Shown: in pieces, positions 1 to 53,588 of the stretch
Position numbering within the stretch: the first letter of the stretch is position 1
How the letters are laid out: every line of letters begins with the position of its first letter
The notes under the pieces: generated by a model
What the model saw: only the letters and a program-made list of their open reading frames with translations
Told to the model about the DNA's origin: nothing
Database searches by the model: none
DNA from: Victivallis lenta
Lineage (GTDB): Bacteria; Verrucomicrobiota; Lentisphaeria; Victivallales; Victivallaceae
NCBI RefSeq assembly: GCF_009695545.1
Contig: NZ_VUNS01000035.1
Coordinates: 1 to 53,588, forward strand
DNA length: 53,588 nt
Reading direction: 5' to 3'
Position numbers and translations under genes: made by a program

Positions 1-12
1 TATCTTACTCTT

Positions 13-56
13 ATTGACAGAATATGATGCATTGTTGCATCATATTGACTGTCAAT
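13..56. repeat. Long imperfect inverted repeat at left edge
   Basis: Inner arms 21-31 and 36-46 pair perfectly over 11 bp around the 4-base loop TTGT. Outer arms 13-20 and 49-56 (ATTGACAG/CTGTCAAT) extend the stem to 19 bp, with a two-base bulge at 47-48. It lies just beyond the last gene of the minus-strand operon. No T-run follows on the minus strand, so it is not a classical terminator. It may be an operator, a host element or part of the attachment site; the sequence does not decide. Confidence 0.6.
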
Positions 57-88
57 TTATTAACAGGGAGAAAAGTGTCACCTGTTTT

Positions 89-208
89 TTACTGAAAAAC
101 AGAACCATTTATTCCCGCACATGACAATCCGCACATCACCGCCATGCCGAGACCGAAGGCGATTGCGAGCGCGAGAACTGCAGTGATTTTCTGTTTTTTC
201 GTGGTCAT
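89..208 (-). CDS. Small single-span membrane peptide (39 aa)
   Basis: A 39-residue frame opening MTTKKQKITAVLALAIAFGL. A positively charged start (KKQK) precedes one hydrophobic stretch at about residues 8-31. AAAGGA lies seven bases before the ATG. It is the last gene of the minus-strand late operon, directly after a small lipoprotein gene, which is where lysis accessory proteins are often found. A holin, spanin or entry-exclusion role is only a guess from size, topology and position. I recognise no family. Confidence 0.5.
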   Translation of the reverse strand: MTTKKQKITAVLALAIAFGLGMAVMCGLSCAGINGSVFQ

Positions 209-228
209 GGAAAAATCCTTTCTGTTAG

Positions 229-459
229 TTAAAGCCCCATGAATGACACGGAGAGAGTTTTATGGTCGCTCCAGTTGGGAACGCCATGCCGAGTGGCTTC
301 GATTTTTACGGCTCCCGCCGTTGAACCGTCTTCGCGGACAAGTTTGACATCGTCAGTCGGTGCGAAAAATTCCCGATAGACAATTTCCTGAGAACATCCG
401 GCGGTCATTGCAAGAACGACCGCCCCGGCGATTGCGGCTGTGAACCGCCCAATTTTCAC
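229..459 (-). CDS. Putative small lipoprotein (76 aa)
   Basis: Starts with GTG overlapping the stop of the preceding gene (GTGA), so translation is probably coupled. The N-terminus has a basic start (MKIGR), a hydrophobic core and a lipobox-like TAGC with the cysteine at residue 22. This predicts a lipoprotein signal peptide and a mature domain of about 55 residues. Position at the end of the late operon would suit an Rz1-like outer spanin, but the mature part is not proline-rich as Rz1 proteins usually are. A superinfection-exclusion lipoprotein is an alternative. Confidence 0.6.
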   Translation of the reverse strand: MKIGRFTAAIAGAVVLAMTAGCSQEIVYREFFAPTDDVKLVREDGSTAGAVKIEATRHGVPNWSDHKTLSVSFMGL

Positions 460-893
460 TCTTCACCCCTTTTCTTTTTGCACACGGCACACTCGCAGGG
501 AGAACACCAGGCGGCCCAGCCGAACAGCTGGCAGATGTTCCCGAATCTGCGGGCATGGTTCATGACGATGTAGCGGAGCGGATTCCACCAGCTGTAATTT
601 GCTTTCGCCACCGTGTAGCCGTTGGTTTTGAAGCGGTTGTTGGATTCGGTGAATTTCTCTTTCGAACCGTCCGACTCATGCCACTCGATGTCGTGTATAA
701 AGGCCACGACAGCGAGGCTCGGATGCAGGGCGGAAATAAGCCCTCGCAGCCATTCGGGAAAGGAATCCGGCCCGATTCCATTGTAGATGCTGGCAAGTTC
801 GGTGATTTTGTACTTGCGGATGATCTCGCGGTTTTCGAGCTGAAGTTCCTCCGCCAGAGCCTTCAGTTCCTTGATTTCTTTGAGACGATTCAT
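456..893 (-). CDS. Unrecognised late-operon protein (145 aa)
   Basis: The start MNRLKEIKELKALAEEL is chosen because AGGAGG lies just upstream; an in-frame start further out has no such site. The first ~30 residues are probably a coiled coil. The middle reads LAVVAFIHDIEWHESDG, then an aromatic YSWWNPLRY segment. The C-terminus carries a cysteine cluster (CSPCECAVCKKK) that could bind a metal or reside in the periplasm as disulfides. It overlaps the lipoprotein gene after it. I do not recognise the family; it ends the tail-fibre cluster and may act in host contact or lysis. Confidence 0.7.
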   Translation of the reverse strand: MNRLKEIKELKALAEELQLENREIIRKYKITELASIYNGIGPDSFPEWLRGLISALHPSLAVVAFIHDIEWHESDGSKEKFTESNNRFKTNGYTVAKANYSWWNPLRYIVMNHARRFGNICQLFGWAAWCSPCECAVCKKKRGEE

Positions 894-949
894 ATTCCTC
901 CTGTGTTTTGTACTCCGCCACGATGGTCGGAGTTGCATCCCGGAATCCT

Positions 950-1516
950 TTATTCGACGGTTTGCCATTCCAGCGGCGGAACGAACACCCCATCGTCCTT
1001 GAGTTCGGCGAGATTCCCGCTTTCAGCGGAGAGATTTACTTCTGCCGCGATCTTGTAACCAGTGACCGTGACAGCCACACCTTTGCTTGCGGAATTGTCT
1101 GCTGTATAAGTGTCAACCAGATCGGTCAGGCGAACGAAAAGTTCATCTCCGTTGTTCATCGTGAAAAGAATCCCGATGTCCCCTTCAGACATTCCGGTGT
1201 AAATTCCATTGCCGGCTTCTTCCGCGCTGACCTCATGACGAACTGCCGCAGAGAGGAATTTATCTGTGAGATTTCCTCCGATGGTGATATAGGAGGAACC
1301 AGCCCAGATCCTTGCCTCGCCGGAGGCGTTCACATAGATGACTCCCGCTTCACCGGTTGCGGGAAAATCGGCGACCTGTCGAACGGGGAAGCTGAAGCGG
1401 ATTGTCCCCTTATAAAGCTCTCCCGTATCGGTCAGGAAATAAAGGGCGTTTTCGTCTTTGGCTTCGAGAGCGGCATACTGAGCCGCCGTCGCGGTAAAAA
1501 AGAGAACTTTTGCCAT
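950..1516 (-). CDS. Tail appendage protein with YFLTD N-terminal module (188 aa)
   Basis: Begins MAKVLFFTATAAQYAALEA, with the phrase YFLTDTGELYKG about residues 26-37. The same N-terminal pattern (F..T.AQY.A...YFLTD) occurs in the protein at 3099-3590, so the two share a module, probably for attachment to the tail tip or to other fibres. This motif type is typical of phage tail appendage proteins. The remainder is beta-rich with no catalytic signature visible. Start chosen at the ATG after a purine-rich stretch. A structural role is inferred from position and the shared module. Confidence 0.7.
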   Translation of the reverse strand: MAKVLFFTATAAQYAALEAKDENALYFLTDTGELYKGTIRFSFPVRQVADFPATGEAGVIYVNASGEARIWAGSSYITIGGNLTDKFLSAAVRHEVSAEEAGNGIYTGMSEGDIGILFTMNNGDELFVRLTDLVDTYTADNSASKGVAVTVTGYKIAAEVNLSAESGNLAELKDDGVFVPPLEWQTVE

Positions 1517-1544
1517 GGTGATTCCTTTTGTTATGGCGTTGAAG

Positions 1545-1916
1545 TTAAAGCGGAAGCCATTCGGCATCCGCTCCGGACGATTCTTTTTGTGAATTTGCGT
1601 TGCAGTTCAAAAGCACTCGGACGTGTTCGGAGTCAGCGCTGGATTTTTCAATGGCAAGGCCAAGAACAACTCCAGTATGCGCGGCAGATCCGGAAGAAGA
1701 GTTCCAACAGACACTGTCGCCAGTGGAGAAAGTGACTCCCGCCTGTTTGATGATATCGAAAACCCCGGAAAGGGTAAGAGTTCCAAGTGTTCCTGCCTTG
1801 ATCGGAATTCGTGTGATCCCAATCAGGTTGCCAAGGCACACGATTTCTCCCGCATCCATGTCTTGATTTGGGATATAATCCACCGCATCGCCTTTTTGAA
1901 TATATTTTGCTTTCAT
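1545..1916 (-). CDS. DUF2190-like protein, second copy, in the fibre cluster (123 aa)
   Basis: The sequence KAKYIQKGDAVDYIPNQD, followed by LIGITRIPIKAGTLGTLTLSGVFDI, aligns along its length with the capsid-associated DUF2190 protein at 19666-20190 (ARYVQKGDAIDYRP, then LIGIARLDIEANTLGSLAVVGVFDV). DUF2190 proteins are usually capsid decoration or cement proteins. This copy lies in the tail-fibre cluster, so it may have been duplicated and reused as a trimeric fibre base. Start at the ATG with AGAGG five bases upstream. Family certain by comparison within the window; role inferred. Confidence 0.75.
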   Translation of the reverse strand: MKAKYIQKGDAVDYIPNQDMDAGEIVCLGNLIGITRIPIKAGTLGTLTLSGVFDIIKQAGVTFSTGDSVCWNSSSGSAAHTGVVLGLAIEKSSADSEHVRVLLNCNANSQKESSGADAEWLPL

Positions 1917-1926
1917 GAGCACCTCT

Positions 1927-2286
1927 TCAGCTCAGGACACATTCCCGGAGCAGTTCTTCAACGTCCGGAATCTGGGATTTGAGTTGGCTGTAAATTGCTG
2001 CGAAATTCGGATCGGCAAGAGAAAAATCCTGTGCGAGATAAAGGAAATCCCTTTGCTCGTCACTCAATCCGGATTTTATGTTTTCCCACAATCCAAGTTC
2101 CATAAGTTTTTTTGCCACCTGATATTTGCTGAATACGAGCGAATCAAGCGGAGGCGTTTCCGGCGTGACAACCGGAAGCGTTTCAACCCGCACATATCCC
2201 ATTGCAGTCATGGCGGCAACACCGATACTAGGGCCATGCCAGATTTCATAGGATGTCTGCGCTTCGTTCCATTTGATGTAATGCAT
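1927..2286 (-). CDS. Unrecognised fibre-cluster protein (119 aa)
   Basis: Starts MHYIKWNEAQTSYEIWHGPS; its ATG follows the stop of the upstream gene directly (GGAGGAGTAAATG), so the end of that gene supplies the ribosome binding site. The C-terminal half is helical and acidic (LSDEQRDFLYLAQDFSLADPN). Size and place immediately after a fibre gene are like tail-fibre assembly chaperones of other phages, but I see no defining motif. Treat it as a conserved-looking late protein of unknown function. Confidence 0.65.
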   Translation of the reverse strand: MHYIKWNEAQTSYEIWHGPSIGVAAMTAMGYVRVETLPVVTPETPPLDSLVFSKYQVAKKLMELGLWENIKSGLSDEQRDFLYLAQDFSLADPNFAAIYSQLKSQIPDVEELLRECVLS

Positions 2287-3099
2287 TTACTCCTCCGAAA
2301 GGAATTTGATTTCTTCGGCACTCAAAACCGAACTGAAAGTCGCTGCCCATGCGACTCGTGATGTGATTCCATAAAATTCCTTTGTCGCATAGCTATGCCC
2401 TAGCCAGCAGGAATTGTAATCGGAAGTACAGGAGAACATGTTTCTATCCGAAGTCCAGGACGCACGGCTTTCTGACAGGATTTCTTCACCATTAAGATAA
2501 AGGCGGTGAATCCGCGTTGTCTGATCTACGCTTGTTGCAACAGTCAGCCATCGACCGGAAAGTGATTCCCGGGCATAAGCCTTCTTAATATTGCCGGCAG
2601 ATCGCGTTACCGTACTCCCTGAGCCGAATTCTGAAGAGTTCTGAAAACAAGCATAAGACTTGATTCCATAAAATCGATTTTGCCCATCAATTTCAATGCT
2701 GCATGAGAGATTGGCATGATCCAGATAAGAAGTTCCTCCGTTGTGGCAGAATATAACGCGATAAGAAAAAGGATATTCTGTCACATTGGTCGTATCCGTC
2801 AGAAATGCCCGCATCATGAGCGTATGATGAGGTGTCCGGCCGCTGAGATTCGCCTTCAGATAGAATCGGGAACCGTAATTGCCACTGATAAAATCAAACG
2901 CATCTGACGTTGCCAGCGAATTGTAAGTCAGTGTCGCCATTCCATCGTCAATATCCCGACATCCAGTTTGTGCAGAATTAGGAACAGGAAAAATCTTGTC
3001 ATTCATTGGGCTGAGTATGGAAAATCCATCTTCTGGGAAAATTGCAATGAAACAATCTTTTTCCCGAACTCGTGCCCGAATTCGATCCAGTAACGGCAT
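2287..3099 (-). CDS. Fibre protein with LamG-like jelly-roll fold (270 aa)
   Basis: The C-terminal half has the pattern of a concanavalin A/LamG-like domain: GRWLTVATSVDQTTRIHRLY, then LNGEEI, and a final WAATFSSVLSAEEIKFL, the usual last strand of these jelly-rolls. Such domains bind glycans, so a receptor-binding role in the virion tail is likely. The ATG overlaps the upstream stop as TGATG, with GGAGG eight bases before it. It sits between a YFLTD-module protein and a small fibre-cluster protein. Family assignment is by pattern; the target sugar is unknown. Confidence 0.7.
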   Translation of the reverse strand: MPLLDRIRARVREKDCFIAIFPEDGFSILSPMNDKIFPVPNSAQTGCRDIDDGMATLTYNSLATSDAFDFISGNYGSRFYLKANLSGRTPHHTLMMRAFLTDTTNVTEYPFSYRVIFCHNGGTSYLDHANLSCSIEIDGQNRFYGIKSYACFQNSSEFGSGSTVTRSAGNIKKAYARESLSGRWLTVATSVDQTTRIHRLYLNGEEILSESRASWTSDRNMFSCTSDYNSCWLGHSYATKEFYGITSRVAWAATFSSVLSAEEIKFLSEE

Positions 3100-3590
3100 C
3101 AGTAACACCTCCAGTCGACGACCAGCGCGGTAACCGCATCAGTTCCATCATTGAGTGTATCGTCCGGATCGGCTGTATCTCTGGCAATAGCGATCCGCCC
3201 GCTCAAGGGGGAAGATGGTGCGAGTGAACAGCGTGTTGCAGTTGCATTGACCGGAACCGTGAAACGTTCGGAGCCATGCGTCAGGACAACATTGCCGGTT
3301 ATATCAGGATTGGCGGAAACAAGCCACAGCTCAATTCGGGAGATTTCTTCGGCAAAGTATCCGGAAAGCTCCATGGTATTGTTTGTATCAAGATACGCAA
3401 CGACACCGTAAGTATCATGAGCAAACACACGTTTTACCAGGAATCGGTCAGCTTTCTCCCTGCTGACGTATGTCCGGGAACCGAGGCAGATGGCATTGGC
3501 ATCTGTCAGGAAATAAACAGTTTCAGGATTCGGGGTTTCGATGGCATCATACTGGGCTTGCGTCAGTTTACAAAAAGTAATTCTGCTCAT
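3099..3590 (-). CDS. Tail appendage protein with YFLTD module (163 aa)
   Basis: Starts MSRITFCKLTQAQYDAIETP, followed by YFLTDANAI, matching the N-terminus of the protein at 950-1516. The module probably anchors short appendages to the tail tip. The rest is beta-rich and has the look of a small sandwich domain. Its ATG overlaps the stop of the heptosyltransferase gene as ATGA, so the fibre genes and the glycosyltransferase form one translational chain. No enzymatic motif is visible. Confidence 0.7.
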   Translation of the reverse strand: MSRITFCKLTQAQYDAIETPNPETVYFLTDANAICLGSRTYVSREKADRFLVKRVFAHDTYGVVAYLDTNNTMELSGYFAEEISRIELWLVSANPDITGNVVLTHGSERFTVPVNATATRCSLAPSSPLSGRIAIARDTADPDDTLNDGTDAVTALVVDWRCY

Positions 3591-4831
3591 TGTGCAAGTC
3601 TCCTGATTTTATCAATGACCATTTTTGATGTAATGGCTTTCGAGCATTCGAATTTGTCCTTTGCCTCCTTTTTCCGGGGGCACCAGAGAAAATCGAAGTG
3701 GTTGAATTCACACCGCATGTCATTCCAGCATCCGTGACATACGGAAGGATTCAGCACCCGATACGGCGTGTAAAACTCATTGACCGGATCAGTAAATCCG
3801 GAAATCAGGATGACCGGGACATGGCAACACCACGCCAGCCAGGAAAGACCGGATGACAGGCCGATAAAAAATTCAGCGTCTTTGAGGAGGTTGATGCGTT
3901 CCTGCAATGGTCTGTCTCCTGTGAAATCTTCGCTTCCGTAGGGGATGTGATTCCAAACATAGTCCGATCCATACTCCGGCATTCTGTCAATGCAGAGGAC
4001 GCGATACCCCTGTTCCTTCAGAAAGGCAACGACTTCGCGCCAGCCGGAAGGGTTGTTCCAGTATTTGCACTGGCTGGAAGCCTGTGACGCAATGCAGACA
4101 TACTTCTCCCTGATCTGCCGGGGCGCGGAAAGATTCACTCGAGGAGGATCATCTCCGAGTTCATCATCCTCCAGACCGAGCAGAAGTCCCGCTGTCCGAT
4201 GCAGTCCAACCGCTCTGAAATCAAACGGCTGATGATCACTATCTCCTCCAAAGAAAAGGCCGAGGTTGTAAGTCGCATAGGGCTTGAGCTTCGCGGCTTC
4301 CTCCTTTGTAATGAACGAGATTTCCGGATACTGATCTTTGAAAAGTTCCGCCATGCGAGGTTCCATTGAGCAGAACAGCTTACATCTGTGTTTATTCAGA
4401 AAGCGTTCAACATATGAGAACCAGGCAATACTGTCGCCCAGCGCCCCCGCCGGAAGCTGAATGAGGACATCTTTTCCGGATAGATTCAGATCATGCCGGA
4501 AGATCGGCTGCCCCAATTCCCCTTTACGGTAAATTTCAAGCGAAAAGCGAATGAAAAACTTTTTGACGCTTTCGATTGTACATCCGGGTTTAACATCCAT
4601 ACAGTAAAGCAGACAATCTGTGTCTAAATCCCGGAATACACATCGGAATTCACCGGTATCGGGGAATCTGACACGAAGTCCGTTGTTAAAATCAAAGAGG
4701 ATGCCATCCACAGCCGGAACGGTTGGATTCTCCGGCGGAGGAATGAATGGCATATCAAGCATTTTCCGCTGAGGAAGCTCTACAACCGAAAAATCCGCAT
4801 TGGGTTTGCATTGAATGGAAAAATCCTGCAT
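3587..4831 (-). CDS. TibC/Aah-type protein O-heptosyltransferase (414 aa)
   Basis: Matches the bacterial autotransporter heptosyltransferase family, which transfers heptose from ADP-heptose to serines of SLS-repeat adhesins in the cytoplasm. Visible signatures are the GALGDSIAWFSYVERF segment with the family's catalytic aspartate (D133), the sugar-nucleotide fold segment VPVILISGFTDPVNEFYTPY, and a cysteine cluster of the kind that binds iron in TibC: C365-x2-C368 (VCHGCWND), C384 (WCPRK) and C396 (FECSKAIT). Length is normal for the family. Its ATG overlaps the stop of the SLS-repeat gene (TAATG), so enzyme and probable substrate are co-translated. Everything needed for activity appears intact. 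A phage-encoded member beside a tail protein is unusual. Confidence 0.88.
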   Translation of the reverse strand: MQDFSIQCKPNADFSVVELPQRKMLDMPFIPPPENPTVPAVDGILFDFNNGLRVRFPDTGEFRCVFRDLDTDCLLYCMDVKPGCTIESVKKFFIRFSLEIYRKGELGQPIFRHDLNLSGKDVLIQLPAGALGDSIAWFSYVERFLNKHRCKLFCSMEPRMAELFKDQYPEISFITKEEAAKLKPYATYNLGLFFGGDSDHQPFDFRAVGLHRTAGLLLGLEDDELGDDPPRVNLSAPRQIREKYVCIASQASSQCKYWNNPSGWREVVAFLKEQGYRVLCIDRMPEYGSDYVWNHIPYGSEDFTGDRPLQERINLLKDAEFFIGLSSGLSWLAWCCHVPVILISGFTDPVNEFYTPYRVLNPSVCHGCWNDMRCEFNHFDFLWCPRKKEAKDKFECSKAITSKMVIDKIRRLAQ

Positions 4832-6774
4832 TATTCACCTTCGTTGTTTGCATATTGGATGTATGCACCGTTTTCGGTGCTGATAACGGCCCCGGCGGCA
4901 CTCGTTACAGCCAGTGCGCTGGCTCCGCTCGCAACAAAAAAGAGACCATTCGACTCAACTGAAACACTGGTCGCATAATTGTTGCGCGAAAGATAAAAGC
5001 TCGCGCCGCCTGCGACGGATACGGATGTGACATGACATTGACTTGAATGCAGAATCATGACAGCCCCTTCAGCAAGCTGGACATTTTCCAGATTGATGAA
5101 AGTCGACCCTGCAAGCAGAGCGCCGTTTCCAAGTGTTACGTTTGCAGCTTCACATGAACTCCATATCCACGCAGTTCCTCCTTCCGTAACATTCAAGCCT
5201 AACACCGAACAGTTCTGTCCGACAAAGAGGCTGCCAGAACTTCCGACGGAAACATTTGTGAGCGCACAGCTCTGATTAACACTTACCAGAGCGTTTTCCG
5301 TAACAGTGAGATTTTCTGCGCTGCAATAGTTTGAAATCCATGCTCTTGCGCTGGAGCCGACAATTCCGGAAATCAGATCGCAATATGCGACGATGAACAT
5401 GCTGCAAAGCTCTGCTTTCACATTGGAAACCTGACACATGGAGTAAACCTCCAGACGTCCTCCAGTGGAAACAGTCACATTTTCAAATTCGCACCCGGAA
5501 GAGAGATTGAAACCGCCACCGCCAGACACAACAGCATTTCTTCCTGAACACCCGTATCGCATATAGCACCATGCGTTGGATGCCACAGAGATGTTCGTTC
5601 CGGCACATCCATTGGTAAACATCAGCCATCCGGAAACCAGCGTGGAGGTCATATTCCCGCGATTGGTGCAATAGCAAGACCCTCCGCGTTCCACCAGTGT
5701 GCTGAGAGCACGGCCGAAATTGGTAACGTATAACCATGCACTGCTTTTGACTGTGGTGCGGATAGCGGTTCCAAAAAAATCTGCAAACTGGCTTCCGCCA
5801 GACGAGATGACGGTATCCAATGCACTGCCGTAGGAATAAATAAACTGGCGACCGGAACTCATGATCGTGTTGTATTGTGCAACGGCTCCAAACGAAACAT
5901 ACTGGCTTCCGCCGGAGCTCATAATGGTGCTGATCGCAGAGGCATAATAATAGAGCTGCTGATCCTGACCTGAAACCAGAACATAGTTGCATGCGGTTCC
6001 GTTTGATGTGTAAAACGAACCAAACATGTTTGATCCTGTGACAAGCGTTTCGGAATCGTGCCCCCATACATGGTGGTAAATTCGCGCCCCTGAAGCAACG
6101 GTCACATCATAGCATTGCCCACCGGAGGATACCCCGAGAAACGCCCCCGGCATGACGGTGGTATGCGACAGATTCACACCACTGTAACACCAGAAGCTGG
6201 CGTTTTGCGTAATAGTGGTGTGCTGCACCTCAACTCCGACGGACTGTCCTGCATTGAAGTCTGCTCCGCTGGAAACTACGATGCTTTCAAAAGTCGCGCT
6301 TGTTCCTTGCCCGTAAAGTCCGCCGCCATAGGAAACGTGTGCATTGCAGACGCTCGCGTTGGAACAGACATAGACATATCCCCGTGAATGAATATTCATT
6401 CCGCTTCCCCAGCCACCCGGACTCACGGAACAGTATCCCTGCGAGTTCAGAATGGTTTCAAGCGCTGTTCCACCAGAGGATACAGCCAAAACGCCGTTGC
6501 TGTTTACCGTGGTGCTGGAAACGACTCCGCCGTGCTTTACATTTACAGACGCACCATAATTCACAGTCGTCCGGATTGCCGTTCCAGCTGATGAGACCTC
6601 CATTCGGCTGATTGCGCTGGAAACAAGATAACGGCCCTCCATGACCATTCCGCTTTGATTGCAGGAGCCGTTTCGGAGGAAGGTGAAGACACCTCTGGTG
6701 CCAAACACAGCTTGATTCGGATCATTGACTGTAGCTCCGGCTGCCATTTTATTATACTGATAAGGAATAATCAT
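4831..6774 (-). CDS. SLS-repeat fibre/adhesin, likely heptosylated (647 aa)
   Basis: After ~45 residues the protein is built of about 25 degenerate repeats of 19-20 residues in the autotransporter strand-loop-strand style (for example VSSGGTALETI, VISSGGSQF, VTEGGTAWIWSS), predicting a right-handed beta-helix rich in serine, glycine and threonine. There is no signal peptide (start MIIPYQYNKMAAGATVNDP) and no C-terminal beta-barrel, so it is not a self-secreted autotransporter. It lies between a fibre protein and a heptosyltransferase that acts on this repeat type. The simplest reading is a virion tail spike or fibre, glycosylated before assembly. It follows the upstream gene with AGGGG close to the ATG. 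The adhesin fold is strongly supported; virion location is inferred. Confidence 0.85.
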   Translation of the reverse strand: MIIPYQYNKMAAGATVNDPNQAVFGTRGVFTFLRNGSCNQSGMVMEGRYLVSSAISRMEVSSAGTAIRTTVNYGASVNVKHGGVVSSTTVNSNGVLAVSSGGTALETILNSQGYCSVSPGGWGSGMNIHSRGYVYVCSNASVCNAHVSYGGGLYGQGTSATFESIVVSSGADFNAGQSVGVEVQHTTITQNASFWCYSGVNLSHTTVMPGAFLGVSSGGQCYDVTVASGARIYHHVWGHDSETLVTGSNMFGSFYTSNGTACNYVLVSGQDQQLYYYASAISTIMSSGGSQYVSFGAVAQYNTIMSSGRQFIYSYGSALDTVISSGGSQFADFFGTAIRTTVKSSAWLYVTNFGRALSTLVERGGSCYCTNRGNMTSTLVSGWLMFTNGCAGTNISVASNAWCYMRYGCSGRNAVVSGGGGFNLSSGCEFENVTVSTGGRLEVYSMCQVSNVKAELCSMFIVAYCDLISGIVGSSARAWISNYCSAENLTVTENALVSVNQSCALTNVSVGSSGSLFVGQNCSVLGLNVTEGGTAWIWSSCEAANVTLGNGALLAGSTFINLENVQLAEGAVMILHSSQCHVTSVSVAGGASFYLSRNNYATSVSVESNGLFFVASGASALAVTSAAGAVISTENGAYIQYANNEGE

Positions 6775-6776
6775 AA

Positions 6777-8225
6777 TTACCCCTCATAGGAATAGGCATA
6801 ATTTGCCTGAAAGCAGACGTTGTTGATCGCGCCGTCCTTGCGTAGAGCGCGAATGACAAACACATGATATGTCCGATTATTGTTGGAAAGTTCCAGCGTT
6901 TCGGGAATATGAATTCCTACCATGGAACAGTTCAGGCTTCCAAGCGAAACTCCGGTTACTCGAACACTGCATGGAACATGGTACTCCCACGTCAACATTT
7001 CATTCATTCCGATCGAATATGCCGATCCACCGACTTTCGTCTGGATCGCGGTAAATTCCAGTTCGATAGTACCGGAGCCGTTCACGCTGGTATTCTTCAC
7101 AATAGGAGAATCCAGATAAAGAGTTTTGGGATTTGCCACGAGATACACCTTCTGAAATACGGGATCGGAGATTCCGCTCATTGTGTGTTCGTGCGCGGCA
7201 GGCGTGTAAGTCGACGGTTTATCTGTGATTCCGCTCCATGGTACAGAATCCGCCTTTGCTGAATGATCAGCTTCTTGTGAGGCATTTACTTTCCCGTCGT
7301 CATCAGTGTCGTAGACCGTTTTTACCATGTCGCCGACCCCTTGACCATCATCCCCAAGATATTTTACCCAGACAGCATTGCCGAAATCTTCTGCTCCGGG
7401 TTCTGGAATCTCTTCTGCGACGTGAATTTCCGCGCGGAATTTCAAGGCGTTGGATGGGGTGAGACTGAATCCTGTTCCTGCCGCGTCCGATGCATAGGCA
7501 ACATAACAAAAGGAATCCTTTCCGGGATCGCCTTTAGGCCCCGTAAGCAGCTGGATCGGATCGCTCCAAACTCCCGCGTCATTTCCCCGACTTCGCAAAC
7601 GGAGAAAAAGATCCGACGCACTTTGTTTATCGTGCCATTCGTCACCGGAAACGCTGAACTGACATTCTAAGCCGGCAGCGATCAGAGCGCGCACCTGTGC
7701 TTCTGTCAGATATTCTGTCGCAAGGTCAAGAGGATCGGATAAGCTCGTGATCCGGTTGCGAATCGTGAACGATTTCACCTGCAGGATAAAAATCAGCTCA
7801 CCGGAAGCGTCATATCCGCAGAGTTCACCAGCAAGAGTGTTCTGGCTTTCGCGGGTTCCGAGCCATTCCGCCAGTTCTGCCGTGTTCATATGCGTCATCG
7901 GGATTGAGATCTCTGTATAAGAAAGTACCTCTCCGTCAATCTCTCCCTCGATCGAAGCAAGGGTGATTTTTTCATTGTCTCCGACAAGTTTATACGCAGT
8001 CGCCGCATCGAAGTCAGAGTCCATGGCCCAGCTCCAGCTTACCACCGAACTGAGATCTTCCATTGGGTAAGGTTCCGTGCCGTCGGAATTCGCGAAGAGG
8101 CGCATTTTCAAGCAGCAGGCTGCCCCTCGGACAAGTGTCGGGGCTGTGGCATTTTTCGCGTTGGCATAATCCCGGACTGCAGCAAGAGTTTCATTTGCCG
8201 CAACATAAAAAATGATGTTCTGCAT
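6777..8225 (-). CDS. Tail fibre / upper baseplate protein with collagen-like linker (482 aa)
   Basis: The N-terminal ~220 residues resemble a tail-tip anchoring domain. A short collagen-like GPKGDPGKD occurs at about residue 230, a common linker in phage fibres. It is followed by ADHSAKADSVPWSGITDKPS and a histidine-rich AAHEHTMSG, typical of short tail-fibre repeats. The C-terminal ~120 residues form a beta-rich tip. Start at the ATG that overlaps the upstream stop as TGATG. It precedes the SLS-repeat gene by two bases, so the two fibre proteins may act together. Assignment is by architecture. Confidence 0.75.
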   Translation of the reverse strand: MQNIIFYVAANETLAAVRDYANAKNATAPTLVRGAACCLKMRLFANSDGTEPYPMEDLSSVVSWSWAMDSDFDAATAYKLVGDNEKITLASIEGEIDGEVLSYTEISIPMTHMNTAELAEWLGTRESQNTLAGELCGYDASGELIFILQVKSFTIRNRITSLSDPLDLATEYLTEAQVRALIAAGLECQFSVSGDEWHDKQSASDLFLRLRSRGNDAGVWSDPIQLLTGPKGDPGKDSFCYVAYASDAAGTGFSLTPSNALKFRAEIHVAEEIPEPGAEDFGNAVWVKYLGDDGQGVGDMVKTVYDTDDDGKVNASQEADHSAKADSVPWSGITDKPSTYTPAAHEHTMSGISDPVFQKVYLVANPKTLYLDSPIVKNTSVNGSGTIELEFTAIQTKVGGSAYSIGMNEMLTWEYHVPCSVRVTGVSLGSLNCSMVGIHIPETLELSNNNRTYHVFVIRALRKDGAINNVCFQANYAYSYEG

Positions 8226-8596
8226 CAACTTGTCTCCTTCTGATTTTCAAGCTGCACCAGACGATCCGCACACTCTGGATGGTCATTGCGGAATGCACTG
8301 CGGACAGCCTCCAGAAGTTCATTCCATCCTTCGCCGATTTCAGCATCACGGTTCTCCTCAATCAGAATTGCCAGATTTCGTGCAAGCAATGCTGTGTCAC
8401 GATGTTCAAACATGAGATGGTCTGCCGCAAGTCGGAGTTGACCGGAAATAACGTCACGGTTATCGTCGGTGTATGTAAATTCGTGAAACAGGTTCCATGC
8501 CTTCACCGTGTGTTTTTTTGCGCAGGCGCTGCATTGATCGTAGGGCGAAGTGCGTGAAACGGAAATCCCGGATTTCCCATGGCAGTTACAACTCAT
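8225..8596 (-). CDS. Small cysteine-bearing tail-region protein (123 aa)
   Basis: Start MSCNCHGKSGISVSRTSPYD with GGAG seven bases upstream. Four N-terminal cysteines (CNC, CSAC) and nearby histidines suggest a bound zinc or iron. The rest is helical (LRLAADHLMFEHRDTALLARN). The gene overlaps both neighbours in the tail-fibre operon, so it is a real operon member. I do not recognise a named family and see no basis for a specific function. Confidence 0.65.
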   Translation of the reverse strand: MSCNCHGKSGISVSRTSPYDQCSACAKKHTVKAWNLFHEFTYTDDNRDVISGQLRLAADHLMFEHRDTALLARNLAILIEENRDAEIGEGWNELLEAVRSAFRNDHPECADRLVQLENQKETS

Positions 8597-9326
8597 TGAA
8601 ATCTCCATTCCCCGACATTGAATAAGTCAGTTCTTCTGTTTCGGTAATGAAATGCTCCGCAGGAAGAGGAGACAGATTCACATCTGAGGCAGAAATTATT
8701 TTCCTTTCTTCAAAGCCAGCAACCCGTTTCGCGTAATAACAGTCATGGAAAAACGCACACTTATAGGCGGGGACGCCATCTGCAATGATTTCATGCAGCT
8801 GATGAAGTCCAGGCTTGTAGCTCCAGGAAAAAATTTCTCCACCTGGATATTGACCTGAAATCAACAGGCGGTTCGGTTCGAATGGATCATAGGAGACGCG
8901 ATAGAGAAATTCAACGCCATGAAACGTGAGAATTATTCTGCGACATGGTTCCACGAGAAAAAGAGGTCCGCGACGACTTGCATAAGCAACGCAGTTCTTG
9001 TGAACAAAACCGACATCGGCAAATTGCTGGGCCATCACTTCCCCATGAAGCCCATACATCCTGTAAAGGCGGAAGCGCCGATCTCCCTTCCAGCCTCCGG
9101 CAATAAATGAGATTTTCCAAATTCCATCTTCAAAATCAGCACAAGGAGCACATTCCGTTGCATCTTCCGGAAGTCCGGTCCGGATTCGTTTCCATTTTTT
9201 TCCAGTGAAATGATAGAGTTTCCAGAGTCCGCCCACCGGAATGCAGCAGAACTCTTCCGCGCCGCCATCCGGTCGCACGGCGGCGAACGGCATGTGTGTA
9301 AAACGTGAATCCGTAAATTGAAACAT
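8586..9326 (-). CDS. Unrecognised tail-cluster protein (246 aa)
   Basis: Start MFQFTDSRFTHMPFAAVRPDG with GGAGG in front. The protein is beta-rich with repeated aromatic blocks (GGLWKLYHFTGKKWKRI, then WKISFIAGGWKGD and RFRLYRMYGL), as in a small propeller or kelch-like fold. That would suit a receptor-contacting or structural tail protein. No catalytic motif is evident. It is tightly packed between tail proteins, which supports a virion or assembly role, but this is inference. Confidence 0.65.
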   Translation of the reverse strand: MFQFTDSRFTHMPFAAVRPDGGAEEFCCIPVGGLWKLYHFTGKKWKRIRTGLPEDATECAPCADFEDGIWKISFIAGGWKGDRRFRLYRMYGLHGEVMAQQFADVGFVHKNCVAYASRRGPLFLVEPCRRIILTFHGVEFLYRVSYDPFEPNRLLISGQYPGGEIFSWSYKPGLHQLHEIIADGVPAYKCAFFHDCYYAKRVAGFEERKIISASDVNLSPLPAEHFITETEELTYSMSGNGDFNEL

Positions 9327-9342
9327 GCTTCCTCCATGATGA

Positions 9343-9777
9343 TTATCCGTTGGGGCAAGGCCATTCAATGCTTCCGTCTTCCCGGACGCATCCTTGCTGC
9401 AATTCCATGTATCCGTTATAGTTGTAGCCGGATACGAATTCGGCGGGCAGTCCGGTCAACTTACCGTTCCGGTCAATTGTCCCGCTGTTATAGATTGTGC
9501 CGGAACATGAGGCATCGGAATTGTTATGATGGGATTCTCCAACATCACGGATGCGCCAACGGCCGCCTGGCAGACCGACACGGTCCCCCTGATAGGCTCT
9601 CAAATCCCAGCGCTCTGTTCCATTGCTTTTGTTTGTAATTTTAGATGCGATGACTCGGGGACGGCAGCAGGGACAGACCCAGCAAACGATCAAACGTCCG
9701 TTTTTTCGTTTTTTGATGATTGTGCCGCTGTTCCGATTTTTCCATAGATACACGGCAACTGTTTGATTCTCCGCCAT
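9343..9777 (-). CDS. Unrecognised tail-cluster protein (144 aa)
   Basis: Start MAENQTVAVYLWKNRNSGTI, with GGAG eight bases upstream; the site overlaps the stop codon of the previous gene. A basic N-terminal half contains a CWVCPCCRPR cysteine cluster. The C-terminal part carries repeated SGTI units (NSGTI twice, CSGTIYNSGTIDRNG). Composition suggests a small structural protein with a metal-binding knuckle. No family recognised. Confidence 0.6.
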   Translation of the reverse strand: MAENQTVAVYLWKNRNSGTIIKKRKNGRLIVCWVCPCCRPRVIASKITNKSNGTERWDLRAYQGDRVGLPGGRWRIRDVGESHHNNSDASCSGTIYNSGTIDRNGKLTGLPAEFVSGYNYNGYMELQQGCVREDGSIEWPCPNG

Positions 9778-9782
9778 ATCAC

Positions 9783-10574
9783 TTACTCCGTTGTATCGCA
9801 GACTTCCACACTGAGAAGAATTGCCACGGGTACACGGAAAGAACAGATCGTTACAGAATCTCCACTGACCTCGCAACTCCCGATCGGGTAGTTGTATTGC
9901 CCCGGAGTGGCAAATTTGATTTCCGGGGTTGACCATTTCCCGCTGCTGTCAATCGTACTGCAGACGCACACAATCCCATTCTGTGCAGAGAGCTTCTTTT
10001 CTGCAACCTCAAGAAACTCCCCGTTACGTAAGAGATAGCCTGCGTTGACTGTCAGTTGACGATTTTCCGTATCATAGGATAGTGCAAAGGGCCCATCATA
10101 ATTGTCCTGGCTGCTTGCGCCCAGAAGTACAATGCCTTTCCCACTGGATGCGAAGATAACTGGAGCTCCGGTCGTTCCCCGGGTGAAAACCTCCGGATTG
10201 GATTTGCTTGGACTTGCATACGCTCCACTTCCGGAAAGAGAAACCCGGGCGGGACCGCACAGAATGCAACTCCCCACTGCTTTCGATTCCAGATCATTGA
10301 CGATTACTCCCCATGGTTTCAATGGATCGCTGAATGCTTCTGCTGGAACCGCGTCATCGCAGAGTTGACCGTTCTCGGAGAAGTTTACTGCACAACCGCT
10401 CTTCAAGACCGATGAAGAATTGTTGTAAACTTGAATCCGGATCATACCACCTGTGGCAAGCATCGGTTTGGCATTGAAACCGTTCAGCGTATTGACCAGA
10501 CGGCGGACATTGTTGCTCAGGAGCGCATTGGGAATGAATGTGTCTCCTGCGCTGACATCAGGAAAATAAGCCAT
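9783..10574 (-). CDS. Tail-associated structural protein (263 aa)
   Basis: Begins MAYFPDVSAGDTFIPNALLS. Residues ~45-160 read like a decoration-type beta domain (VYNNSSSVLKSGCAVNFS, CGPARVSLSGSGAYA, VIFASSGKGIVLLGA). The C-terminal part is also beta-rich. It lies two genes after the tape measure in transcription order, in the tail-tip cluster. Function unknown; a tail-tip or appendage scaffold role is inferred from place. The start is the ATG three bases after the upstream stop. Confidence 0.65.
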   Translation of the reverse strand: MAYFPDVSAGDTFIPNALLSNNVRRLVNTLNGFNAKPMLATGGMIRIQVYNNSSSVLKSGCAVNFSENGQLCDDAVPAEAFSDPLKPWGVIVNDLESKAVGSCILCGPARVSLSGSGAYASPSKSNPEVFTRGTTGAPVIFASSGKGIVLLGASSQDNYDGPFALSYDTENRQLTVNAGYLLRNGEFLEVAEKKLSAQNGIVCVCSTIDSSGKWSTPEIKFATPGQYNYPIGSCEVSGDSVTICSFRVPVAILLSVEVCDTTE

Positions 10575-10576
10575 GA

Positions 10577-11398
10577 TCACAACCCCAGTGCGCTGAACGA
10601 GGCGTATTCACAGACCTGATCGACGTAGATGCCCTCAACCTCGATTTTCGGGGCTCCGCCTGCTGCGACACTTTTACTGATTGCCCAGGCATACTCAAAC
10701 CCTTTTTTGCTGACGCTGTGTTCACCGATTTTCACATTGGATTCATTGGGCTGAATGGCAAAATTGAATGTCACTGTCACTTTGCTGGCCTTTTTTGCGG
10801 GCGTCGAATAACTCATGCCGAGAAACATCACTTCTCCAGCCGACCAGCCCTTGAATGAGCCGGAATTGACCTTTCCGACCAGCGAAGCGACGCTTCGTTT
10901 GTAGGAGGTTGTCAGACGGCTGATCCGCATTTGCTTTGTGTAGGTCTCGCGCAGCTGAGCTGTGGGAATATCAACCCCCGCGATTTCACAGTCGTCACCG
11001 GATTTGCCGTTCCATCCGATCGCGCCGCCGGCATCCTTGTCGCCATACACTTTTTTCTGGGCAAGGCTGTAAAGGAGATGTTTTGTTCCGCCTCCGCAAT
11101 CAAAGCTCAGCGTGGGGGATTCATCGTCATCATCGTCACTGTCAGGAACTGCTGAAACCTCTTCTTCCCGGTAGATGGCATTCACCCGGTAGGTCGTTTC
11201 ATTTGCGCGCTCGTCAATTTCGATGCTTTCAAGGGGCAATTCCCGGCAGCTTGCCGGGGCGCTTGCCAGCACAGCGGCAAGAGCTTCGTCCTCATCCGCC
11301 GCATCAAAAACCAGATAGGGAATTTCCGCGCTTGTGTATTTCCCGTTTTTATCTATGCTTTTGGAATGTTCCGTATAACTTTGCTCCACTCTTGCCAT
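10577..11398 (-). CDS. Tail protein directly after tape measure (273 aa)
   Basis: The gene follows the tape measure in transcription order by 13 bases; GGAG lies nine bases before the ATG. Residues ~70-95 hold an acidic run (DSDDDDDE). The second half contains GKVNSGSFKGWSAGEVMFLG and KASKVTVTFNFAIQPNES, as in tail-tip or distal-tail proteins that form beta-sandwich rings. Position after the tape measure is where distal tail proteins are usually encoded. I cannot assign a named family from sequence alone. Confidence 0.65.
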   Translation of the reverse strand: MARVEQSYTEHSKSIDKNGKYTSAEIPYLVFDAADEDEALAAVLASAPASCRELPLESIEIDERANETTYRVNAIYREEEVSAVPDSDDDDDESPTLSFDCGGGTKHLLYSLAQKKVYGDKDAGGAIGWNGKSGDDCEIAGVDIPTAQLRETYTKQMRISRLTTSYKRSVASLVGKVNSGSFKGWSAGEVMFLGMSYSTPAKKASKVTVTFNFAIQPNESNVKIGEHSVSKKGFEYAWAISKSVAAGGAPKIEVEGIYVDQVCEYASFSALGL

Positions 11399-11411
11399 GG
11401 AATCCGTCTCC

Positions 11412-14400
11412 TTATTTGTATGCCAGTGTCGTTGTGCCGGATGCGTTGTCCATTCGTTTCAGAAGCTTGTTCGTCTCTTTGCTCTGGCGCACCATCTGTT
11501 CTGTGGCGTTCGCTGTCCGTTCCGCCTCTGTCCCGCCTCCACCGAGCATCGCCTGCAATGCCGAAGCAAGAAAACTTCCGCTTACCTGAGTCCGTTCCGC
11601 AGCTCCGGCTGTTCCTTCCTGAGCCGAGCGCAGACGGTCGGAATATTTGTCCACCATCGACTCCGCACGGGTGTATGCGCTGTGAGCGTCATCGAGTTTT
11701 TTACGCTCGTTATCATCGATTTTGCCGTCCGCCTGCGTATCCTGAAGTTCCTTTTCAAACTGCGCTTTTGCCGCAGCCGCTTCTTTCTGATATTGAGCAA
11801 TCAATCCTTCCAGCATCTGCTGTCCGGCGGCAGGATCGTTTTTCAGCGTTTCATCGATTTTTCGATCCTGCGCCGCTTCGGCCCGCCGATCCTGAATGCT
11901 CTGTTCGGACTCCTGAAAGCGCTCCTGATAGGAGGCAACATCATCCTTCATTTTCTGAGCGGCTTTTTCCCGCGCTTTGGCGATGCGGTCTTCCGCTGTC
12001 TGATCCGCTCCGGCGAGTTTCCCCTCCAGTTCCGCGATCTTCGCCTTGTCCTGTTCTTTTTCCGGCTTGGATTTTTCATAATCCAGCATCGTCTGAATCA
12101 GCTGTTTGTATTCGTCGCGAAGCGCAATGATGTCGTCGATCTCGTTTTCAAGTTCAGTTTTGCGTTCCCGTGCAAGCTGTTTGTCAATTTCGGCGACACG
12201 TTTTGCGGCTGCGTCCGCGTTGTCGGATGCCGCCTGGCGGCGTTGTTTTTCCGCCTCAACTTTTTCCTCCGTGGTCGCTGTTTTCCCTTCTTCTCCGGTT
12301 GTTGCGCCGGGCTTGCCTTCCTGAACCGCCTGACGGCGTTTCTGCAATGCCCAGATTTTCTGCCGATAAGCGGATGCTCGTTCTCCGTTGGCTTCGATTT
12401 TCTTCTGCGCTTCTTCCTGCCTGCCGGAGATCTGCGACCAGAGGTTGTGATTCCAGTAAGAGAGCAGTGCCTCATCTTCCGCCTGGAGCTCTTTGAGGTT
12501 GGCTTCCAGTTCGGCGATTTCCGCATCCAGCTCTCCAAGTGTCGCAGCTTTCATGGCTTCATTGAACTTGTCCTGCGCCGAAGCGGCAAGATTCAGTTTC
12601 CCGGTGATCGTATCGATTCCGAGCCCGAGGTCGTTGTAGGCTCCGTTCAGCGCATTGACGATGGTTTGCGCTTCCTGCTGTTCCGCTGCGGTCAGCTTTT
12701 CCTGTTCCGCCAACTGCTTGAGCCGTTCCAGCTGAGCAAGATGCGTCTCCTTCTGCGGATCGTTTCCGGTTTGAATGATTTGTGCGGCTGCGGTAAATTG
12801 CCTCTGTGCTTCCGTCAAGGCGACGATACGTCCCCTGGCCGTATCCACGGAAAGTCCGAGGTCGCCGTATTTTGCTCTGAGCTGTTCCAGCAGGGTGTTT
12901 GCCTCCGCAATGCCGGACGCGTCCAGCTTCGGCATTTGAGAAAGTGTCTGCAGACGGCTGACCTTGTCCGCATCCTCCGTCCCGGAGACTTTGATGGAAA
13001 TCTCCCGGAGACTTGCAGCGACGCTGTTGAGCTTGACGATCTTTCCCGCAGTCCGGTCGACCGCAACTCCGAGATCGCCGTATTTCTTCGACAGTTCACC
13101 GATCAGTCGTTCCGCGTCATTCTGCTGATCCACATCCAGTGTGACTTCCAGTGACAACGCTTTCAATTCCCGCAACTTGTCAAGGTCGCCGCTGTCCTTG
13201 ACAGAAAGCTCCATGGCTCCGATGCGGGCACTCTCCGCATTCATGGCTGCAATCTTTCCAGAGACCTTGTCCACAGTCATTCCCAATGAGCCGTATTTCG
13301 CTTCCAGCTCGGAAATCAGTCGCTCCGCCTCTTCCTGCCCCTGCACATCCAATTTTGCCTGAATGGAGAGGGCTTTCAGACGATTGAGCTTTTCGATATC
13401 CTCACTTCCGCGAACTTTGAATGAGAGGTCACTGATCGCTCCGGCTACGGTGTTCAGACGTTCAATCTGTCCCGTTGTCCGGTTTACAACCAATCCGAGA
13501 TCGCCGTATTTTTTTGACAGTTCTCCGATCAGGCGTTCCGCATCATTCTGTTGCGGAATCGTCAGATCCAGCTCCATGGAAAGAGCTTTCAGCTGATCGA
13601 ACTTCGGCAGGTCGCCTGCGTCAATTTTCGTTGAGAGTCTGATTCCCTCCAGACGCTCGGCTTCTTCCGATAATGCACGAATCCTTCCCCGTGCACGATC
13701 CACTTCCAGTCCAAGTGCGCCGTATTTGGCGGAGAGGTCTTCGATCAGAGCAGCCGCTTCATTCTGTTCGTCCAATTCAAGGCTGACTTTGACGGAGAGT
13801 TCCTCCAGGCGCGCCATCTTTTCCAGATCATCGGCGTTGCTCACTTTGAACTTCAGCTCGCCAAGTTTTGCCGCAGCACTGGAAAGAGCCGTAATTCGCA
13901 TGGCGTTGTCGCTGATCGTGATCCCGAGGTCGCCGTATTTTTTCTGCAGCTTGGATGCCAGCATACGGGCTTCCGCCATCTCGGCATTCGTCAGTTTCTG
14001 CTTTGCCGCCAGCTGCTGGAGCCGTTCCATGCGGATTTCATCCGTTTTGCGGAGCTGGTCTCCCTTTTCCCGAAGCGTGCTCATCTTGTCCGAAAGCTGC
14101 GCGGTATAGGATCCGGCGCGTGAGAGATAGATGCACACACCAGCCAGAACCGCCCCCAGCGCAATCAGCGCAACCGCCACCGGGTGAGCGGCAATAAAGC
14201 TCATGACCGCTCCCAGAGCCAGCATTGCCGCAGCCGCGACCTTGGCTGCCGCCGCCAGCAGGAAGTTTCCCGCAGCAACTGCGGAAACCGAAACCACAGC
14301 TTTCAGATTCGCCGCCGTGAAAAGCGCGGTCACGGCAATTCCGGCTTTGCGGACCTGATTCAATGCCACAGTTCCCGCTGTGCAGAGCGCTTCCGCAACT

Positions 14401-16349
14401 GTTTGTGCTTTCACTGCGACAGTTGCCGCAATCGATGCGGCCGTATAGGACTTCAGAGCACTTGCCATGGCCGTCCATGCTGTTGCCAGTGCGCGTCCCG
14501 CCGCCATGGCTCCTTCTGCGACAGCCTGTGCCTTGAGTGCCGCTGCTGCCGCGATGGAAGAGAGTGTCAATCCCTTCAGGGCGTTCGCCATGGCCGTCCA
14601 GCCCGAGACCAACGCCGTTTTCACCGCTGCCGCCGCTTCTGCCGCCGCCTGTGCTTTCGTTGCAGCGGTTGCCGCGACGGCGGCGAGACTGAAGTTTTTC
14701 AGCGCACTTGTCATTGCGGTCCACTTTGCCGCCAGCGTCGACTGCGCGGCAGCCAGAACTTCGGCCGCCGCCTGTGCTTTGGTCGCAACGGCTGCCGCCA
14801 GCGCCGTGTTCCGGAATGAGGCAAGGGTTTTCGTTACGGCCTGCCATTTGGCTGCCAGTGCTGACTTCGCTGCCGCGGCGGCTTCGGCATTGCTCATCAG
14901 AATGATGCTTGCCCGCGCACGGTTCGCAGATGTCGAGGCAAGCCCCAAAGCCGCACAGAACTTTTCCGTACCGACCAGTGCCGGAATCGCCGTGTTGCGG
15001 TAGTCCGCGAACGACTGCGTCAACAGCGTAAAGGAGGTCTTGAGTGCTGTCCCCTGCGCAATGGCCACCCCCTGAAGGAAAGTGAAACCCTTGATCGCCG
15101 TCTGAACTACGGCGATTCCGGCAGCCGCCCCTTTGGCGGCGACTCCGATGGCAATCAGGACCACGGCAAGGCCGGCCGCGCCCACCACCGTCACGGCAAA
15201 GGCTGTCACCAGCCCCTGATTCGCCTCAATCCATTGGGTGAAGGCGTTGATGACCGCCGTCACCTTGACCACCAGCGGCTGGAGTGTCGAATTCATCGCA
15301 TCGGCAATCGCATTCATCGCACCTTCCACTGCGGAAAGCAGAAGGCGGAATGCGCCGCCAAGCCCGGCATCCATCTTTTTGGCGGTGTCTGCCGCAACTC
15401 CTTCCACATCCTGGAGCTTGGCCAGCATCGCATCCAGTTCATCGGTATTCGCCGTCAGCGTCAGTCCGGCAAGTGATCCGCGAATATCAAAGATATCTTC
15501 CGCAAATGCCAGCTTTTCTGCGGTGGGCATGGTGCTCATTGCCTTGGCGATGTCCCGCATGATCTCCGCCATTTTGCGGAGATTTCCGTTTGCGTCGACT
15601 GTTTCCACACCCACGGAACGGAGCTGATCCTGAACTTTCACTTTGGCAAACTGCGAGAAACTCTTGCGCAGAGCCGTTCCGGCGAGAGATCCTTTGATGC
15701 CCATGTTCGCAAGAACCGCGATCGCCGCACTGGTTTCCCGAATCGACTCCCCGGCGGCGGCCGCCTGCGGTCCGCCCATTTTCAACGCCTCAAAGAGGTC
15801 AATCAGTGTCTGTGCCGAACTGTTCGCAGTGACCGTGAGAACATCGGCAACGTCACTCATCTGTGACGCTTCAATGCCGAAGATCCGCATGCTGTTCGCG
15901 GCGATGTCGCCAGCTTCCGCAAGTTCCGTTCCCGTTGACCGGGCAAGATTCAGCACCGCATCGATGGATGCCTGGATTTCCGTCGGGGAGAAACCCATTC
16001 GTCCCAGCGACACCATTGCATCCGCGGCCTGCTGCGCGGTATAGGAGGTGTCACGTCCGAGACGCTGCGCGGTCTTGGTCAATGCTTTGAAATCGGCGTC
16101 GGTCGCCTGGGTAACCGCCTGCACAAGACGCATGCTGTCATCGAAACCGGCGAATGACCGGGCCGCCATCACCAGCGGTGCGGCCATTGCGCCCGAGAGC
16201 ATCAGGAGATCTTTCCCGACATTCGTACAGGTTCTTCCAAAGTTTTGCAGCTGAGCCTGGGCGCTCGTCAGATTCCGCTGAAGTTTGCTGGTCTCGGCGG
16301 TTACCTCGACATATGCCCGGCCTGCTCGGATATTGCTCGATAGGGACAT
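11412..16349 (-). CDS. Tail tape measure protein (1,645 aa)
   Basis: Determines tail length and lines the tail tube. The N-terminal ~350 residues match TP901-type tape measures (LGRDTSYTAQQAADAMVSLG, MGIKGSLAGTALRKSFSQFA). Hydrophobic membrane-type segments follow at about 375-415 and 680-745. Two repeat arrays are visible: four alanine-rich repeats of ~41 residues near 480-655 (each with KAQ.VAE-like blocks and W.A......LK), and seven repeats of ~71 residues near 790-1260, each with a K/A-Y-G/N-x-LG core such as KYGDLG. The C-terminus is a charged coiled coil. At about three bases per angstrom-scale helix rise a 1.6-kb-residue protein predicts a long flexible tail. Only a weak purine stretch precedes the ATG. 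Confidence 0.95.
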   Translation of the reverse strand: MSLSSNIRAGRAYVEVTAETSKLQRNLTSAQAQLQNFGRTCTNVGKDLLMLSGAMAAPLVMAARSFAGFDDSMRLVQAVTQATDADFKALTKTAQRLGRDTSYTAQQAADAMVSLGRMGFSPTEIQASIDAVLNLARSTGTELAEAGDIAANSMRIFGIEASQMSDVADVLTVTANSSAQTLIDLFEALKMGGPQAAAAGESIRETSAAIAVLANMGIKGSLAGTALRKSFSQFAKVKVQDQLRSVGVETVDANGNLRKMAEIMRDIAKAMSTMPTAEKLAFAEDIFDIRGSLAGLTLTANTDELDAMLAKLQDVEGVAADTAKKMDAGLGGAFRLLLSAVEGAMNAIADAMNSTLQPLVVKVTAVINAFTQWIEANQGLVTAFAVTVVGAAGLAVVLIAIGVAAKGAAAGIAVVQTAIKGFTFLQGVAIAQGTALKTSFTLLTQSFADYRNTAIPALVGTEKFCAALGLASTSANRARASIILMSNAEAAAAAKSALAAKWQAVTKTLASFRNTALAAAVATKAQAAAEVLAAAQSTLAAKWTAMTSALKNFSLAAVAATAATKAQAAAEAAAAVKTALVSGWTAMANALKGLTLSSIAAAAALKAQAVAEGAMAAGRALATAWTAMASALKSYTAASIAATVAVKAQTVAEALCTAGTVALNQVRKAGIAVTALFTAANLKAVVSVSAVAAGNFLLAAAAKVAAAAMLALGAVMSFIAAHPVAVALIALGAVLAGVCIYLSRAGSYTAQLSDKMSTLREKGDQLRKTDEIRMERLQQLAAKQKLTNAEMAEARMLASKLQKKYGDLGITISDNAMRITALSSAAAKLGELKFKVSNADDLEKMARLEELSVKVSLELDEQNEAAALIEDLSAKYGALGLEVDRARGRIRALSEEAERLEGIRLSTKIDAGDLPKFDQLKALSMELDLTIPQQNDAERLIGELSKKYGDLGLVVNRTTGQIERLNTVAGAISDLSFKVRGSEDIEKLNRLKALSIQAKLDVQGQEEAERLISELEAKYGSLGMTVDKVSGKIAAMNAESARIGAMELSVKDSGDLDKLRELKALSLEVTLDVDQQNDAERLIGELSKKYGDLGVAVDRTAGKIVKLNSVAASLREISIKVSGTEDADKVSRLQTLSQMPKLDASGIAEANTLLEQLRAKYGDLGLSVDTARGRIVALTEAQRQFTAAAQIIQTGNDPQKETHLAQLERLKQLAEQEKLTAAEQQEAQTIVNALNGAYNDLGLGIDTITGKLNLAASAQDKFNEAMKAATLGELDAEIAELEANLKELQAEDEALLSYWNHNLWSQISGRQEEAQKKIEANGERASAYRQKIWALQKRRQAVQEGKPGATTGEEGKTATTEEKVEAEKQRRQAASDNADAAAKRVAEIDKQLARERKTELENEIDDIIALRDEYKQLIQTMLDYEKSKPEKEQDKAKIAELEGKLAGADQTAEDRIAKAREKAAQKMKDDVASYQERFQESEQSIQDRRAEAAQDRKIDETLKNDPAAGQQMLEGLIAQYQKEAAAAKAQFEKELQDTQADGKIDDNERKKLDDAHSAYTRAESMVDKYSDRLRSAQEGTAGAAERTQVSGSFLASALQAMLGGGGTEAERTANATEQMVRQSKETNKLLKRMDNASGTTTLAYK

Positions 16350-16376
16350 TTTTTCTGCCTTTTTTGATTTTACGCC

Positions 16377-16404
16377 TTGCGTTTAACGCGAAAAGATATA
16401 TATT
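16377..16404 (+). promoter_or_regulatory. Likely higBA promoter and HigA operator
   Basis: TTGCGT (16377-16382) and TATATT (16399-16404) are spaced 16 bp, as in a sigma-70 promoter. The palindrome GCGTTTAACGC (16379-16389) overlaps the -35 and spacer. HigA-type antitoxins commonly repress their own promoter by binding such a palindrome, so this is the probable autoregulatory site. It reads away from the tape measure gene toward the toxin gene. Confidence 0.55.
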
Positions 16405-16429
16405 GTGCCATGAAGAAAGGGGTTTCCAC

Positions 16430-16708
16430 ATGATAAAAAGTTTCAAATGCAAAGAGACGGAACAGTTGAAAGCAAGCGGGCGAAGCCGCAGATTCAAAGC
16501 ATTTGAACGGATTGCATTGCGGAAACTGGATATGCTTGACGCAGTTGTCGTACTGGAGACTTTGCGGATTCCTCCAAGCAATCATTTTGAAGCATTGCAT
16601 GGGGACCGCGAAGGACAATACAGCATCCGAATCAATCTTCAATGGCGTATCTGTTTCACGTGGCATGACGGCCATGCGTATGATGTGGAAATCGTTGATT
16701 ACCATTAA
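16430..16708 (+). CDS. higB: HigB-type mRNA interferase toxin (92 aa)
   Basis: Start MIKSFKCKETEQLKASGRSR with AAGGGG upstream. The protein fits the RelE/HigB fold: ALRKLDMLDAVVVLETLRIP, then NHFEALHGDREGQYSIRINL and the C-terminal WRICFTWHDGHAYDVEIVDY, which carries the usual HigB end motif. HigB toxins cleave mRNA on the ribosome. It precedes a HigA antitoxin by 11 bp. The pair lies antisense to the surrounding tail operon, between the tail chaperone and tape measure, so it is an inserted accessory unit. It looks full length. Confidence 0.93.
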   Translation: MIKSFKCKETEQLKASGRSRRFKAFERIALRKLDMLDAVVVLETLRIPPSNHFEALHGDREGQYSIRINLQWRICFTWHDGHAYDVEIVDYH

Positions 16709-16719
16709 GGAGGTGAATC

Positions 16720-17016
16720 ATGATCCGAACAGAAAATCTTATTCATCCCGGCGAGATTCTCGCGGAAGAGTTCTTGAAACCGATGAACATCAGCCAGAAC
16801 AAGCTGGCGATGGACATTCATGTTCCGACTCCAAGGATCAATGCCATTGTCAAGGGATCCCGGGCAATTACTGCGGATACCGCATTGCGGCTCGGCAAGT
16901 ATTTCGGGACTGGTCCGGAGTTCTGGATCAATCTTCAGGCCAATTACGATCTCTGTGTCGCGGCGGCACAATCAGAAAAGGAAATCGCCGCTATTCCACA
17001 ACTGGCTCTTGCCTGA
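16720..17016 (+). CDS. higA: HigA-type antitoxin, XRE-family HTH (98 aa)
   Basis: Begins MIRTENLIHPGEILAEEFLK, the hallmark of HigA/VapI antitoxins, followed by a helix-turn-helix (SQNKLAMDIHVPTPRINAIV) and GPEFWINLQANYDL. It would neutralise HigB and repress the operon through the palindrome at 16379-16389. A very strong AAGGAGGTG site precedes the ATG, which would favour antitoxin excess over toxin. Full length. Confidence 0.94.
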   Translation: MIRTENLIHPGEILAEEFLKPMNISQNKLAMDIHVPTPRINAIVKGSRAITADTALRLGKYFGTGPEFWINLQANYDLCVAAAQSEKEIAAIPQLALA

Positions 17017-17036
17017 TTGTTTCTGCCCACTCGACA

Positions 17037-17077
17037 GATTTTCTGCCTATTTTTGCCGGAAGAACAGGCAGAAAATC
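17037..17077. terminator. Convergent hairpin between higA and tail chaperone
   Basis: Perfect 12-bp arms 17037-17048 (GATTTTCTGCCT) and 17066-17077 enclose a 17-base loop. The arm overlaps the stop codon of the frameshifted chaperone product. The site lies exactly between two convergent coding regions, so it probably limits read-through in both directions, although long T-runs are absent. Confidence 0.5.
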
Positions 17078-17369
17078 ACTTTTTGACAAAGACGTCCCGC
17101 AGAACGGAAAGTGGCGCTTTCAGGAAGGCCTTTTCTTTCACTGTATACGGGTTGAAATCTTCCGCCTTTACCGCCTTGTTCTTCTTCGGATCGCGCATCA
17201 GGTTGACGATGAGCGCCATCAGGCTTGCAGTCTGCTCCCATTCAAAGCGCCCCCGCGCATCCGCGAGGGCGGCGAGTTCCCGAAGCGTCAGGGGGTCGGG
17301 ATTGACTCCGGCGATTCCGGCGAGACGGAGGATAAGATCGTCAATTGATTGAGGGCCTGATCGATTTTT
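17076..17369 (-). CDS. Downstream (-1 frame) part of tail assembly chaperone
   Basis: This frame has no start codon of its own with a ribosome binding site. It is in the -1 frame relative to the chaperone at 17288-17794 and overlaps that gene's end. It reads SIDDLILRLAGIAGVNPDPL, then TLRELAALADARGRFEWEQT and ends LSVLRDVFVKK, clearly protein-like. In many siphophages the second chaperone (the T part of lambda G/GT) is made only as a frameshift fusion. An A6 run at 17365-17370 is the likely slip point. The fusion would be 143 + 96 = 239 residues. A +1 event or a cryptic start cannot be excluded. Confidence 0.7.
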   Translation of the reverse strand, partial: KNRSGPQSIDDLILRLAGIAGVNPDPLTLRELAALADARGRFEWEQTASLMALIVNLMRDPKKNKAVKAEDFNPYTVKEKAFLKAPLSVLRDVFVKK

Positions 17370-17794
17370 TCGTCGAATGCCGGATCCTCGAGAAGTTCCG
17401 TCAGCGCCTGCTTGCTTCGCGCCTCGAAGCGGCGGCTTGCATCGAGGATCTTCCGGAACACCTTTCGCTTCGCCTCGGGGAAAAAATCAATGATCTCGTC
17501 CAGCAGAGCCGTCGCGGCAAGCTCAATGGCGTCGCCTGCCATGGCACGGCCGAATTCCTCATCGGTAATTCCTTTTGCATCCGCCTCGGGCTTGCAAACC
17601 GCAAAAAGCACATCGACCAGAAGAACGGGATCGGCCGCAAGACGTTCCAGCAGTCCGACGTTCGGCGTTTTCCCGCTCTCCATGGTGATGATGTTTGCCA
17701 GATCCACACCGCAGAGGGCGCGCACCCGTTTGATCGTGCCGACCGTGACCGAGAGCGTCCAGGTTCGGCCGGTATTGTCCGTGAATGTTTTCAT
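17288..17794 (-). CDS. Tail assembly chaperone, short form (168 aa)
   Basis: Starts MKTFTDNTGRTWTLSVTVGT, followed by RVRALCGVDLANI and an acidic helical C-terminal half (FFPEAKRKVFRKILDASRRF). It lies between tail tube and tape measure, the fixed place of tail assembly chaperones that coat the tape measure during tail growth. The zero-frame end is a short, low-complexity tail (SPESPESIPTP) while a well-formed protein continues in the -1 frame from the same spot, supporting programmed frameshifting. The family is inferred from position, size and this arrangement. Confidence 0.8.
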   Translation of the reverse strand: MKTFTDNTGRTWTLSVTVGTIKRVRALCGVDLANIITMESGKTPNVGLLERLAADPVLLVDVLFAVCKPEADAKGITDEEFGRAMAGDAIELAATALLDEIIDFFPEAKRKVFRKILDASRRFEARSKQALTELLEDPAFDEKIDQALNQLTILSSVSPESPESIPTP

Positions 17795-17848
17795 GTGTCA
17801 GTTGCTCCTTGGATGATTGATTGCCTGCATACGGGGAAACGGATGCTC

Positions 17849-18286
17849 TTATCCGCCGACACCGCCTCCGCTTCCCTTGGTCCACTGGGGCGCACGTTCC
17901 GAGGCGGTCGGTTTGGCGGTGACGCTCACCGAAAGCGCTTCCTCCAGAGGCTGTTCAATCGAAAATCCGGTGATGGAGAAGTCCGCGTCAAGACCGGTTC
18001 CGTTGCCGTCCGTGACAAACAACGCCATCGGTGTGTTGTTGAAGTAGGCGTCGGCAAAGGCGTTGTAGTCCTCATCCTCCGTGTCATAGAGAATGTTGAA
18101 CTCAAGCGACGCCTCTTTCAAAGTCGCGACCGAAGCACGCCACCCCTTCGTGGCCCGCGTCGTGACATCAGCCTCGCCTGACTCAAGATTCAAAGTCAAA
18201 TCCTTGACGTTTTTGACCTCGGTCGAGCCGGTCGAACCGGCGGGGCCGCGCATCAGAATTGCATCAAGGCCCAGTACAATAGCCAT
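17849..18286 (-). CDS. Major tail tube protein (145 aa)
   Basis: Starts MAIVLGLDAILMRGPAGSTG. The protein has the usual tail-tube pattern: VKDLTLNLESGEADVTTRAT, then a tube beta-sandwich and GLDADFSITGFSIEQPLEEA, LSVSVTAKPT, with a glycine-rich end. This matches TP901-1-type major tail proteins, which stack in hexameric rings. It sits just before the tail chaperone in transcription order, as expected. Intact and of normal length. Confidence 0.87.
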   Translation of the reverse strand: MAIVLGLDAILMRGPAGSTGSTEVKNVKDLTLNLESGEADVTTRATKGWRASVATLKEASLEFNILYDTEDEDYNAFADAYFNNTPMALFVTDGNGTGLDADFSITGFSIEQPLEEALSVSVTAKPTASERAPQWTKGSGGGVGG

Positions 18287-18300
18287 AAAAAATCTCCTCT

Positions 18301-18687
18301 TTATTTTTTGACAGAATTTTCCCAGAGTGCCGGGAGTTTCGGAAGCGTCTTTTCCAGAGTCGGACCCATGAGCGGCCGTCTGGGATAGCGCCGTTTGCGG
18401 TAAATTCCGCCGAATTCATGCGCAGTCATCGCTGTTCCGATGAAGGATTCCGCCGGTCCGATTACAACGGACTGACGCTGTTTTTCCACACCGAACAGCA
18501 GCGATTGCTTCAGAAGTCCGCGCCGGGTGTTCGGCGGTGTGCCGGGCATGGATGCCTTCTGACTCTGTGAAACCCGGTTGCGGGCGGATTTCCGGATGTA
18601 AGCTCCCGCGCGCCGCAGTGCTGTTATATTGCCGCCTTGAACGGCAAGCAGGATCCGCCTGTCGTCAAATTCAATTCGGCATTTCAC
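18301..18687 (-). CDS. HK97 gp10-like neck/tail completion protein (128 aa)
   Basis: Residues ~20-60 contain GGNITALRRAGAYIRKSARN and RVSQSQKASMPGTPPNTRRG, then LLKQSLLFGVEKQRQSVVIG and a C-terminal RYPRRPLMGPTLEKTLPKLP. This is the standard outline of the HK97 gp10 family, which acts at the head-tail joint. It overlaps the preceding gene by four bases. Very basic, consistent with contact with DNA or an acidic ring. Confidence 0.8.
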   Translation of the reverse strand: MKCRIEFDDRRILLAVQGGNITALRRAGAYIRKSARNRVSQSQKASMPGTPPNTRRGLLKQSLLFGVEKQRQSVVIGPAESFIGTAMTAHEFGGIYRKRRYPRRPLMGPTLEKTLPKLPALWENSVKK

Positions 18688-19079
18688 GGTTTCAACACTT
18701 TGAATACGAGTTCAATGACGCTGGTGAACTGCCCCCGCTCACGCAAATGCTCCGGACTGTAGATGGGGTTGTAGATGACCGAAACACAGGTTCCTCCGGC
18801 AAGTTTCCGGTTCAGGAAGCCGAGTCCGAGTTTTTCCGCAAAGCACAGCATTCCATCAAGCTCATCTTCCGTGCATCTTTTCAATATGCCGATCTGCACT
18901 TTCGGCAGTTCTTCATGTGCCGCGCGGGAAAGTGTCTTATACTGTGTTCCGGCCGGAACAACAACAATCCGCAGATCATCCAGATCACGCAGTTCAAACT
19001 CCGGGAAATAAAGCAGCTCGGCTTTATATTCCCTGAGTTCCTCCGCGACCGCGCGCGCCAGGTTCAGAATGTCGCTCAC
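18684..19079 (-). CDS. Probable tail terminator / minor tail protein (131 aa)
   Basis: Starts MSDILNLARAVAEELREYKA. The fold outline (helix, then ELRDLDDLRIVVVPAGTQYK, helix, then a strand and VIELVFKVLKP at the end) fits the tail terminator proteins encoded between gp10-like and head-closure genes. These cap the tail tube before joining to the head. Named by position and outline; no unique motif is visible. Confidence 0.65.
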   Translation of the reverse strand: MSDILNLARAVAEELREYKAELLYFPEFELRDLDDLRIVVVPAGTQYKTLSRAAHEELPKVQIGILKRCTEDELDGMLCFAEKLGLGFLNRKLAGGTCVSVIYNPIYSPEHLRERGQFTSVIELVFKVLKP

Positions 19080-19082
19080 TCT

Positions 19083-19319
19083 TCACCTCCGTATGAATTC
19101 CATGATGATATTGCCAACCGCCGCGAGCAGCGCGATCAGCGCCGCCGCCAGCGATGAAAGCATCGTTTTCTGCAGATCCGCCGCAGGTTTGCACGGCGGA
19201 TAGTGATGCTGTCCTTCGGAGAAATGCATACTCAGCATTCCCCGCAGTTCCGCGATATCCAGCCGCGCCTGATTGAGTTCATGCCACAAGTCGCGATGAT
19301 CCGGGGTATCAGGCATCAT
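19083..19319 (-). CDS. Small coiled-coil membrane protein, XhlA-like (78 aa)
   Basis: N-terminal helix (HDLWHELNQARLDIAELRGM-type coiled coil), a histidine/cysteine-bearing middle (GQHHYPPCKP) and one C-terminal membrane span (LAAALIALLAAVGNIIMEFI). The layout resembles hemolysin XhlA-type phage proteins linked with lysis. Its place inside the head-tail joining cluster is odd for a lysis gene, so a role at the membrane during assembly or entry is possible too. It overlaps the upstream gene, with GGAGG before the ATG. Confidence 0.55.
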   Translation of the reverse strand: MMPDTPDHRDLWHELNQARLDIAELRGMLSMHFSEGQHHYPPCKPAADLQKTMLSSLAAALIALLAAVGNIIMEFIRR

Positions 19320-19666
19320 GCACCTCCGATTTCCTTTGTGTGAATTCTCCGCAGAATCCGCCCGGTTCCGGACCAGCGCCAGACCGGCTCGCCGTTCGGC
19401 GCAAGAACTTCATAGCGGAGTCCGGCATGGAGAATCACATCTCCGCGCTCCGGATCATCCGGCAGATCCTCCGCCGCGATCAGAAAATCGCGCGTCTCCG
19501 TCCGGATGGTCACGCCGTATTCATTTTCCGCACGGAACAGCGTCCGCCCCGGCGTCGCCGGGATGTTCAACGTTTCGCCACCCCGGCGCTGGTAGACAAT
19601 CGGAATCGAGAGCTCCCGGATCCGCTGGGATTCCAGCCATTCGGCTGCGTTTTCCAGCAGTCCCAT
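19316..19666 (-). CDS. Head-tail joining (head closure) protein (116 aa)
   Basis: Starts MGLLENAAEWLESQRIRELS, followed by beta strands (PIVYQRRGGETLNIPATPGR, GDVILHAGLRYEVLAPNGEP). A small beta-barrel preceded by a helix fits head-closure proteins of siphophages. It lies between the capsid decoration gene and the tail joining genes and overlaps the upstream stop. Family assignment is by place and outline. Confidence 0.65.
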   Translation of the reverse strand: MGLLENAAEWLESQRIRELSIPIVYQRRGGETLNIPATPGRTLFRAENEYGVTIRTETRDFLIAAEDLPDDPERGDVILHAGLRYEVLAPNGEPVWRWSGTGRILRRIHTKEIGGA

Positions 19667-20190
19667 TATTCGCTGGCGATGATGCCGACCGCGCGGAGTG
19701 CGGCAAGAATCGTGTTGGTTTTCTTCGTCAGCGAGGCAATCGCGTGTTTGCAGTCACACCCGCTTTCACAGGAGAGAACGGGAATCGTGTCGGACGGAGT
19801 TCCGCCCGAATTGTCGGTCAGATCCGTGATCGGATCGCCTGCGGCAAAGGTCGTCGCGAGGCTGTACGGGGCGTTGAGAAGCACACGAACCGTATCGTCG
19901 GCCGCCTCCGCAGCCGCAATGGCCTTGCCGAGGTAGTGGTTCGATCCGCTGACCGTGGTCGCCTTCTTCGCTCCCGCGTCCCAGTAGACCGTCGAGCCGG
20001 AAGGAATCGCGCCGTCCGCTTTCACAACATCGAACACTCCGACCACTGCAAGACTGCCGAGGGTATTGGCTTCGATATCGAGCCGGGCGATCCCGATCAG
20101 ATCCGCGATGATGACCACATCTCCTGCGGCAACCGCCTCCGCCGGACGGTAATCAATGGCGTCACCCTTCTGAACATAGCGTGCAAGCAT
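19666..20190 (-). CDS. DUF2190 capsid decoration/cement protein (174 aa)
   Basis: The N-terminal ~115 residues are a DUF2190 domain (LARYVQKGDAIDYRPAEAVA; LIGIARLDIEANTLGSLAVV; TVYWDAGAKKATTVSG). Proteins of this family typically trimerise on HK97-fold capsids. It follows the capsid gene in transcription order, as usual. A C-terminal extension contains CESGCDCKHAIASLTKKTNT. A shorter paralogue occurs at 1545-1916. Confidence 0.82.
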   Translation of the reverse strand: MLARYVQKGDAIDYRPAEAVAAGDVVIIADLIGIARLDIEANTLGSLAVVGVFDVVKADGAIPSGSTVYWDAGAKKATTVSGSNHYLGKAIAAAEAADDTVRVLLNAPYSLATTFAAGDPITDLTDNSGGTPSDTIPVLSCESGCDCKHAIASLTKKTNTILAALRAVGIIASE

Positions 20191-20231
20191 TGTAAAAAAT
20201 CTCCTTGAATTTGAGGTTGAAGGTTAACTGC

Positions 20232-22304
20232 TTACGCGGCCCCGTTGGCTTTGACCATGCCGCGGTGATCCTGCTCGCGAACGCCAAGATCGAAATACAC
20301 ACGGAACCAGAGACCGAGGGTGTTGAAGTCCGTCTCGCCGCGCTCAACGGTCGGCGTGCGCTTCCCTTTCAGGAAGCCGATCTCCCAGGTATCGACCGTT
20401 TTCGGGTCGCCGAAGAGATACCACCCGGTCTGGCTGGATCCCTCGTAGGCGCTGTTGCCGAGGTACGGCGAACTGATCACCTGAAGATTTTCATCGGAAA
20501 GCACATTCAGCGCCGGACGAACCGCGTTGTCCGTGCCGCTCATGATGAGGGTCGCCCCCTGCGTCAGTTCGATCGCGAGATGCTTGAGCGCAGTCGGAAC
20601 CAGCAGATATTTCGGTTCCACCGAGATCGGCTGACCATCGGCATCCACCTGATCCAGGAAGAGCTGGATCGCCTTTTTGAGCGAATCGGAACTCAGCGCC
20701 GAACTTGCGCCGGAGAGCAGGTTTTTGTGATTCGTGCTGAACAGCGCCTTGCCGTCCGCCTGCGCCGGATTCGAGAGAAGCCGGCTGAAAAACAGCTGAT
20801 CGATCAGTCGCGCCGCCCGGTTGCCCATTGCCGTCGGCACTTTCATAAACGAGCTCAAATCATCGTTGATGATCATTTTGCGCGTCAGGCAGAACTTTTT
20901 CCCGTAGGTGTCGAGCTGATTTTTCGCGCTCTCTTCGATCAGTCCGCCGTCCTTGATCTCGCCGTCGGCGGCAATCGGAAGCAGGTCGCCCACATCCGTC
21001 AGGCGGAAGCGGTCGTTCTCCTTGAAGTCGTTGAGGTCGCCCGTGGAACACAGCTTCATGGCGATGATCGGCTGGGCCTCGTAGCTCTGCAGGAGTTTCT
21101 TGTTCGCCACGTTGCTCAGGATCCCCGGAAGCGAAACACTCGAGAACGCCGCACGGATCGTTTCATTGTCGAAGCCGCGGCTGTAAGGAATGCCGTCGAG
21201 TTTCATACATTCGATCAGGAGCTGCTTCAGCGGCATGTCCATTTCGGCCATCCCCGCTTCCACCGTTTTGGCCCCATAGGATTTCTCCAGCTGCTCGGCG
21301 CTCACTCCGACCCGGAGACACATTGCCGCTTCGATGGTCTTGCGCAACTCTCCGCCTTCCGGAGCGGTCTTCACGCTGATATTGACATTGGCGGCGGGAC
21401 GTTCGGCCCGGATCGTTTCGAGCACCTTCTTCGTCACCACTTCCGGCGTCCAGCCTCCGGCAATCGCCTCCCGTTCAATTTCCGGGAATTCACCGTCGCA
21501 GATCGCCTGAATCGCACTGATGCGTTCACGTTCGGCTTTGACTGCGTTCTGAGCCGCTTCACGGGCGGTCGCCGCCACATCCCCGGCGGAGGCCTGAATC
21601 GCGGGCGGTGTCGCCTCCGCAGCCGCCTGTCCGGGCTTCTTTGCCGCGTTATCGGGTTTCTTTTCCGGTTCGCCGGGCTTGTTTGCCGGATTGCCGGGCT
21701 TCTGTTCCGGTTCCGGCTTTTTCTCCGGAGGTACAGCGTCATTCGCATTCGGGGCGCTCACGGCGGAAACACTCTTCGTTTCGGACTTGTTGTTCATAGT
21801 TTCTCCTTCCTGGTTGACAAGGTTGAATTTCGCATTCACTTTCATATTGGTGTGAGCATCCGCGCCCACGGCAACAACGGAAACCTCCCGCAGCGTCGAT
21901 TTTTTGATATGGTAGAACGGGCCTTCGACTTCCTGACCATTCACCTCGCGGCTGCCTTTGACCAGCTCGCACTCTTTCACATCCGCACCGATGCTCAGCT
22001 GCCAGTCCGCTCCTGCCTTGCCCTGCGCGATGATATCGGCCGCATCCCTGCTGTCGGAGACGATCTCTCCGGTGATCTCCAGGGCATTGTTCCGAACTGC
22101 GGCAGAAATGAGTCCGATCCGGCTGTCCGTCTTGTTCTCGTGATTGGTCAAAAGCGGGACGCTTTCGGGAATCTCCATTCCGGCAAGATCGACCACAACA
22201 GGATGTCGCCACCCCGGCAGATTCATTTTCCCGCCGGAGTAGGCAACTCCGGCCACTTTCGGTTTCGCGCCGTTTGACGCTTCTATCAGCGTGAATTCAC
22301 TCAT
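20232..22304 (-). CDS. Fused prohead protease and major capsid protein (690 aa)
   Basis: Residues 1-~160 are a prohead protease: the catalytic histidine is H55 (LLTNHENKTD) and the serine S104 (WQLSIGADVK), followed by STLREVSVVAVGADAHT. A proline/lysine/glutamate-rich linker follows (~190-235), then a helical delta-like region and the HK97/Mu-gpT-like capsid domain (~340-690; KMIINDDLSSFMKVPTAMGN, DGKALFSTNHKNLL). An internal ATG (M170, 21795-21797) has AAGGAG five bases upstream, so capsid could also be made without the protease. Protease and capsid must be released by self-cleavage or made from two starts. The start overlaps the portal stop (ATGA). Confidence 0.9.
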   Translation of the reverse strand: MSEFTLIEASNGAKPKVAGVAYSGGKMNLPGWRHPVVVDLAGMEIPESVPLLTNHENKTDSRIGLISAAVRNNALEITGEIVSDSRDAADIIAQGKAGADWQLSIGADVKECELVKGSREVNGQEVEGPFYHIKKSTLREVSVVAVGADAHTNMKVNAKFNLVNQEGETMNNKSETKSVSAVSAPNANDAVPPEKKPEPEQKPGNPANKPGEPEKKPDNAAKKPGQAAAEATPPAIQASAGDVAATAREAAQNAVKAERERISAIQAICDGEFPEIEREAIAGGWTPEVVTKKVLETIRAERPAANVNISVKTAPEGGELRKTIEAAMCLRVGVSAEQLEKSYGAKTVEAGMAEMDMPLKQLLIECMKLDGIPYSRGFDNETIRAAFSSVSLPGILSNVANKKLLQSYEAQPIIAMKLCSTGDLNDFKENDRFRLTDVGDLLPIAADGEIKDGGLIEESAKNQLDTYGKKFCLTRKMIINDDLSSFMKVPTAMGNRAARLIDQLFFSRLLSNPAQADGKALFSTNHKNLLSGASSALSSDSLKKAIQLFLDQVDADGQPISVEPKYLLVPTALKHLAIELTQGATLIMSGTDNAVRPALNVLSDENLQVISSPYLGNSAYEGSSQTGWYLFGDPKTVDTWEIGFLKGKRTPTVERGETDFNTLGLWFRVYFDLGVREQDHRGMVKANGAA
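21795..21808 (-). promoter_or_regulatory. Internal ribosome binding site in the protease-capsid gene
   Basis: AAGGAG (21803-21808, minus strand) lies five bases before an in-frame ATG (21795-21797) encoding residue M170 of the fusion. It starts just after the protease domain, at the beginning of the linker. It would yield a 521-residue scaffold-capsid product in excess of the protease, much as lambda makes Nu3 from an internal start. Confidence 0.6.
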
Positions 22305-23731
22305 ATATCCTCTCTGGGTTCTGAACCGTCATCCGGTTCGGTTTGCTCTTCCGGTGATTTCGGGGATTCCGGGGACTCGGAACTGATCGGGATGCCAAGC
22401 TCCTTCATCAGTTTGATCTCTTTTGCCCGCTGCCGCAGAACGGACAAGTAATCCCGTCCGTCCTTGGCACACTCTGCCGCAAGAGTCGTTGTGTTGTTCG
22501 TCAGCCGGGTTTCCTGGGCGGTGGCTTCCTTCGACGGATCGACATGCGGGAAACCGTCCCAGAACCATGTGTGCCGCTCGTCCACCACTCGTCCGCCCGC
22601 TGTCAGGCGGTATTCCCGGAACCACACCTCAAAAATCCGGTTCAGAACTTCCGTTTCCCAGAACGACCGGTCGACAAGAATGCTTTTATGGTAAATCTGG
22701 TTGTCCAGTCTGCCGCTGGCGTAGTTGTGCCCGGAAAAATCTCCCGCCAGCGTGCCGTAGGTCGTCACCACACAACGGGCGATTTCGCTCAGAATGATCT
22801 TCACGAACTCCGCATGGTTCGCCGCCGGCTGTTTGGGGTCGAGCTGCCCCATTTTCCACCCGGCCGGAACCGTCAGCATCATGTTCCGTTCCAGCGGAAT
22901 GGCATCCATGGGCTCGACTTCATCCGATTCGCCGTTCGGCGGAGCGTCCGTGTAGAGAATCGCCGCAAAATCCGCCGCGGCCTCCGCCGCTGAAAGCACG
23001 GCCAGATTGTATCTGCGCAGTTGGGCAAACAGCGGCAGTGCCGGTGTGATCTCGGGAACTCCTCGATGCAATCCCGGACGGTCCTGACGGTAAATATGAA
23101 TCATGTATTCCGCCGGAATGTGGATCGCATCGTCCCCCGGCATATACCGGATGTCCCCGGGATGGTACTTCAAAACCCGGTAGTCCGTCGGATTTCCCCA
23201 GCGGTCATACGAGATCCCGTCGACACTGGTATCATCTTCGAACCAGCGCAGTTCACCGGAAACACGATCCGCCTCGATCAACTGCAGGTCCAGTTTCACA
23301 CCGTGGCGGATTTTTGGATTCGTTGCCAGCACGGCAAACGCTTCGCCATCCTGACAGCGGGCCATTCGCATCGTCCGGAGTTTCGGAGCAAGACGAACGG
23401 CATCCGACCAGCGCATGAATGCCGTTTCCACAGCATCGTTGAACGTCTCGTCGGCGGATAGCATCTGCAGTCGCGGCCCCGTGCCGATGGTGTCGTTTGC
23501 GAGCATCTGCACCAGTCCTCTGGCGTAGGAATTGTTGGCAACTTCGTAGCGCGAGCGCATCCGCAGCGTCCTGCGCACTTCCGGCGCGGCCTCCATGTCC
23601 GCCGACAGATGATCCGCCGCCGACCAGTGGCGCCAGTTGTCCCGCGTCGTCTGCGCCGCATCAAACCGGGCACGGACAAGCTGCTTCGGAGGGGTTCTGC
23701 TCCGAAAAATAGATTTGAGTCTGTTGAACAT
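22301..23731 (-). CDS. Lambda-type portal protein (476 aa)
   Basis: The portal is the dodecameric DNA channel at one capsid vertex. Sequence shows the lambda-family pattern: RYEVANNSYARGLVQMLAND, TIGTGPRLQMLSAD, DGEAFAVLATNP, LIEADRVSGELRWFED, IYRQDRPGLHRGVPEITPAL and a C-terminal GDFSGHNYASGRLDNQIYHK. Full length for the family, with an acidic tail. It precedes the protease-capsid gene with a four-base overlap. No terminase lies upstream, unlike most phages of this type. Confidence 0.93.
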   Translation of the reverse strand: MFNRLKSIFRSRTPPKQLVRARFDAAQTTRDNWRHWSAADHLSADMEAAPEVRRTLRMRSRYEVANNSYARGLVQMLANDTIGTGPRLQMLSADETFNDAVETAFMRWSDAVRLAPKLRTMRMARCQDGEAFAVLATNPKIRHGVKLDLQLIEADRVSGELRWFEDDTSVDGISYDRWGNPTDYRVLKYHPGDIRYMPGDDAIHIPAEYMIHIYRQDRPGLHRGVPEITPALPLFAQLRRYNLAVLSAAEAAADFAAILYTDAPPNGESDEVEPMDAIPLERNMMLTVPAGWKMGQLDPKQPAANHAEFVKIILSEIARCVVTTYGTLAGDFSGHNYASGRLDNQIYHKSILVDRSFWETEVLNRIFEVWFREYRLTAGGRVVDERHTWFWDGFPHVDPSKEATAQETRLTNNTTTLAAECAKDGRDYLSVLRQRAKEIKLMKELGIPISSESPESPKSPEEQTEPDDGSEPREDI

Positions 23732-23741
23732 CGATGGATCC

Positions 23742-23942
23742 TCACGCCCCTGAATGGCACAATTTGGTTATCTTCAGGCCGGAAGTCAGGGATTTTAGGG
23801 CCTTTTTCGACGCGAGATATTCATCTGCCGCAATCTGATCGGCAAGGGAATGCTGCTCGACCTTCTGTCCGTCCACTTCAGCAGACTTCGGCCCTGAGGC
23901 ATTCCGCCGGATTGCCTCTTCCAGTGTTTCATTTTCCGGCAT
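23742..23942 (-). CDS. Small portal-adjacent protein, DUF6148-like (66 aa)
   Basis: Start MPENETLEEAIRRNASGPKS; the remainder (VDGQKVEQHSLADQIAADEY, LASKKALKSL) is the common short phage protein found just before portal genes (DUF6148/gpW-like). Such proteins usually belong to the head-tail connector. The ATG lies inside the end of the preceding gene. An upstream in-frame start would only add residues read from that gene's coding DNA. Confidence 0.75.
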   Translation of the reverse strand: MPENETLEEAIRRNASGPKSAEVDGQKVEQHSLADQIAADEYLASKKALKSLTSGLKITKLCHSGA

Positions 23943-24153
23943 GGCAGCACTCCGGTTCATACTTCCCGCGATAGGATTCACATTCGCCGATGATGAACTC
24001 CGCATGATGATCGCATTTGTTGAGAAGCGCGCACTCAATTGCCGCAAACGCCTTCCGCATTCTGCGGACCTTTTTCTTCAGTTTGCGATACCGGTCAGCC
24101 AACTCGGCATATTGCGCCGAACACTCCAGGCATTCCACATCAGCTTCACTCAT
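23929..24153 (-). CDS. Small cysteine-rich coiled-coil protein (74 aa)
   Basis: Start MSEADVECLECSAQYAELAD with GGAGG upstream. It has a CLEC pair, a basic coiled coil (YRKLKKKVRRMRKAFAAIEC), and a C-terminal CDHHAEFIIGECES with further cysteines, suggesting a zinc knuckle. It overlaps the methyltransferase gene and the portal-adjacent gene. No family recognised. Possibly an assembly factor or a small regulator. Confidence 0.6.
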   Translation of the reverse strand: MSEADVECLECSAQYAELADRYRKLKKKVRRMRKAFAAIECALLNKCDHHAEFIIGECESYRGKYEPECCHAGK

Positions 24154-25864
24154 TGATTTCCTCCGTTTGTTTGAAATCAGCCTCACGTGAGGCTGATTTT
24201 GCGGTTTCTGCTGTGATATAATTTTCTCGTCCGTGCAAAATTTCCTCTTCCACCTTCTGAATCCGTTCCCCGATCCACATCATACAGTTTACTGCCATGG
24301 AGTTACCGCAGGCTTTGTATCTGGGCGCATCAGGACATTCCTCCTCGGATTTACCATTCCAGGGAATTCGCGTGTGATTGTCGGGAAACCCCATCAAGCG
24401 CTCGCATTCGAGGGGAAGCAGTTTGCGAACTGTCGGTTTTCCGGATGGCGTATAGGCGACTCCATGCACATCTCCGGCGGTCTGCGTATACATCACACCT
24501 TCTTCAGAAACCCCCATACCCGATCCCCCGGAACGTTCACCGGGCTTCATTTTGTCTCCATCAAGTGCGATTGCTTCGACAATGACGGTTTCCGCGCCGG
24601 GACCGCCTGCCGTAACTGTTTTTCCCGCTTTCGCCTCTGTCACATAAAGACCGCCGTTCGGGCGATCTTTCCGTCTGCCGTTCGCATCGCAGAAGGAAAC
24701 GTGAAAACATTCTTCACGAGCTACCGCAGGTGTCACTTCCGTGCGCATCGTAGGGAAAACCTCATTCCAGAATCCCTGCAGATCACCTCCCGCATCGTTT
24801 TTAATGAAGCCGATGACTGTTTCCGGTTCCCGTGGAACTTCCTGCAGGAGCGGAAGATTGTTCCCGCCTGTCCCCATGCGGGCAACGATGGATTGTGACA
24901 CTTCGACCGATTTTATACGGGAATCGGGAGCATGGTTTTCATAGCAAAGAAAATCCGTTCCGGCCTGTTCAATCACACATTGGAGACGCCCCTTGTCCGG
25001 CATGAACTGCTGATCACTCGTCCGCGTCAGTGTGCCCGCCTTCTGGGAACCGTCCCACCAGTCTGTCGAAGCAGAGCCTCCTTCAGAACCGGCGGAAGCG
25101 TTTTGCCTCTTCGTGCGGCGCGGCGGAGTATCCCCTCCGCACATTTCACCGTCAAATAGTACCTTGGCGGGATATTTCCACTGACCAGAATATCCGATAA
25201 GGAAGAGACGCTTCCGGCGCTGCGGGATTGCCCTCGGAAATTGTTCCACTCGGGTAAATTGAGAGTCAAGTACTCTCCATGCCACTCCGAATCCTCCCGG
25301 AGCCGGAGTGACGATTCCGCATTTTCTCCATCCGCTTTCAGGGACCGGGATATTCCATCCACAGAGCAGGGAAACAAATCGTCCGAAATCCTCACCTCGG
25401 CGGCTGGAAAGAGCAGCGGGGACATTTTCCCACACAACCCAGCGGACTCCAAGCTCAAAACACAGTCGTACAAAGTCGAGAGCGAGCACGCTTCGCTGAC
25501 CTTCAAATCCCAGTCGTTTCCCTGCGATTGAGAGATCCTGGCAGGGGGTCCCCCCGACGAGCAGGTCGATATCTTCATTTACATCCTCTTTTTTTATTAG
25601 GGTGAAATCTCCGAAATTTGGAATCGTCCCGTCCTCCGGAAGAGCTGCGATCTGACGTCTCCACAATTCCCGTGTTTTCCGCTCCTTCTCGTTGTCTGCC
25701 ATTGCCGGATCAAGCGGTCGCAATGGACGAGTCGCTTTGAATCGATGACACAGCACCGCTGATGGGAATGGCTCAACCTCGGCAAAAAAAACAGCTTTCC
25801 AGCCTAGAGGGCGCCAGGCGAGCGTTGCCGCCTCAACTCCACTGCAAATGCTGCCATATTCCAT
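24146..25864 (-). CDS. C5-cytosine DNA methyltransferase (572 aa)
   Basis: Converts cytosine to 5-methylcytosine with S-adenosylmethionine. Motifs are in order: I (SICSGVEAATLAW, residue 5), IV with catalytic C108 (GGTPCQDLS), VI (WENVPAALSSR), VIII (QRRKRLFLIGY), and IX-X (LPLECERLMGFPDNHTRIPW; YKACGNSMAVNCMMWIGERI). The long stretch between VIII and IX is the target-recognition region. No restriction enzyme is next to it, so it probably protects phage DNA. It is the first gene after the 25899-25938 promoter element. A 26-bp palindrome lies in its last codons. Confidence 0.94.
   Translation of the reverse strand: MEYGSICSGVEAATLAWRPLGWKAVFFAEVEPFPSAVLCHRFKATRPLRPLDPAMADNEKERKTRELWRRQIAALPEDGTIPNFGDFTLIKKEDVNEDIDLLVGGTPCQDLSIAGKRLGFEGQRSVLALDFVRLCFELGVRWVVWENVPAALSSRRGEDFGRFVSLLCGWNIPVPESGWRKCGIVTPAPGGFGVAWRVLDSQFTRVEQFPRAIPQRRKRLFLIGYSGQWKYPAKVLFDGEMCGGDTPPRRTKRQNASAGSEGGSASTDWWDGSQKAGTLTRTSDQQFMPDKGRLQCVIEQAGTDFLCYENHAPDSRIKSVEVSQSIVARMGTGGNNLPLLQEVPREPETVIGFIKNDAGGDLQGFWNEVFPTMRTEVTPAVAREECFHVSFCDANGRRKDRPNGGLYVTEAKAGKTVTAGGPGAETVIVEAIALDGDKMKPGERSGGSGMGVSEEGVMYTQTAGDVHGVAYTPSGKPTVRKLLPLECERLMGFPDNHTRIPWNGKSEEECPDAPRYKACGNSMAVNCMMWIGERIQKVEEEILHGRENYITAETAKSASREADFKQTEEINE
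24174..24199. repeat. 26-bp perfect palindrome inside methyltransferase 3' end
   Basis: The two 13-base halves (AAATCAGCCTCAC and its complement) are perfect. It encodes KSASREADFK near the C-terminus. A near-copy, off by two bases, is at 32114-32139 inside a ParB-like gene, where it encodes KSASGEAHSK. It resembles short palindromic elements that insert in frame in genes. Presence in two unrelated genes argues against coincidence. Confidence 0.75.
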
Positions 25865-25898
25865 ATCCGCATTTCCTTTCGTGCAGTTTTTTTACAAC

Positions 25899-25938
25899 CA
25901 GTACATATGCAGGAAAATGGAAAACGTTCACGGTTTTT
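25899..25938 (-). promoter_or_regulatory. Shared 40-bp promoter element, copy A
   Basis: On the minus strand it starts AAAAACCGTGAACG and ends GCATATGTACTG, and is 38/40 identical to the element at 30026-30065. A GTGAAC block and a CATATG block lie 16 bases apart, like -35 and -10 boxes. It lies 34 bases before the methyltransferase ATG, the first gene of the structural operon, and in both copies points at the next gene. The phage sigma factor is a candidate reader. Confidence 0.7.
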
Positions 25939-25950
25939 CGATTTTTTTAC

Positions 25951-25990
25951 AAAAAAAATGCGTGCAACCACATTTTCGCGGTTGCACGCA
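25951..25990 (-). terminator. Rho-independent terminator of the WYL regulator
   Basis: On the minus strand, perfect 11-bp arms (25980-25990 and 25959-25969; TGCGTGCAACC) with a 10-base loop are followed by eight T residues (25951-25958). It ends the WYL gene transcript just before promoter copy A. Confidence 0.88.
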
Positions 25991-26012
25991 ATAGATACAG
26001 AATTCTGATTTA

Positions 26013-27005
26013 TCAGCAGGAGTGTGCGTTTATCACATTTCGGGCAGCCTCTATAACCTTTTCCTTCAAGCTGTCAGGTTTCACGACAGTCAACTTCCCA
26101 CTTTGTTCCAGTATTCGTTGCACCAGGATTTCCTGCGGTGCCACTGGAATTTTTATCAGCTTGAACATGGGATCATCGGTATCCCAGATGATTTCCTGAT
26201 TTTCATGGAATGGATTGGAAAAAATGGAATCATGAATGTCTTTATGAAAACGCAACACCACGTCTTTCACCGGAGTTAAGGTAAAGCGGATATTGTTGTA
26301 AATTTCCGGATCCGGTTCAAACGTTTTCTGGATAACCTCAGCCCTTTGAATCCGATGGATCATAAAATTTCGTGGTTCATCTGCATTACATGCGCGCGCG
26401 TAGATATACCAGTTGTTATTACGGAAAAAAAGCGCATGAGGTTCAATGTCTCGCACCGAGGCGTTTCCTTGATAATCGCGATATACAATATGCAGAAGAA
26501 AATGATCCCGCCATGCCTGGTAAACTGGTTTAAAAATCGCAGGATCAACATTGCCTGTCCTGGCAGAGAAAAATTTCATTTGTGAAACGAATGAACATTT
26601 CTGCAGATCCGGATTGGCTACGTTCAATAGATAATCCACCGCACTGCAAATGTCACTCTTCAACGGTTCAGGGAATATATTTTCGGAAATCCGCCGTCCT
26701 ACCAGCATCGCCATCATCTGCGATTCGCTTAGGTAAGCCGGATAAGCAAAATCCCAATGAATATCTTTCAGATAATATCCGTGGCGGCTGCGGTCATATT
26801 CCCAGGGACAATGAAACTCTTCCTTGAGGATTTTCAGATCCTGCCAGATTGTTTTTCGATCACAAGTAAGAACCATGGTTTCTGTCGTATCAAAAGTGGC
26901 TTGTTCAAAAGCTCTTCTGATTTTTGTATAGTTGGGATATTGCTGTTTCCGCATCATATCCACAATGCGAATCATTCGTTTCAGCCGATGTTCACTGACA
27001 ACCAT
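26013..27005 (-). CDS. WYL-domain transcriptional regulator (330 aa)
   Basis: The N-terminal winged helix covers ~1-75 (RKQQYPNYTKIRRAFE; DRKTIWQDLKILKEEFHCPW). The central WYL domain shows LLHIVYRDYQGNASVRDIEP and HALFFRNNNWYIYARACNAD, as in YafY/BrxR/CapW regulators. A C-terminal WCX-type extension follows. Such proteins repress divergent promoters and respond to nucleic-acid ligands or DNA damage. It is transcribed away from two unknown genes, with an inverted-repeat operator between. It occupies the place of a lysogeny repressor, but may instead control the neighbouring gene pair. Confidence 0.9.
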   Translation of the reverse strand: MVVSEHRLKRMIRIVDMMRKQQYPNYTKIRRAFEQATFDTTETMVLTCDRKTIWQDLKILKEEFHCPWEYDRSRHGYYLKDIHWDFAYPAYLSESQMMAMLVGRRISENIFPEPLKSDICSAVDYLLNVANPDLQKCSFVSQMKFFSARTGNVDPAIFKPVYQAWRDHFLLHIVYRDYQGNASVRDIEPHALFFRNNNWYIYARACNADEPRNFMIHRIQRAEVIQKTFEPDPEIYNNIRFTLTPVKDVVLRFHKDIHDSIFSNPFHENQEIIWDTDDPMFKLIKIPVAPQEILVQRILEQSGKLTVVKPDSLKEKVIEAARNVINAHSC

Positions 27006-27041
27006 GTTTCCCTCGATTCAAATTTTTTTTAATTTTTTTTA

Positions 27042-27066
27042 GTATGGGGAGCATTATTCCCCATAC
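27042..27066. promoter_or_regulatory. Operator for the WYL regulator
   Basis: Perfect 9-bp arms GTATGGGGA (27042-27050) and TCCCCATAC (27058-27066) with a seven-base spacer lie between the divergent WYL gene and the gene at 27139. AT-rich stretches on both sides provide promoter-like DNA. WYL dimers such as BrxR and CapW bind this sort of repeat. Confidence 0.7.
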
Positions 27067-27138
27067 CATATGATAATTTATCCTTCAAAGAGGAAAAGTC
27101 AACAAATAAAGTATATGGACAAAGAAAGGAGTAGTTCC

Positions 27139-28317
27139 ATGAGAGCATATAATCCGATGACTGTGATCCGGCAGACTTCCAGATCTGTGTTGAAAGAGTT
27201 TTTCACGGAACATAGATGCCTGGAATGTCTGAACTTTGAAAAAGACAAACTCTATGAAATTCAGGATGCCTTTCGAACACTCCCGGAAGGACTCCTCAGA
27301 AAAGTGGAAATTGTCATGCGCAATGTCTTCAATCTTGCGGGAAATGAAGCTGTGATACTGCGGTTGCTGGACGAAGCAAAGACGCAGGACGGGGAATTCA
27401 ATTCTGAAATTCAGCAATTCAAAAACCGTTACGACATGGCTTTTCATATCTATTTACATCATCGGACTCTCTGGGAAAAAGCCTGCACGTTTCTGCAGGT
27501 GGACAATCTTCCCGGCCGCCACTGGTGCCGCTGCCCGAATCTTCCGAAACAGACTCCGCGAACAGACCGGAACGCATGTGAGGACTTAGGACGTCAGATT
27601 TCCGCATTCTTCTGGCATAAGCAGGTTCGAGGGAAAAAATACCTGATCGAATACCAGAAAAGAACAGGGGATCTGCATTACTACTTTGTTTATCTGAGCG
27701 ACTATGCAAACAGCTATGAAGCATGGAGTGAACAGAATTCCGAGCTGGAAAGAAAAAATGAAACCCGAGTCATCAATATGGTCTTTGCCTATGATATGCA
27801 TTTCGGGACGCTGGACACCTATAATCTTGGAGGCACTAAAATTGCCATGGTTCTACAGAAGATTTTCTGCGATACAATTCTCGGCTATCATCTGGTGGAC
27901 AAACAGATCCTGAAGAGTGCGTTTGACATTGAACGGCTCAAATACCGGAAGAACATTCCGATCGCGTTGCCTCATGTTGGAATTACCCGGGCATGGATCT
28001 CCTGCCTTGAATTCAATTATCAGGGGGCCGGCAAGCGGCGGACCCACCGAATGAGCCTGGATGATGTTGTCCGGGATGATGAAATCTACTCCGTAATGGA
28101 ACATGATCTGAATCGGGAAAATGTGCCTTTGAATGTGATCGTAATTAAATTTGTCAGAATCATTCTGGAAATTGAATGGAACAACTGCAAACGGCGAATG
28201 ACGATCGAATTGACACGGAACAGTTGCACCTTGAAGAGCAATGCCGATGAACTGAGAAAAATTGGAGAATATTTTATTCAGGAGAATGGAATCGATGTAC
28301 AGCCAAACCTCTTTTGA
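27139..28317 (+). CDS. Unrecognised protein divergent from WYL regulator (392 aa)
   Basis: Start MRAYNPMTVIRQTSRSVLKE chosen because AAAGGAG lies seven bases upstream. It is a soluble, charged protein of mixed helix and strand with a CLECL pair near residue 30 and WCRCPNLPKQTPRTDRNA near 153. It contains VINMVFAYDMHFGTLDTYNL in the middle. I recognise no family or catalytic motif. It overlaps the following gene by 23 bases and shares its terminator, so the two make a unit controlled from the WYL operator. Could be a defence, exclusion or regulatory gene. Confidence 0.75.
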   Translation: MRAYNPMTVIRQTSRSVLKEFFTEHRCLECLNFEKDKLYEIQDAFRTLPEGLLRKVEIVMRNVFNLAGNEAVILRLLDEAKTQDGEFNSEIQQFKNRYDMAFHIYLHHRTLWEKACTFLQVDNLPGRHWCRCPNLPKQTPRTDRNACEDLGRQISAFFWHKQVRGKKYLIEYQKRTGDLHYYFVYLSDYANSYEAWSEQNSELERKNETRVINMVFAYDMHFGTLDTYNLGGTKIAMVLQKIFCDTILGYHLVDKQILKSAFDIERLKYRKNIPIALPHVGITRAWISCLEFNYQGAGKRRTHRMSLDDVVRDDEIYSVMEHDLNRENVPLNVIVIKFVRIILEIEWNNCKRRMTIELTRNSCTLKSNADELRKIGEYFIQENGIDVQPNLF

Positions 28318-29242
28318 AACCCTGTTGGCTTTTGGAAATGTAGCGGAGAACATCGACTTGGACTATTACGGGCTGGAAGTTAACCATCTGGTTCCGGAAG
28401 AATGGAACCAGCTTGGAATACTGCAAAAAAGACCGATTGACAAGTTTGTTCGCTGTCGTGGATGTGGAACGTTCATTCCCATATCAATCAGAGATTCCGG
28501 CGATGAAATCCAGCTTTGCGCGGATTGCCCGGAATGTGGTCCCTATGAACTTCTTCCAGAGGAAAAAGCAGTTTGGAGAGTTGATTTCACCCCGGTATTT
28601 GAATCTGCACGCAAGGCATTGAATTGTGCGGGGTTGGTGAATGAAATCGTCACGAATGCATTGTGGTCTCTGGGCCGGGCTCCGGTTAGCGGGCAGTCTC
28701 GTGAGATTTTTGCATGTGCTGGAATCAATACGGAACGCAACTCGGAAATACTGGGACATCTCCCGAAGGGAAAAACTCCGATTTTGCTGGTGCTGGGAGA
28801 TTCTCCTCTGCCATGCAAACTTGGTTCTTTTCCCTCCGATCAGGTATTTTGTTTTTCACAGCTTGAAAGAATTGAGGATGGAAAGATCGTTTTTGAGACG
28901 TCTTGTCTCCATAGTCAGGGCATGACTCCGACCGTTTCGGGAACCTCCTCTCGAAAACTTTCTTCCGGGAAAAACAGCAAGATCGGCGATGTCATCATCA
29001 AACTGAAAGCTGAGCTGCGACAATTTATGTGCGGAGTTTATTCAGAGTTCTCACAAGCAGAACGTTCCGGGAAGGATCCTCGTTTTGCCGGGATTCGGCA
29101 AAATGAGCTGGCGGCAGCAGCCAATGTCAGTTCCGTCATGGTTAACCGAGCCTTGAAAAAAGATATGGAACTCAAAGCTCTTTTCGATGCCGCCAATAAT
29201 CCCGGAGCTGCTTACGCTTACGGGAGACGGGTAATGAAGTAA
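28295..29242 (+). CDS. Unrecognised zinc-ribbon/HTH protein (315 aa)
   Basis: Start MYSQTSFETLLAFGNVAENI, with AGGAG ten bases upstream; two earlier in-frame starts lack this spacing. A zinc ribbon is likely at residues ~51-82 (VRCRGCGTFIPIS; LCADCPECGPYEL). The middle (~150-200) is hydrophobic alpha/beta (KTPILLVLGDSPLPCKLGSF). The C-terminus holds a winged-helix-like segment (GIRQNELAAAANVSSVMVNR). It may bind nucleic acid. Overlaps the upstream unknown gene; the pair ends at a strong terminator. No known family recognised. Confidence 0.72.
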   Translation: MYSQTSFETLLAFGNVAENIDLDYYGLEVNHLVPEEWNQLGILQKRPIDKFVRCRGCGTFIPISIRDSGDEIQLCADCPECGPYELLPEEKAVWRVDFTPVFESARKALNCAGLVNEIVTNALWSLGRAPVSGQSREIFACAGINTERNSEILGHLPKGKTPILLVLGDSPLPCKLGSFPSDQVFCFSQLERIEDGKIVFETSCLHSQGMTPTVSGTSSRKLSSGKNSKIGDVIIKLKAELRQFMCGVYSEFSQAERSGKDPRFAGIRQNELAAAANVSSVMVNRALKKDMELKALFDAANNPGAAYAYGRRVMK

Positions 29243-29267
29243 TCTGCCAATTGTTTTTTCACTGGAT

Positions 29268-29307
29268 ATCCGCATTCAGCCATTGATGCTGAGTGCGGAT
29301 TTTTTTT
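29268..29307 (+). terminator. Rho-independent terminator after the unknown gene pair
   Basis: Arms 29268-29280 and 29288-29300 (13 bp with one G-T pair, ATCCGCATTCAGC) enclose a seven-base loop and are followed by seven T residues. It closes the two-gene unit that starts at 27139 and separates it from the sigma factor gene. Confidence 0.9.
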
Positions 29308-29333
29308 GCTTCTGAAATGGGAAAAATTTCATT

Positions 29334-29438
29334 TGTCGTTTTTTCGTGAAATCGATTTTTGAAATTTTAATTTTTTATTTCGTTGATAACCAATGAGATA
29401 TGGAATCAAAAGAAATTTCTGTCGTTTTTTCGTGAAAT
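29334..29438. repeat. Two identical 19-bp direct repeats before the sigma gene
   Basis: TGTCGTTTTTTCGTGAAAT occurs at 29334-29352 and again, identical, at 29420-29438, 86 bp apart. Both are preceded by AATTTC. They lie 62 bp or more before the sigma gene start in an otherwise AT-rich non-coding stretch of 257 bp, so they are likely regulator binding sites for sigma gene expression. The binding protein is unknown. Confidence 0.75.
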
Positions 29439-29499
29439 TTTCCTGACTGGTCGAACCCGACGCAATGGTGCGACGGGCGAAACCATCAGGAGCGCAGAA

Positions 29500-30024
29500 A
29501 TGCCGAATGTTAAATTTGAAGATGTGTATGCAAACGCATACGTCCGGGAGTCCGTTGCTTACCTCGTCGCTACCACCATCAGACAGTATCCCATGCTTGC
29601 GAACAGTGAGAAGGATCTGGAACAGGAATTGTGGATCGCTCTGGCTCGGAAACTCCCGCGTTTCCAGTCCGCGAGAAGTTCGCTGAATAAATTCTGCCGG
29701 GTGATCCTGGAGGTCTCATTGAAGGAAATCCGCCGCAAACTTTTCTCCCGGCGTTCCATCGTGGCACGAACCTCCCTGGAGTTGACAATGGAAATGCAGG
29801 ATTTCCTGACTTGGGATGGCCTTGAAAAGGCGATTCTGATCTTTGATGTTCAAAGCGTTCTGCAAAATCTCTCTCCCGAGCAGAAGGAAATTTGCGAAAT
29901 GCTCATGGATGGATTCTCCATCAGACAGATCGCCCAGCGCATCAACATTCCGGTGGGAACCCTCTACAAACACCAGATCGCGGAATTGCGAGAAATTTTT
30001 ACCCTCGCAGGGTTAAAAAAATAG
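29500..30024 (+). CDS. Phage sigma-70-family factor (174 aa)
   Basis: Start MPNVKFEDVYANAYVRESVA with AGGAG eight bases upstream; a longer frame runs into the repeat region without such a site. Region 2-like sequence at ~35-80 (DLEQELWIALARKLPRFQSA, RSSLNKFCRVILEVSLKEIR) and region 4 at ~125-170 (LSPEQKEICEMLMDGFSIRQ, IAQRINIPVGTLYKHQIAEL) give the ECF-like two-domain outline. It would direct host RNA polymerase to phage promoters. One 40-bp promoter element starts two bases after its stop. Target specificity is inferred. Confidence 0.85.
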   Translation: MPNVKFEDVYANAYVRESVAYLVATTIRQYPMLANSEKDLEQELWIALARKLPRFQSARSSLNKFCRVILEVSLKEIRRKLFSRRSIVARTSLELTMEMQDFLTWDGLEKAILIFDVQSVLQNLSPEQKEICEMLMDGFSIRQIAQRINIPVGTLYKHQIAELREIFTLAGLKK

Positions 30025-30025
30025 G

Positions 30026-30065
30026 AAAAACCGTGAACGTTTTCGATTTTTCTGCATATGTACTG
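30026..30065 (+). promoter_or_regulatory. Shared 40-bp promoter element, copy B
   Basis: Starts AAAAACCGTGAACG and ends GCATATGTACTG; 38 of 40 bases match copy A at 25899-25938. It starts two bases after the sigma factor stop and lies 32 bases before the first gene of the replication/recombination operon. Distance and direction relative to the next gene match copy A. Probably the main promoter of the right-hand operon. Confidence 0.7.
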
Positions 30066-30097
30066 AGTGCTTACACATTCAACTCGAAAGGATAAAA

Positions 30098-30904
30098 ATG
30101 AACAACACGAATTTCATCATCCATGAACCGGCGGACGAATATCACGCCCGCAGTCGCAGCGGAGAATTTATGTCGAGCCACCTCCTGGCCGACTTCCGGG
30201 AATCCCCGGCTCTCTACCGCAGGAAAGTTTCCGGGGAAATCACGGAAAGCGAATCTTCCGCATTCGTCATGGGACGTGCGGCGCACTGCCTGATTCTGGA
30301 GGGACGGAACGCCTTTGACCGCGAATATGTTGTGACCGACGGCCCGATCAATCCCCGGACCGGCGAATCCTACGGGCGCAACACCAAGGCGTTTGCGGAA
30401 TGGGCGGCGACTCAGGAGCGCGAAATCATTTCCGGAAAGGACTTCAGCTTTCTCCTGAAACTGCAGCGCGGCGTCTGGCTGCACCCGCTCGCGTCGGAAC
30501 TGCTGGCGGACGGAATCGCGGAAGGTGTGGTTCGGGCAGAGTATTGTTCCGTTCCCTGCCAGATCCGGATGGATTGGTTCAGTATGAAGTCCGGACTTGT
30601 TGATCTGAAAACCTGCGACAGTCTCCGCTGGTTCGAGTCGGACTGCCGTCGCTATGGCTATATCCAGCAGCTCGCGTTTTACCGGGCGATTCTCCGGATT
30701 GTGACCGGCAAAAACTTCCCCGTCCACATCATTGCGGTGGAAAAGAATGAACCGTTTTCCGCCGGGGTCTGGAAACTGACGGATGAACTGCTGGATCTGG
30801 CGGAACTTTCCAACAAAAGCGCCCTGGAGCGCTTCCGGGCCTGCTGCATCTCCGGAGTCTGGCCGACCGGATATGAAGATCTCCGTATCATTGACACACT
30901 CTGA
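30098..30904 (+). CDS. RecE/exonuclease VIII-like PD-(D/E)XK nuclease (268 aa)
   Basis: Processes DNA ends for single-strand annealing. Features: an N-terminal block (MSSHLLADFRESPALYRRKV; FVMGRAAHCLILEGRNAFDR) typical of RecE C-terminal-like nucleases, then the PD-(D/E)XK core with D and K in QIRMDWFS and GLVDLKTCDS, and YIQQLAFYRAIL. It opens the recombination operon, which also encodes a Sak4-like ATPase. AAAGGA precedes the ATG. Full length for this family. Confidence 0.85.
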   Translation: MNNTNFIIHEPADEYHARSRSGEFMSSHLLADFRESPALYRRKVSGEITESESSAFVMGRAAHCLILEGRNAFDREYVVTDGPINPRTGESYGRNTKAFAEWAATQEREIISGKDFSFLLKLQRGVWLHPLASELLADGIAEGVVRAEYCSVPCQIRMDWFSMKSGLVDLKTCDSLRWFESDCRRYGYIQQLAFYRAILRIVTGKNFPVHIIAVEKNEPFSAGVWKLTDELLDLAELSNKSALERFRACCISGVWPTGYEDLRIIDTL

Positions 30905-30938
30905 ATTCAAAAAACAGCAAACAGGAAAGGTGAAAATC

Positions 30939-31739
30939 ATGAAGAAAATAATCACAAAAACGCTTGACATCACTCCGGATATGGCGGCCCAAATGCTGGA
31001 ACGCAACACCATGAACCGGAATATCAGCCAGCTGAACGTTACCCGCTATGCCAATGACATGGCCTCCGGAGCCTGGGAACAGAACGGGGAAACCATCAAA
31101 ATCGCAGAGGATGGAACGATTCTTGACGGACAGCATCGCCTCTGGGCGATCATTGAATCCGGAGTCACCGTCACAATGATCGTTGTCTACAATGTCAGGA
31201 AGGAAGCCGTCGGCTCCATCGACAGCGGAGTCACCAGACTTTTTCATCACCTCCTGAAAATCAAGGGATCCCAGCACCCGACCACGGCGGCAATGATCAC
31301 AAAATTCGCCTGGATTTACGAGAACTTTGATCGGCAAATGCGTTCAAGTTCGGCAAAGACGGAAACCCGTAATTCGGTTCTGGAACCGTATTATGACGAG
31401 AACCGGGATTTGCTTGAACATGCCGCAGCGGTTGCGGAATGCGGCGCGCATCATTTCGTGAAGTCCCATATGGGATTCTGTTTCTATCTCTTTCTGAAGA
31501 AAAATCCTCAGAAAGCGGAAGAGTTCATCAAGCTGGTCAAGACCGGAGAAAATCTTTATACCGGGCATCCGATCATGACGCTTCGCAGCAAGCTGATTGA
31601 TAATCGCATTAGCAAAAACAAGCTGACGGTTCGGGAAACTCTGGCATTCTACATCAAGGCCTGGAATGCGTTTCTGAAAGGCCGCGACCTCTCCGTATTC
31701 CGCTGGAACAACAGCGAAGAGCTCCCCGAGGTGAAATGA
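30939..31739 (+). CDS. ParB-like (Srx fold) phage protein (266 aa)
   Basis: Start MKKIITKTLDITPDMAAQML with AGGAAAGG upstream. The N-terminal ~110 residues resemble ParB/sulfiredoxin nucleotide-binding domains with the sequence DGTILDGQHRLWAIIESG (the DGxHR signature). The C-terminal ~150 residues are helical. Similar proteins occur widely in phages and their role is unclear; nuclease or nucleotide-dependent DNA-binding activity is possible. It overlaps the next ParB-like gene by four bases. Confidence 0.75.
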   Translation: MKKIITKTLDITPDMAAQMLERNTMNRNISQLNVTRYANDMASGAWEQNGETIKIAEDGTILDGQHRLWAIIESGVTVTMIVVYNVRKEAVGSIDSGVTRLFHHLLKIKGSQHPTTAAMITKFAWIYENFDRQMRSSSAKTETRNSVLEPYYDENRDLLEHAAAVAECGAHHFVKSHMGFCFYLFLKKNPQKAEEFIKLVKTGENLYTGHPIMTLRSKLIDNRISKNKLTVRETLAFYIKAWNAFLKGRDLSVFRWNNSEELPEVK

Positions 31740-32554
31740 TGGAAGAGAAAATTTCTCTGATGCCGACCATCGCGATCCACACCGCATCGCCTTTCAAAGA
31801 TCTCTTTCCGATCAAGGAAAGTGTCCTGAACGAGATCGCGGAGGATATGAAGCAGAACGGATTTGATTTTGCCCATCCGATCATCATCTGGGCCGGTCAC
31901 AAAGTCACAGTAGTGGATGGACATACCCGTCTTGCCGCCGCACAGAAAATTCATCTGAACAAGGTTCCAATCACTTTAAAGGAATTTGCTTCAGAAGAAG
32001 AGGCTCTCCAGTATGCCATCAAAGCTCAGAGTCATCGGAGAAACCTGACTGATGGCGAACTGCTGAACTGTATCAAGGAGCTGGATAAAAGAAAGAATTC
32101 GGGGCGTCCAGGAAAATCAGCCTCAGGTGAGGCTCATTCCAAAGGGAAATCGGCAGAACAAACAGCCGATCTTCTGGGAATTTCCAGGGCAAAAGTGGAA
32201 CGTATTCGAACAGTGAATGATCATGCTTCCGATACCACAAAAGCTGCGGTCTTGGCTGGAAAAATGTCTATTAACAAAGCATACAATTCCACAATGAAAA
32301 AAAAGCAGCAGGAAAAGATGGGGAAAGATCCCTCTCTTGCTGGAGCCTCACTGCAGGATGTGAAGGAATCCCGCCTTGAAGCACTCAGGGTCAGCATTAC
32401 CAAGATAATGAAGATACGTCTTGAACGGGAAGTTCAGGAATATCCGGAAATCGGTTATTCTCTTCAGGAACGCAATACCTTGAGCGAGGAACTTTCCACA
32501 GAAATTGGCAAACTGATTACAGAGATTTTACCAGGAGAACATGACAATGAATAA
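31736..32554 (+). CDS. ParB/Spo0J-like DNA-binding protein (272 aa)
   Basis: ParB N-terminal domain at ~20-110 (VLNEIAEDMKQNGFDFAHPI; VTVVDGHTRLAAAQ; IKAQSHRRNLTDGEL), then a helix-turn-helix at ~150-175 (AEQTADLLGISRAKVERIRT) and a charged C-terminal coiled coil. It may bind phage DNA for partition, replication or regulation. Between the two domains lies an in-frame near-palindrome (32114-32139) like that in the methyltransferase gene. It is translationally coupled to both neighbours. Confidence 0.82.
   Translation: MMEEKISLMPTIAIHTASPFKDLFPIKESVLNEIAEDMKQNGFDFAHPIIIWAGHKVTVVDGHTRLAAAQKIHLNKVPITLKEFASEEEALQYAIKAQSHRRNLTDGELLNCIKELDKRKNSGRPGKSASGEAHSKGKSAEQTADLLGISRAKVERIRTVNDHASDTTKAAVLAGKMSINKAYNSTMKKKQQEKMGKDPSLAGASLQDVKESRLEALRVSITKIMKIRLEREVQEYPEIGYSLQERNTLSEELSTEIGKLITEILPGEHDNE
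32114..32139. repeat. Near-copy of the 26-bp palindromic element
   Basis: Differs from the perfect palindrome at 24174-24199 at only a few positions (central C to G, a G to C near the right end). It sits in the linker of the ParB-like protein and encodes KSASGEAHSK, in the same reading frame as the other copy (KSASREADFK). Confidence 0.65.
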
Positions 32555-32717
32555 CAATGAGGAAACCATGTGTTCAAGGCGACCGCAGGAAAAGAGCGAA
32601 CTCGATGCGGATACGGAGTTGGTGCATTCCATCATGGCAAACATTCATGCCCGGATGAATGAGATACAAATCCGCAAACTGGTGAAAGCACTTCAGATTG
32701 AATTGGCAAACTGCTGA
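32541..32717 (+). CDS. Small acidic-helical protein (58 aa)
   Basis: A 58-residue frame, MTMNNNEETMCSRRPQEKSE at the start and a helical end (VHSIMANIHARMNEIQIRKL). It overlaps the ParB-like gene by 14 bases; AGGAG is placed nine bases before a second ATG at 32547, which may be the true start. Gene packing supports it. No function can be assigned. Confidence 0.55.
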   Translation: MTMNNNEETMCSRRPQEKSELDADTELVHSIMANIHARMNEIQIRKLVKALQIELANC

Positions 32718-32738
32718 AAAGAGGAAAGGAAACAGATT

Positions 32739-33515
32739 ATGAGCATGCTTGACAACATTCAAACCGGGCGGGAAAACAAGCCGCCTCGAATCATGATTTA
32801 CGGCAGCGAAGGCGTGGGGAAGTCAACGTTTGGAGCATCCGCGCCGGGAGCGATCTTCATCCAGACCGAAGACGGTCTCGGCGAAATCGACTGCCGGAAA
32901 TTCCCGCTTGCACATTCGCTTTCCGAGGTGATCGCAGAACTGACCGCGCTTCGGGACGAAGCTCACGAGTTCCAGTCCGTCGTTGTGGATTCCGTTGACT
33001 GGCTCGAGCGCCTCATCTTCGACGAGGTATGCCGCGAATTCGGTGTCCGTTCCATCGAAAAAGCCGATGGCGGCTACGGCAGGGGATATACCCATGCGCT
33101 GACTCACTGGCGCAAGGTCATCAGCCTGCTTCAGGAACTGCGTGACAAGCGCGGAATGATGGTCATTCTGGTCGCCCATGCGAAGGTCGAACGGTTCGAA
33201 GATCCGGAAAACGCCGCCTACGATCGCTACACACCGCGTCTTCACAAGCACGCTGCGAGCCTGATCGCGGAATGGGTCGACGCCGTTCTGTTCGCGAACA
33301 AGAAGTTCCGGGTGACGAAGGAAAACGCCGGATTCAACGGAGAACGCGCGATCGCCGCTCCCATCGGCGCGGATGGCGGGGAACGCATCATCCGCACGGT
33401 GGGAAGCCCCGCCTGCATCGCGAAGAACCGTTACGGTCTGCCGTCGGAAATTCCGCTCTCGTGGCAGGCATTCATTGAGGCATACACAAAAATCGAGGAG
33501 AACCATCATGAGTAA
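32739..33515 (+). CDS. Sak4-like RecA-fold ATPase (258 aa)
   Basis: Walker A is GSEGVGKST at residues 22-30, and Walker B-like strands are SVVVDSVDWLERLIF and RGMMVILVAHAKVERF. This is the outline of the phage AAA_24/Sak4 group of single-strand annealing or recombinase-mediator ATPases. Neighbours agree: exonuclease upstream, DUF669 (single-strand DNA-binding-like) and RusA resolvase downstream. Together they form a homologous recombination module. Full length. Confidence 0.85.
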   Translation: MSMLDNIQTGRENKPPRIMIYGSEGVGKSTFGASAPGAIFIQTEDGLGEIDCRKFPLAHSLSEVIAELTALRDEAHEFQSVVVDSVDWLERLIFDEVCREFGVRSIEKADGGYGRGYTHALTHWRKVISLLQELRDKRGMMVILVAHAKVERFEDPENAAYDRYTPRLHKHAASLIAEWVDAVLFANKKFRVTKENAGFNGERAIAAPIGADGGERIIRTVGSPACIAKNRYGLPSEIPLSWQAFIEAYTKIEENHHE

Positions 33516-33678
33516 GTGCGGAGCCATCTGCGAGGTCTTCAGTCGCGTCTGCGGGTATTTTCGGCCCGTGACGAACTGGAATAAGGGCAAGCAGGAGGAA
33601 TTCAAGGAAAGAAAGGCTTTCGAGGTGACAAAAAATGCACGAAAAAATCCGGACGGCAAATCGTCCGCTGGTGTGTGA
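33508..33678 (+). CDS. Stand-alone glycyl-radical (NrdD C-terminal-like) peptide (56 aa)
   Basis: Start MSKCGAICEVFSRVCGYFRP, overlapping the upstream stop. The block SRVCGYFRP followed by NWNKGKQEEFKERKAF matches the C-terminal end of class III anaerobic ribonucleotide reductases, where the glycine of RVCGY bears the radical. Small proteins of this kind are found in anaerobes and are annotated as NrdD-like. By analogy with GrcA/YfiD, it could act as a spare radical domain to restore damaged host NrdD, raising dNTP supply. That role is inference. The last ~15 residues overlap the next gene in another frame. Confidence 0.75.
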   Translation: MSKCGAICEVFSRVCGYFRPVTNWNKGKQEEFKERKAFEVTKNARKNPDGKSSAGV

Positions 33679-33859
33679 CGTCTGCGGCGGAATGATCCAG
33701 GTTGGGGAACCGTTCCGTGCTGTGCGGGATGAGTATTCGCCTGTTGAGTATCACGAACACATCCAGTGTCCCGGCACTCCGGCTGTCGCGGTAAGCAAAC
33801 CGCCCCCGGAACCGCCGAAAATTACAGCATTCAATCACCACTGCCATTGCATGGCATAA
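33635..33859 (+). CDS. Small zinc-binding protein (74 aa)
   Basis: Start MHEKIRTANRPLVCDVCGGM with GAGGTG upstream. A CxxC pair (CDVC) and later H/C residues (YHEHIQC; FNHHCHCMA) indicate a treble-clef-like zinc site. It starts inside the previous gene in another frame. Similar short zinc proteins are common in phage replication operons; function unknown. Confidence 0.65.
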   Translation: MHEKIRTANRPLVCDVCGGMIQVGEPFRAVRDEYSPVEYHEHIQCPGTPAVAVSKPPPEPPKITAFNHHCHCMA

Positions 33860-33876
33860 CATGGAAGGAAACACAA

Positions 33877-34353
33877 ATGTCCACAATCAATTTCAACGCG
33901 AACGAAGTCGAACCATCGACCGGTTATGATCCGATTCCGGCCGGGAAATACCAGGCTGTCATCACCGAATCGGAAATGAAGCCCACTAAGACGGGAAACG
34001 GGCAGTATCTCCAGCTGGAATTCGAGATCATCGAGGGTGAATACAAGAACAGGAAGGTCTGGGCGCGGCTGAATCTGGAAAATGCGAACGCGGACGCGGT
34101 TCGGATCGCCCGGGCGGATCTCTCCGCCATCTGCCGAGCGGTGAATGTGCTTCAGCCGCGTGATTCGGTGGAACTGCACAATCTTCCGCTCACAATCACC
34201 GTGCGCTGCAAAAAGAATCAGGATGACGAGATCGTCAACGAGATCAAGGGCTACGGTCCGCGAACGTCTCTTTCCGGCGTTGCCGCAGCCAAGCCCGCGA
34301 CGCCGCCTCCGCAGAGCGGTGCGAACTCCGCGCCCCCATGGGCAAGGAAATGA
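33877..34353 (+). CDS. DUF669 protein, single-strand DNA-binding-like (158 aa)
   Basis: Start MSTINFNANEVEPSTGYDPI with AAGGAAAC upstream. The sequence IPAGKYQAVITESEMKPTKT, then GNGQYLQLEFEIIEGEYKNR and KVWARLNLENANADAVRIAR is the DUF669 pattern. These proteins are thought to serve as phage single-strand DNA-binding proteins. A proline-rich C-terminal tail ends PPWARK rather than in the usual acidic tip. It lies between the Sak4-like ATPase and RusA. Confidence 0.83.
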   Translation: MSTINFNANEVEPSTGYDPIPAGKYQAVITESEMKPTKTGNGQYLQLEFEIIEGEYKNRKVWARLNLENANADAVRIARADLSAICRAVNVLQPRDSVELHNLPLTITVRCKKNQDDEIVNEIKGYGPRTSLSGVAAAKPATPPPQSGANSAPPWARK

Positions 34354-34751
34354 CATTGGAACTGGAACTGCCGTGGCCGCCCAGCGTGAATCATTACTAT
34401 CGGCATGTCGGTCCGAGGGTGCTGATCTCCCGTGACGGGCGGAAGTTCCGGGAGCGTGTGGTTGCACGTTTCCGGCAGGATCATACACGGGGATTTGCCG
34501 GTCCGGTGGAGCTGTTCATTGAACTGTATCCGCCGGACAATCGACGCCGGGATGTGGACAACTCTCTGAAGTGTCTCCTGGACACCTTCACACATGCCGG
34601 GCTTTACAATGACGACAGTCAGATCTGCAAGCTGACCGTCATCAAACGCGAACCGATGCCTCCGGACGGAATGGCTTATATAAGGATTTCAGAATGGAAG
34701 AACGAAGACAGAACGGCGGACGACGCAGGCAAATCGTCCAGGAATTCGTGA
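34350..34751 (+). CDS. rusA: RusA-family Holliday junction resolvase (133 aa)
   Basis: Starts MTLELELPWPPSVNHYYRHV, the usual RusA opening; the ATG overlaps the upstream stop (ATGA). A start 12 bases earlier is also possible. Acidic catalytic residues are visible in PPDNRRRDVDNSLKCLLD and YNDDSQICKL. RusA cuts four-way junctions, resolving recombination and replication intermediates. It completes the exonuclease/annealase/SSB-like module. Full length. Confidence 0.92.
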   Translation: MTLELELPWPPSVNHYYRHVGPRVLISRDGRKFRERVVARFRQDHTRGFAGPVELFIELYPPDNRRRDVDNSLKCLLDTFTHAGLYNDDSQICKLTVIKREPMPPDGMAYIRISEWKNEDRTADDAGKSSRNS

Positions 34752-34921
34752 AGAACATCACCGACGATACCCGGCGACTGGTCTGTTTCCTCTATATGAA
34801 CGGCTACAAAGACGGCGCGATCCGGAAAATCCTGAAGATTGACAGACAGCGTCTCGAGCAAATCAAAACACAGCTTGCCTTTGACCTGATCAAGGCGGGC
34901 ATACGGAATTCGGAGGGCTGA
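34694..34921 (+). CDS. Small HTH protein (75 aa)
   Basis: Start MEERRQNGGRRRQIVQEFVK. The second half (LYMNGYKDGAIRKILKIDRQ, RLEQIKTQLAFDLIKAGIR) reads like a sigma region 4-type helix-turn-helix. It overlaps RusA and ends one base before the helicase start. Probably a small DNA-binding regulator of the replication operon. A short family member of this type is common in phages. Confidence 0.65.
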   Translation: MEERRQNGGRRRQIVQEFVKNITDDTRRLVCFLYMNGYKDGAIRKILKIDRQRLEQIKTQLAFDLIKAGIRNSEG

Positions 34922-34922
34922 A

Positions 34923-37712
34923 ATGATCGTTCCTCGACCGTATCAGTCCGAGGCGGTTGAGGCTGTTTACGAGCATCTCCGCACAAAAGACAACAACCCA
35001 TGCGTTGTGTTGCCCACGGGCTGTCACGCAAAAGATCACCCAATTTTGATGTATGACGGAACTGTCCGGAAAGTACAGGACATATCGGTTGGTGATATCA
35101 TCATGGGCGCAGACTCAACCCCTCGGCATGTGCTTGCTCTGGCTCGCGGACGTGAACCTATGGCACGGATTACGCCAATCAAGGGCGAACCATTTGTGGT
35201 TAATATGAATCACATTCTGTCTCTGGTCAGCACAAACGAAGGGAAAGGCGATTTCACTTGTTACCAGAAAGGGGGCGAAATTACCAACATAACTGTCCGG
35301 GAGTATCTGACAAAATCGAAATCATGGAGGCATTTGAGGAAACTCTATCGCGTTCCGGTGAACTTTTCAATCCCGAAGAACTTACCGATTCCGCCGCACA
35401 TTCTGGGATTGCTCCTCGGCGATGGGATAATGACTAACGCCATCGGATTGACCAGCGCGGAAGAGGAACTTGGTGATGAATTCAGTCGATATGCAGAAAG
35501 TATCGGCTGTTCAGTCCGTGTTACCGAAAATGACCGGAATGTGCCGACATACTATGCTGTCGTTGCAAAGGGAGCGAAAAATCCTCTCTTTGAAATACTG
35601 CACCAGCTGGGTTTGCGCGGGCATTGCGCTCATAACAAGTTCATTCCCAAGGAATATTTGACCGCTTCCCGATCCGACAGATTGCAATTGCTGGCTGGAC
35701 TTCTTGACAGTGACGGCTTTTTCGACGGTCATTGTTTGGAAATCACCACACAATCCCGGGAACTTGCCGGTGATATTGTTTTTCTTGCAAGAAGTCTTGG
35801 ATTCATGGCGAACTGTCATGAGAAATATTGCGCCTGTCAGACCGGAGCCGGTGGCTGGTACTACCGGGTGCATATTTCCGGCGATTTGTCGCCGATCCCA
35901 TGCCGTAGAAAACGGCATGTCTTTCATGTTCGCCAGCAAAAGAAAAATGTACTTCGTACAGGTTTCTCGGTAGAAATCTTATCGGAGGATGATTTTTATG
36001 GATTTGAACTGGACGGTGACCATTTGTATGTTGATGGAAACTTTGTAGTCCATCACAATACGGGCAAAAGTCTGGTTCTCGCTCAGATCGCAAAGGATTC
36101 CGTGGAAAAATGGAATGGACGCGTGCTGATCCTTGCCCATGTCAAGGAATTGCTGGAACAGAATGCCGACAAGATCCGCAAACTCTGCCCGGAGTTGAAG
36201 ATCGGCATCTATTCCGCCGGACTCAGGAGCCGCGACACCACGGAGCAGGTCATTGTCGCCGGAATTCAAAGCGTATACAACAAGGCTTGCGAGCTGGATG
36301 CCTTCGATCTTGTGGTTGTAGATGAGGCCCATGCAATCAGTAGCGAAGGAGATGGTATGTACCGAACCTTTCTGGCCGATATGAAGATCATCAACCCACA
36401 CGTCCGGGTGATCGGGCTGACGGCAACACCCTTCCGGCTCAAGGGCGGGCTCATCTGCAAGCCGGAGAACATCCTGAACGAGATCTGCTATGAAGCGGGA
36501 CTCAAGGAAATGATTCAGCAGGGGTATCTTTCCCCGCTGATTTCCCGGGCGGGCCGCGCGGAGGCGAATCTGGCAAACCTGCACATCCGTGGCGGTGAGT
36601 TCATCAGCGACGAGGTCGCCGCAGCAATGGACAACGAGGCGCTGGTGACATCCGCCTGCAGGGAGATTGTGGAACTGACCCGTGACCGCAAGTCTGTGCT
36701 GATTTTCACCGCTTCGGTGGATCATTGCAAGCATGTTGCGGAAAAAATCCAGGCGTTTTCCGGCAAGGAGTGTGCGATCGTGACCGGTGATACGTCGCCT
36801 GCCGAACGGGCTGAAATCATCGCCCGGTTCAAGGGGGAATTCATCCCGGCGGATCTTTTCGGAACACCGAAGCCCCCGCTCAAGTTTCTGGCGAACGTCA
36901 ACGTCCTTACGACTGGCTTCGATGCGCCGAACACGGATTGCGTTGTAATGCTCCGCCCGACGAATTCGCCGGGATTGCTGATTCAGTGCGCTGGACGCGG
37001 GACGCGCCTCAGTCCGGAAACCGGAAAAAGTTCGTGCCTTTTTTTGGACTACGGGGGCAACATTCTGCGGCACGGTCCGCTCGACATGATCAAGGTCAAA
37101 GAGCCCGGCTCCGGGAAAGGCGGTGATGCCCCGGCGAAGAAGTGTCCGCAATGCCTCGCGCTCATCCACGCCGGATATACGGCGTGTCCTGAATGCGGGT
37201 ATGTGTTTCCGCCGAAGGAAAACAATGACAAGATGACGCAGACGGCATCGTCCGCCGGTGTGATTTCCGGACAGGTGGATTATACCGATTACGAGGTGCT
37301 GGATGTGTATTACTGCGTCCACGAAAAACGGGGTGCCGATCCCGACGCCCCCAAAACCATGCGGGTGGATTATCAGGTCGGCTTCAACGAGTTCAAATCG
37401 GAATGGGTCTGCCCGGAACATACCGGCTATGCCCGCGGCAAGTTCGAGAAATGGTGGCACGAACGCGCCGCGCTCGGCTGCCCGATGCCGAGGAGCGCGC
37501 GGGAAGCCGTTTCGCTGGCCAACGAGGGGCTTCTGGCGGCTCCTGAGAGCATCACCGTTAAAACGATCGCGGGAGAACGTTTCGAGCGTGTAACGGGCTT
37601 CCGGTTAAAAGAGCGTCCCGTCATGCGAGAACCGGGAGAGGACCTGGAACCCGGCGAAACGTGGACATCCCCCGCACCGCCTGACGATCTTGAAGACGAT
37701 ATCCCGTTTTGA
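34923..37712 (+). CDS. SF2 DNA helicase containing an intein (929 aa precursor)
   Basis: The host protein is a superfamily II helicase: Walker A LPTG/TGKS is split by the intein after residue 33, followed by motifs Ia, II (DLVVVDEAHAISSEG), III (VIGLTATPFRLKG), IV-V (FLANVNVLTTGFDAPNTDCV) and VI (LIQCAGRGTRLSP). A four-cysteine zinc finger follows (KKCPQCLALIHAGYTACPEC). The end EDDIPF resembles tails that contact single-strand DNA-binding partners. After splicing the helicase is 583 residues. Probable role: phage DNA unwinding in replication or repair. The intein position makes helicase activity dependent on splicing. Confidence 0.92.
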   Translation: MIVPRPYQSEAVEAVYEHLRTKDNNPCVVLPTGCHAKDHPILMYDGTVRKVQDISVGDIIMGADSTPRHVLALARGREPMARITPIKGEPFVVNMNHILSLVSTNEGKGDFTCYQKGGEITNITVREYLTKSKSWRHLRKLYRVPVNFSIPKNLPIPPHILGLLLGDGIMTNAIGLTSAEEELGDEFSRYAESIGCSVRVTENDRNVPTYYAVVAKGAKNPLFEILHQLGLRGHCAHNKFIPKEYLTASRSDRLQLLAGLLDSDGFFDGHCLEITTQSRELAGDIVFLARSLGFMANCHEKYCACQTGAGGWYYRVHISGDLSPIPCRRKRHVFHVRQQKKNVLRTGFSVEILSEDDFYGFELDGDHLYVDGNFVVHHNTGKSLVLAQIAKDSVEKWNGRVLILAHVKELLEQNADKIRKLCPELKIGIYSAGLRSRDTTEQVIVAGIQSVYNKACELDAFDLVVVDEAHAISSEGDGMYRTFLADMKIINPHVRVIGLTATPFRLKGGLICKPENILNEICYEAGLKEMIQQGYLSPLISRAGRAEANLANLHIRGGEFISDEVAAAMDNEALVTSACREIVELTRDRKSVLIFTASVDHCKHVAEKIQAFSGKECAIVTGDTSPAERAEIIARFKGEFIPADLFGTPKPPLKFLANVNVLTTGFDAPNTDCVVMLRPTNSPGLLIQCAGRGTRLSPETGKSSCLFLDYGGNILRHGPLDMIKVKEPGSGKGGDAPAKKCPQCLALIHAGYTACPECGYVFPPKENNDKMTQTASSAGVISGQVDYTDYEVLDVYYCVHEKRGADPDAPKTMRVDYQVGFNEFKSEWVCPEHTGYARGKFEKWWHERAALGCPMPRSAREAVSLANEGLLAAPESITVKTIAGERFERVTGFRLKERPVMREPGEDLEPGETWTSPAPPDDLEDDIPF
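35022..36059 (+). mobile_element. Intein with LAGLIDADG homing endonuclease (346 aa)
   Basis: Begins with C34 (CHAKDHPILMYDG, splicing block A), then a block B-like FVVNMNHILSLV, and ends FVVHHN with the penultimate His and terminal Asn; the first extein residue after it is Thr (TGKS). LAGLIDADG motifs are ILGLLLGDGIMT and LLAGLLDSDGFFDG, so the homing endonuclease appears whole. It sits between G33 and T380 of the precursor, precisely in the ATP-binding loop, a favoured intein site because the target is conserved. Confidence 0.95.
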
Positions 37713-37768
37713 TTGTCGGAATATTATTTTATTCAGCTTATGGAGGTTTTACTTTTGCAGTTTTGTGC

Positions 37769-38788
37769 TTAACTATACAATGCAGTTTTGATTTGATTCC
37801 GCCATTTTTCCTTTTGTTCTTTTGGAAGAAATGAGGCATCAATCCCATTGATTGCCAGTTGAAATATTTCATTAGTCGTCAGATTCAGAGCCTGATGGAC
37901 TGCTGCCCAGTTATCACTGGCATAGCCTAGGAAATAAGCGGGATCATCCGAATTGATTGTCACACATAATCCACGGGAAAGCATTTGCTTCAGAGGATGT
38001 TCAGAGAGATTTTTGACAACATTCAAACGAAGATTGGAAATGGGACACATTGTCAGCGGGATGCGCTTTTCCACAAGGGTTTGCATCAGATCTGGATCGT
38101 GTATGGCGGCATTGCCATGATCAATACGGTCGACATTGAGTTCGACAGCCTCATGGACATATGCCGCTGGACCTTCCTCTCCAGCATGGACACAGATACG
38201 GAATCCCCGCTCTCTGCATGCATCGAAATATGGTCTGAAACGCGATGGCGGATTCCCGTTTTCTGCTCCGCCCATGCCAAAGGCAGCAATCTGATGATAC
38301 CATGGAGTCAGCTCATCCAGTGCTTGCAAAGCCTCTTCCACGGGACGAGTCCGCATTACAGTTCCCATGTAAAGGCAGGAAATACGTTCTTGCATATCAT
38401 GAACAGCACTGAAAACAGCGCGCATGATAGCATGAAGAGGCAGTTTTTCTTTTCGGAAAATTTGTGGATTGAAGAAAAATTCTGTATGGACTACCCCATC
38501 AGCAGAAGCTCTTTGAAGATAAGCATGCGTAAGATCGTAAAAGTCCTGTTCTGTGACTAGAACCTCGCACCCCTTATAATAGACGGCGAGAAAACCGGAA
38601 AGATCACGAAACTTGCACGCTTCATACAGGCACTTCGGATTTTTCCATGGCAGAGAGATATGATTTCGAGCTGCAAACTTGAAAAGCATTTCCGGTTCGA
38701 GTGTGCCTTCCAGATGAACATGCAAATCGGTTTTGGGTAATTTTACAAAATCGTAATGTTGAGTGGATTTTATTGATAACAGAGTCAT
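37769..38788 (-). CDS. Adenosine/adenine deaminase family enzyme (339 aa)
   Basis: Metal-dependent deaminase fold with all ligands: HVHLEG (two His) near residue 25, HAGEEGPAAYVHEAV (His and catalytic Glu), RIDHGNAAIHDP and TINSDDPAYFLG (Asp). The VHTEFFFNPQIF segment is like the adenine-specific (ADE) branch. It would deaminate adenine or adenosine to hypoxanthine or inosine. It is the only minus-strand gene between helicase and primase and has its own flanks; AAAGG lies about nine bases before the ATG. It is accessory cargo, perhaps serving nucleotide salvage or defence-related purine metabolism. Substrate not certain. Confidence 0.88.
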   Translation of the reverse strand: MTLLSIKSTQHYDFVKLPKTDLHVHLEGTLEPEMLFKFAARNHISLPWKNPKCLYEACKFRDLSGFLAVYYKGCEVLVTEQDFYDLTHAYLQRASADGVVHTEFFFNPQIFRKEKLPLHAIMRAVFSAVHDMQERISCLYMGTVMRTRPVEEALQALDELTPWYHQIAAFGMGGAENGNPPSRFRPYFDACRERGFRICVHAGEEGPAAYVHEAVELNVDRIDHGNAAIHDPDLMQTLVEKRIPLTMCPISNLRLNVVKNLSEHPLKQMLSRGLCVTINSDDPAYFLGYASDNWAAVHQALNLTTNEIFQLAINGIDASFLPKEQKEKWRNQIKTALYS

Positions 38789-38897
38789 ATACACATGCCT
38801 TTCCCTAATGTAATATAACTCAGGTTTTCATTTTATCCAACCTTCAACATAAGACATGAAAGGGGAAAAGACAGAGGCTTGATTTTGAGGAGAGAGC

Positions 38898-39038
38898 ATG
38901 AATGCAGCAAAGATTTTCCCGATCATCCTGATCGCACTGGACGTCGGCGCAGCGATCGTTTACGCCTGCTGCGGCGACTGGAAACACATGACATACTGGC
39001 TTGCGGCCGCCACACTGACCGCGACTGTCACATTTTAA
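38898..39038 (+). CDS. Small two-span membrane protein (46 aa)
   Basis: A 46-residue frame, start MNAAKIFPIILIALDVGAAI, then YACCGDWKHMTYWLAAATL, with two hydrophobic stretches joined by a short polar turn. AGGAG lies eight bases before the ATG. It precedes three small genes of unknown function. A membrane role is likely, but nothing more can be said. Confidence 0.6.
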   Translation: MNAAKIFPIILIALDVGAAIVYACCGDWKHMTYWLAAATLTATVTF

Positions 39039-39053
39039 CCCTGGGAGATTTCC

Positions 39054-39479
39054 ATGTCTACACGAGGACTCATTGCAATCGAGGCCGCCGACCGGAGCTG
39101 CCGCTCCATTTACGTTCACTTCGACATGTATCCTTCCGGCGCGGGTGTTTGCCTGAATGCACACTACAACACGAAAGAGCGCATCGAAGCTCTGTTTGCG
39201 CTCGGTGATCTCTCCGGCCTGGGCGGGCGTTTGTCGAACGACGATCCTGAACCCGATGCGCAGGATGTCTGCCACGCCTACCACCGGGATTATGGCGAGG
39301 AATTGTGTCCGCCCCGGGTCTGGGCTGACGCCGGTGAAATGCTCGCCCGGGCGGAGGATGCTTACTGGGCGGAATATGTGTATCTGTTCCGCGACGGCAA
39401 GTGGTATGTGAATACGGCCTACTGTCCGAAAGAGTGGCGGCTGGTCGAAGAGGTGCTCAAGGAGCGGAACAATGGCTGA
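39054..39479 (+). CDS. Conserved phage protein of unknown function (141 aa)
   Basis: Begins MSTRGLIAIEAADRSCRSIY, then VHFDMYPSGAGVCLNAHYNT, with WAEYVYLFRDGKWYVNTAYC near the end. This N-terminal signature (a short strand, then HFDGYP-like motif) recurs in small proteins of many phages with no known role. GGGAG precedes the ATG. The stop overlaps the next gene. Confidence 0.7.
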   Translation: MSTRGLIAIEAADRSCRSIYVHFDMYPSGAGVCLNAHYNTKERIEALFALGDLSGLGGRLSNDDPEPDAQDVCHAYHRDYGEELCPPRVWADAGEMLARAEDAYWAEYVYLFRDGKWYVNTAYCPKEWRLVEEVLKERNNG

Positions 39480-39792
39480 AATCGAATGGAAAATCACCGA
39501 ACAGATGCTGAGTCAGGAGCTGGTCAGCACCGATAATCGCTGGCACATTTCCAAGACGCAGAGCGGGGATGCCGACGCGGAGTTCTTTCTGACCAACTAC
39601 GACCTGCTTCTGAGTCCGCACGGGACAGGGAGGGATTACAGGGAGTGCTTTGAGTCGTTCATCGCCGATTGCGACGATTACATCCGGAAAGTCATCGCGA
39701 TTCGTGACGAGGCACGGATGCACATGGAGAAACTGCTGAAAGCTGCGGAGTCTCTTGAAAATCAGAACAGGGAGTCCTCGCATGAACATTGA
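39472..39792 (+). CDS. Unrecognised small phage protein (106 aa)
   Basis: Starts MAEIEWKITEQMLSQELVST with AAGGAG upstream. Contains a WHISKTQSGDADAEFFLTNY strand segment and a long charged helix (DCDDYIRKVIAIRDEARMHM). It overlaps both neighbours. No family recognised. Confidence 0.6.
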   Translation: MAEIEWKITEQMLSQELVSTDNRWHISKTQSGDADAEFFLTNYDLLLSPHGTGRDYRECFESFIADCDDYIRKVIAIRDEARMHMEKLLKAAESLENQNRESSHEH

Positions 39793-40057
39793 AATCGCGC
39801 TGGCGCAAATCTTTTCCGAGGTCGAGAGAGCCGAAAAACTGCATCCCGACTGGCCGACAAACCCGATTCATCAGGCGGCCATCGTAACGGAAGAAGCGGG
39901 AGAGCTTTTGCAGGCAAGCCTGAATCACAATGAACGCAGGGGATCGAAAAAGGCGATGATCACGGAAGCCATCCACACGGCGGCAAGTGTGATCCGGTTT
40001 TTGAAAAACATCAATGAGGAGTCCGATGAATCCTTTCACAACGTATCAGTTCCGTAA
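39782..40057 (+). CDS. MazG-like nucleotide pyrophosphohydrolase (91 aa)
   Basis: Start MNIEIALAQIFSEVERAEKL, then HPDWPTNPIHQAAIVTEEAG with ELLQAS: the TEEAGEL helix is the metal-binding ExxE-type motif of MazG-like folds, and the following helix has TEAIHTAASVIRFLKN. These enzymes remove non-canonical or alarmone nucleotides. Short for a full MazG but typical of phage versions. It overlaps the next gene in another frame. Confidence 0.72.
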   Translation: MNIEIALAQIFSEVERAEKLHPDWPTNPIHQAAIVTEEAGELLQASLNHNERRGSKKAMITEAIHTAASVIRFLKNINEESDESFHNVSVP

Positions 40058-40457
40058 AATGCCGGTCCGGATTGTGCGGAAGAGCGATAAAAATTACTTC
40101 GTGATCCGCGACATCTGCAACATTCTCGGCTGGAGCAATCCCAACCGGGAACTGGCAAAACACACCGAAAACGTTCCGCTTTATGAACGGATCCGGACAC
40201 CCGGCGGACTGCAGGTCGTCCGGCTTGTCCCGCGCGCGGACGTTGAGAAACTGCTTGCCGCAAACTCTGGACACAAGGCTCTGCTTCTGGAACGCTACCT
40301 GAGAAACGAAGTATTTCCCAAGCTGGACGCGGAGGAGAAGGCAGCGGCGCAGGTCAGAGCTCTGATCGTGGGATTCATTTCCACGATGCACACACTCATG
40401 ACGGAACAGTATTTCGCCGACAAATATCATGGAGAACGCAATGACCGACGCAAATGA
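40026..40457 (+). CDS. BRO-N/antirepressor-like protein (143 aa)
   Basis: Start MNPFTTYQFRKMPVRIVRKS with GAGGAG upstream. The sequence YFVIRDICNILGWSNPNREL and GGLQVVRLVPRADVEKLLAA matches the BRO N-terminal domain of phage antirepressors, which bind DNA or repressors. The usual second domain is missing; the C-terminus is a short helix. It overlaps the primase gene. Confidence 0.75.
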   Translation: MNPFTTYQFRKMPVRIVRKSDKNYFVIRDICNILGWSNPNRELAKHTENVPLYERIRTPGGLQVVRLVPRADVEKLLAANSGHKALLLERYLRNEVFPKLDAEEKAAAQVRALIVGFISTMHTLMTEQYFADKYHGERNDRRK

Positions 40458-42801
40458 AATCACCCATGCTCTGCGCCTCTGGTTTCAGGCCGGAGACGTG
40501 TTCGAGGTGCGTGTACTGGACGCGGTCAGCGCCGATTACCGGCGGGAGCATATCGAGTCCGGTTATTTCGATTACGAGCACATCTCCGCCGTCCCGGAGG
40601 CGCTGAAGCGCCTGCTCTCCTTTCGCGGAGTTTATGTCACGGTCAATCCGGTCAATCCCGATCTGCTTGCCCGCGCGGTGAACCGTCTGCGTCCGGCGGG
40701 GCGGAATCCGACGACCGCCGACACAGATATTGTCCGGCGGCGCTGGCTTCTGATTGACTGTGATCCCAGACGCGCCTCCGGCGTGTCCAGCTCGAATGCG
40801 GAACATGAATCCGCGCTGGCCAAGGCACGCGAGATCCGCGACGGGCTTTCCTCCCTTGGCTGGCCCAAGCCAGTGTTGACCGATTCTGGCAATGGGGCAC
40901 AGCTGATGTACCGGATCGACCTCCCGGCGGACGACGGCGAGCTGGTGCGCCGGGTGATCGGCGAAATCGCAAAGGCCTCGTCCGAACAGGTCGCGATCGA
41001 CACGTCGGTTCACAATCCGGCGCGGATCTGGCGGCTTCCCGGGACGATGAACTGCAAGGGCGACTCCATCCCGGAACGTCCGCACCGTATGGCCCGGATT
41101 CTGGAAGAACCGCAAGATATTGTGCCTGTATCCAAGGAGCAAATGCAGGATATTGTGTCGCATCAGAGTGAAGACACTCAAACAGACGTTCCGGATGACG
41201 AGTGGAAACACACAATGCCGGCGTTTGATCTGGACTCCTGGATCGCGCAGTACTGCCCCGAACTTGGTTCTCCGCAGCCGTGGAAGGGCGGACGCAAGTG
41301 GATCTTCCCCGTCTGCCCGTTCAACGAGGCGCATACCAACAAGTCCGCCGTTCTGATTCAGGAACCGTCCGGGGCGGTGGCATTCAAATGCCATCACAAC
41401 GGCTGTTCCGGCAATGACTGGCGCGCCTTGCGTGAACTTCGCGAACCCGGATGCTACGACCGCCGGGAGGAAGCGAACTCCGATGTGGATCTGAGCGGAA
41501 TCTTGAAGCCGAACAGGATCGAAAAGCAGGAAAAGGAGGCTCCTCTCTTTCCCAATCCCGGACCTGTGCCGGACAAGCTGTTGTCGATCCCCGGATTCAT
41601 TGATGATGTCGTCAAGCTCTCGATGCAGTCGGCTCCGTATCCGAACCGTGTTCTTTCGTTCACCGGCGCACTGGCGCTCCTGGCGTTTCTCGTCGGGCGA
41701 AAGGTGCAGGACAAGCGCGACAATCGGAGCAACATCTATCTCATCGCGCTGGCAGACAGCGGAACCGGCAAAGATCATCCGCGCAAGGTGAATTTCAATA
41801 TCGCCTTCCGCGCGGGAGTCGCCGGGGCGATCGGCGATGCCTTTGCTTCCGGAGAAGGACTGGAGGATGCCCTGTTCATGCACCCGTCCATGTTGTTTCA
41901 GGCGGATGAGTTCGACTGTATTTTCAATACTTTGAAATACAGTAAAGACAACCGGGCGGAATCCATCAACGAAAAACTGTTGAAGTTCTATGGCGCGTCC
42001 AACACCATCTATCCGCTGCGCAAAAAAGCATCAGCGAAGAAAAAAGACGGCACTGTTCATGAGATCGCGCATATTGTGAATCCGAATCTGGTTCTGCTGG
42101 GAACCGCGATTCCGCAGTATTTCTATGAATCGCTTTCCCGGCGTGTGCTTGAAAACGGGCTGGTCGCCCGGTGCATCATCGTGGAAGCGGGCAAACGTGG
42201 CGAAGCCGGGAATCCCCAGCCGATCACGCCTTCGGACTCGCTGATCCGCGCGGCAACCTACCTCGCGAATCTCGATGTGAACGGCAATCTGACAAACGAG
42301 TATCCAAAGCCGCTGATCATTACGGAAACGCCCGAGGCAACTGCCGCGCTCCGGGAAGTACAGCTCGAATGCGACCGGCGTTACAACTTCTATGAAGCAC
42401 AGAACGAAGGAGCCGCCAAGGCATTGTGGGCGCGCGCTCATGAAAAGGTGTGCAAGCTCGCCATGCTGCACGGCATCAGCGGCAATGTCTATAACCCGCT
42501 GATCACGGAGAAATCCGTGCGATGGGCGTGGAAGTTCATTGATCATCTGACGCAGCGGATGCTGTATATGGCTGACCGCTATGTCTATGAAAACATCTTC
42601 GATGAGAAATGTCAGAGAGCAATCCGCAAACTGCAGGAGCATGGCGGCCGGTTGTCGCACAGCAAACTTCTGCGGCTTTTGCACGAGTCTGCGGACTCCA
42701 TGAAGAAAATCGCAGAAACCCTGCAGGAAAAGGGCACTGTTCAGGTAGAATATGACTCTTCAGTCAGACCTGCGGCAAAAATATACCGGCTCGTGGAATG
42801 A
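40441..42801 (+). CDS. Primase-helicase replication protein (786 aa)
   Basis: N-terminal ~230 residues resemble RepB/PrimPol-type primases: RRRWLLIDCDPRRASGVSSS carries the paired acidic residues, with LTDSGNGAQLMYRIDLPADD and ARIWRLPGTMNCKGD. A zinc-binding cysteine/histidine patch lies near residue 310 (FPVCPFNEAH; KCHHNGCSGNDWRALRE). The C-terminal half is a DUF3987-like ATPase with Walker A ADSGTGKDH and acidic AMLFQADEFD-type motif. It should prime and unwind at the phage origin; an AT-rich repeat region follows directly. Start chosen at the ATG with GGAG eight bases before it. Confidence 0.85.
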   Translation: MTDANEITHALRLWFQAGDVFEVRVLDAVSADYRREHIESGYFDYEHISAVPEALKRLLSFRGVYVTVNPVNPDLLARAVNRLRPAGRNPTTADTDIVRRRWLLIDCDPRRASGVSSSNAEHESALAKAREIRDGLSSLGWPKPVLTDSGNGAQLMYRIDLPADDGELVRRVIGEIAKASSEQVAIDTSVHNPARIWRLPGTMNCKGDSIPERPHRMARILEEPQDIVPVSKEQMQDIVSHQSEDTQTDVPDDEWKHTMPAFDLDSWIAQYCPELGSPQPWKGGRKWIFPVCPFNEAHTNKSAVLIQEPSGAVAFKCHHNGCSGNDWRALRELREPGCYDRREEANSDVDLSGILKPNRIEKQEKEAPLFPNPGPVPDKLLSIPGFIDDVVKLSMQSAPYPNRVLSFTGALALLAFLVGRKVQDKRDNRSNIYLIALADSGTGKDHPRKVNFNIAFRAGVAGAIGDAFASGEGLEDALFMHPSMLFQADEFDCIFNTLKYSKDNRAESINEKLLKFYGASNTIYPLRKKASAKKKDGTVHEIAHIVNPNLVLLGTAIPQYFYESLSRRVLENGLVARCIIVEAGKRGEAGNPQPITPSDSLIRAATYLANLDVNGNLTNEYPKPLIITETPEATAALREVQLECDRRYNFYEAQNEGAAKALWARAHEKVCKLAMLHGISGNVYNPLITEKSVRWAWKFIDHLTQRMLYMADRYVYENIFDEKCQRAIRKLQEHGGRLSHSKLLRLLHESADSMKKIAETLQEKGTVQVEYDSSVRPAAKIYRLVE

Positions 42802-43072
42802 TTCACAAAAAACAATGTGAACGGTCCAGGGCTTCCCGGAAAAAAAGATGCAAAATGCCGGGAAAAGTGAAGGAAAAAAGTGTGAATAGCAGAATGAAAA
42901 GAGAAGAACAGAAAAAAATAATAATATATATATTTACCCTCAAAATATATTATTTTTCTTCTGTTTTTTTTAGCTTTTCACCACTTCACAGCTGTTCCCG
43001 GACTTCTTTCTTTTTTTCATTTGCATATAAAGAGCCGTGAAAGCCGTGAACAACATTTTTGAAAGGATTTTT
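42802..43072. other. AT-rich non-coding region with GTGAA repeats: candidate origin
   Basis: A 271-bp stretch without a convincing gene follows the primase. GTGAA, in either direction, starts at 42802, 42817, 42867, 42882, 42977, 42985, 43037 and 43046. The centre (about 42908-42970) is a long imperfect AT-rich inverted repeat built of TAATAATATATA-like arms. A smaller hairpin (TTCCCGG/CCGGGAA) occupies 42832-42864. Clustered short repeats around an unwinding-prone core next to the primase gene fit a replication origin. The central hairpin might alternatively act as a terminator. Confidence 0.45.
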
Positions 43073-43261
43073 ATGAAAACAGAAGATCGGCACATTAAGA
43101 CATGTTCCGAATGCAAATTTTTTGATTCCAGAGGCAAAGGCTCCGGCAGTATTTGCCGCCGCCACGCACCGTCAACTGTCAGGTATGCACATTCCCCGTA
43201 CATAGAGTGGCCGGTCGTCAAGGAAGATGACTGGTGCGGTGAGTTCAAACACAAAAAGTAA
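43073..43261 (+). CDS. Small zinc-finger protein (62 aa)
   Basis: Start MKTEDRHIKTCSECKFFDSR with GAAAGGA upstream. It has CSEC, then ICRRHAPSTV and WPVVKEDDWCGEFKHKK; the four cysteines form a likely zinc site. This CRRHAP...W...DDWCGE pattern recurs in short phage and bacterial proteins of unknown function. Confidence 0.72.
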   Translation: MKTEDRHIKTCSECKFFDSRGKGSGSICRRHAPSTVRYAHSPYIEWPVVKEDDWCGEFKHKK

Positions 43262-43273
43262 AGGAAAACAGCC

Positions 43274-43504
43274 ATGTCCGTTTATGCTAACGCGGCAGAT
43301 GTGCTGCCGTCCGAACTGCTCAAGGCGGTTCAAAAGCATTGGCGCGGTCTGCTTTATATCCCTCCGGTGAACTACAAGTCAAAGGCAGACAAGAACTTCG
43401 TGCAGAACATGGTTGCCTCCGGCACTCCCATCGGCGAGGTCGCAGATATGATCGGACTCACCCCACGGCGGATTTATCAGATCCAGAAGAAAAACCGGGA
43501 ATAG
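43274..43504 (+). CDS. Mor-like HTH regulator (76 aa)
   Basis: Start MSVYANAADVLPSELLKAVQ, then KHWRGLLYIPPVNYKSKADK and a helix-turn-helix (GTPIGEVADMIGLTPRRIYQ). This matches short phage activator-like proteins related to Mor/C of Mu. It could activate a late promoter. It is the last gene of the right-hand operon before a structured non-coding region. Confidence 0.72.
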   Translation: MSVYANAADVLPSELLKAVQKHWRGLLYIPPVNYKSKADKNFVQNMVASGTPIGEVADMIGLTPRRIYQIQKKNRE

Positions 43505-43911
43505 CCGATGCACTCATGAGCCTCCGTCACTTTTTCGTCACTTTTGTCGAAATGACGGAAGAATCCGTCACTTATTTTAAGGGTATTTCCAGCCTCATAG
43601 AAGCACAGAGACTTCGAGGGGTCGAAAATGAGGCGGCGAGGCTTATGCGCATTCCAGAGTCAACGGTTCCCCCCTTGAAAGGGATTTTTCGAGGGCGCGC
43701 GGAAGGAGTCGGCGTTATAAGCAGACTTGCTTGCAGGTGATAAAATTTTTATGCTCGTTGATTATCAACGACTTGCGATCCACTCCGACAGTGCGCCTAC
43801 ACGCCCCCGGACAGCCCTCTTACGCGCGCGACAGGAGGTTCTCCGGGGGCTGTATAGCGGGTCGGAATCGAACGCGACAGCGGGGCTGTCTGCCCCATTT
43901 CCGGCGAGGAC
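43505..43911. other. 407-bp structured non-coding region
   Basis: No convincing gene. It starts with three CGTCACTT-type direct repeats between 43526 and 43577. A small hairpin with T-run (43672-43689, CCCT/AGGG) could weakly terminate the plus-strand operon. CGTTGATTATCAACG (43755-43769) is a perfect palindrome. A strong GC stem pairs 43803-43811 with 43842-43850. It lies between convergent genes; a small RNA or decayed tRNA-like sequence is possible but unproven. Confidence 0.4.
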
Positions 43912-44826
43912 TTATTCCCAGCCTTGCGCCGCTTTCCACTGAGTGGGCGTATCGGTGCGCGGCAGAAGAACTGGGAGCAGAAAGCTCTTGATTCGCAATG
44001 CCGCATCATAAAAATTCCCCGGATTTTCGCGGAGTTGGTTTTTGCGGATGAATGCGTTCCATTGGGTTTGCTTCATTGGAGACATCATAAACTCATCCGA
44101 GAAACATTCAGGAATGGAACCAGGCAACGGGATATTACGTCGCTTAAAGGTGTTGCAGAGTGCCAGCCTCAAAGTTTTGTAGTCAAAATTGAAAAGCTCA
44201 GAAAGGAGCCATATGTCATAAAAATCTTTCATTCTGCTGTTCGCGAAGCCTTTGGTAATCATTGCTTCGGCTTTTTCTGCAATAGAAGTTTCTTTTGGAT
44301 AAATCCTCAATTTGGGAGAAAGTCCTCCCAACAATACGGGAAAATATGCTGTTTCTGCTGCCGGGGTAATTGCATCACCAATGCCGATATCAAACTGAAG
44401 GGGAATTCGGGCATTTCCAAGAAAGGCATTCAAGACAATTCGCGTTCCGCCATATTCTGTGTCTTCCCGAATGGTAGATATCGTTATGGAGTTTGCATCA
44501 TAGCTCATGCCATCTTCCAAATGACCCGGTAATGAGCAGAGTTGCCGGAAAATGATTTTTAAATGTTCTTCATCTGCTTGGCCGAAACACAAAAGATCGG
44601 AATCAATTGTGGGGCGAAAGCTCCAGCCGTTTTGCCAAATAATAAAAAGATTTCCACCTTTCAGAACGAACTGAGCTGCATATGCAGAAACGCTCAACCG
44701 ATAAAGAAATCTTTCTGTGGCATAGCGAATCAGAAGATGGTTGAAAAAATATCCTTTTTGTTTCGCCAGATTTTTAAGTCTGGTAAAAATAGAATGCGCA
44801 TAGTTGGTTGGATTCGGCTTACTCAT
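43912..44826 (-). CDS. abiEii: AbiEii-type nucleotidyltransferase toxin (304 aa)
   Basis: Toxin of a type IV-like toxin-antitoxin pair. The nucleotidyltransferase core is FVLKGGNLFIIWQNGWSFRP and TIDSDLLCFG (KGG... and D-x-D signatures). Later blocks LQFDIGIGDAITP and SIAEKAEAMITKGFANSRMK with DFYDIWLLS are standard for the AbiEii family. Such enzymes add nucleotides to tRNA or another target and halt growth. The gene overlaps AbiEi by four bases. Full length. In a prophage it likely protects the lysogen against other phages. Confidence 0.92.
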   Translation of the reverse strand: MSKPNPTNYAHSIFTRLKNLAKQKGYFFNHLLIRYATERFLYRLSVSAYAAQFVLKGGNLFIIWQNGWSFRPTIDSDLLCFGQADEEHLKIIFRQLCSLPGHLEDGMSYDANSITISTIREDTEYGGTRIVLNAFLGNARIPLQFDIGIGDAITPAAETAYFPVLLGGLSPKLRIYPKETSIAEKAEAMITKGFANSRMKDFYDIWLLSELFNFDYKTLRLALCNTFKRRNIPLPGSIPECFSDEFMMSPMKQTQWNAFIRKNQLRENPGNFYDAALRIKSFLLPVLLPRTDTPTQWKAAQGWE

Positions 44827-45422
44827 GACAGAATCAATTCCTCATAAGGGCGGATAACGTTTTTTACTCGGCAGATTTCTGCGGCATTGTGAAGTTCAGA
44901 AGGCGTGAACATCTTTTTTCGATATCCCTCTTTCAGAGCTTCCAGAGCAACGTCCAATCCGATTTTATTGCGGAATTTGAAACAGTCGGCTACTGTTTTG
45001 GCAGCGGAAAAAACTTTGAATTTGAGTCCATTGAGTTCTCGTTCCTCAATCCCATAAGAATAAACTGCATCAGTCAGTCGTATGCAGTGAATGGGAAATT
45101 GCACGGAAGGGATTCGTGCCCCCTGCCGAATTGCGATCCAGAGGGTATTTGCCAACTGAGTAGTGAACTCATGAATTTGAAGTGCGGAAATCAGGCAAAC
45201 CACAAAGTCCGTCTTTTTACGAACCAGCAGTTCTATTTCTGGATATTGGGTTATTTCCGTTTCAGGAGGAGTGTAAATCCCGCGACAAGCGCGTTCTAAT
45301 TTACCTTTGCGACAATAATGAGCGAGCATTTGCGCTGAAATACCTGCCGTGTGCGCTTCTTCCGCTGTAAATGGCTTTTGCTGTTGCAGCAGTTTTTCGA
45401 TTTTTTCCTGAGCTGGAGTCAT
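44823..45422 (-). CDS. abiEi: AbiEi-type antitoxin (199 aa)
   Basis: N-terminal winged helix (FTAEEAHTAGISAQMLAHYC, then RKGKLERACRGIYTPPETEI) and the AbiEi C-terminal domain (LISALQIHEFTTQLANTLWI; FSAAKTVADCFKFRNKIGLD; VALEALKEGY). It neutralises AbiEii and represses the operon. A TTG two codons upstream could be an alternative start; no strong ribosome site precedes either. An inverted repeat 23 bases upstream is the expected operator. Confidence 0.92.
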   Translation of the reverse strand: MTPAQEKIEKLLQQQKPFTAEEAHTAGISAQMLAHYCRKGKLERACRGIYTPPETEITQYPEIELLVRKKTDFVVCLISALQIHEFTTQLANTLWIAIRQGARIPSVQFPIHCIRLTDAVYSYGIEERELNGLKFKVFSAAKTVADCFKFRNKIGLDVALEALKEGYRKKMFTPSELHNAAEICRVKNVIRPYEELILS

Positions 45423-45444
45423 AATCAATCCATTTTTTATTTTC

Positions 45445-45472
45445 TGTCATTAAATATAAATCTTTAATGACA
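45445..45472. promoter_or_regulatory. Inverted-repeat operator of the AbiE operon
   Basis: Perfect 10-bp arms TGTCATTAAA (45445-45454) and TTTAATGACA (45463-45472) with an eight-base spacer stand directly upstream of abiEi, between it and the divergent ParB-methyltransferase gene. AbiEi proteins are known to autoregulate through such repeats. The site could also affect the methyltransferase gene 38 bases away. Confidence 0.75.
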
Positions 45473-45509
45473 CTTTTTCAAATAAAAAAATCAACAAAAG
45501 GAGAAAAAG

Positions 45510-46742
45510 ATGCAAATCATCAACATGAAACTCTCGGAGATCCATCCGTATGAGAAGAACCCGCGCTTCAACGACGGCGCGGTGGAGGCGGTTGCCAACT
45601 CGATCAAGGAGTTCGGCTTCCAGCAGCCAATTGTCGTGGACAAAGATTTCGTCGTGATTGTCGGCCACACAAGGCTGAAAGCGGCGGAACAGCTCGGCCT
45701 CACGGAAGTTCCGGTGGTGATCGCGGAAAACCTCACGCCGGAACAGGTGCAGGCGTATCGAATCGCGGACAACAAGACCGGCGAGATCGCGGAGTGGAAC
45801 TACGACCTGCTGCCGATCGAACTGCGCGATTTGCAGGAAAAGGATTTTGACCTGTCGCTCCTCGGATTCGACACCGATGAGCTTGACCGTCTGCTGAACG
45901 GAAGTTCCGAAGAAAATGTGGTTGCCGAGGGAGAGACGGATGCTGACGCCGTCCCGGATGTCCCGGAAGAGCCGGTCAGTCAGCCGGGGGTGATCTATCA
46001 GCTCGGCAAGCACCGGCTCATGTGCGGCGATTCCACCAGGGCGGCAGATGTCGCCCGTCTCATGAGCGGCGGGGAAGCGGATCTCGTTTTCACCGATCCG
46101 CCGTATGGCGTCAGTTATCGCGGAGTGAACAATCCGGGCGGCCGACTGTGGGAGGTCATTGAAAACGACGATCTGCGCGGGGAAAAACTTTCGGAGTTCC
46201 TGCTTGCCGCATTCAAAAATCTGAAAGCGAGCCTCCGGGAAAAGCGGGCGTTCTACATCTGGTATGCCAGCAGCAATCATTTGCAGTTTGAACACGCCAT
46301 CATTGATGCCGGACTGAAATCCAAACAGGTATTGTTCTGGAACAAGGGAATGATCCTTGGTCACAGCGATTACCATTGGGCGGCGGAACCGTGCTTTTAC
46401 GGCTGTCATGAGGGCGAGAACTGCGAGTGGTTCGGCGACCGCTGTCAGACGACGGTCTGGGACATCAAGCGGGACAACACGCGGGAATATGTGCATCCGA
46501 CGCAGAAACCGACTGCGCTGGCGATCAAGGCGATTTTCAACTCTTCGAAGGCGGGCGAGACTGTGCTGGATCTGTTTGGCGGCTCGGGCAGCACGCTGAT
46601 CGCCTGCGAGCAGACAAACCGCGTCAACTGCACGATGGAGTTCGATCCGAAATATGTGGACGTGATCCGCCGCCGCTGGGCGGAGTTCGTCCATGGCGAG
46701 GGCTGTGACTGGCAGGCGCTTACTCCGGCGGTCGAAGAATAA
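45510..46742 (+). CDS. ParB domain fused to N6/N4 DNA methyltransferase (410 aa)
   Basis: Residues 1-~110 are a ParB/sulfiredoxin-type domain (SEIHPYEKNPRFNDGAVEAV; VIVGHTRLKAAEQL). The amino-methyltransferase follows: DPPY at 196-199 (LVFTDPPYGVSY) and the AdoMet motif FGGSGST (VLDLFGGSGSTLIACE) near 360, an order of the beta class. It methylates adenine N6 or cytosine N4. AAAAGGAG precedes the ATG. Such fusions are common in phages and may methylate near packaging or replication sites. Intact. Confidence 0.92.
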   Translation: MQIINMKLSEIHPYEKNPRFNDGAVEAVANSIKEFGFQQPIVVDKDFVVIVGHTRLKAAEQLGLTEVPVVIAENLTPEQVQAYRIADNKTGEIAEWNYDLLPIELRDLQEKDFDLSLLGFDTDELDRLLNGSSEENVVAEGETDADAVPDVPEEPVSQPGVIYQLGKHRLMCGDSTRAADVARLMSGGEADLVFTDPPYGVSYRGVNNPGGRLWEVIENDDLRGEKLSEFLLAAFKNLKASLREKRAFYIWYASSNHLQFEHAIIDAGLKSKQVLFWNKGMILGHSDYHWAAEPCFYGCHEGENCEWFGDRCQTTVWDIKRDNTREYVHPTQKPTALAIKAIFNSSKAGETVLDLFGGSGSTLIACEQTNRVNCTMEFDPKYVDVIRRRWAEFVHGEGCDWQALTPAVEE

Positions 46743-46770
46743 AGCCCACAACGAAAGGAATGTTACAAGG

Positions 46771-46908
46771 ATGGGGGGGCGCGGATTGCACCCCAAGGTT
46801 GAAGAACGACGATGTCAGTGGTGGGGCTATTTGGGGAACCTCCGAAGCCATAACCCGGAGCACTTTTTGGAAAAAGGAGGGGAATCAGCAAGGGTACTCA
46901 TGCTGTGA
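46771..46908 (+). CDS. Possible small basic protein (45 aa)
   Basis: Start MGGRGLHPKVEERRCQWWGY, then LGNLRSHNPEHFLEKGG. AAAGGA lies about ten bases before the ATG. Its end overlaps the terminator hairpin at 46891-46915. The composition (basic, two Trp) looks protein-like but nothing identifies it; an alternative overlapping frame starts at 46760. Low confidence. Confidence 0.3.
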   Translation: MGGRGLHPKVEERRCQWWGYLGNLRSHNPEHFLEKGGESARVLML

Positions 46909-46915
46909 GTACCCT
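46891..46915. terminator. Bidirectional hairpin between convergent genes
   Basis: Perfect 10-bp arms AGGGTACTCA (46891-46900) and TGAGTACCCT (46906-46915), five-base loop. It lies between the ParB-methyltransferase on the plus strand and the HARE-HTH gene on the minus strand, so it probably ends both transcripts. Only short T-rich sequence follows. Confidence 0.65.
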
Positions 46916-46928
46916 CTTCAGTTTGCTG

Positions 46929-47504
46929 TCAGCTGTTGAACTCGAATGCGCCCCGGCGGGCGGCACTCTTGCGGACGCGCGGGGTCTCCTTTTCCTTGAT
47001 CTCGCGGAAAAATGCGGAGTAAAGGCTCTGCTCCGGAGTCTTTGCTCCATTCGGGCTCCAGAGACCTTCTTCGATGACTTGCGCGAGGATCTCTTTCGTG
47101 TTGAGCGGCGTCCGGCTGTGCTTGAGAACCTGCAGAGCCGCATTCAGGAGTGAGAGTTTTTTCTCCGGCGATCCGCCGGATTCCGGCGCGGGATTGGGCG
47201 TGTCCACTTCCTCTTCCGCTTCCGGCGCAGCGGATTCCGCCTCCTGTTCCGTTGCGGGAGCCGCTTCTGACGGGATCTCCGCATCGACTGCTTCCGTCTC
47301 CGGTTCCGTTGCCGGGACCGCCTCCGGCGCTCCCGGTTCGGCGATGACCCGTTCGATTCTGGTGACGATGAACTCGCGGTCGCTGCCGACCTTTTTGACT
47401 TTCCAGCCGTTCGCGGTGATCTCGGTTACGACGACCTCGATCTCATTGCGTCCGACTTTCACCATGACGATGGTTCCGACTGTGATGTTGCTCGTGTCGC
47501 ACAT
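46929..47504 (-). CDS. HARE-HTH (HB1/ASXL-type) domain protein (191 aa)
   Basis: Start MCDTSNITVGTIVMVKVGRN with AAGGAGG upstream. Residues 1-55 form a small beta-barrel (EIEVVVTEITANGWKVKKVG), then a long acidic Ala/Pro/Glu linker (~60-115). The C-terminal ~70 residues are a HARE-HTH winged helix: KLSLLNAALQVLKHSRTPLN, TKEILAQVIEEGLWSPNGAK, TPEQSLYSAFFREIKEK. HARE-HTH domains are proposed to read DNA modification states. It is a lone minus-strand gene among plus-strand ones, next to a DNA methyltransferase gene. Confidence 0.8.
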   Translation of the reverse strand: MCDTSNITVGTIVMVKVGRNEIEVVVTEITANGWKVKKVGSDREFIVTRIERVIAEPGAPEAVPATEPETEAVDAEIPSEAAPATEQEAESAAPEAEEEVDTPNPAPESGGSPEKKLSLLNAALQVLKHSRTPLNTKEILAQVIEEGLWSPNGAKTPEQSLYSAFFREIKEKETPRVRKSAARRGAFEFNS

Positions 47505-47614
47505 GCTTACCTCCTTGTGGTTGTTTGAGTTGCGACTTCTTTGCTTCGCTGGTGCATATACAACCATGACTTGCGCCACTTATCCAGTCGCAATCTGAAA
47601 ATAAAGGCAAATAG

Positions 47615-47812
47615 ATGGATAATTCTTTGAAAATCACTGCATTGCAGCCTGAAGTGCTGGTGAGATTGCTGAAACAGGCCGGATCCCGGACCGCTTCTCC
47701 GGAGATGATTGCCGAGGATCTTGCTTCCGGTGCGCCGCAGAATCCGGACGGCACGATCAACCTGATTGAATATGCCGCCTGGCTGGCGAAGGAGGAAAAT
47801 GATGAGTTGTAA
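47615..47812 (+). CDS. Small phage protein before the terminase (65 aa)
   Basis: Start MDNSLKITALQPEVLVRLLK. The middle SRTASPEMIAEDLASGAPQN and DGTINLIEYAAWLAKE form helices typical of short phage proteins near terminase genes. It might carry DNA-recognition function. The ribosome site is weak. It overlaps the next small gene. Function not known. Confidence 0.65.
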   Translation: MDNSLKITALQPEVLVRLLKQAGSRTASPEMIAEDLASGAPQNPDGTINLIEYAAWLAKEENDEL

Positions 47813-47951
47813 AAATACCTTGCTCGCAGATATGAGTACGGCGAAGCCGCACGGAATATCGGAGAGCCGGGGTCCCCGCAAAGTACCCGAAGCCGCGAAG
47901 CGGACCCGAGGCCCGTGGCCGAAGGGTGGCAACTTTGGGGGGATTCTATGA
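47799..47951 (+). CDS. Small Arg/Pro-rich protein (50 aa)
   Basis: Starts MMSCKNTLLADMSTAKPHGI, ends RTRGPWPKGGNFGGIL; basic and low in predicted structure. GGAGG lies shortly before the first ATG. It overlaps the preceding gene by 14 bases and the terminase start by four (ATGA), which supports translation. It might be a reduced terminase partner or only a coupling peptide. Confidence 0.45.
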   Translation: MMSCKNTLLADMSTAKPHGISESRGPRKVPEAAKRTRGPWPKGGNFGGIL

Positions 47952-50269
47952 TCAATCCGAGTAACATGCGCGTGGTGGACGTCGCGCGGCTTCTGAACTC
48001 CACGTCGTTCGGATTTGTTCTGGCGCAGGCGCGGCTTTACCGCGAGTTCAACCGCGTCGGTTTCCGGATCGGCTCCTCGGAGAATCCGCGCAACATCAAC
48101 CTTCTGAAATACATTGCCTGGATGTTCGACCGGAAACACACTCCGGAGGAGACGTCCGGCGCGCGCAGCTATGAGGATCGGCGCAACGCCGAGCGCGACC
48201 GTCAAGCGGAACAGTCGCTTGCCGGACGCGACATCGGCCAGCTCCCGGAGGTCGTGAATCCCGACAGGAAAGCCGCCTGCGAACGCAATTTCCAGCTTTT
48301 CTGCGAGAGCTATTTCCCGGAGACCTATTCTCTTGCATGGTCGCCGGATCATCTGAAGGTGATTGAGAAGATTGAAACGGCGGTTCTGCGAGGCGGACTC
48401 TTTGCTCTGGCGCTCCCGCGCGGTTCCGGGAAGACGACAATCACGGAAAGCGCGGCGCTCTGGTCGATGCTCTACGGTCACCGCGAGTTTGTGGTACTGA
48501 TCGGCGCGACTGAATCAGCGGCTCTGGAGCTTCTGGATTCGTTGAAGACCGAGCTGGAAGTCAACGAGCGTCTCGCCGAAGACTTCCCGGAGGTGTGCTA
48601 TCCGGTGGCACAGCTGGAGGGGATCGCGAACCGGTGCGCCGGACAGCTCTACAAGGGCGAGCGCACCCGCATCACCTGGACAAGCAACGAGATCGTTCTG
48701 CCGACCGTCGAAGGAAGCAGGGCTTCCGGCATCATCGTCCGAGTTGCCGGCATCACCGGACGTATCCGTGGTATGAAGTTCAAGCGGAGCGACGGTCGGA
48801 ACGTGCGTCCATCACTTGTTGTAATCGACGATCCGCAGACCTCGGAATCCGCCGGATCGCTGGAACAGACACGCAAGCGGGTTCGTGTGCTTGCCGGAGA
48901 CATCCTGGGACTTGCCGGTCCGGGGCAGAAAATCTCCGGGATCATGCCCTGCACGATCATCCGCCCGGGCGACATGGCCGACATCATCCTCAACCGAAAC
49001 ACCCATCCGGACTGGAACGGCGAAAAGACCCGAATGGTCTACCGCTTCCCCACGAATATGAAACTGTGGGAGGAATACGCCGAGATCCGGGCGGAAGCTC
49101 TGCGCACGGAGGGCAATTTCCAGAAGGCGACGGAGTTTTATCTGGCGAACCGGGAGGCGATGGATGCCGGTGCGGAAGTGAGCTGGGAAGCCCGCTTCAA
49201 CCACGATGAAGTATCGGCGCTTCAACACGCGATGAATCTGAAGTTTCAAGATGAAGCAGCCTTTATGAGCGAGTATCAGAACGACCCGCTCCCGGATGAC
49301 ACGGCGGACGACTCGCTTCTTTCCGTGGACGAGATCTGTGCAAAGATCAACGGACTTGCCCGACGGCGCGTCCCGCTGAAATGCGATCGTCTTACGATGT
49401 TTGTCGACGTCCAGAAAGCGCTGCTTTTCTATGTGGTAATCGCATGGGCGGAGGACTTCACCGGCGCGGTCATCGACTACGGCTCATGGCCGGATCAGCA
49501 CCGGCACGAGTATTCGCTTGCCGATGCGAATCCGAGCATTCAGACGCTCTTCCCGAAAGCGGGCTTCGAGGGAGCCCTGTACGCCGCGTTGTCCGCGCTG
49601 ACCGATGAATGTCTCGGGCGCGAGTGGGAGCGCGAGGACGGGGCTGTCCTGAAAATCGAGCGCGCTCTCGTGGATGCGAACTGGGGACAGTCAACCGATG
49701 TCGTCTATCAGTTCTGCCGTCAGAGTTCCCACGCAGGAGTGATCCTGCCGTCGCATGGCAGATACGTCGGAGCATCCTCGAAACCCATGACCGAATACCG
49801 CAAACAGCAGGGCGACCGGCTCGGATTCAACTGGATGATTCCGAATGTCGCCGGGAAACGGGCGATCCGGCATGTCATCTACGACACGAACTACTGGAAG
49901 AGTTTCATTCACGCGCGGCTCGCAGTTCCCGTCGGCGACAAGGGGTCGCTCACCCTCTACGGACGGATCCCCGGGGCTCATCAGCTCTTCGCGGAGCATC
50001 TGACCGCCGAATACCGCGTCAAAACACAGGGGCGCGGCCGCACGGTCGACGAGTGGAAACTCAAGCCTCAGTCGCACGACAACCACTTTCTGGACTGCGT
50101 CGCGGGCTGTGCGGTCTGCGGCTCCATGCTCGGCGCGTCTCTGCCCGAGACGCTTCCCGCGAAGCTCGACCGCAAGCCGATGATCCGCCTTTCCGACAAA
50201 CGCCCTGGCGGGATTCCCCCGAATGGCAGACTCAAACTTTCTGAACTCAGGAGACAGAAGAATGGATAA
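47948..50269 (+). CDS. Terminase large subunit with N-terminal extension (773 aa)
   Basis: The packaging motor. Walker A LPRGSGKTT is near residue 158, motif II/Walker B is PSLVVIDDPQTSES near 290-300, and the C-terminal RNase H-like nuclease has acidic strands (RLTMFVDVQKALLFYVVIAW; ALVDANWGQSTDVVYQF; DNHFLDCVAGC). The first ~100 residues (MRVVDVARLLNSTSFGFVLA, QARLYREFNRVGFRI) look like a helix-turn-helix DNA-recognition domain; no separate small subunit gene was found, so this may be a fused small-subunit function. Chosen start overlaps the previous stop, with a GGGGGG stretch upstream. It is ~24 kb from, and opposite to, the portal. Confidence 0.9.
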   Translation: MINPSNMRVVDVARLLNSTSFGFVLAQARLYREFNRVGFRIGSSENPRNINLLKYIAWMFDRKHTPEETSGARSYEDRRNAERDRQAEQSLAGRDIGQLPEVVNPDRKAACERNFQLFCESYFPETYSLAWSPDHLKVIEKIETAVLRGGLFALALPRGSGKTTITESAALWSMLYGHREFVVLIGATESAALELLDSLKTELEVNERLAEDFPEVCYPVAQLEGIANRCAGQLYKGERTRITWTSNEIVLPTVEGSRASGIIVRVAGITGRIRGMKFKRSDGRNVRPSLVVIDDPQTSESAGSLEQTRKRVRVLAGDILGLAGPGQKISGIMPCTIIRPGDMADIILNRNTHPDWNGEKTRMVYRFPTNMKLWEEYAEIRAEALRTEGNFQKATEFYLANREAMDAGAEVSWEARFNHDEVSALQHAMNLKFQDEAAFMSEYQNDPLPDDTADDSLLSVDEICAKINGLARRRVPLKCDRLTMFVDVQKALLFYVVIAWAEDFTGAVIDYGSWPDQHRHEYSLADANPSIQTLFPKAGFEGALYAALSALTDECLGREWEREDGAVLKIERALVDANWGQSTDVVYQFCRQSSHAGVILPSHGRYVGASSKPMTEYRKQQGDRLGFNWMIPNVAGKRAIRHVIYDTNYWKSFIHARLAVPVGDKGSLTLYGRIPGAHQLFAEHLTAEYRVKTQGRGRTVDEWKLKPQSHDNHFLDCVAGCAVCGSMLGASLPETLPAKLDRKPMIRLSDKRPGGIPPNGRLKLSELRRQKNG

Positions 50270-50336
50270 AAAGGCATTGGAAAAAATCGCAGAAATACTG
50301 GCGTCCGCAATTATGCGGAAAATCTTGGGAAATTGA
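50262..50336 (+). CDS. Tiny peptide MDKKALEKIAEILASAIM... (24 aa)
   Basis: A 24-residue frame overlapping the terminase stop (ATGGATAA), with GGAG in the upstream gene. It is one amphipathic helix ending MRKILGN. Short peptides with an EKIAEILA-like sequence are seen before DUF2924/serine recombinase pairs, so it may be real; alternatively it is chance. Confidence 0.4.
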   Translation: MDKKALEKIAEILASAIMRKILGN

Positions 50337-50418
50337 ACTCAGAACGATTTGCTATCCGCCTCGATGGGAGCTTTATATACGGACAGCGGAATCTGAAAAA
50401 AAGCAAGGAGAATTCTGT

Positions 50419-50841
50419 ATGAAAACGGCTTGCAAGTCGACTAATATTCGTGTGGAGCTTGCACGGCTTCAAGTCATGGAGCTTCACGAGTTACGGGAAA
50501 AATGGCGCGAGCTTTACGGGAAAGATGCGCCGGATTGCGGAAAAGTATTCCTCCGGAAGCAGCTGGCCTTTCGTATTCAGGAACTTCGTTATGGAGGAAT
50601 CAGTGAAACGGCGCAATCCGTTTTAGAGAAAATCGGGGAAATGCCAAAGGTTCGGCCGAATCCAGGCGGCGTGATTCCCGGAACTCGGTTTGAGCGGGAA
50701 TGGAAAGGGACGATTCATGTAGTGATCGCCACCGATACCGGATTTGAATACAACGGTCAGAATTACCGTTCCCTCTCCGGAGCGGCATTTGCCATTACCG
50801 GAACGCAATGGAACGGCAAGAAATTTTTCGGAGTAAAATAA
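50419..50841 (+). CDS. DUF2924 protein (140 aa)
   Basis: Starts MKTACKSTNIRVELARLQVM, followed by ELHELREKWRELYGKDAPDC and RKQLAFRIQELRYGGISETA, then GTRFEREWKGTIHVVIATDT and GFEYNGQNYRSLSGAAFAIT. This is the DUF2924 family, regularly found in front of large serine recombinases; it probably assists recombination or its direction. AAGGAG precedes the ATG. Its stop overlaps the recombinase start. Confidence 0.88.
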   Translation: MKTACKSTNIRVELARLQVMELHELREKWRELYGKDAPDCGKVFLRKQLAFRIQELRYGGISETAQSVLEKIGEMPKVRPNPGGVIPGTRFEREWKGTIHVVIATDTGFEYNGQNYRSLSGAAFAITGTQWNGKKFFGVK

Positions 50842-52757
50842 TGGAAGAAATCATCAGATGCGCATGTTATACCAGAAAATCCGTGGAAGATGCCACCCTT
50901 GACCGAGACTTCAATTCCCTGACCTCGCAGCGGGAAGCATGCGAGAGTTACATTGCCAGTCAGAAATGCCGTGGGTGGGTTTGTCTTCCGGAACGTTACG
51001 ACGACGGAGGATTCTCCGGCGGCAATATGAACCGGCCGGCCATGACCAGGCTGAAGGCTGATATCGAGGCAGGAAAGATCGATATGGTCGTCTGTTATAA
51101 GATTGACCGTCTTTCCCGCTCCATCATAGATTTCGCAGAACTCCAAAAGTTCTTTGAAGAGCACAACGTTCATTTCGTTTCCGTGACACAGGACATCAAC
51201 ACTTCCAACAGTTCCGGACGGATGCTCTTGAACATTCTCATCACATTTGCCGCATTCGAACGGGATCTGATCATCGACCGAGTGAAAACCGCAATCGATG
51301 GCGGGAAAAAAAGAGGGAAATTCTGCGGTGGAGTTCCCATGATGGGATATCGTTCCGATCCGCTGACAAAAAAACTGCAGATCGATGAAGAGGAAGCCAA
51401 AACGGTCCGGCTCATTTTTGAAAAATATCTGGCGCTTGAATCGCTGAAGCAGACCGTTCATGAAGTCAACCGCCTCGGATTGACTTCCCGGGCATGGACT
51501 TCCGCCAGCACGGGAAAACTTCACGAGGCAAAAAAGTGGACGACTGCATCCATACACCGGGTGTTGTCGAATCCGATTTACGCCGGATACGTCAGGCATT
51601 ATGATTCCATCTACGAAGGCGAGCATAAAGCAATCATTCCTCGTTCGGAATGGGAAAAGGTTCAGGCGCTGATGAACTCGCATGGACGAAACCGGCGAGG
51701 CGGTTATCGAAAACAGTATCATGCCTTCGATGGGCTTGTCCGCTGCGGACACTGTCGCTGTGCCCTGACTCCAACCTATGCCAAAAGGCATGGGAAAAAA
51801 TATTACTACTACATCTGCCAGAAGACCATCAAGGATCCGGATCATACCTGCCCGCTTTCGCGCATTCCCGAGGGCAATCTGGAACAGGCTGTTCTTGGCC
51901 AGCTTGCCGCACTTTTCCGCGCGCCGGCAATCTTGCGGGCGACTCTGGCGGCTGTTCGATCCAAGGAGGAACTGCTCCGCAGGGATTTCGAGAGAGACTG
52001 CGAAATTCTCCAGAATCAGCTGAAGGAACTTAAAAAGGCCTCTCTGGAAAAAGAAACCGATTATGAAGAGATCAAAAAAGTCGCTTCGGAACTCGCGGAG
52101 GTCAAACGGAAAAAGAGTCTGCTTCGGGATGTGGTCTCCGAAGAAACGGTTATTGCAGCGTTAAGCGATGTTTCCGGACTTTGGGACTTCATGTTTCCCG
52201 CCACAAGGACGGAGTTGCTGCGACTGATCATCAGCAACATCGAGGTGTTCTCCGACAAAATTTCCCTCACGTTAAAAGTCGAAGGATTGAAAAATCTTGC
52301 CGAAGAGATGGCCGTAAGCGGTTATTTTCATTCCGAACATACAGCATCGGAAAAACTGCCGGAAACACAGCAGACAGTGTTGTCCGATGGTTCCATACGT
52401 CTGACGATGAAACTGGAAACCAAAAAAATCAATGGGCATCGCCATGTGGTCATCCCCGCCCCCGGGGCAGAACGGCTGAAGCAGACCTCGCTTCTGCGGG
52501 CTATTCGCAATGCCCAGAAATGGCTGGCAATGCTGATGAACGGAGAGGCAAAGAATTTGACGGATCTGGCATCACAGCTTGGACTCAAGCCTTCCTATGT
52601 CTCAAGAATTCTTTCTTTGAACAATCTTGCTCCTGATATCGTGGAAGCGATTGTCGAGGGGAATGAGCCGGATGGACTTTCCATCGAAAAAATCTCTCGG
52701 AACATTCCCGAAGACTGGGCTGAGCAACGGAAACTCTTCGGCTTCCCAGCACTGTGA
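50841..52757 (+). CDS. Large serine recombinase (integrase) (638 aa)
   Basis: Resolvase-type catalytic domain at ~1-150: the catalytic serine lies in CACYTRKSVEDATLDRDFNS, with the family motifs YDDGGFSGGNMNRPAMTRL, DMVVCYKIDRLSRS and SSGRMLLNILITFAAFERDL. A recombinase domain (~165-280) and a zinc ribbon (VRCGHCRCALTPTYAKRHGK, YICQKTIKDPDHTCPL) follow, then a coiled coil and a C-terminal HTH region (NLTDLASQLGLKPSYVSRIL). It integrates and excises the prophage between att sites; attachment DNA should lie just beyond this gene. Start overlaps DUF2924 stop (TAATG). Confidence 0.95.
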   Translation: MEEIIRCACYTRKSVEDATLDRDFNSLTSQREACESYIASQKCRGWVCLPERYDDGGFSGGNMNRPAMTRLKADIEAGKIDMVVCYKIDRLSRSIIDFAELQKFFEEHNVHFVSVTQDINTSNSSGRMLLNILITFAAFERDLIIDRVKTAIDGGKKRGKFCGGVPMMGYRSDPLTKKLQIDEEEAKTVRLIFEKYLALESLKQTVHEVNRLGLTSRAWTSASTGKLHEAKKWTTASIHRVLSNPIYAGYVRHYDSIYEGEHKAIIPRSEWEKVQALMNSHGRNRRGGYRKQYHAFDGLVRCGHCRCALTPTYAKRHGKKYYYYICQKTIKDPDHTCPLSRIPEGNLEQAVLGQLAALFRAPAILRATLAAVRSKEELLRRDFERDCEILQNQLKELKKASLEKETDYEEIKKVASELAEVKRKKSLLRDVVSEETVIAALSDVSGLWDFMFPATRTELLRLIISNIEVFSDKISLTLKVEGLKNLAEEMAVSGYFHSEHTASEKLPETQQTVLSDGSIRLTMKLETKKINGHRHVVIPAPGAERLKQTSLLRAIRNAQKWLAMLMNGEAKNLTDLASQLGLKPSYVSRILSLNNLAPDIVEAIVEGNEPDGLSIEKISRNIPEDWAEQRKLFGFPAL

Positions 52758-52767
52758 TTTCAATTTC

Positions 52768-52800
52768 AAGCGGTTTTGTGTAATGCGAAACCGCTTTTTT
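52768..52800 (+). terminator. Rho-independent terminator after the recombinase
   Basis: Arms AAGCGGTTT (52768-52776) and AAACCGCTT (52788-52796) with an 11-base loop are followed by a run of T. It marks the right end of the phage operon. Confidence 0.9.
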
Positions 52801-53134
52801 ATATTCCGAGAATAGTGCACACACCAGCAGGAAAACGAAAGCGAAAGAAACAAGTCAATGCCGGGTTCGGAGGTATTTCAAGCTGAAATGGCATTTCGGT
52901 AAACAGCAATTCCCGTATAGGAAAATATGCGCAATTTTTTGGATGTTATCAAATCAAATTGTTGGAAAGCCCATTTCACACTTGAGAATTTACGCAGAGC
53001 CGTTGGCTAATACATTGATTTCTTTAATAATCTGCGCCTGTCTCAAAAAGTTGAACGGAATTCCTCAAGAAAAAAAAGAGTATTTGGGATTTTGAAATAA
53101 AAAGTGTCTAAAATACACTCACTGCACTTCTCTT
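52801..53134. other. AT-rich flank, no gene; expected attachment-site region
   Basis: About 330 bp with much lower GC than the phage and no frame longer than ~15 codons that looks protein-like. Because the integrase ends at 52757, one attachment site should be here. Comparison by eye with bases 1-88 gave only a 9-base match (AAAAGTGTC, about 73-81 and 53099-53107), too short to count as an att core. I see no other feature. Confidence 0.4.
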
Positions 53135-53338
53135 TTACAGCACGATATCAACATCTAATATTTTACTTATTGAATTCGCAATCATTGTAATGTCTTTATA
53201 ATTCCCCGATAATATAAATTTGTTGTCTCCAAATTTATCAACCAACAAGATGGAATATGACGGTAATGTCGTAACTGGATAGGCAGGAATTTCTCTTTTT
53301 TTTATCGTTATATAACTAACTGAACTAAATTTAATTAA
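53135..53338 (-). pseudogene. 3' part of an unidentified gene, cut by an insertion
   Basis: On the minus strand 67 codons read KFSSVSYITIKKREIPAYPV, then TTLPSYSILLVDKFGDNKFI and KDITMIANSISKILDVDIVL before a stop, a coherent beta-beta-alpha ending like a small PH-like domain. Upstream of 53339 the frame passes into sequence typical of an insertion sequence end, so the N-terminal part is missing. The AT-rich codon use is unlike the phage, so it belongs to host or another island. Function unknown. Confidence 0.5.
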
Positions 53339-53588
53339 GGCTCTGTCACAACAAATGGTTGATTTTTGACGAGAAATAGCGTATAATAATAGTAAGAAAC
53401 AGTACCACCGAAGGAGGTAATTGGATATGCCTACTATCAAAGACGCATTAGATATTATCGGTGTGCTAAGTTGCAGGAAAATGGTTTGAAGAGTTTGTAA
53501 AAACGGGTAACACTTTTCTCTGAACAAGGAGGAAGGTGTGAAATGAAAGCTGCACCGGAAACAGGGCCGAATCGGAGTGGAACCCGTT
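53339..53588 (+). mobile_element. Probable end of an insertion sequence (partial)
   Basis: Begins GGCTCTGTCACAACAAATGG, like terminal repeats of ISL3-type elements, exactly where the minus-strand gene frame breaks. GGAGG and an ATG at 53428 follow, but the frame closes after about 20 codons (MPTIKDALDIIGVLSCRKMV); an adjacent frame continues as KLQENGLKSL, suggesting a frameshifted gene. Another ATG at 53543 with GGAGG upstream runs off the window. The transposase, if any, lies outside, so the family is uncertain. Confidence 0.4.

Follow-up and report, generated by a model that had tools for sequence, protein, structure and literature searches.

The closest described systems are the pairs formed by a BAHT, a protein O-heptosyltransferase, and an autotransporter carrying SLS repeats, such as TibC with TibA and Aah with AIDA-I (PMC4358343). 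In TibC, D110 is the base, T226, K230, R286 and W305 bind the sugar, and cysteines 339, 342, 358 and 370 make up the iron finger; the TibC ring holds its substrate, and Ser-313 of TibA has been mapped by mass spectrometry as a heptosylation site (PMC4358343). Another BAHT homologue, BimC, binds both iron and the autotransporter that it partners, and is reported to have no transferase activity (PMC6439308).

SLS beta-solenoids are also found in the self-associating adhesins antigen 43 (Ag43) and Cah. On the phage side, parallel beta-helices encoded by tail-region genes occur in the tailspikes of P22, Sf6 and HK620 and in phi29 gp12, which are trimers, several of them with enzymatic sites. Sugars on virion proteins have been described in mycobacteriophages, whose capsid and tail-tube proteins are glycosylated at their C-termini (Freeman 2023, as cited in PMC12619734). 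Within the literature searched, where subscription journals are thinly covered, the BAHT papers concern bacteria and mostly autotransporters; we found none linking BAHTs to phages, and no report of the autotransporter heptosylation system being used on a tail spike.

Here we describe a locus in which a BAHT gene and an SLS gene stand side by side in a phage. It shares with TibC-TibA and Aah-AIDA-I the enzyme family and its key residues, the repeat type, a predicted solenoid and the adjacency of the two genes, but the putative substrate is a phage protein that has neither signal peptide nor barrel and is encoded in a tail operon. The window, i.e., the whole stretch of DNA analyzed, is a contig of 53,588 nt with portal, capsid/protease, decoration and gpA-type terminase genes, replication genes, a serine recombinase and a tape measure, and is a tailed phage. 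It is probably temperate, and its host is probably a member of the Lentisphaeria, given the bins of its nearest relatives. No terminal repeats were found on the contig and no tRNA in the window, and a scan of the window for promoters and terminators gave scores that barely exceed those of shuffled sequence. The window also holds an AbiEii-type nucleotidyltransferase toxin gene (43912-44826, minus strand; Pfam, 115 bits) and two DNA methyltransferase-like genes (24146-25864, minus strand; 45510-46742, plus strand), the second of them with a ParB_N domain. The features of the tail module that concern us are the following.

950..1567, minus strand: second possible Phage_tail_C protein (PF24243, 18.7 bits, under the cut-off)
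2287..3108, minus strand: possible LamG/ConA-like lectin-fold tail protein (PF13385, 18.2 bits, under the cut-off)
3099..3590, minus strand: Phage_tail_C protein (tail tip domain), gene downstream of the pair (PF24243, 36.8 bits)
3587..4831, minus strand: predicted BAHT (TibC/Aah-type) protein O-heptosyltransferase, 414 aa (TIGR04414, TibC structures in the PDB)
4829..4833, minus strand: TAATG, overlap of the SLS stop with the BAHT start, one shared base (read directly)
4831..6774, minus strand: SLS (AIDA-type) repeat protein, putative tail spike and BAHT substrate, 647 aa (TIGR04415, Pfam AIDA)
4852..6606, minus strand: predicted beta-solenoid, SLS protein residues 57-641, 31 rungs, mostly of 19-residue period (AlphaFold2 model)
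6607..6774, minus strand: conserved N-terminal segment, SLS protein residues 1-56, PYxYN...GxRGVFTxLRNG (kept in full-length phage SLS homologues)
6777..8228, minus strand: tail-fibre-like protein, 483 aa, directly upstream of the SLS gene (weak PHROG tail matches, E 3e-4 to 1e-3; syntenic orthologues at 54-67%)
8225-8608, 8586-9368, 9343-9936, 9783-10580 and 10577-11398, minus strand: five small conserved tail-module genes (same order in relatives)
11412..16349, minus strand: tape measure protein, 1645 aa (TIGR01760, 212 bits, and many PHROG tape-measure families)

An earlier note on this DNA had drawn attention to the two open reading frames and their TAATG overlap, and had set the SLS protein among tail-fibre genes; all of this is borne out. 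The pair belongs to a same-strand tail operon, flanked by the fibre-like gene and by the Phage_tail_C gene, with the tape measure further upstream (the AlphaFold2 model of the fibre-like protein was poor, pLDDT 52, and was set aside). The overlap, or a close spacing of the two genes, is also seen in relatives, and possibly reflects translational coupling.

The assignment of the enzyme to the TibC/Aah type, with catalytic Asp and iron-binding Cys cluster intact, is upheld by several layers of evidence. The 414-aa protein matches NCBIfam TIGR04414 (Aah/TibC SLS O-heptosyltransferase) with 538 bits against a curated cut-off of 200, over profile positions 2-374 of 374; Pfam recognizes TibC_1st and Glyco_transf_9 domains, and the solved TibC structures 4rap/4rb4 match with an E value of 1e-136. 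D133 corresponds to the catalytic base D110, and C365, C368, C384 and C396 to the four iron-finger cysteines, all of which are kept. Three of the four sugar-binding residues are kept as well (K256, R312 and W331 for K230, R286 and W305), so that membership by full-length match above cut-off and residue set holds with T226 as the one exception: this sugar-contacting residue is conservatively replaced by S252, the position being Ser in 15 and Thr in 2 of 17 aligned sequences, among which the remaining TibC-equivalent catalytic, sugar-binding and Cys positions are invariant. Family and active site make heptosyltransferase activity, which together with an iron-bound dodecamer characterizes BAHTs, probable, although conserved residues fall short of proof of it, since BimC, a relative, is reported inactive. 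It could indeed be proposed that the phage BAHT is catalytically idle and acts as a chaperone or scaffold, folding or holding the long solenoid before assembly, just as BimC binds its partner and the TibC ring holds its substrate. The invariance of the active-site residues across the phage set speaks against this, as do the low dN/dS values of 0.07 and 0.10 in two pairs, a sign of strong purifying selection, and we regard an idle enzyme as improbable.

The earlier note had suggested a search for the same gene pair in other phage tail clusters, and the search found it in 13 distinct contigs, the window included (L001-L005, L098-L101, L103, L188 and L190). The gene succession, from tape measure through small tail genes and fibre to SLS and BAHT, recurs with protein identities of 29-76% for the pair, and the SLS gene immediately precedes the BAHT gene in 13/13, a count that comes from related, hence non-independent, records, some of which end at an edge that hides genes, and one of which (L005) has a rearranged tail module. 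No tail module of this type with BAHT and without SLS was found among those read. Several of the 13 contigs sit in Lentisphaeria bins; the label "Elusimicrobia" of L103 was disregarded as host evidence, as was the "Clostridia" label of L097, about 99% identical to the window. The latter is a tail contig with 98-100% protein identity, whose presence in a "Clostridia" MAG is probably a binning error. In the INPHARED phage collection, tblastn gave no match for the SLS protein and only four distant records for the BAHT; this collection is therefore without a close relative.

In turn, a phage-borne enzyme is not obligatory for this type of spike, because two SLS spikes have no adjacent BAHT. One is L208/G194, whose genome has three above-cut-off BAHT matches at other sites; the other is G059, a distant phage record in which no BAHT was found. 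In the sister modules L192/L193/L196, L194 and L197 neither SLS nor BAHT reaches its family cut-off (L197 has one sub-threshold SLS match), and the genes that follow the fibre are different, and fibre-like wherever a family matched.

BAHT-family genes are more widespread in viruses. All 50 of the 50 virus records tested (viral contigs L010-L072 and H1, Microcystis phage Mel-JY01) reach the TIGR04414 cut-off, and in many environmental viral contigs, some above 200 kb, the BAHT domain lies inside open frames of at least 700 aa. A search for SLS repeats in the other BAHT-like virus records (L006, L009 onwards) gave no match, for which reason these were excluded as the same system. Two candidates, L007 and L008, were set aside as bacterial: in the tree both cluster with sequences of acetic acid bacteria, and L008 moreover coincides with a contig of Acetobacter farinalis.

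Such genes give some ground for supposing that the BAHT mainly modifies another target, be it another virion protein, a host autotransporter or lipopolysaccharide. BAHT-family genes do occur in virus records without SLS, e.g., a lone BAHT near a terminase large subunit gene (L202, 10254-11414, in the record of L006, where no SLS was found), and the phage of L005, which also has the SLS-BAHT pair, carries a second BAHT-family gene apart from its SLS gene (L201, 5810-7288), adjoining genes judged by eye to be head- and tail-like. Against this stand the SLS gene directly upstream of the tail-module BAHT in every case read, and TIGR04414 itself, an equivalog model for SLS O-heptosylation and not for a lipopolysaccharide core enzyme. 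A principal target other than the SLS protein seems to us even less probable than an idle enzyme.

As regards the putative substrate, the 647-aa protein has TIGR04415 SLS repeats in 4 stretches at 73 bits (cut-off 30) and a Pfam AIDA match, also at 73 bits; the SLS-repeat and BAHT family scores are both far beyond chance. The AlphaFold2 model, built from an alignment of 11 phage sequences, has a mean pLDDT of 87.9 and a continuous solenoid, with values below 50 for residues 1-31. The protein thus combines the two features of the SLS O-heptosylation target class (TIGR04415), i.e., repeats above the cut-off and a predicted solenoid fold. The top structural match is 4q1q, the TibC-glycosylated TibA55-350 (VIA-align Z 31.2, 3.0 A, 268 residues), aligned over model residues 372-641. 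It is followed by Ag43 (Z about 27), which shares the SLS beta-solenoid and, unlike the phage protein, is a surface-anchored autotransporter. Phage tailspikes and polysaccharide-active beta-helices come at Z of about 17-20, P22, Sf6 and phi29 gp12 at about 17-19. In comparison with these beta-helical tailspikes, the window protein is an SLS solenoid closest to autotransporter passengers, and has a dedicated glycosyltransferase. Furthermore, the loop position -3 (the third residue ahead of the next strand) is Ser in 14 of 30 loops (binomial p 3e-5, for a Ser background of 14.5% taken from the protein's own composition); with the register assigned in this analysis, this position would correspond to TibA Ser-313. 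The earlier proposal of a coupled enzyme-substrate pair is thereby supported.

The classical (type Va) autotransporter is defined by a signal peptide and a C-terminal beta-barrel, and the phage protein has neither: its conserved N-terminal segment is non-hydrophobic, the peak 15-residue mean hydropathy within the first 60 residues being 0.65, and shows no signal peptide by this measure, Pfam detects no autotransporter barrel, and the solenoid reaches residue 641 of 647. This supports the conclusion, also anticipated in the earlier note, that the SLS protein is not an autotransporter. Its dN/dS of 0.15-0.37 indicates purifying selection weaker than that on the BAHT. As expected of a tail spike or fibre, its gene follows the tape measure within the tail module, at a place kept across phages. 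In other known cases SLS proteins form the passenger domains of adhesins on the cell surface, and the protein could accordingly be thought of as a lysogenic-conversion product, displayed on or released from the lysogen, and not part of the virion. The missing signal peptide and barrel are hard to reconcile with this, as are the position between fibre-like genes of a same-strand tail operon, in an order kept across phages, and the replacement of the SLS gene by other fibre-like genes in the sister modules; we consider such a product very unlikely.

Regarding the origin of the pair, the tree places the phage BAHTs together with both BAHT copies of the host and two further viral sequences in one clade (support 99/100), separate from the enzymes that partner proteobacterial autotransporters. 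Within the phage set, 11 of 13 BAHTs make up a clade with 96/95 support; with 2 changes on the tree, the phage BAHTs need not all share a single origin. Where bacterial loci have an SLS neighbor, it is mostly downstream of the BAHT gene and in three cases upstream, whereas in the phage loci it is always upstream. Judged from gene trees and gene order, these data would fit a capture of the pair from the host lineage, with rearrangement. The host genome does have two further BAHT genes and SLS genes of its own, but a bacterial pair inserted by chance in a prophage, with no tail role, is hardly credible and largely refuted, because the pair is conserved in the tail modules of many phages, at the same position and 29-76% identity, in a gene order opposite to that of most bacterial loci and with the 11 BAHTs in one clade. 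As for the sugar donor, ADP-heptose is probably available in the host, whose genome carries a GmhA-like gene and an HldE domain II-like gene; the pathway is no more than probable because both matches are under the NCBIfam curated cut-offs.

Altogether, we hold it quite likely that the locus encodes a phage tail spike heptosylated by its own phage-borne enzyme. A temperate tailed phage, its host probably among the Lentisphaeria, would carry a two-gene spike cassette in which the SLS protein, as a tail spike or side fibre of the virion, would be docked to the tail by its conserved N-terminal segment (residues 1-56), the 31-rung solenoid serving as shaft and binding surface. Acting in the cytoplasm before the spike joins the virion, and in the manner of TibC on TibA, the BAHT would use host ADP-heptose to attach heptose to serines in the loops of the solenoid. 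These sugars would most likely make the thin solenoid stiffer and shield it, and lend it a hydrophilic, adhesive surface.

On a broader scale, it appears reasonably probable that tailed phages have co-opted bacterial autotransporter O-heptosylation for sugar-coated spikes, as a standing part of the tail module and a new route of virion glycosylation, and that BAHT-family genes have also spread in other phages, some of them very large and aquatic. As in the mycobacteriophages of Freeman 2023 (as cited in PMC12619734), phage proteins would carry glycans, here predicted from genes; going by that citation, the glycans there sit on capsid and tail-tube C-termini, whereas here a heptosyltransferase of the autotransporter kind is paired with a putative spike. 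If true, this would clearly exemplify a phage spike whose dedicated glycosyltransferase belongs to a structurally understood family, glycosylation of the receptor-binding part would be phage-encoded and selected, and one fold and modification system would unite bacterial adhesins and phage spikes. SLS-BAHT would, moreover, be a small and testable enzyme-substrate pair for probing the effects of sugars on adsorption and particle stability, and it draws attention to the unstudied BAHT-family genes of environmental phages.
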